Virus record (IMG/VR): IMGVR_UViG_3300029787_000342
Coordinates: 1-23,500 of that record
DNA from: a virus
Direction: 5' to 3' (one strand)
Length of the DNA: 23,500 nt
A program made the position numbers and the translations under genes. This document shows positions 1-23,500 of the stretch, piece by piece. The notes under the pieces were generated by a model. The model was not told the origin of the DNA and did no database searches. It worked only from the letters and a program-made list of their open reading frames with translations. Position 1 is the first letter of the stretch. Each line of letters begins with the position of its first letter.

Positions 1-3000
1 GAGCCAGCGTTGTAGATGATCATATTGGTGCTGTCGTTGGTTATTTGACCAAACGTGGTTCCAGCATCTTTGAAAATTACATCGTTACCAGCGGCATCAA
101 GAATGATGTCACCCGCAACATCAACGGTTAGGTCTCCTGTGTCTACATTTAAAAATGACTCGCTGCCGGTGGTACTTAGTGTGGTTTCATTGCCATTTGA
201 TTCTAGCGCGAGTGTTGCTCTATGCCCTCCGGTAGAACTGGTATCAACTAACAGTCTCGCGTGTTGAGATGCGTTAAGAGTCAGTATGTTCGCGTCGTCA
301 TTATTGTTCGCTGATCCACCCGCTGCCGTAATTGTTGAGCTGAAGGTCGCTGCGCCGCCGACTGCCAACGTGCTAGCCATATCCACAGCACCATCAATGT
401 CCACGACATCTAGGTTGGTGGTGCCGTCTATATCAACATCACCAGATATGTCCAGATTCGCAAAAACAGATGTGCCGGTTGCTGTAACCGTCCCGGTGAA
501 CGTAGCGTTTTCACTGCTATCAAATGACATGGCCACGGCATCTGCGGCAGAAGTTATGCTGACCGCTGTAGCCATGATTTCGTTTACGTCTGCTTTCTTC
601 AGCGCCGAATCAGTAGCATCTAAGAACATTATGCTGTCACCCGAAACCGGGGTGGCTGCTGAAAGACCGCTTATAATCGTCGGGTCTAGGTGCTCTTCAC
701 TAACTGCTCCATCTGCCAGTTTTGTGGCATCAATAGCATCTGCTGCAATCTTGGCCCTAGTGACATTAGCATCTGTGATCTTGGCGGTTGTAACTGCGTC
801 AGTCTTTAGGTGTGAAGTGTCAACAGTGTCATTAACCGGCACATTCACATTCGTTTGCGTGAACGTCATCACCTCTAGGATCGCGCCACTTGTGGGCGCT
901 GTGTCCATCGTTAGCGTTGTGCCACTTACTGAGTAGTCTGTCTTTTGCTGATATACGCCATCAAGGAAAACTTGCGTGTTGTTTTCGCTTACTGGGGAGA
1001 TTGAAAGCGTGAACTCTGTGCCAAGGTTGCCGCTGCTGTTGCCGTTACAAGTGAACTGGTCATGGTTCAAGTTGCTGCCAGATACCGCCGCCCGTACTGA
1101 GTAGACAACAATCTTGCGTCCGCTTGGTGGTGCTGCATCTAGCGTTAATGTGGTGCCGTTGAGCGTGAAATCATTCGGATTCATAAACACGCCTTCCACA
1201 AAGACAAGCAAGTTGTCCTCTGAGTCTGGCGCTTGGCTTAACGTGAAAGCGGTCGTGCTGTTGTTGGCTGTTGTATAAGTGTTGACTGTGAACGTGTTTG
1301 ATCCACCACCACCGCCTATCTCTGCGAAGCTGCTGCCGTCATGCCCTTCAAATCTTGAAAGCGTAGAATTGAAACGCAACATCCCCGCTGCTGGGCTGCC
1401 CGGTCTCTGCGCTGTTGTACCTGTAGGCACATGAATCGCATCTGTAGCCGAACCAATATCTAGCGTTACCGCTGGGGTGGCATCTTTTATACCGACCCGG
1501 TTATTGCTGGTGTCTACCTTCAGAACGTTTGTATCTACGGTTAGATCGCCCGTAACCGCTAGGCTTCCCAGCGTTCCTACCGTTGTGACATTGGAAAGTG
1601 TGTCTAGTGCGCTTTCAAAGTAAGTCTCAAAGTCTGTGAGCGCAACTTGCTTCATCGTGCCAGCATCGTTAACAACCACTCTATCGGCATCAGCTAACGT
1701 GGTGCTGGTAGCAGAGGTATCACCGTCAATGATGTTTATCTCTGCGGTGGTGGCTGTTACGCCATCCAATATGTTCAATTCTGTGGCGGTAGACGTGACG
1801 CCATCTAGAATGTTTAGTTCTGCCGCTGTAGCTGTTACCGCTGTGCTGCCAATGGTGACAGAGCTTGCTGTGAGATCGCCCACAATCAGCCCTGCTGCTG
1901 CATAGCCAGTGGCCCCGGTGTTTACTGTAGTTGATGGTACGGTTTGCGTATCAGCAAATAACCGGAAGCTGTTACTCGTTGAAGCGTCATAAAACAAGCC
2001 AGCATATTTGGTTGTGGCACTCTCTACATACTTGCCATAAAAACCAAAGTCAGTGGAGTCTCCGGTGTTGGCATTGGTCAATCCGGTGAAGTTGTTATCA
2101 GTAACGACAGAACCCGTCTGGGTTGTTGTTCCAGACACAGAAAGGTTGCCGCTGACTGTCAGGTTGTTACTTACGGTTACATCACTGGGCAAGCCGATGG
2201 TCAATGTATCTGTGGCGCTTACTGCAACATCTACCTCATTGCTTGTACCCGCAACCGTTAAGGTGTCACCACCTGCAACCGTCTGCGTGTTTGATCCATC
2301 AGATAGCGTGAAGCTTGTACTGATGCTTGCCGTAGAAGCTGACGTGATTCTGCCCTTCGCATCAACAGCTAGAACCGGGATGGCTGTAGCTGACCCATAA
2401 GTAGCAGCGCTGACCCCAGAGGATGCTAGTGATACAGCGCCGCTTGAGACGCTAAAATCACCAGTAAAGGAGGCTATACCTTTGTTTGATGAAGTAGCGT
2501 CTTCGGCGGTAATTGTGATGGTGTCATTGCTGACCGCTGTATCAATGCCATCGCCGCCGGTAAATGTAAGCGTTCCCCCGGTAGAGAACGTGTCATTAGA
2601 TCCACTATCAGCCGCTAAGGTGAAGGTGGTGTTTATCGCGTTGGTAGAAACTGAGGTCACACGACCTTTTGCGTCTACCGTTATAGCTGGGATTGCGGTA
2701 CTTGAACCATAGGAGGCTGCCGTGACTCCACTGGCTGCTAATGATACCGCCCCACTGCTAACACTGAAATCGCTGGTGAAAGATGCGACTCCCTTGTTAG
2801 AAGCTGTGGCGTCCTCTGCTGCTACGGTAATGGTTCCAGAACTTTCCGTTACATCTATACCTGACCCTGCAGAAAACGTGATAGTGCCGCCCAACGCGGT
2901 GGCAGTAGAATTGCTGCCATCAGTGACAGTAATTGAGGAGTTAGCTAGTTTGGCGTTAGCTATACTGCCAGCGAGTTGAGCGTTAGTGATGGTTCCAGAC

Positions 3001-6000
3001 AAGCTGCTAGTTGGGTAGTTTGTCGCATCACTAAGATCAAACGCCGGGGTTCCATCAGACGCGCCGAGCGCCAGAGATACACCCCCAAACGAAACCGTTG
3101 AATTTGATAATTTGCTGTTGGCAATACTTCCCGCCAGCATTGTATTTGTTACTGTGCCGCTATCTCCGCTCCCTACTAACGTGCCGGTTGCTGCTGGCAA
3201 GGTAAGCGTTACGTTTCCAGAGAACGCAGAGTGTGCCGGTGCTTGTAATCTTGCATAGTGCGCGTTTGAGCTTTCGCAGTAGAAGTCTATCCGCGACTGT
3301 GTGCCGCCGTTCTTCATGGCGATAGCGCCTTGGCTTATCTGTATGCCATTAGTAGAGCCGCCACCAACGCCTAGAGAGGTTGTTATCTGTGTGGCTGCTG
3401 GTAGCCCAACCGTTACCGTTCCGCTGCTCTCAGCGACTTCTACTTCGTTAGATGTGCCACTAAACGTTAACGTGCCGCCTAATGCGACAGCGCTTGTGTT
3501 GCTGCCATCGCTGACCGTTATGCCGCTGTTCGTTAATGAGCTATTCGCTATATTTGAGAGCGTGTTGTTTGATGCGTTGATTGTTTTGTTGGTAAGCGTT
3601 TGCGTTGCCGAATCACCAACAAGGTTTGATGTTGTTACGGGAAGCGTGAGAGTTACATTACCGCTGAAGCTTGCATGAGCGGGCGCTTGTATCCTGGCGT
3701 AGTGCGCGTTACTCGTTTCGCAGTAGAAATCAATTCGTGATCTCGTGCCAGCATTCTTCAGAGATATAGCGCCTACAGATACCGTGGTGCCGCTAGTGCC
3801 GCCTACGTTGAAGCTTTTGTTTGATACCAGATAGCTTTCACTGTTGTCCCATAGGATCGTTGGCTTGCTGGTTGATCCACCGAACTCAAGCCCCGCGCCA
3901 TCTGTAGCGGAGAGAGTAGATGCGTTTTTGGCGAACCGAACCGTTGCATCTTCAATATCAAGGTTTGCAGTGTTTACCGTTGTGGTGGTGCCATTTACAA
4001 CCAGATTTCCCGTGACAGTCAGATCGTTCCCAATCGTTACATCGCTAGGTAGCCCAATAGTTACCGCTGCTGTCTCAGAGCCAGAACCAGAAACAGATAT
4101 TTCGTTAGATGTTCCCGCGATGGTAGCCACATAGTTGCCAGTGGTTTGCGTGCCAAGCGTCACCGCATTGTTGGCTATCTGTGCGTTGCCTATAGCATCA
4201 TTGGCTATGTCTAAGGTTACGGCGGCGGTTTCACTGCCACTGTTAGCTACTGTGATGCGGCTGTTCCCGGCATCTGCGATTGTTGCTACATAATTACCAG
4301 TGGTCTTCGTTCCCAGTGCTATCGCGTTGTTTGCTACTTGGTTAGCACCTATTGCATCATTCGCAATATCAAGGGTTACTGCTGCGCTTTCCGCGCCACT
4401 GTTCGCAACGGTTATTCTACCGCTTCCAGCGTCCGCTACAGTAGCAACATAGTTCCCAGTAGTGTCAGTGCCAAGGGCTACGCTGTTGGCCTGTATGGTG
4501 GCTGTCAGCGTGGCAGAAGCTAAATCTGTAATAGTTACGGACCCACCAAGATCCCCAGCCAATGTGATTGTGAAATCATCAACGTTGAAATCAAGCGTTC
4601 CATCTGAGTCTTCGTAGGCTACGGCAATGCCACTTTCTGTGTTGCTGGAAACCATCGCCCCAACAATGTCCTGCACTCTTTCTGCATTCAGAGTCACATC
4701 ACCAGAAGAAACGGTGAAATCAGTAGCATCAAAGGTTGCGACACCCTTGTTTGTGTCAGATGCATCCTCTGCTGCTATTGTGACAGCCGCGGTCTCTGAG
4801 CCACTGCCCGATACTGTTATGCCTTCCCCGGCGGCTATGGTTGCAACGTAATTGCCTGTGGTGTCTGTGCCAAGAGCAACGCTGTTCGCTTGAACCGTTG
4901 TGCTGATTGTTACATTTCCAAGATTCGTGACTGTTCCAGAACCAGCTACGTCACCAGATAACGTGACTGTGAAATCATCTACATCTAGGTCTATAGTGCC
5001 GTCACTGTCTTGGTAAGTAACCGCGATACCGCTCTCAGTGTTGGAACTGAACATAGCGCCAACCAAGTCTTGAACGTGCTCAGTATTCAGCCCAACCGTA
5101 ACCCCTGCTGTCTCTGACCCACTGTTGGCAACATCAATACCAGTGTTGGATGCCGCAATGGTGGCAACGTAGTTTCCTGTGGTATCCGTTCCCAGTGCTA
5201 CGGAATTAGCTTGAATGGTTGCTGTCAGCGTAGCTGATGCCAGGTCAGTGATTGTTACAGAGCCACCGAGATCACCCGCAAGCGTTACCGTAAAGTCATC
5301 TACATTGAAGTCTAACGTGCCATCGCTATCTTGGTATGCGACAGCTATTCCGCTTTCGGTGTTGGAAGACACCATTGCGCCAACAATATCTTGTACCCGC
5401 TCTGCGTTTAGGGTTACTGCGCCGCTGGAAACCGTGAAGTCTGTTGAGTCAAAAGAAGCTACGCCTTTGTTGCTATCCGTTGCGTCTTCCGCGCTTATTG
5501 TTACTGCTGCGCTCTCGCTACCAGAACCGCTTACATCAATGCCTTCGCCAGCTGCAATCGTGGCTATGTAGTTGCCTGTTGTGTCTGTTCCGAGGGCCAC
5601 AGAGTTCGCGACAATGGTTGCTGTGAGTGTGGCGTTGCCTAGTTCGGTAAGGGTTGCGCTACCACTAAGATCCCCGCCTAACGTAATGACAGGAGACTTG
5701 TTAATAGTAGTGGCGTTTGAAATATCACCACCGTTTATGTCTACCGTATTAAGAACCGGCGCTGTAAGGGTTTTATTAGTGAGCGTTTGTGTGCCAGTAA
5801 GCGTGGTAACAGTGCTATCAATGTTAAGGGTTACGGTGTTGCCAGAGCCAACAGATGTGATGCCCGTACCGCCAGCAATCGTTAGTGTTTCGCTATCTAA
5901 ATCTATGGATAGCGCACCACCAGAATCCCCTTGAAAGTCAAGGTCTTGCGCTGTGATCTGTGCATCAACATAAGCCTTGATAGATTGTTGAGTGGCAAGG

Positions 6001-6302
6001 GAAGTGTTGGAATTGGAACCAAGATTGTCTTCATCAAGTATCTGCGTGACCGTAGCGCCCCCGGTAGTGAATTGCAGATTGTAAAGTTTGGAGGTGAGGC
6101 TTTGTGCTGCTGTGGCTTGGCTGTCTACCCATTGCGTGTTGCCGTGATCATATACAAGCAAAGAACCAGCGGTGCTTGCTGTGCTATCTGAAACACTTCT
6201 TCCCAGGACAGTATTTGGGCCAGCAACACCTTGCGTCCCGGCAGTTATCACCGATATAGCGCTTGTACCCTCGACAGTTATTGAGTTGATTGTACTGCTC
6301 AC
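1..6302 (-). CDS. Giant repetitive tail-fibre/appendage protein, C-terminus beyond window
   Basis: Reading the minus strand from a GTG at 6302-6300, I find an uninterrupted frame to the left edge (2100 codons seen, no stop). The GTG overlaps the previous stop as GTGA and follows a GGAGGGG Shine-Dalgarno at 9 nt. Composition is almost all T, S, A, G, N, V, D with few Lys, Arg or Cys, as in beta-rich phage fibres. Visible modules: long repeats around residues 190-620 built on VQDIVGAM and ALGTDTTGNYVATIA; 'LTNKT' motifs; two copies of an SRIDFYCE..NAHYAR module (about residues 850-1030); three tandem 13-aa ELNILDG repeats (1722-1838); a GGGGG hinge and two 'VF.(E/D)GV....D(F/Y)' modules near residues 1665-1800. 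I infer a virion surface or receptor-binding fibre. It directly follows small head-type genes. The exact structural role and total length are unknown. Confidence 0.85.
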   Translation of the reverse strand, partial: MSSTINSITVEGTSAISVITAGTQGVAGPNTVLGRSVSDSTASTAGSLLVYDHGNTQWVDSQATAAQSLTSKLYNLQFTTGGATVTQILDEDNLGSNSNTSLATQQSIKAYVDAQITAQDLDFQGDSGGALSIDLDSETLTIAGGTGITSVGSGNTVTLNIDSTVTTLTGTQTLTNKTLTAPVLNTVDINGGDISNATTINKSPVITLGGDLSGSATLTELGNATLTATIVANSVALGTDTTGNYIATIAAGEGIDVSGSGSESAAVTISAEDATDSNKGVASFDSTDFTVSSGAVTLNAERVQDIVGAMVSSNTESGIAVAYQDSDGTLDFNVDDFTVTLAGDLGGSVTITDLASATLTATIQANSVALGTDTTGNYVATIAASNTGIDVANSGSETAGVTVGLNTEHVQDLVGAMFSSNTESGIAVTYQDSDGTIDLDVDDFTVTLSGDVAGSGTVTNLGNVTISTTVQANSVALGTDTTGNYVATIAAGEGITVSGSGSETAAVTIAAEDASDTNKGVATFDATDFTVSSGDVTLNAERVQDIVGAMVSSNTESGIAVAYEDSDGTLDFNVDDFTITLAGDLGGSVTITDLASATLTATIQANSVALGTDTTGNYVATVADAGSGRITVANSGAESAAVTLDIANDAIGANQVANNAIALGTKTTGNYVATIADAGNSRITVANSGSETAAVTLDIANDAIGNAQIANNAVTLGTQTTGNYVATIAGTSNEISVSGSGSETAAVTIGLPSDVTIGNDLTVTGNLVVNGTTTTVNTANLDIEDATVRFAKNASTLSATDGAGLEFGGSTSKPTILWDNSESYLVSNKSFNVGGTSGTTVSVGAISLKNAGTRSRIDFYCETSNAHYARIQAPAHASFSGNVTLTLPVTTSNLVGDSATQTLTNKTINASNNTLSNIANSSLTNSGITVSDGSNTSAVALGGTLTFSGTSNEVEVAESSGTVTVGLPAATQITTSLGVGGGSTNGIQISQGAIAMKNGGTQSRIDFYCESSNAHYARLQAPAHSAFSGNVTLTLPAATGTLVGSGDSGTVTNTMLAGSIANSKLSNSTVSFGGVSLALGASDGTPAFDLSDATNYPTSSLSGTITNAQLAGSIANAKLANSSITVTDGSNSTATALGGTITFSAGSGIDVTESSGTITVAAEDATASNKGVASFTSDFSVSSGAVSLAASGVTAASYGSSTAIPAITVDAKGRVTSVSTNAINTTFTLAADSGSNDTFSTGGTLTFTGGDGIDTAVSNDTITITAEDATSSNKGIASFTGDFSVSSGAVSLASSGVSAATYGSATAIPVLAVDAKGRITSASTASISTSFTLSDGSNTQTVAGGDTLTVAGTSNEVDVAVSATDTLTIGLPSDVTVSNNLTVSGNLSVSGTTTQTGSVVTDNNFTGLTNANTGDSTDFGFYGKYVESATTKYAGLFYDASTSNSFRLFADTQTVPSTTVNTGATGYAAAGLIVGDLTASSVTIGSTAVTATAAELNILDGVTSTATELNILDGVTATTAEINIIDGDTSATSTTLADADRVVVNDAGTMKQVALTDFETYFESALDTLSNVTTVGTLGSLAVTGDLTVDTNVLKVDTSNNRVGIKDATPAVTLDIGSATDAIHVPTGTTAQRPGSPAAGMLRFNSTLSRFEGHDGSSFAEIGGGGGSNTFTVNTYTTANNSTTAFTLSQAPDSEDNLLVFVEGVFMNPNDFTLNGTTLTLDAAPPSGRKIVVYSVRAAVSGSNLNHDQFTCNGNSSGNLGTEFTLSISPVSENNTQVFLDGVYQQKTDYSVSGTTLTMDTAPTSGAILEVMTFTQTNVNVPVNDTVDTSHLKTDAVTTAKITDANVTRAKIAADAIDATKLADGAVSEEHLDPTIISGLSAATPVSGDSIMFLDATDSALKKADVNEIMATAVSITSAADAVAMSFDSSENATFTGTVTATGTSVFANLDISGDVDIDGTTNLDVVDIDGAVDMASTLAVGGAATFSSTITAAGGSANNNDDANILTLNASQHARLLVDTSSTGGHRATLALESNGNETTLSTTGSESFLNVDTGDLTVDVAGDIILDAAGNDVIFKDAGTTFGQITNDSTNMIIYNAG
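1722..1838 (-). repeat. Three tandem 13-aa ELNILDG repeats inside the giant gene
   Basis: Three back-to-back 39-bp units (1838-1800, 1799-1761, 1760-1722) encode VTATAAELNILDG, VTSTATELNILDG and VTATTAEINIIDG. Related TAAELNILDG repeats are, from memory, common in fibre-like proteins of marine phages; their structure is probably a short repeated beta or linker element. The three units differ at many third codon positions, so this is not a recent slippage expansion. Confidence 0.9.
4476..5405 (-). repeat. Long near-identical protein repeats within the giant gene
   Basis: Residues from about 300 (codon at 5405-5403) and from about 540 (codon at 4685-4683) run for 70 residues with only two amino-acid differences (Q/E and V/I). 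A third, more divergent copy lies between them near 5087-4890. The units carry AERVQDIVGAMVSSNTESGI followed by a DSDGTLDFNVDDFT segment and an ALGTDTTGNYVATI segment. At the DNA level the two best copies differ in about 51 of 70 codons by my hand count, nearly all synonymous. Confidence 0.85.
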
Positions 6303-6652
6303 CGGCTGATGCCCCTCCGTATAGTGAACGTGCCTTCAAGTATGCGAAACACGTTGCTGCTAGCATCAGTTATCTCTAGGTCATACACGCCCTCTGTGGC
6401 GGTCAAACTTCCTGTATCCGATGCGCTTATCGTTAGCGTAACCGTGCCAGCGGATGCACCCAGTGCTATGCGCCCGTTGCCTGTTGTTAGTGTAATTAAG
6501 GAAGACGATGCCTCTGGGTCGGCACGTAAGTCCATTTCTGCGCCCGTGTAGCCGGTCAAATTTACTACCGAGCTGGACGAATCTTTGAGAGTAAGCGTAT
6601 GACTAAATGTCGCCCCTTGCTCAATTATAAAGTGATGAAACCCAGCGCTCAC
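6299..6652 (-). CDS. Small virion-like beta protein (117 aa), family uncertain
   Basis: ATG at 6652, stop TGA at 6301-6299, which overlaps the GTG start of the giant gene (GTGA). The sequence begins MSAGFHHFIIEQGATFSHTL, then alternates short beta-type stretches (VNLTGY, MDLRAD, GTVTLTISA) and ends with YDLEIT...RILEGTFTIRRG. This layout resembles the N-terminal Ig-like domain of baseplate/upper-collar proteins (BppU N-terminal type) and many small phage proteins found just before a fibre gene. I therefore infer a virion protein that may anchor or connect the fibre. The family assignment rests on general pattern only. No membrane segment or catalytic motif is seen. Confidence 0.75.
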   Translation of the reverse strand: MSAGFHHFIIEQGATFSHTLTLKDSSSSVVNLTGYTGAEMDLRADPEASSSLITLTTGNGRIALGASAGTVTLTISASDTGSLTATEGVYDLEITDASSNVFRILEGTFTIRRGISR

Positions 6653-6671
6653 GGCCTACTCCCATATCGCG

Positions 6672-7040
6672 CTAGCCCTCTGTCTTCTTGGGCCTTCCGC
6701 GCTTTTTAGTTGTCTTAGTTACCTCTTCAACCGGCTTTTCTTCCCACGCCTCATTGATATCTGGCGTTGACGGATCATCCGCCTTAAACGAGCCGTCTTC
6801 ATTCCTAGCCCTTACAACTTCTGTTTCTGGTTCTTCTGCTGGCTCTTCTGCAATCTCTTCTGGGCTATCGACTTTTAGCTCCATCGCCCAGCCATTCTCG
6901 ACAAAAGTATTCATCAGATCGCCTTGCCAGTCTTCGCTTGCATTGACTATCTCGTCCAGCTCATAGAGCTTTGTAGTTAACCCATTCGCGTCCGACGACC
7001 CAGCCTTTGGGACCATGATTTTGAAAACTTTGTTCGCCAT
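6672..7040 (-). CDS. Small acidic virion-region protein with basic AT-hook-like tail (122 aa)
   Basis: ATG at 7040 with AGGAG 6-7 nt upstream. The N-terminal 55 residues look globular (MANKVFKIMVPKAG...WAMELKV); residues about 57-75 are strongly acidic (repeated EE and PEE), followed by a segment ending DDPSTPDINEAW that I recall from other phage head-region proteins. The last residues, KKRGRPKK, match the AT-hook core (RGRP flanked by Lys/Arg), which in known proteins binds the minor groove of AT-rich DNA. The gene lies between the decoration-like gene and the fibre block, so a head-associated role is likely. Function unknown. Confidence 0.75.
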   Translation of the reverse strand: MANKVFKIMVPKAGSSDANGLTTKLYELDEIVNASEDWQGDLMNTFVENGWAMELKVDSPEEIAEEPAEEPETEVVRARNEDGSFKADDPSTPDINEAWEEKPVEEVTKTTKKRGRPKKTEG

Positions 7041-7060
7041 CTTTTTCTCCTAAAAGGATT

Positions 7061-7077
7061 GGGGGGCAAAGCCCCCC
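7061..7077 (-). terminator. Strong intercistronic GC hairpin after the capsid/decoration genes
   Basis: GGGGGGC (7061-7067), a 3-base loop, and GCCCCCC (7071-7077) form a perfect 7-bp stem just after the decoration gene stop and before the AGGAG of the next gene. In the minus-strand transcript it is followed by AAUCCUUUU, a weak U-tract. It could be a partial terminator that lowers expression of genes beyond the highly expressed capsid genes, or an mRNA-stabilising 3' hairpin. The dyad is certain; the role is inferred. Confidence 0.55.
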
Positions 7078-7083
7078 GTCACC

Positions 7084-7533
7084 TTATACCGTGCTGCTAG
7101 AGTCAGCGTCAGTGCTATGTCGGGGCGAGCCCTTCACGACCGTTGCTGCTATAGGCGTTCCATTTGAGTGTGTGCCTGTAAAGTCGGCCACTACTCTCAC
7201 GTAACGCGATCCACCCACATAACCAATCGTGGTTATCTGTGGAGTTTCACCATTTGCATCTAAAGTTAAGAAGATGCCATTGCTGTCAACACTTCCATCA
7301 GTAACAGACGTTGCCGCCGTAACTGCTGAGAAAGAGCTGTTATCGCTGGACTCTTCTAATTTGAAGTCAACCTTGACTGAACCGGAAAGCGTATCGCCCT
7401 CCACGCCAGTAGAGACAACAACAACTGCAGACTCGAAGAATTGAAGATCAACCCCCGTGCCGTTAGTGTCGCTGGTTCCTACTACGGGAGCGATGCTTTG
7501 GACAGCCGAAACGCTGTTCGCTAGATCTTTCAT
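7084..7533 (-). CDS. Head decoration-like / minor structural protein (149 aa)
   Basis: ATG at 7533 with AGGGGGT upstream, 8 nt after the major capsid stop. Residues begin MKDLANSVSAVQSIAPVVGT, then GVDLQFFESAVVVVSTG, SSFSAVTAA, and a C-terminal GYVGGSRYVRVVADFTGT...ATVVKGSPRH. This plan (an N-terminal 'LANS.SAV.SIAPV', a 'GV.LQ..ESA' strand and 'R.VR....F.G' near the end) recurs in small proteins next to HK97-type capsid genes. I infer a capsid decoration or other head-associated protein. No enzyme motif is seen. The adjacent position and strong RBS suggest high expression together with capsid. Confidence 0.78.
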   Translation of the reverse strand: MKDLANSVSAVQSIAPVVGTSDTNGTGVDLQFFESAVVVVSTGVEGDTLSGSVKVDFKLEESSDNSSFSAVTAATSVTDGSVDSNGIFLTLDANGETPQITTIGYVGGSRYVRVVADFTGTHSNGTPIAATVVKGSPRHSTDADSSSTV

Positions 7534-7541
7534 TTTACCCC

Positions 7542-8756
7542 CTAAGCTGAGACTTTCTGTTTAACGATAGCTTCCGCCAGAATGACCTGACCACCAGTCC
7601 TCTTCCTAGCCACATACCGAACGTTTCCGGTCGTTGCCTGGGTGAAAGGATCTCGCAATACTGCCAGATTTATTCTGTCGACGATCATGTACGCTCTTCG
7701 GAAATCACCGAAAGCAATCGGGAAGTTGTTCGCGCCAACATCAGGCATATCTGTCGCCTCGACATAGGGATAGCCCAAGATTGTGTTGGTTACGCCACCA
7801 GTCAACGTCATTCCTGCCTGGAATACATACTGACCAGCCGTGTCCTTCAGCTTTCTGATTGCCGCTAGGGTGCTTCTGTTAAATACAAAAGTACCTGATC
7901 GCGCATAATCTGCTTTGATTGAGTGAACCAAACTGATAAGTCCGTCCGCCAACAATGCGCTGGAGTTACCGGATACCACTTCGCTCACACTTGAGTTTGT
8001 CATAAACCCTTCGGGCTTACCGACCGAGTCGCCGCTGACGAATGCTGTGCCTTCTAGCAAAGCGAATCTTTCAGCGAACTCAGCTTGCATTTCTGCCTCA
8101 AGGTCAAAAACAGTGTCTTCTAAGTCTTGCTCAGAGATGTCGATCAAAGCGTAGTACTCATGAGCCGGTATCTCTTCCAACCCTACAGTGTAACCTGTAG
8201 TTTCTGAACGAGTTCCAGACTCAGCAACCCACGCGGCTGCAAACTGACCGGTCCTCTTAGGGACCTGGATGCTGCGTTGTGCGGTTTGCCTGATTCTTGC
8301 TATTGAACGAACTGGAGAGATTTCAGTGATCGTTTTGATCAACTCTCTGACGTACTCTGGGGGCGCTAAAAAGCCACCAGTGCTGTCATTGCTTACTGTC
8401 AACGCCTTCTTCTCATCCGGCTCCAATCCTTCTATGCCTTTTCTGCAATACTGGTCAAACGCCTTTAATGTGCCGTCGACTTGCTTGCTATCAAAGCCAG
8501 AGTTAGGTCTGGTGACTACAGTGTGAATCTGCTCCATTTGCTCTTTGAGATTCTCTTGAGCTGCTTGTTGCTTCGTCATCGCTTGGTTTACGTCTTCCAG
8601 GGAGTCCATTTTGGCCTCTATTTTGGCCAGTTTCTCATCCAGAATCGGATCTGCCTCGCTCTTAGCAACTTGTTCAAGCTTCTCATCATAGGTCTGCTTA
8701 AACTGCTCAAAGGTCTCGCCAAGGTTTTGGATAGCTGATTTTATTTCTGCTTCCAT
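7542..8756 (-). CDS. Major capsid protein, HK97 fold (404 aa)
   Basis: ATG at 8756, 1 nt after the protease stop, with AAAGGA upstream. Residues 1-100 are charged and coiled-coil-like (EQFKQTYDEKLEQVAK, LDEKLAKIEAKM), matching the scaffolding delta domain that HK97-type proteases remove. The mature part starts around residues 110-140 with a DSTGGFLAPPEYV N-arm, then VRSIARIR, AAWVAESG, the E-loop/P-domain region (EYYALIDISEQDLEDT), the helix ALLEGTAFVSGDSVGKPEGF, and the late strands YVEATDMP, AFGDFRRAYMIVDR and GQVILAEAIVKQ. Length and order match the phage capsid family PF05065. The cleavage site is not directly visible. The protein assembles the icosahedral prohead with the protease and portal encoded just upstream. 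Confidence 0.96.
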   Translation of the reverse strand: MEAEIKSAIQNLGETFEQFKQTYDEKLEQVAKSEADPILDEKLAKIEAKMDSLEDVNQAMTKQQAAQENLKEQMEQIHTVVTRPNSGFDSKQVDGTLKAFDQYCRKGIEGLEPDEKKALTVSNDSTGGFLAPPEYVRELIKTITEISPVRSIARIRQTAQRSIQVPKRTGQFAAAWVAESGTRSETTGYTVGLEEIPAHEYYALIDISEQDLEDTVFDLEAEMQAEFAERFALLEGTAFVSGDSVGKPEGFMTNSSVSEVVSGNSSALLADGLISLVHSIKADYARSGTFVFNRSTLAAIRKLKDTAGQYVFQAGMTLTGGVTNTILGYPYVEATDMPDVGANNFPIAFGDFRRAYMIVDRINLAVLRDPFTQATTGNVRYVARKRTGGQVILAEAIVKQKVSA

Positions 8757-8757
8757 C

Positions 8758-9723
8758 CTAGTTTCCTTTTATTTGATTAACGAGTTGGTTTAATGCTGAT
8801 AGCTCGTCCCCCATCTCCGGTGCATCTCGCACCGTCAGAGTTTCGACTATAGCTTTGGCTGCTGCCTTTGCTTCTGAACGAGAAATCGAAAAAGCATCAC
8901 GCAGTCCGTTTTCCCATTCTCTGATGGATATGTCCTGGCCTTTAACCGATCTCACCATAGCTTTTGGATTCATCGGGAAAGTCACCAGTGACACTTCCAT
9001 TAGATCTACTTCATCAATGACCCGACGCTTCGAGCGTGGTTCATAGCTGTAACCCTTTGGGTCTACCTTGAAACCGATTGACAAACCGTCCAAAGCTCCC
9101 ATCTTCATCAACTCATATGCTTCCCGTCCTGCTTGTGTCTGCAGGGCAAGCCTTCCTTTCACATATAAGCCCTGTTCATCTTCTTTAATCTGGTCAAACA
9201 CACCAATCGGCATATCTGTCTTATGCTGATAAAGAAGCTTAACTTTCTTTGGTCCTCGTCTTCTGAGGCTCCGCTTGAAAGCGCCCTTCATAATTACGTC
9301 ATTGCCCAGGTCTACGTTTCCAAATATAGACCCGTAGCCCTCAAATTCTCCGCTGCCTTCCTCGCCAAGCGTCTCTGCTTTAAGTTCTGTCTTTACGTCG
9401 ATGAATTCTGGCTCTATGCAATCTTGACAATCACAGTCGCCACCACATTCGCTTTTCTTCTTGGGTTTCTTTCGCTTGTCATCTTCGTCTTCGTTATAGC
9501 CTCGCACGTCCCGACCAACGTTTTCGCGGTAATCGTCGTGGCTTTCACACGGCATATAGACAATGTTGCCGTCTTCGTCATGGGAATGGGTGCCAACACA
9601 GCCAATCTCTCTGGCTCTCCTGGCGGCTTCGGCTTCTGTGGTGAAGACGTCTCGTCGGACTTGCGCCTTCTCATCGAACTCAATATTTAATTCGTTAACG
9701 TCTGCCGTTTGATCTTCAAACAT
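8758..9723 (-). CDS. Prohead protease, HK97 U35 type, with a long N-terminal extension (321 aa)
   Basis: ATG at 9723 with AGGGGTGA upstream. Residues about 110-262 form the caudovirus prohead serine protease domain (PF04586): EGYGSIFGNVD, catalytic His in LLYQHKTDMPIG (H167), catalytic Ser in ALDGLSIGF (S215), and EVDLMEVSLVTFPMNP with a likely acidic partner (E243). It should cleave the capsid delta domain and itself during prohead maturation. Family members are often about 200-230 aa; here about 105 extra N-terminal residues carry TEAEAARRAREIGCVGTHSH, IVYMPCESHDDY and a Cys cluster CX3CXCX2C (C93, C97, C99, C102). The extension could be a scaffold, targeting or metal-binding segment. The function of the extension is unknown. 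Confidence 0.93.
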   Translation of the reverse strand: MFEDQTADVNELNIEFDEKAQVRRDVFTTEAEAARRAREIGCVGTHSHDEDGNIVYMPCESHDDYRENVGRDVRGYNEDEDDKRKKPKKKSECGGDCDCQDCIEPEFIDVKTELKAETLGEEGSGEFEGYGSIFGNVDLGNDVIMKGAFKRSLRRRGPKKVKLLYQHKTDMPIGVFDQIKEDEQGLYVKGRLALQTQAGREAYELMKMGALDGLSIGFKVDPKGYSYEPRSKRRVIDEVDLMEVSLVTFPMNPKAMVRSVKGQDISIREWENGLRDAFSISRSEAKAAAKAIVETLTVRDAPEMGDELSALNQLVNQIKGN

Positions 9724-9814
9724 AAATCACCCCTAAACGTTCGCTTTTGTCGCTCCGTCTGGGGCGGCAATCAGATATCGTCTGACACCTATTTCACAAA
9801 TCTTAGATTGTTAT
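9724..9814 (-). promoter_or_regulatory. 91-nt intergenic gap before the protease gene
   Basis: This is one of the longer gaps in the leftward block, where genes otherwise overlap or nearly touch. It carries the protease Shine-Dalgarno (AGGGGTGA, ending about 5 nt before the ATG at 9723). I see no convincing -35/-10 pair and no terminator. The gap could be a relic of insertion of the 65-aa gene. Confidence 0.4.
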
Positions 9815-10012
9815 CTATGGGTTGTAAACATTACGATTCATCATTGCTAGAGAGATCATTTCACCAAATTTTAGAGAAATGTTCTCATCATTCGTTAAGA
9901 TTCCCAGATCTTCCTGTATTTCTAGGAGTCTTTCTATATCTGTTTTGTTCAAATTATCTTTATCAAAAATTATAAAAGCTTCTTCCATCAAGTCATTGGG
10001 CGTGTCCATCAC
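9815..10012 (-). CDS. Small acidic protein overlapping the MuF-metallopeptidase gene; candidate immunity protein (65 aa)
   Basis: The GTG at 10012 overlaps the previous stop as GTGA and has GGAGG 7 nt upstream; an ATG at 10009 would give 64 aa but sits 10 nt from the GGAGG. The protein is strongly acidic (about 14 Asp/Glu against 5 Lys/Arg) and looks helical, with no signal peptide, membrane segment or known motif. GC is about 32% by hand count, against about 57% in samples of the MuF domain upstream. A gene is not normally expected between the MuF protein and the protease. Position, overlap, acidity and composition match an immunity gene for the toxin-like domain just before it, but that is inference; it may be an unrelated inserted orphan. 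Confidence 0.72.
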   Translation of the reverse strand: MMDTPNDLMEEAFIIFDKDNLNKTDIERLLEIQEDLGILTNDENISLKFGEMISLAMMNRNVYNP

Positions 10013-11706
10013 GTATCATCCTCCAAAATGTTTTTTATCAAGAGCTTAAATTCGTCGCCTAACAATTCATCACGCCTCATTGCCCACAAAGAAAAGTTTT
10101 CTGCGAACCATTCAGTGCCATTGATGCCGCCATACTGACTAACCGCTTGAGATCGCCAAAGTTTCTTATTTTCTTTCCAACCGGCGTCAATGCTGCGCTC
10201 CCACTTCCCGATGAAGCCTTCTTTGTTTGGCTTGTACTCATATTTATCTTTTTTCTTAATACCTTTGATTTGGTGTATGTGATGCGCGAATTCGTGATAA
10301 AACGTCACTCGAACTTTGTCCAGCGGGTCTTCTAAATAAGCGTCTGTTGTCATAGGCATTCCGGCTACGTCGTCTCCCCGCCTCCAGGTTGCCGCCGTCT
10401 TGGGTCCTTTTTCCAAAACTCTGCGAAGATATGCAAAGTTTACACCCATCACACCATCGCCCATATTTGCGGCTGTACGACTATTTTTTGGTAGAGTCTT
10501 TATCCCTCTCACACCAGGGATATTAAACTTTTTCGCAAGGACTTCTAATTCTTCCATTAACTGGTCAACGATAGCCATTGTTTTTACCCCTAGCGCATCT
10601 TTTGCCTTTTGAGTGTTGCTGGTTGCGTCTTTGCCATAATCTTCAACTTTTGAGCCCCTGTAGATGGTCTTTCTCTTTGCGTCATAATATCTGTCGTCTG
10701 AGGCTGCTGATTTTAGTCTAAGCGAATTCCTTTGTTTTGCTAACGCATGAGTCATCGACCCATCCGAAATTCTGTCCTCTAAAACAGAGAGTTTTATGCC
10801 ATTCGGAAGCCCGTCCTTCCCTTCTTCCAATTGCGAAACTAAGACCCCCTCTTGCGGCCTATCTATTTCAACATCTTCAACCTCGTCTTCTACATCAACA
10901 TACAAGATCACACAACGACAGTTAATCGTGTTCGCTGGGCCTCCAGCCGGATCTCCGACGTGCTTCATCCTTGTCCCGTTTGGCATTACGAACTTTTCAT
11001 CCATAGCGATTTCGGTTCCGTTCATCTGTGTATGCGCGGACCGGGTTCTGCCATCTGAAGTCGCCAGCCATTTTTTTCTGACCTGGATCGCGTAACGGTC
11101 TGCGAGTCTCGTGTGATATCGGTCTTGGGCGGTAGAAACTGCCGCGTGTGTTTCCGTCCTGGCAATGACGTCTGCCCTGCGCCTACTTAGAAAACTAAAC
11201 CTTTGGCTCAACTCTCTGCCGATGGCGTCATTGCCCACACCTTCCAGGCGCAACACTCCCGCAGTCTCTATGATCTGTGATGCAACGTTATCCGACACGT
11301 TTGTTATGTAGTTTTGTCGCAACAATATGTGTTCCGCGATGTCACGATCCAAGTCGTCATTTCTGGAGAAATCAAATCCCGTCCCGACTTCTACCTGTTT
11401 TTTAACGAGCTTTTCATACTTTGCGCGGTTGCCATCGTAAACAGTTCGATAACATCGTTTGTAATGCTTGGTGAGAGTGTCTTGCAACGACCCCAGCAAC
11501 GAGGTCTGTATTTGCGTTAAGGTTGGCTCATTAGCCGCCTGGATGAGATTGCCAACCCTGGCGACTTCCCTGTTGATATCTCTGCGGATATTCCTGGACG
11601 CTATGCCTGACAGCCTAGCCACGAGTCGCTGTTGTTCCTTGGCGTACTTCCTCGCTGATATTCGCCTTTGACGGAACCCATAGAGCCGCTTGAGAACTGC
11701 GATCAT
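10009..11706 (-). CDS. MuF-like minor head protein with C-terminal HEXXH metallopeptidase-like domain (565 aa)
   Basis: ATG at 11706 overlaps the previous stop by 4 nt. Residues 1-275 match the phage Mu gpF-like head morphogenesis domain (PF04233): a helical N-terminus, RRRADVIARTETHAAVSTAQ, RKKWLATSDGRTRSAHTQMN and the closing NTINCRC motif. Such proteins sit at the portal and can be injected. After a linker, residues about 300-565 hold a second domain with YHEFAHHIHQ (zinc-binding HEXXH at 471-475) and a downstream TEWFAENFSLW segment whose E532 or E536 could be the third ligand, as in gluzincins such as anthrax-lethal-factor-like domains. GC falls from about 57% in the MuF part to about 40% in this domain. 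MuF proteins with swapped C-terminal toxin domains are a described class of phage polymorphic toxin. Toxicity and substrate are not shown by sequence. Confidence 0.9.
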   Translation of the reverse strand: MIAVLKRLYGFRQRRISARKYAKEQQRLVARLSGIASRNIRRDINREVARVGNLIQAANEPTLTQIQTSLLGSLQDTLTKHYKRCYRTVYDGNRAKYEKLVKKQVEVGTGFDFSRNDDLDRDIAEHILLRQNYITNVSDNVASQIIETAGVLRLEGVGNDAIGRELSQRFSFLSRRRADVIARTETHAAVSTAQDRYHTRLADRYAIQVRKKWLATSDGRTRSAHTQMNGTEIAMDEKFVMPNGTRMKHVGDPAGGPANTINCRCVILYVDVEDEVEDVEIDRPQEGVLVSQLEEGKDGLPNGIKLSVLEDRISDGSMTHALAKQRNSLRLKSAASDDRYYDAKRKTIYRGSKVEDYGKDATSNTQKAKDALGVKTMAIVDQLMEELEVLAKKFNIPGVRGIKTLPKNSRTAANMGDGVMGVNFAYLRRVLEKGPKTAATWRRGDDVAGMPMTTDAYLEDPLDKVRVTFYHEFAHHIHQIKGIKKKDKYEYKPNKEGFIGKWERSIDAGWKENKKLWRSQAVSQYGGINGTEWFAENFSLWAMRRDELLGDEFKLLIKNILEDDT

Positions 11707-12071
11707 TTCTTACTAGATAATGGGTGTCCCTTTGGAAAAAGGTCCGTGTCGTGCTTGCCTGACTTGAAACGGCCAGTCCTTAACGCTCTTAGGTAACTGT
11801 TGACCCTGGCTAGCGCCCATTGCTCTGGAGAGCGGACGTTGGGTCTGACAGACTGCGGGTTTGTTTTATATGCCCCGATGCCTCTATTAAATACAGTGGT
11901 CAGTGTTCTCAAATTAGTGTTTTTAGTTTTGCTGTCGCCATATTTGTCATTGTGATCTTTGACTTTGTTCTTCAGAGCCTCACGCATTGGCCCAGTAAGC
12001 GCTTTATGTCCATTGACTAGGTAACTGATATATCCGTCTAGTTTCTTGACCTCCGTAACCAAACTATCCAT
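11703..12071 (-). CDS. Conserved small phage protein, DUF5824-like (122 aa)
   Basis: ATG at 12071 lies inside the end of the portal gene (8-nt overlap) behind a strong GGGAGGAGG; the stop overlaps the MuF start as ATGA. The N-terminal half is basic and helical; the second half contains TTVFNRGIGAYKTNP, SPEQWALARVNSYLRALRTG and a C-terminal TDLFPKGHPLSSKK. The 'RG.GAY', 'QWA.ARV..FL' and 'D.DL.P..HP' pattern matches small phage proteins I recall under DUF5824, often near portal or MuF genes. Function is unknown; the position suggests a head or packaging role. A database comparison would settle the family. Confidence 0.8.
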   Translation of the reverse strand: MDSLVTEVKKLDGYISYLVNGHKALTGPMREALKNKVKDHNDKYGDSKTKNTNLRTLTTVFNRGIGAYKTNPQSVRPNVRSPEQWALARVNSYLRALRTGRFKSGKHDTDLFPKGHPLSSKK

Positions 12072-13707
12072 CAGCCTCCTCCCGCTCTATTTCATTCCTC
12101 TTGCCTCTAGCCCATGACTGCCCTGGATCACCACCCCACAACGCCCACGCGATGCGGCCCGCACTTGGATAGCCCTTCTCGCCAGGACGAAAGCCTTCTG
12201 CTTCCTTGTCTACTTCATGCCGGGAAAAGAACGAGTGCATCCTGTTGACGGTGTCGATACTGAGATTGTCCCGATTGACAAGCTGCCTGGCTCTGGCGAC
12301 GCCTATTTCCGTGCCACCACGATTGAACTCTCTGCGCCATTCCAAACCCTTTTCCGCTTCATCTGCCATGCTTGATGTGGGCTTAGTATTAATATCTGAC
12401 AGTGCCTTGTTATCTTCATCAAGCTCATAGAGCTTCTCGTCTTCTTCTTGTTCCTCCGGCTCTGCTGGTGCTGGTGCTGCCTCATTGATAGGGAAAAGAT
12501 TAGCTGGGACCAGTAGATCATCAGCACCATCCACTGGTGCCAGGCCAACTAATTCCCTAGCTTCGTTCCTGCTCATAATGCCTTGCCCAACCGCACCAAT
12601 GACGTTTTCATAGATACGACGTCTACGCTCCGATAACGCCGGTATCTCATCAATTACATATTCAAACCGAAGATCTTCGCGAAACTGCGGCACCAACCAC
12701 TCATTCAAATCAGATTCCAGCTTACGCAAATATGGAATGATCGTTTCTTCGTACAAAGCCAGTCTTGCCTCTGCTACGTTTGCATAGGTCTGTTGGTCTG
12801 GAACGCCAACGAGTTGAGATGGTACTCCGAAACACATGGCAATATCTGTCGATGACATATGCTTCAGATTAATAAAATCCATATCTTTCGGACTTAATCC
12901 CATCTCTTTCCAATCAAAGTCACCTTCGAGCAACAAAGGTCTGCCAGCATTTGCTGTGCCACTGAATCTGTTGTTGAGGTCTGTCAATAGTTGCTGTCTT
13001 TGTGTCTCGGACAGATTCACAGAATAGCCCTGGTCATCACGCGGCTTGAACACGACAGCCCCTGACGGACGAGCCCCATTGTTGAGAAGATTGATGTTGT
13101 GCTTGCTGGCCAGGTTGTGCTGGTCCACTTCTACGGCTGCCGCGCTCAGTGGTGAGCAACCATAATAATCGTCCAAAGGATTCCATAGCTTAGTCTGTTT
13201 GAGATCGCTGAACCCTGACTCCTGGTCTACTTCATAGATCTGCTCTACTCGCCCATTAATCATGTACTCATAGCTTTGCGGTATTGCCCCGCTTCCGCCT
13301 TCGATCTTGATCCTGTCTGGGCGTAACAGATGCAACTCCCGTGGCGTGTTGTCTAATCCACCAACCTTCACGTAGTACGCGTTGCCAGACAGCAACAGAT
13401 AACCAAAGAGCGACGCAAAGAACTCGGAATACGATTGTAAGGGGTTTGGCCTGTTCAAAAGATCAATCAGGGGGTGCATCTCCAGAGGCTCGTCACCCGA
13501 TTTCACTACGAACGGAACAGCCGACGCTCCTTTCGATATCTCGTTAACGCATCTAAAGACAATCGCATTCTTGAGATAACCTTCTCTGGCCAGGTCGTCG
13601 TAGCTGTATGATTTGCCCATATTCGGCTGGACGCCAAAATATCCGACCATAGACGCTTGTTTTACTTCCTTCGGCTGACTCCGAAAGAACCTATCCCATA
13701 TCGCCAT
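12064..13707 (-). CDS. Portal protein, HK97 family, with extra C-terminal domain (547 aa)
   Basis: ATG at 13707 overlaps the terminase stop (TGATG) with GGAGG upstream. Residues about 20-390 match the HK97-type portal family (PF04860): NAIVFRCVNEISKGASAVPF, HPLIDLLNRPNPLQSYSEFF, LLSGNAYYV, LHLLRPDRI, HNINLLNNGARPSGAV and MCFGVPSQLVGVPDQQTYANVAEA. The portal forms the dodecameric DNA channel at one head vertex and docks terminase. After an acidic Ala/Pro/Glu linker (about 405-430), residues 457-535 form a further module (RGGTEIGVARARQL, MHSFFSRHEVDKEAEGF, YPSAGRIAWALWGG) that recurs in phage head proteins; its role is unknown. Total length exceeds the roughly 400 residues typical of the family because of this extension. 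Confidence 0.94.
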   Translation of the reverse strand: MAIWDRFFRSQPKEVKQASMVGYFGVQPNMGKSYSYDDLAREGYLKNAIVFRCVNEISKGASAVPFVVKSGDEPLEMHPLIDLLNRPNPLQSYSEFFASLFGYLLLSGNAYYVKVGGLDNTPRELHLLRPDRIKIEGGSGAIPQSYEYMINGRVEQIYEVDQESGFSDLKQTKLWNPLDDYYGCSPLSAAAVEVDQHNLASKHNINLLNNGARPSGAVVFKPRDDQGYSVNLSETQRQQLLTDLNNRFSGTANAGRPLLLEGDFDWKEMGLSPKDMDFINLKHMSSTDIAMCFGVPSQLVGVPDQQTYANVAEARLALYEETIIPYLRKLESDLNEWLVPQFREDLRFEYVIDEIPALSERRRRIYENVIGAVGQGIMSRNEARELVGLAPVDGADDLLVPANLFPINEAAPAPAEPEEQEEDEKLYELDEDNKALSDINTKPTSSMADEAEKGLEWRREFNRGGTEIGVARARQLVNRDNLSIDTVNRMHSFFSRHEVDKEAEGFRPGEKGYPSAGRIAWALWGGDPGQSWARGKRNEIEREEADG

Positions 13708-15029
13708 CAGCTAATCCTCCATGCTGGATTACCACTAGACTTGCTCATTTCGCTTATAGCCCAAACGAGCGCATCCAGTCTATCTGGAGAAGCTTGGTTC
13801 TTGTCCGCTGTATAGCTACACATTTGGCTTTCTAGCGGCGGGAAACTTCCCACATGATGGACGCGACCTTGCTCATAGAGAGCCGAAACCGGCTCTGCCC
13901 TCATGAGCTTACCACGCGAAGCGTGTACTGCGCGATAGGGAATGTTCCTATCGACACTCCGCAACAATCGCTCCACTAGGTCTCCACCATTGTTGACTTC
14001 TGCCACCACGCGATCCGCTTGCCATTCATAAAATAATCTTATTGCTTCCCTTGCCCAGCCATCCGGCGTGTACTTGCCACTGGCGTCCTCTAACACAAAG
14101 AAATGATTCTGACTGTCTTTTCCCGCGACGACAATCCCTGTTTCATCCGATTTCTCGTTGGCTGTGACCGCCGGATCTATCGCTATGACGATCTGTGTCA
14201 GCTCTCTTTCTTCATGTTCTGGAATCCTGGCGTCATCAATCATATTAGGTGTCCACAGTGCGCCCTCCACCGTGTCGATGATTTCCGCGTAAAGTTCCTG
14301 GCGTCCCAGCGTCGTGCCTTCGTACTTCTCCCGCAACATAGCCAGAGTGCTCTCTGCCAGGTTGTCTGCATTCTCGAAGGTAGATCCACGGGTCAAAATG
14401 ATGTCGTCTCGCTTCATCAAGTCTTGGATTAATTGCGTCGGGCGAGGTGTCGTGGTGATAACACACTTTGGCTTTTCGCCCAGACGCAGAGAGAACATCA
14501 ACTGGTCAAAGGTTTCTGGATATCGCCAGGCCGCTAACTCATCGCACCAGGCTCTGTGAAACTGTGGGCCTCTAAGTCTGTCTGGCTCTGTGGCGCTAAA
14601 CCCCAGGATCTGGCTGCCGTTGTATAGCTTTATCGCTGCACCAGAGCTGTTGTATCCCTGGCCCCTACCTTTAAGCAAGCAATTATCTGGCATATTCTTG
14701 AGAATGCCGGACGGTCCTTCAAAAGCTGTTCTTTTAAGATCTCCAAACGTTGGCGTGACTACTGCCACTTGGACCTCTGGATGACGCAAAGCATAAATCA
14801 GAGCATCCATAGCGCCCGTGCGAGTCTTGCCCCAGCCGCGACCGGCCAGGATCATCCAGATATTCCAGTCTAATGAGTTAGGCGGCGTTAGTTGAGCTGG
14901 GCGAGATACATAGTCCGCCCATTCAGTGTAGGCCTCTACCGTCTTCATCAGACCGGCGCTGTTCTGCAACTCGGTCAAGTGTCGCCATGATTCTTCTGAA
15001 TGACTCTGGCGTGGATACGTCTGCGGCAA
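13707..15029 (-). CDS. terL: Terminase large subunit (440 aa as drawn)
   Basis: Packaging ATPase and nuclease. Visible motifs: Walker A AGRGWGKT (62-69), Walker B HRAWCDELA with D163/E164, coupling motif region CVITTTPRP (189-197), and a RNase H-like nuclease domain with IAIDPAV (D285), VVAEVNNGG (E344) and ASPDRLDALVWA (D416 or D419). It cuts and pumps DNA into the prohead through the portal encoded next. The start is uncertain: the drawn start is a TTG at 15029 with AGGAG upstream and gives a 107-nt overlap with the small terminase; an ATG at 14948 (residue 28) would cut the overlap to 26 nt and give 413 aa, but I see no clear Shine-Dalgarno there. All catalytic motifs lie downstream of either start. 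Confidence 0.95.
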   Translation of the reverse strand: MPQTYPRQSHSEESWRHLTELQNSAGLMKTVEAYTEWADYVSRPAQLTPPNSLDWNIWMILAGRGWGKTRTGAMDALIYALRHPEVQVAVVTPTFGDLKRTAFEGPSGILKNMPDNCLLKGRGQGYNSSGAAIKLYNGSQILGFSATEPDRLRGPQFHRAWCDELAAWRYPETFDQLMFSLRLGEKPKCVITTTPRPTQLIQDLMKRDDIILTRGSTFENADNLAESTLAMLREKYEGTTLGRQELYAEIIDTVEGALWTPNMIDDARIPEHEERELTQIVIAIDPAVTANEKSDETGIVVAGKDSQNHFFVLEDASGKYTPDGWAREAIRLFYEWQADRVVAEVNNGGDLVERLLRSVDRNIPYRAVHASRGKLMRAEPVSALYEQGRVHHVGSFPPLESQMCSYTADKNQASPDRLDALVWAISEMSKSSGNPAWRIS

Positions 15030-15480
15030 CCTTAGAGATCTCCTGGGCTTCGCCCAATGCTAGTTTGGCTATCCGTTGCGCGTTGGTTGCTACAACCGAA
15101 AGCTGTTGAAGTTCGCCGTTAGTCAATGCCTCTGCGTTGACACTATCGGCTGCTAGACATCTCCGATATCGCTTCTCAACGATCTCTAGTGCAAGCTCTG
15201 CGATATCCATTGATCTGATATCCATCTTCTTGCCAGTTTCAATCAACTGCTTAGATCGTTCTTCGTTCCGCTTCTGGCTGATAAAGGTTTGAACCCGGTT
15301 TTTCTCAGCTTGCCAGCCCTCTTTTTGATGGTACTTGTACGCGGTAGCCCTCGCGACCCCGTATTTCTTTATCAGTGCGTCCATACTTGGCCACTCTAAA
15401 AGCCCATCTGCATTGTATTCACCGTTGACAAAATCTTCTCTGATCTTCAGCTTGATCTCGTCAGTCCACTTCTTAGCCAT
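14923..15480 (-). CDS. Terminase small subunit-like DNA-binding protein (185 aa)
   Basis: ATG at 15480. The N-terminus MAKKWTDEIKLKIREDFVNG then MDALIKKYGVARATAYKYHQKEGW forms a helix-turn-helix (about residues 30-55), followed by charged helices (QTFISQKRNEERSKQLIETG) and a long helical oligomerisation-type C-terminus. This layout, the size and the position directly before the large terminase match small terminase subunits, which recognise the packaging site and load the large subunit. Sequence identity within this family is usually low, so the assignment rests on architecture and synteny. The end overlaps the large subunit reading frame by 26 or 107 nt depending on its start. Confidence 0.85.
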   Translation of the reverse strand: MAKKWTDEIKLKIREDFVNGEYNADGLLEWPSMDALIKKYGVARATAYKYHQKEGWQAEKNRVQTFISQKRNEERSKQLIETGKKMDIRSMDIAELALEIVEKRYRRCLAADSVNAEALTNGELQQLSVVATNAQRIAKLALGEAQEISKVAADVSTPESFRRIMATLDRVAEQRRSDEDGRGLH

Positions 15481-15519
15481 GTGCGTCCGTTATGGGTATG
15501 TCCTGCGCAATCTACCCTA

Positions 15520-15924
15520 TCAGACCAGGGTCCGCAACGTGGCCGCTTTGCTTCTCTCTGTCTCCCACTTCATTTCGGCAATCCGCAACCGTTTGTGAGC
15601 GACTCTTTCTGCAATCATGGCGTTGTTTAACTCATTCGTCCTATGAGCCCAATTTGATCCAATACCGGTTTGAACTTCTCCCTCACACTTCATCACAGCT
15701 TCTGCCGCGATCCCACTCTTGCCGGATATCATCAGCGCTCTCTTTGTCGAAGCTTCCCAGGCTTCTAACCTGGTTTTTTCTTTGTAGTACGATTTGGCTT
15801 TCTTTTCCCACTCTACCAGGGCAGATTCCATCTCTTCGACTGTGTCGGTTAGTTGCTCTTCTATCCGCGTGTAATAGTTTTTCGCCTGAGTCTCTGCGTC
15901 TGTTCGCTTACCAATCGTCGTCAT
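15520..15924 (-). CDS. Helical/coiled-coil protein of unknown function (134 aa)
   Basis: The chosen start is the ATG at 15924 (MTTIGKRTDAET), with AGGA a few nt upstream inside the end of the primase-helicase gene and a 17-nt overlap. The longer frame from 15966 would overlap the helicase gene by 59 nt and has an unlikely Ser/Arg-rich N-terminus. The sequence is almost entirely charged helix (RIEEQLTDTVEEMESALVEW, YYKEKTRLEAWEASTKR, RVAHKRLRIAEMKWETERSK) and is likely a coiled coil. Two Cys-free helical arms surround a Gly-containing turn (SGKSGIAAEAV). It lies between replication and packaging genes. I recognise no family. Confidence 0.7.
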   Translation of the reverse strand: MTTIGKRTDAETQAKNYYTRIEEQLTDTVEEMESALVEWEKKAKSYYKEKTRLEAWEASTKRALMISGKSGIAAEAVMKCEGEVQTGIGSNWAHRTNELNNAMIAERVAHKRLRIAEMKWETERSKAATLRTLV

Positions 15925-17590
15925 GTTCCTGCGCCTCGAAGATGCACTTCTTGAAGTTATAAGCAAATTTTGCCTCGCCTATTTTCCCATACAGTGGCTG
16001 TTCCCTGATCTTCCTGGTTAACACACGAACTGAGTCTGTATCGAAGTCTCTGTGTACGACCAGGACAGCATCTGATTGATTGTGCCAAGTAGCCGCCCCT
16101 GAGATGTCATAAGCTGATGGGATATCGTACTCTCCACTACCTGGATTCTTTTGCATCTTCTTGGGGTGAGCAACGATCCAGATGACGACGTCATGTCTGC
16201 GGCAGAAGCGCTTGCACTTGGATATGAAGTCCCGAATGTGCTCATCTTCCCTGTAGTTCCCCCGCCTGGTTGCGTCTACTTCGTTGTAGGGATCAATGAC
16301 AAATCCATTGACGCCATATTTTTGGACCGCCCCTTTTGCTATCTCCAGGAGCTTGTCGATGGTTGGAGCGTGTTCCTTTGTCTCTATGAAGTGGAAGTGA
16401 CCATTGATCCACTTGACCGCTTCTGTCATCTCATCTTCGGTCATGCGCCCGTTGAACCCTTCATCAAAATGCTTCTCTACAACGATTTGAGAGAGCCGAC
16501 GAATGTGCATCGGGACGCTATGCTCTGGGGAAAACAAGGCAAATCGCCACGCTTCGCGCTTCGCTAAGTTTACCAGACACTGGTCTAAGAATGTACTTTT
16601 GCCGTGATTCGGTATCCCCGTGACTGTGTGGAATGTTCCTTTCTGAACCTGATAAATATCATCCAGCCCTGGCAACCCGATCTTCACCGGCTTTGAGTAA
16701 TTACCTGAGTAGAGGTCTGCCACTTGGCTTTTGTACATCCCGGCTGTGTAGAGCCCATCAACGGGATAGGGCCTTGCATCCTTCATGATCTTAGCCAGGA
16801 CGCTAGCGCCATGTTTTACGAGAACGTCATTGGCATCCTTGCAACCATCTGGGGTTTCTACATACCAACAGATTGACTTACCAAAGCGATGCAATAGTTC
16901 TTTGCGTAGATTCTGACCCGCCTGGTCTTTATCCACAAAGATAATCAACTTCTCACACTTCTCTAGGGGATGAGTTTGCAAAGGCTCAAACCGCTTATCG
17001 TTCTCTTTGAACTTAGCATCCGCGGGCGCTCCATCTGGCAAGGTCGTTACCGCTTGAACGCCAGCTTCCCAACAACTCAAGACATCCACCTCACCCTCGA
17101 CCCATACAACCGTCTTCGCTTCTTTTACCGCCGAGTAGTTGTAGAGAGACTTCTTTGCGTTCTTAGTTTGGCGAAATTGTTTGTCTACCGTTCGGCTTTT
17201 GATGTTGTCCGCTGTGTTGTTTGGAGTTGGGTTGTAGGGGAAATCAATCCACTTCTGATCCTTCGTGTGGATCTTGAAAGCATTAATCGTTGTGGGTGAG
17301 ATCTTTCTCTCGTGGAAATACTTCAAGACAAAATCCGTCGGCTTCTTCGGCTCCATCGGGACTGAACTCCTCACCATTTGGATAACTTTGTTGGAACCGC
17401 CGCTGCCGCCAGCAAAATCGCAATGGTGACACTTGAAAACAATATCATCCCCTCGGATGGTCACAGATAGAGGTCGGTCTTTTGGATTATGTGGTGGCTG
17501 ACATTGTGGACATTTTAATTTGTGATCGCCATCCCCCAGACTGCCAATATCAATGTTGTATTTATCAATCAAATCAACCCGCGATTTCAT
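15908..17590 (-). CDS. Bifunctional primase-helicase, T7 gp4-like (560 aa)
   Basis: ATG at 17590, overlapping the preceding gene by 17 nt. Domain order: N-terminal zinc ribbon (C27, C30, C54, C57 in CPQC and CHHC) for template recognition; TOPRIM primase core with VVWVEGEVDVLSCWEAG (E165) and IIFVDKDQAG (D220, D222); linker; RecA-like DnaB-type helicase with Walker A GIPNHGKST (325-333), SPEHS (354-358), Walker B NGFVIDPYNE (429-437), IWIVAHPKK (H475) and a C-terminal arginine region. It should unwind the fork and lay primers. Length matches T7 gp4 (566 aa). No polymerase gene lies in this window, so the phage polymerase is either outside it or supplied by the host. Confidence 0.94.
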   Translation of the reverse strand: MKSRVDLIDKYNIDIGSLGDGDHKLKCPQCQPPHNPKDRPLSVTIRGDDIVFKCHHCDFAGGSGGSNKVIQMVRSSVPMEPKKPTDFVLKYFHERKISPTTINAFKIHTKDQKWIDFPYNPTPNNTADNIKSRTVDKQFRQTKNAKKSLYNYSAVKEAKTVVWVEGEVDVLSCWEAGVQAVTTLPDGAPADAKFKENDKRFEPLQTHPLEKCEKLIIFVDKDQAGQNLRKELLHRFGKSICWYVETPDGCKDANDVLVKHGASVLAKIMKDARPYPVDGLYTAGMYKSQVADLYSGNYSKPVKIGLPGLDDIYQVQKGTFHTVTGIPNHGKSTFLDQCLVNLAKREAWRFALFSPEHSVPMHIRRLSQIVVEKHFDEGFNGRMTEDEMTEAVKWINGHFHFIETKEHAPTIDKLLEIAKGAVQKYGVNGFVIDPYNEVDATRRGNYREDEHIRDFISKCKRFCRRHDVVIWIVAHPKKMQKNPGSGEYDIPSAYDISGAATWHNQSDAVLVVHRDFDTDSVRVLTRKIREQPLYGKIGEAKFAYNFKKCIFEAQEHDDDW

Positions 17591-17945
17591 TCAGACTTCT
17601 CCCCGTTTTTTTCTTTTGTATAGGTTTAGTATAGGCGGACGTGGATGTCCTACCCCCCTGGACATGGGTGACCACCCCACCCTGGACATCAGTGACCACC
17701 CCCAGGAAATAGCGATTGCTCGTCCCGGCCCTGGATTTTTTTGTCACTAGACCTAGACCACAGAGATCATCTATGCAACGGCGGACCTGACGTTCTGAGA
17801 TCTCGCACCTTGTTGAAAGATGCTGATGTGATGGAAAGCATGAGTTCTGTTCGTCTGCGTAGTTTGCTAGTGCGACGAGGACTAGCTTGGTGGTTGGAGT
17901 GTTGGTCTTTTGTTTGAAGGCCCAACTTAACGCATGAACTGACAT
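17574..17945 (-). CDS. Winged-helix replication-initiation-type protein (123 aa)
   Basis: ATG at 17945, start region overlapped by a candidate promoter and operator. Residues 1-80 match the helix-turn-helix seen at the N-terminus of phage O-like/DnaD-like replication proteins: MSVHALSWAF, TKLVLVALANYADEQNSCFPS, then STRCEISERQVRRCIDDLCGLGLV and a wing (SNRYFLG). The C-terminal 40 residues are a low-complexity linker with GVVTDVQG and GVVTHVQG in tandem, then KPIQKKKTG. It sits directly before and overlaps the primase-helicase, as expected for a loader or initiator. Full-length O proteins are longer; this may keep only the DNA-binding part. The linker DNA holds iteron-like repeats (separate entry). 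Confidence 0.82.
   Translation of the reverse strand: MSVHALSWAFKQKTNTPTTKLVLVALANYADEQNSCFPSHQHLSTRCEISERQVRRCIDDLCGLGLVTKKSRAGTSNRYFLGVVTDVQGGVVTHVQGGRTSTSAYTKPIQKKKTGRSLNEIAG
17634..17704 (-). repeat. Iteron-like direct repeats inside the winged-helix gene; origin candidate
   Basis: Two adjacent 24-bp units (17657-17680 and 17681-17704) share the CCTGGACAT and GTGACCACCCC blocks and match at 20 of 24 positions by hand count. A degenerate third copy precedes them at about 17634-17656 (GGAC.TGG.TG.CC..CCC). A T-rich, AT-rich stretch lies beside them at 17588-17635. Iterons inside an initiator gene next to an AT-rich unwinding element are the layout of the lambda origin in gene O. Origin function is inferred. 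Confidence 0.6.
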
Positions 17946-17947
17946 CT

Positions 17948-17960
17948 ACCCATCTTGGGC
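17948..17960 (-). promoter_or_regulatory. 13-bp dyad operator and candidate promoter for the replication/late operon
   Basis: Plus strand ACCCATCTTGGGC, close to the consensus ACCC-N5-GGGY found at other promoters here. It lies between the HTH regulator and the winged-helix gene, just before the ATG at 17945. On the minus strand a TTGACA (17980-17975) with a 17-nt spacer reaches a weak -10 (CAAGAT, 17957-17952) that the dyad covers. Repressor binding here would shut the whole leftward operon downstream of the regulator. The dyad is seen; promoter and repression are inferred. Confidence 0.6.
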
Positions 17961-17976
17961 GTCGTCAATCTTTTTG

Positions 17977-18192
17977 TCAATCGTTATCTATGCCGAATTC
18001 ACTGACGCCGTAGAAATCGTTTGGCAGAACCTGACATTGCGTCATTTCTGCAATCTTTAGCATTTCTTTTTTGGCGGGAATCCGTTGATTGTTGCACCAC
18101 TTATTCACAGCGTGTTTTGTGAACATTCTGCTTTTCGACGCAAACTGCGGATATGTAATCCCTTCCTTCTTCAGATATGTGTTCAATTCCAT
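17977..18192 (-). CDS. Cro/CI-like HTH transcriptional regulator (71 aa)
   Basis: The chosen start is the ATG at 18192; a consensus -10 TATAAT ends 7 nt upstream, which would place transcription start at or next to this ATG, so the longer 91-aa reading from 18252 is unlikely to be made. The sequence MELNTYLKKEGITYPQFASK, SRMFTKHAVNKWCNNQRIPA and KKEMLKIAEMTQCQVLPNDF fits a five-helix XRE/Cro domain: helix 2 YPQFASKS, recognition helix TKHAVNKWCNN, then the 'RIPA...L.IA..T...V.P.DF' end. With no cleavage or oligomerisation domain it is Cro-like in size. It is the first gene of the leftward block and faces the rightward early block. It is the best candidate to bind the repeated ACCC-N5-GGGY dyads. 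Confidence 0.85.
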   Translation of the reverse strand: MELNTYLKKEGITYPQFASKSRMFTKHAVNKWCNNQRIPAKKEMLKIAEMTQCQVLPNDFYGVSEFGIDND

Positions 18193-18289
18193 GCTGGATA
18201 TTATAGCCAAAAACCCCTTGCAAGCAACCCGATATGGGCTTACTGTACCCACATTGTCTGTCGATATAAAGTTGATAAGGAGAAAAATA
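18193..18289. promoter_or_regulatory. Divergent control region (lambda-type switch candidate)
   Basis: Leftward promoter: -35 TTGCTT (18227-18222), 16-nt spacer, -10 TATAAT (18205-18200), with predicted start at about 18193/18192, the regulator ATG itself. Rightward candidate: -35 TTGCAA (18218-18223), 17-nt spacer, -10 TACTGT (18241-18246); a second possible rightward -10 is TATAAA at 18265-18270. The dyad ACCCGATATGGGC (18227-18239) lies in the rightward spacer and abuts the leftward -35. A weaker copy, ACCCACATTGTCT (18247-18259), starts exactly 20 bp further, about two helical turns. AAGGAG at 18277-18282 serves the GTG at 18290. Confidence 0.7.
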
Positions 18290-18580
18290 GTGAAGATAGA
18301 ATATAGAGAGATGGGAGTTCCACCAAGATTCTGGGGGATTCAACCAGTCCCATACAGTACCACTTCTAAAAACGTTGGGTGGATAAAAGCCAAACGAGCG
18401 CCCAAGAGTCGCGGCGCAAAAGATTCTCAATGCTACGTCGTCAAGCTCAGGGGTGTCACCTGGCCGCATCCTGGCAACTCAATAGTCAAAGCGGGGATCA
18501 TGACCGACTATGCAACATTCTGGTCACTGGACGAAGCCAAGTGTTTTGTTGAAGAAAAACTAGGAGAAATAAATGAATGA
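18290..18580 (+). CDS. First gene of rightward operon, unknown protein (96 aa)
   Basis: The chosen start is the GTG at 18290, 7 nt after AAGGAG; the frame is open back to 18089, but that part runs antisense through the regulator and its promoter. The protein begins VKIEYREMGVPPRFWGIQPV, has a basic middle (WIKAKRAPKSRGAK), a beta-type CYVVKLRGVTWPHPG stretch and a C-terminal helix TFWSLDEAKCFVEEKLGEIN. I see no HTH, so although it occupies the cro position it does not look like a Cro. It overlaps the nuclease gene by 8 nt. No family recognised. The promoter position implies early expression under repressor control. Confidence 0.75.
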   Translation: MKIEYREMGVPPRFWGIQPVPYSTTSKNVGWIKAKRAPKSRGAKDSQCYVVKLRGVTWPHPGNSIVKAGIMTDYATFWSLDEAKCFVEEKLGEINE

Positions 18581-19337
18581 TCCATTCAGTGTTCACGGAC
18601 TAGAGCATCTCAGTCCTTCTCAGATAAACACATTCATACAGGACCCATGCAAATGGATTTTGCGCGTGAGCGGTCATCATGACATGGGTGGTGTCGGTGC
18701 CTGGAGGGGTTCTGCTACTGACAGCGCAATCACCACGGCTCTACAAGATGACCTATCGGCAGAGAAAGCGGTGGAGATTGGTAAGCTTTATATGGTGGAT
18801 CAGCTCAAGCTGTTTCCAACCGTGGACTCAAAAAAGTTCGACGACGAACAAAAGAAGCTCACGAACTACATTGAAGAGGGCCTATTTTTTTATCGGCGTT
18901 TACCGAAACCAATAGAGTATCAAAAAAGAATCTCACTGCAGTTGGATCATTTACCAGTCCCGATCATTGGATTTGCGGACTTTGTGTATACCGACAAAGT
19001 AAGAGATCTCAAAACAGTGGCACAAAAGCCAGGCGGAATAAAAGACACACACGCTCGTCAGGTCGCGATTTACGCGAAGGCCCTGGGATTGTCCGAAGGT
19101 CATGTGGATTATGTTCACGTCACGAAAACACAAAAGCTCGTCCATCACTTTCCATTAAAGCAAGCCGACCTGGATGCCGCAATGAAGGTGGTGGAAGTTG
19201 CAACCAGATCAATGACGCGCTTGCTCTCAGTGAGTGCTGATATTGAGGAGATCGCCGGACTGCTCACACCTGATTTTGATAATTGGATGTGGTCCCCGGC
19301 GGACAAAGTAGCCGCACGAAAATTATGGAGAATATGA
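18573..19337 (+). CDS. PD-(D/E)XK exonuclease, RecB/Cas4-like (254 aa)
   Basis: ATG at 18573 after AGGAGA. Family motifs in order: SPSQINTFIQDPCKWIL (14-30, the usual 'S.S.i..f..CP..w' opening), GSATDSAITTAL (47-58), GFADFV (D136), RDLKTVAQKP (D145, K147, the core D-x-K), and HARQVAIYAKAL (Q163, Y167, the QxxxY motif). These are the catalytic residues of the PDDEXK_1/RecB nuclease superfamily. I do not see the four-Cys iron-sulphur cluster of true Cas4/AddB. Next to an annealing protein gene (TGATG overlap), it probably resects double-stranded ends to 3' tails, as lambda Exo does with Bet. Confidence 0.9.
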   Translation: MNDPFSVHGLEHLSPSQINTFIQDPCKWILRVSGHHDMGGVGAWRGSATDSAITTALQDDLSAEKAVEIGKLYMVDQLKLFPTVDSKKFDDEQKKLTNYIEEGLFFYRRLPKPIEYQKRISLQLDHLPVPIIGFADFVYTDKVRDLKTVAQKPGGIKDTHARQVAIYAKALGLSEGHVDYVHVTKTQKLVHHFPLKQADLDAAMKVVEVATRSMTRLLSVSADIEEIAGLLTPDFDNWMWSPADKVAARKLWRI

Positions 19338-20131
19338 TGACAGTAGAAAAAAAAGCGGAAACAAACGACCCAATACTTGAGCTAGCAGAGCTAGCGGGCG
19401 AGATGAAAATGATGCGTCGGATGTTGGGGCAAGCCACGACATCAGAGACCAAAATGGAACGAGCGATGAGACTCTTGAACGAGATTCCAGATTCTGCAAA
19501 GGTGCCAGTCGGATCAAAGTTTTACACTATGGTCGCTGATAGGCTGGCGGTTGCTCGAAAGGTCTGGGGAACAAATCTAAAGTTCGATACGACAATCCTA
19601 CAAAGTGAACCAAACAAAGTGAGCGTTAGATGCGTTTTGTTTGTACGAGAGGACGCCAGTTCGCCCTGGCACCAAATGTCAACGGGACACGCTGAAGAGT
19701 ATCGGGATGACGGATTCATCAACAAAAAGTCAGCGGTAGAAAACTGTGAGACCTCAAGCAAGGGTCGAGCACTGGCAGCTTTCGGGCTGGCGGGCTCAGA
19801 GTTTGCGTCAGCCGACGAGGTTGTGTATTCGCAGTTTGTTAAAGAATCTTCGGGTGACAGTTTCAAAATCAAAGACCACACCGGGGCAATTGTTTATACA
19901 ATGCCGCACGAAACGAAAGACGATTCAAAACGACTTGCCGCTGTTCGGTTTGGAAAACTTCTAGCGCCAGAGATAAAGAAAGGTCCGCCAGGCGTTCAAA
20001 AGGCTATGTATGAACAGAACACGGATGAAATACTCAGAGCAATAGCGGTCGCAGACCAAGAAACAAAAGACACTCTGACCGCGATAAAAGATTATTACGA
20101 GAGCGGGGGCAAAGATGCAGCTAAATCTTGA
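19337..20131 (+). CDS. Single-strand annealing protein candidate, Erf/Sak-like (264 aa)
   Basis: The start at 19337 is chosen because GGAG (19327-19330) lies 6 nt upstream and the ATG shares its A with the nuclease stop; ATGs at 19325 and 19334 are alternatives, and the frame continues open to 19283. Residues 135-162 carry VENCETSSKGRALAAFGLAG followed by FASADEV, very close to the 'E(T)S.IGRAL...G.....ASA.EV' signature of Erf-like and related phage annealing proteins. The N-terminus is a Met- and Glu-rich helix; the C-terminus (GPPGVQKAMYEQNTDEILRA) is helical. It should coat single strands and anneal complements, working with the adjacent exonuclease. Which annealing family it belongs to is not certain. 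Confidence 0.82.
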   Translation: MTVEKKAETNDPILELAELAGEMKMMRRMLGQATTSETKMERAMRLLNEIPDSAKVPVGSKFYTMVADRLAVARKVWGTNLKFDTTILQSEPNKVSVRCVLFVREDASSPWHQMSTGHAEEYRDDGFINKKSAVENCETSSKGRALAAFGLAGSEFASADEVVYSQFVKESSGDSFKIKDHTGAIVYTMPHETKDDSKRLAAVRFGKLLAPEIKKGPPGVQKAMYEQNTDEILRAIAVADQETKDTLTAIKDYYESGGKDAAKS

Positions 20132-20444
20132 CCGCGAACCGACGTGTGATGACTTCGTGTTTCGTTGCATGAAGCGCGGGATCAACAAAGGTCAGAGAGC
20201 GCAGTGGATGACCATCCCTGAGATAACAGACCTGATCATGAGTAAGGGTCACCGATACGCTCAGACAACGATATCCCAGGCCATCCGTAATCTTTCTAAA
20301 GACTACATGAGGACACGGCTTGGGATTCCCTGGGACGTCACTGTTTATAAAACGAGAACACGTCCTGGGACGAAGCGTTATGTAGAATATCGTTTGACTG
20401 ATGAAGTTATCGAAATTCTGATAAAAAATGGCCAGATAAATTGA
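20115..20444 (+). CDS. Winged-helix DNA-binding protein (109 aa)
   Basis: ATG at 20115, overlapping the annealing protein gene by 17 nt, behind a GGGGGC tract. Residues 30-75 form a winged helix: MTIPEITDLIMSKGHRYAQT as helices 1-2, then TISQAIRNLSKDYM as the recognition helix, with a basic wing (TVYKTRTRPGTKRYVEYRLT) and a C-terminal helix. It resembles small phage regulators or DNA-end accessory proteins, with no catalytic motif. The lipoprotein start overlaps its stop as TTGA. It could regulate the early operon or assist recombination; I cannot say which. Confidence 0.78.
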   Translation: MQLNLDREPTCDDFVFRCMKRGINKGQRAQWMTIPEITDLIMSKGHRYAQTTISQAIRNLSKDYMRTRLGIPWDVTVYKTRTRPGTKRYVEYRLTDEVIEILIKNGQIN

Positions 20445-20608
20445 GAGCGTTCTATCTCCTGGCGTTTTTCTTGGCGGGATGCTCTACCGGGAAGGTAAGC
20501 GACTGGTATTATAGAGGACCAGACCACGTCAAATGCGAGGAAAGAACACAGATAAAAATTTGTGACAAAGCGGGTCCCTACTGGGTCTGTGAGTGTCAGT
20601 GGAAATAG
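20441..20608 (+). CDS. Tiny lipoprotein with Cys-rich periplasmic part (55 aa)
   Basis: Read by hand: a TTG at 20441 overlaps the previous stop as TTGA; no ATG or GTG exists in this frame between the upstream stop at 20402 and the TTG. The product starts RAFYLLAFFLAGCSTG: one Arg, a hydrophobic core of about 10 residues and a lipobox LAGC at residues 11-14, so signal peptidase II would make Cys14 the lipidated N-terminus. The mature part (about 42 aa) has four further Cys in HVKCEE, IKICDK and WVCECQWK, which could form two disulphides. In a recombination/early operon this fits a superinfection-exclusion or cell-surface lipoprotein better than a spanin, but that is inference. The next gene's AGGAG overlaps its stop. 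Confidence 0.7.
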   Translation: MRAFYLLAFFLAGCSTGKVSDWYYRGPDHVKCEERTQIKICDKAGPYWVCECQWK

Positions 20609-20617
20609 GAGAATATT

Positions 20618-20980
20618 TTGGAACATGACAACAAAAAAGATGACGAACGTCGAGCGGCACTTTGGCCGGAATCGTATTCAGAGGTGACCCACCGTGGACA
20701 CCTCACTCTGCGTGGTCAAAAGAAATACGCAGTGCTGGTCAAATCTTACAATAACGAGGGCAAAGAGAAACGAGAGCTGATGGTGTCGACGGGATTGGTT
20801 TATCAGAACGAACAAAAGCTGAATGAACAGAGCCCAGACTTGTCCGGCAAGGTCAATATAGATCTCCAGGATTTTCGCCTGGCGCTGTGGGAAAAAACAT
20901 CCAAAGCGGGTGCGCCTTACTTACAAGGGCAAGTGTCAGACCCCAAAGAGCAAAGACGTGGGTCGTCGTTTCCAGAGTAA
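20618..20980 (+). CDS. DUF736-like small protein (120 aa)
   Basis: TTG start at 20618 with AGGAG (20607-20611) 6 nt upstream. A charged N-terminus (EHDNKKDDERR) precedes a beta-rich core (GHLTLRGQKKYAVLVKSYNN) and a C-terminal half, SPDLSGKVNIDLQDFRLALW then EKTSKAGAPYLQGQVSDPKE. The 'APD....G....ALW.KTS..G..YL...L.DP' arrangement closely recalls DUF736 proteins of mobile elements and phages, whose function is unknown. It may act in DNA metabolism, given its neighbours. The gene overlaps the HNH gene by 23 nt if the chosen HNH start is right. Confidence 0.75.
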   Translation: MEHDNKKDDERRAALWPESYSEVTHRGHLTLRGQKKYAVLVKSYNNEGKEKRELMVSTGLVYQNEQKLNEQSPDLSGKVNIDLQDFRLALWEKTSKAGAPYLQGQVSDPKEQRRGSSFPE

Positions 20981-21278
20981 ACAAAAGCATCTGCCGTTTA
21001 TTCGGAGCTTGCCGTGCGCCATCGGTCATTTCTGCCAGGGGTCTATAGAAGCTCATCACCTCATGCGCCCTTGGGATGGAGAACGAGGGATGGGTATGAA
21101 GTCGAATGATCGTAACGCTATTCCGCTGTGCAGTATGCACCACCGAAAGTTGCATCTCACCGGCGACGAGGATAAGTTCTGGATGCAAGAAGACTTTCAC
21201 GAGGATTATGGACGCCAACTCGCAAAAATGCTCTGGGAGAAAAACGACTTACTCGGTGACGGTCTGTTTGAAAACTGA
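20958..21278 (+). CDS. HNH nuclease-like protein (106 aa)
   Basis: The GTG at 20958 is chosen because it gives a natural N-terminus (MGRRFQSKQKHLPFIRSLPC); the frame is open to a GTG at 20910 but would then overlap the previous gene by 71 nt. The sequence has C20 and C26, then SIEAHHLMRPWD (H33, H34), MKSNDRNAIPLC (N54, C58) and SMHHRKLHLTG (H61, H62, H66), the betabetaalpha-metal arrangement of phage HNH/Ref-type nucleases. Next to exonuclease and annealing genes, it may cut recombination or packaging intermediates. It is not next to terminase, unlike many packaging HNH proteins. The weak RBS makes the exact start uncertain. Confidence 0.85.
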   Translation: MGRRFQSKQKHLPFIRSLPCAIGHFCQGSIEAHHLMRPWDGERGMGMKSNDRNAIPLCSMHHRKLHLTGDEDKFWMQEDFHEDYGRQLAKMLWEKNDLLGDGLFEN

Positions 21279-21399
21279 TAATTTGCCCGCTATCCACAAA
21301 ACGTTTTACGACGTTGGATTGAACGAAATTGCAGATGTATTGGGGGACCTGGAAGATGACTTTGAGGTCCTGACAGTTTGTCTCAGTCGCGCTTGTTGA
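21268..21399 (+). CDS. Possible 43-aa acidic protein
   Basis: A TTG at 21268 overlaps the end of the HNH gene, with GGTGACGG a few nt upstream. The frame gives KTDNLPAIHKTFYDVGLNEI followed by a very acidic ADVLGDLEDDFEVLTVCLSR. The acidic, helix-like sequence fills an otherwise empty interval and ends just before a hairpin, which supports a real tail-end gene; but the frame is also open upstream antisense to nothing in particular, and the start is weak. No family recognised. Confidence 0.45.
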   Translation: MKTDNLPAIHKTFYDVGLNEIADVLGDLEDDFEVLTVCLSRAC

Positions 21400-21431
21400 T
21401 GGTCCTCTTACAAACTTAAAACAACGCGACT

Positions 21432-21454
21432 GGGGCAATCGCCCCTGGGCTTTT
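21432..21454 (+). terminator. Candidate intrinsic terminator of the recombination operon
   Basis: GGGGC (21432-21436), loop AATC, GCCCC (21441-21445), then TGGGC and TTTT (21451-21454). The stem is short and five bases separate it from the T-run, so strength is doubtful, but the location just after the last coding sequence fits. Confidence 0.5.
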
Positions 21455-21552
21455 ATGAATCCAGGCTCAGGGGAAGGGCGCGGGTATCCTATTCCCAAAA
21501 ATGCCGCTCCCCGGCTGCGGTGCCTGATAGCCGGGACTCCCTTCGATAGTTG

Positions 21553-21580
21553 TTGACACCCATAATGGGTATGATAGGAT
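21553..21580 (+). promoter_or_regulatory. Promoter with overlapping perfect-dyad operator
   Basis: -35 TTGACA (21553-21558), 16-nt spacer, -10 TAGGAT (21575-21580). The perfect dyad ACCCATAATGGGT (21558-21570) begins on the last base of the -35 and fills the spacer, so a bound regulator would block polymerase. It drives the 188-aa gene at 21611. Confidence 0.75.
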
Positions 21581-21610
21581 CTTGGTATCAAAATTGATAA
21601 GGAGAACAAA

Positions 21611-22177
21611 ATGATCACGATTACTTACTACCACGTTGAAGAATTCATCCGGCCAGAGACTGGGTGGCAAAGAGTCAGGGCTCGTGGAATGTATGGTCTC
21701 GGCCAGGAACGAAATGGCGGCTACCAGGATAGAAGCCAAGCGGAAACGCTTTTGTCGGAAGAAAGAGCAAGTTGGCTTAAAAATTTAGACGGCCTCAATC
21801 AGACAGATGACGTGATAATGTTGAAGAAGGTGGCTGACTGGAGAATTGTTGAAGAGAACGTCAACTTTACTCACGCATCTTGGTATATGCACTCCGACGT
21901 CGTGGCTTATGAAATAGTGAAAGTCATAAGCGATCAAACGATTGAAGTGAGAGAGATGAAGACGCAACACTCTGCGGCGGATTTAGATTTTACCCCAGGC
22001 GGATTTTGCGGTCACTTCCACAACCAGGACGATCAAAAGGTCACATATGAATCTGATCCAGATGGCGACACCTTTAGAATCAGAAGACAGAAAGGCAAGC
22101 CAGAGAATTGGACCTATAAAGGCATGAGGTTTGGCTTGAGAACAGCGCCTTACGCTTTCCACGATTTCAACTTTTAA
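21611..22177 (+). CDS. Unknown early protein (188 aa)
   Basis: ATG at 21611, 6 nt after AAGGAG in a leader shared with two other genes. The N-terminus (MITITYYHVEEFIRPETGWQ) is beta-type; the middle is helical and charged; the C-terminal half (DVVAYEIVKVISDQTIEVRE, TPGGFCGHFHNQDDQ, DTFRIRRQKGKPENWTYKGM and RFGLRTAPYAFHDFNF) resembles a domain I recall from small phage and prophage proteins of unknown function, with 'GGF..H..NQ' and 'F.L...P..F.D.NF'. It has no signal peptide or membrane segment. Its own operator-controlled promoter implies early expression on induction or infection. It could be a host-takeover or anti-defence protein, which is only a guess. Confidence 0.8.
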   Translation: MITITYYHVEEFIRPETGWQRVRARGMYGLGQERNGGYQDRSQAETLLSEERASWLKNLDGLNQTDDVIMLKKVADWRIVEENVNFTHASWYMHSDVVAYEIVKVISDQTIEVREMKTQHSAADLDFTPGGFCGHFHNQDDQKVTYESDPDGDTFRIRRQKGKPENWTYKGMRFGLRTAPYAFHDFNF

Positions 22178-22192
22178 TCCAACTGACGAGAT

Positions 22193-22226
22193 GGGCGGGT
22201 TGCTCCCGCCCCGAAACCCATAGGGT
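22193..22226 (+). promoter_or_regulatory. Hairpin followed by operator-like dyad before the 202-aa gene
   Basis: A perfect 7-bp stem GGGCGGG/CCCGCCC (22193-22199/22205-22211) with a 5-base loop follows the 188-aa gene, without a U-tract. Five bases later the dyad ACCCATAGGGT (22216-22226) has the same half-sites as the other operators but a 3-bp instead of 5-bp centre. No clear -35/-10 pair is seen, so it may be a decayed promoter or a transcription-pausing element. Confidence 0.5.
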
Positions 22227-22256
22227 CTTGGATAGCAATTGATAAGGAGAAAATTG

Positions 22257-22865
22257 ATGGCGATACGAAATAGAGACACTGGAGAGACTAGATATGAGGG
22301 ACGCGTGTATAGCTCTCGTGGTTCCTTCAAATGCGATATGCACACAGATATTGTGGAAGTTATCGAAATCACCGGACGCGTGACAGTTATTGAGTTGAAT
22401 GATTTGTCGAGAGAGTACGCTGAGGTAGACGCCACAGACGAAAACATAGCGATCATGAATTCATATGCTGAGACACGCGCTAGGGTGTTCAAAATTTCCA
22501 AACTGAGACGCTGTATCGCAGAAGCATCTAAGACGACGTTAACTCCCAGGCAATACATTGATCTTTGTCTCGGTCTTAAAAACAATCCCAACTGGAAGCT
22601 TAACCAAAAGTATCGGGGCCTTGGGGCGGAAGTATTTTTTGCGAATGAACCGTCTGTTTCTTTTGATAATGAGTCTAGCGTGACGAGCTTGCTACAAAAA
22701 TATTCTGGCGATACAAATCTCGGAAAGCTTTCTAAGTTTGAAAAAAGCCTCATCCAGCAATGTATAGAATGGGCAAAGACCGCCCCCCAGAACCGAAAAT
22801 TCGATAAACCATTAAGTGACAAACAGCTTCAATATCTCGACAAATCATGGGGGTATGCGGCATGA
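22257..22865 (+). CDS. Unknown early protein (202 aa)
   Basis: The ATG at 22257 (MAIRNRDTGETRYEGRVYSS) lies 7 nt after AAGGAG; an in-frame ATG at 22239 lies before the RBS and is rejected. Residues 1-70 are beta-rich (CDMHTDIVEVIEITGRVTVI); 75-200 are helical, with KLRRCIAEASKTTLTPRQYI, a SLLQKYSGDTN segment, FEKSLIQQCIEWAKTAPQNR and a closing PLSDKQLQYLDKSWGYAA. The last part resembles the C-terminal 'f..sl..q...g..LS.kQ...l......' ends of small phage DNA-associated proteins. No catalytic motif is visible. It is coupled to the next gene (ATGA overlap). Confidence 0.78.
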   Translation: MAIRNRDTGETRYEGRVYSSRGSFKCDMHTDIVEVIEITGRVTVIELNDLSREYAEVDATDENIAIMNSYAETRARVFKISKLRRCIAEASKTTLTPRQYIDLCLGLKNNPNWKLNQKYRGLGAEVFFANEPSVSFDNESSVTSLLQKYSGDTNLGKLSKFEKSLIQQCIEWAKTAPQNRKFDKPLSDKQLQYLDKSWGYAA

Positions 22866-23449
22866 GCGTGTCTATCGCAACACTCAGAAATACACCCGTA
22901 CAGACGTGTCTACCCTCTGACACGTTTGGCGGTTGGGAGTATCAAAAAAATGGACTTCAGCAATTTGGCAAGTCCGCGAAAGAATTTATCGGCTGGGTAA
23001 TGAGAGAAGAGGGGACGACCAGGGAGCACGCCAAAGCTTGCCTTGATCAAGTCCTGGGGCGTCAGATCTGGTTTAGCTCCGACGGTCGCTACAAGGTCGT
23101 GAAAGAATATTGCTTTCATGATGACCCCATGCCAATGGTTCACGACAAGATGTTCGACGGCACCGTATGGCTCTCTGTGCGTATATGCCGGGTCCCAGGT
23201 GAGGGCTTCTATGGCGACGAGCACATGAGGGACTGGCGTGACTTCCAGATGATCAAACAGGATTTCTGTGGGACAGAAACGACGGCGGTAGAGATGTATC
23301 CGAAACACAAATATTGTGTGGACACCGCCAATGTCTTTCATCTCTGGGTGTTTCCGAATCACATTGATTTACCTATCGGATGGAAGCAAAGGGACGTGGA
23401 CGAAATCTCGGACCAGAGTCAAAGGCCATTAAATGGAGTGTCGATATAG
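22862..23449 (+). CDS. Unknown conserved phage protein, DUF7694-like end (195 aa)
   Basis: ATG at 22862 overlaps the previous stop (ATGA); the earlier start at 22847 is not supported by a Shine-Dalgarno. Residues 1-120 are unfamiliar (SIATLRNTPVQTCLPSDTFG, FIGWVMREEGTTREHAKACL). From about residue 120 the segment DWRDFQMIKQDFCG, TTAVEMYPKHKYCVDTANVF and HLWVFPNHIDLPIGW matches, from memory, a small conserved domain in phages and prophages ('DWRe.QrIKNel.G.e.eAVELyPaesrlvDtaNqyHLwv', DUF7694). Its function is unknown. Translation is probably coupled to the 202-aa gene, making a two-gene unit. Confidence 0.78.
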   Translation: MSVSIATLRNTPVQTCLPSDTFGGWEYQKNGLQQFGKSAKEFIGWVMREEGTTREHAKACLDQVLGRQIWFSSDGRYKVVKEYCFHDDPMPMVHDKMFDGTVWLSVRICRVPGEGFYGDEHMRDWRDFQMIKQDFCGTETTAVEMYPKHKYCVDTANVFHLWVFPNHIDLPIGWKQRDVDEISDQSQRPLNGVSI

Positions 23450-23450
23450 T

Positions 23451-23480
23451 TTGACACCCATATTGGGTATGGCTTAGAAT
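23451..23480 (+). promoter_or_regulatory. Second promoter with overlapping operator at the right edge
   Basis: -35 TTGACA (23451-23456), 18-nt spacer, -10 TAGAAT (23475-23480), with dyad ACCCATATTGGGT (23456-23468) placed exactly as in the promoter at 21553. The gene it serves starts beyond the window; the final bases (AACTGATAG) resemble the start of the shared TTGATAAGGAG leader. Confidence 0.75.
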
Positions 23481-23500
23481 AAGGGAACAGTAACTGATAG

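Follow-up and report, generated by a model that had tools for sequence, protein, structure and literature searches.

A short palindrome, RCCC-N5-GGGY, recurs at the promoters of a phage genome fragment and in all likelihood constitutes the operator of a 71-aa Cro-type protein that the phage itself encodes, as predicted by comparison of sequences. The fragment (hereafter the window) comprises 23,500 nt, positions 1 to 23,500 of IMGVR_UViG_3300029787_000342. The palindrome lies on at least three promoters, probably four or more. We favor the 71-aa protein as the binder because of the position of the sites, their conservation and co-occurrence with the regulator in relatives, and the presence of a homologous Cro with the same core sequence in its immunity region. 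An earlier note on this DNA had likewise proposed a regulon bound by this protein, a reading that position, relatives, and the homologous Cro support well, except for its extension to late genes and to a variant site at 22216.

Distribution of the dyad

Exact dyads begin at positions 17948, 18227, 21558, and 23456, precisely where the earlier note had placed them. Searched as ACCCNNNNNGGGY, the pattern yielded six strand-wise matches at these four places against an expectation of 0.82, with at least six matches in none of 100 shuffled sequences; searched as RCCCN5GGGY, it yielded four sites against 0.76 expected, and 2 of 200 first-order Markov sequences also gave four. All four exact dyads are intergenic (noncoding bases account for 800 of 23,500, or 3.4% of the window, by our gene calls), and, as had been noticed, the exact form is absent from genes: a scan of the window found CCC-N5-GGG four times in total and never within a gene. 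Other triplet arms with the same spacing never gave more than one intergenic site in the window. Promoter-like sites as a whole are no more numerous in this region than in shuffled sequence.

Proposed operators at the divergent early locus

Operator 1 (18227..18239), an exact dyad, is situated between divergent promoters, and one end of it overlaps the -35 element (TTGCTT) of the regulator's own promoter. This promoter (TTGCTT-N16-TATAAT; 18200..18227, minus strand), recognized from the sequence, is conserved in the two related contigs that reach the locus, L003 and L004, the latter having a 17-bp spacer and TAAAAT. Since the regulator ATG falls 8 nt past the -10 element, its mRNA is probably leaderless. 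The place of operator 1 is conserved in the relatives, and its center is changed in L004. It also occupies the spacer of a candidate rightward promoter (TTGCAA-N17-TACTGT; 18218..18246, plus strand), which has a weak -10 element and was missed by a consensus promoter scan; in both L003 and L004 the corresponding sequence is TTGCAA-N17-TAATCT. A half-operator (18247..18259; ACCCACATTGTCT), 20 bp from operator 1, had been listed as a weaker site; its ACCC half and the spacing are kept in both relatives, but its other half does not match.

Operator 2 (17948..17960), again an exact dyad, falls in the gap separating the regulator stop from the replication-gene ATG; its arms are invariant in L003 and L004, and its center is changed in L004. 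It contains the -10 element of the replication-gene promoter (TTGACA-N17-CAAGAT; 17952..17980, minus strand). Both relatives keep the TTGACA, the 17-bp distance, and the operator of this promoter; the spacer sequence has diverged, leaving TTGACA and the dyad as stretches of identity on either side. As the ATG follows 6 nt after the -10 element, this mRNA too is probably leaderless.

The replication gene encodes an O-like replication initiation protein (17574..17945, minus strand; PHROG replication initiation, E 2e-23; HTH_36, E 1e-11) and is followed by a TOPRIM/DnaB-type primase-helicase (15908..17590, minus strand; PHROG 239, E 6e-81), giving the leftward order regulator, O-like protein, and primase-helicase. 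Diverging from these is a rightward recombination operon with a PD-(D/E)XK exonuclease (18573..19337, plus strand; PDDEXK_1, above cut-off), an SSB-like protein (20618..20980, plus strand; PHROG single strand DNA binding protein, E 1e-6), and a DUF968/HNH nuclease (20910..21278, plus strand; DUF968, E 3e-10; PHROG HNH endonuclease). Opposite the regulator the window has a 96-aa ORF without a match; in L004, the exonuclease is found there directly.

Proposed operators in the right arm

Operators 3 (21558..21570) and 4 (23456..23468) are perfect ACCC-N5-GGGT dyads, each lodged in a promoter spacer. The promoter holding operator 3 (TTGACA-N16-TAGGAT; 21553..21580, plus strand; 10 of 12 consensus positions, with TG before the -10 element) is preceded by a terminator-like hairpin (21430-21448) and serves an ORF encoding a 188-aa protein of unknown function (21611..22177, plus strand; PHROG 19789, E 8e-12). 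The promoter holding operator 4 (TTGACA-N18-TAGAAT; 23451..23480, plus strand; 11 of 12 consensus positions) is at the end of the contig, and the gene it serves falls outside the record. The segments 23441-23471 and 21543-21573 form an 84% repeat; of the identical TTGACA arrangement ascribed to these two promoters, the common register of the hexamer holds, but the best -10 boxes lie at 16 bp in one and 18 bp in the other. A search of viral contigs with the 188-aa, 202-aa, and 200-aa right-arm proteins found no relative, and the evidence from conservation is therefore limited to operators 1 and 2. A variant site formerly proposed at 22216-22226 (ACCCATAGGGT) is directly behind a GC hairpin; its 3-bp center and missing -35 element probably rule it out as an operator.

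The regulator and the dyads of its relatives

The proposed binder (17977..18192, minus strand) is a probable Cro-type HTH regulator, to judge by its PHROG and HTH_3 matches and its homologues. It matches a PHROG “transcriptional repressor” family with an E value of 1.5e-4 and a second PHROG repressor family with 8e-4, and it provides the sole HTH_3 match in the window, which at E 0.0017 and 18.8 bits is under the curated cut-off of 23. An AlphaFold model of low confidence (mean pLDDT 60) shows helices in an HTH-like order; a Foldseek search with this model returned no significant match and no solved fold, and model and search were both set aside. A PDB sequence search returned weak matches only, and a search of bacterial genome contigs found no homologue. 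Homologues are present in L003 (94% identity) and L004 (75%), and homology to an annotated phage Cro is provided by a distant relative, gp12 of Mesorhizobium phage vB_MseS-P1 (31% over 61 aa, E 6e-4), which adjoins a LexA-type CI. The motif V.PNDF is common to such Cro-like proteins.

The best evidence for the predicted regulon comes, in our view, from these relatives. L003 and L004 each contain exactly two dyads, positioned as operators 1 and 2 are in the window, with the GGG/CCC arms kept in both and the centers changed in L004. In the contigs of related phages without a match to the regulator (L007-L014, L019, and L020), RCCCN5GGGY does not occur. In the vB_MseS-P1 genome, 8 of the 9 CCC-N5-GGG sites fall at 4.9-6.5 kb, around cI-cro, in a region in which other CCC/GGG spacings are raised too and some of the N5 sites are intragenic. 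A nucleotide search of phage records with the region gave no match. Among viral contigs, TTGACACCC-N5-GGGTATG was found in 16 scattered stretches, a number that may be at chance level, and in none of the records matching the regulator profile, by a profile search that had no positive control.

A predicted early regulon

We propose that RCCC-N5-GGGY is the target of the regulator, which would probably bind as a dimer, each GGG/CCC arm being contacted by one subunit. Once a cell is infected, transcription would start from the divergent promoters, leftward through the regulator, the O-like protein, and the primase-helicase and rightward through the recombination genes. On accumulating, the regulator would occupy operator 1, and with it its own -35 element and the putative rightward promoter; operator 2, covering the -10 element of the apparently leaderless replication promoter; and operators 3 and 4, each of which fills the spacer of a right-arm promoter. 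RNA polymerase would be excluded at each operator, such that one protein would lower early transcription at several places. Directly observed are the sites and where they lie and, at operators 1 and 2, conservation; from these we infer binding, repression as the sign of control, dimerization, the leaderless starts, and the timing. If the reading is true, the regulon lets a single protein lower replication, recombination, and accessory genes jointly.

Control of the regulator itself and, as anticipated in the earlier note, of the replication genes and the right-arm genes would follow from the positions of the sites. Control of the recombination genes is plausible by way of the common site at 18227, though the -10 element of their promoter is weak. 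For late genes, the sole candidate lies at 15485-15497, where an additional intergenic dyad of weak form adjoins a gene in the small-terminase position; identical in L003 but lost in L005 and L006, it is at most a possible operator of the packaging genes.

Known parallels and alternative explanations

In lambda, a Cro-type protein comes first in the replication operon and operators lie over the divergent promoters. The present locus is similar in having a small Cro-type gene at the head of the replication operon, with a recombination operon running the opposite way, and operators over both the divergent promoters and the regulator's own promoter, the rightward one being conserved but weak. Unlike in lambda, no CI was found in this fragment, one full operator and a half-site stand against the tripartite OR and OL, and the replication gene and two right-arm promoters have operators of their own. 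The telomere phages N15, PY54, and phiKO2 offer another parallel, in leaderless mRNAs (those of cI and cro in PY54; predicted here) and in sites at the replication gene (N15 CB binds two sites at repA) (PMC4488713). PY54 Cro, in contrast, has a single 16-bp site and is accompanied by a CI, whereas a 13-bp dyad occurs at four places here, without a visible CI. vB_MseS-P1 resembles the present phage in its homologous 71-aa Cro and its CCC-N5-GGG-rich region; it differs in possessing an integrase along with the LexA-type CI and in having its sites clustered in the immunity region rather than at distant promoters.

These parallels bear on the chief alternative, namely that the phage is temperate and the sites mainly serve a CI-type prophage repressor whose gene lies in the part of the genome absent from the record, with the 71-aa protein an ordinary Cro sharing some of them. 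Lambda CI and Cro do use common operators, N15 CB binds sites at both cro and the replication gene (PMC4488713), the Mesorhizobium homologue comes from a phage with both CI and integrase, and the window is a fragment, classed as linear, without end repeats. However, integrase, S24 peptidase repressor, and a second HTH_3 protein were not found in the window or its two relatives (all three are fragments), and the usual place of CI across the divergent operator is taken by the unmatched 96-aa ORF or, in L004, by the exonuclease. Further, Pararheinheimera phage vB_PsoM_KLER1-1 has the same layout in a complete genome without an integrase or S24 repressor match. We regard a hidden CI as unlikely, albeit the likeliest of the alternatives.

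Any repressor would be compatible with promoter position alone, including a host regulator whose sites were captured by phage promoters; a host regulator appears improbable, given that the dyad tracks the phage regulator across relatives, that operator 1 is on the regulator's own promoter, and that the homologous Cro sits amid the same core sequence. Even less probable is that the sites act mainly as elongation roadblocks like the stoperators of Cluster A mycobacteriophages, in which one phage repressor likewise has many genome-wide sites. The sites here are scattered, and a transcription unit includes the one at 17948, which separates the regulator gene from the replication gene; but stoperators are asymmetric and numerous and stop elongation (PMC9283540), and they belong to another regulator type, whereas the present sites are symmetric, few, and each placed on promoter-like elements, with that at 17948 covering a conserved TTGACA-N17 promoter. 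Chance recurrence or a by-product of promoter sequence, without any regulator, is hardly credible despite the two Markov sequences with four sites and the 16 scattered stretches, in view of the four-of-four intergenic placement and of the retention of two sites at the orthologous positions of two relatives, where the arms persist while the centers vary.

A possible stand-alone Cro-type repressor

Returning to the 71-aa protein as the binder, we tentatively raise the possibility that a stand-alone Cro-type repressor without CI serves as a timer of early transcription through single-dyad operators at several distant promoters, in phages that need not be temperate, and that the same plan with another dyad operates in KLER1-1. 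This bears on whether a Cro-type protein alone can run early gene shut-off. The predicted circuit is itself a solid but fairly conventional form of phage control; it supplies a small group of uncultivated phages, so far met only in metagenomes, with a concrete predicted operator sequence and regulon, and should interest mainly specialists in phage regulation. A similar putative dyad regulon is visible in KLER1-1, where the exonuclease diverges from the Cro-like (gp70)-helicase genes and dyads recur at the divergent promoters and at other early gene starts; its dyad is TTGCAT-N3-ATGCAA, and its protein is only distantly similar to the present one. The KLER1-1 parallel suggests that such regulons may be findable from sequence, starting with the dyad before a Cro-like gene.

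A predicted Cro-type regulon

The 71-aa Cro-type helix-turn-helix protein (17977-18192, leftward) provides the one HTH_3 match in the window, as its homologue does in each of two relatives. To its left lie genes for an O-like replication protein (17574-17945) and a primase-helicase (15908-17590), likewise leftward, and beyond these the packaging and head genes. The rightward order is a 96-aa ORF, a PD-(D/E)XK exonuclease, a 265-aa protein, and SSB-like and HNH proteins, followed by a terminator-like hairpin and the right-arm genes. At the left contig end, an open frame of at least 2,100 aa with many internal repeats (3-6302) is probably the gene for a tail fibre or another structural protein of that type.

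The dyad RCCC-N5-GGGY, the proposed target of this protein, occurs at four places in the 23,500 bases (operators 1 to 4, at 18227-18239, 17948-17960, 21558-21570, and 23456-23468, respectively), exactly where the earlier note had placed them, against about 0.8 in shuffled or Markov sequences. By itself this count is only moderately unusual, because 2 of 200 Markov sequences also reached four sites. The location of the dyads is stronger evidence than their number: all four fall in non-coding bases, though these constitute just 3.4% of the window (800 bases, by our own gene calls); other triplet arms at identical spacing have at most one intergenic site each. The same note had noticed no exact dyad inside genes, and the CCC-N5-GGG core is indeed absent from every gene in the window. 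With a matrix made from the four window sites and four counterparts in relatives, these sites scored 17 to 22 and no other place in the window exceeded 11, which measures the gap rather than providing an independent test, as the scored sites are themselves in the matrix.

Taken together, the sequence features are best explained by a Cro-type repressor that controls a small set of genes: its own, those for replication, those of the right arm, and probably those for recombination; control of late genes, as previously suggested, finds no support. Most likely, the regulator would exclude RNA polymerase at its operators, resulting in negative feedback on early transcription. The IMG/VR record is a genome fragment, so a CI-type repressor may be encoded beyond it. 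The precedents are close, so the finding would be a variation on known circuitry: PY54 has leaderless cro and cI mRNAs (PMC4488713), comparable to the probably leaderless regulator and replication-gene mRNAs here, and one N15 repressor has sites at cro as well as at the replication gene (PMC4488713), comparable to the predicted binding at operators 1 and 2.

Promoters and operators

A promoter scan gave no overall excess over the shuffle control, so the evidence for the individual promoters is their position, supplemented by conservation in the case of operators 1 and 2. The regulator's promoter (TTGCTT-N16-TATAAT), the -35 of which is overlapped by operator 1, has the ATG about 8 nt beyond the -10, and the mRNA is therefore probably leaderless. 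In the opposite direction, all three phages have TTGCAA followed, 17 bases on, by TAATCT in the relatives or TACTGT in the window; operator 1 would lie within the spacer of this tentative rightward promoter, which has a poor -10. A half-operator (18247-18259) stands at a conserved spacing of 20 bp from operator 1. In the replication-gene promoter (TTGACA-N17-CANNAT-GGGTAG-ATG), the -10 lies within operator 2, and here too the mRNA appears to be leaderless. Operators 3 and 4 immediately follow TTGACA, with promoter spacers of 16 and 18 bp.

Several further elements were observed. The cassette TTGATAAGGAGAA precedes three genes (18272, 21594, and 22239) and is probably a strong ribosome-binding leader. 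A GC hairpin lacking a T-tract (GGGCGGG-TTGCT-CCCGCCC, 22193-22211) directly precedes a dyad variant with a 3-bp centre at 22216. A one-mismatch dyad, ACCCATAACGGAC (15485-15497), shortly before the gene that occupies the small-terminase position, is identical in the related contig L003 and gone in L005 and L006. A 20.4-kb viral contig (L024) carries TTGACACCCATATTGGGTATG at 9956-9976, a 21-base identity to window positions 23451-23471; neither the regulator profile nor HTH_3 has a match in this contig.

Conservation in related phages

Relatives were found by searching with the regulator and the primase-helicase. Two contigs, L003 and L004/L005 (a single contig), reach the regulator locus and encode homologues with 94% and 75% identity, respectively; L006, a 4.3-kb fragment, stops short of it. 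Each of the two has exactly two dyads, both at places shared with the window, one preceding the regulator gene and the other separating it from the replication gene. L004 has changed dyad centres (GTTTT and ATTAT) with unchanged GGG/CCC arms. Ahead of the replication gene, TTGACA and the arms of the dyad are invariant and the intervening bases have diverged, the first bases of TTGACA being constrained also as part of the regulator's TGA stop codon. Dyads are absent from less closely related phages that have the primase-helicase or exonuclease in common with the window and lack a regulator-profile match.

Among annotated proteins, the regulator's nearest homologue comes from Mesorhizobium phage vB_MseS-P1 (31% identity, E 6e-4), where it occupies the Cro position and adjoins a LexA-type CI. 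Eight of the nine CCC-N5-GGG sites in that 40.8-kb genome lie at 4.9-6.5 kb around cI and cro (PP232116.1, 4975-6455). Some sites are intragenic and neighbouring spacings are raised in the same region as well; hence, the cluster is support for the dyad-Cro pairing, not proof. It suggests that the branch of Cro proteins including both homologues reads CCC-N5-GGG.

Pararheinheimera phage KLER1-1 (OM654378.1) encodes a protein of this kind that is more distantly related (28% identity to the Mesorhizobium phage protein), and its Cro-like gene lies between those for exonuclease VIII and a helicase; the complete genome has no integrase or S24 repressor match. Ahead of this gene is a strong dyad, TTGCAT-N3-ATGCAA, which we consider only a lead because it was picked by inspecting that same intergenic region. 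The genome has one further exact copy, against 0.025 expected. Allowing up to two mismatches, the eight places found are no evidence by number, since 5.7 are expected by chance; the evidence is their location: non-coding sequence makes up 4% of this genome, and five of the places are intergenic and a further two coincide with a gene start. Dyads at the candidate divergent Cro-like promoters and early gene starts lie at 3924, 29571, 32131, 36033, 39904, and 39956.
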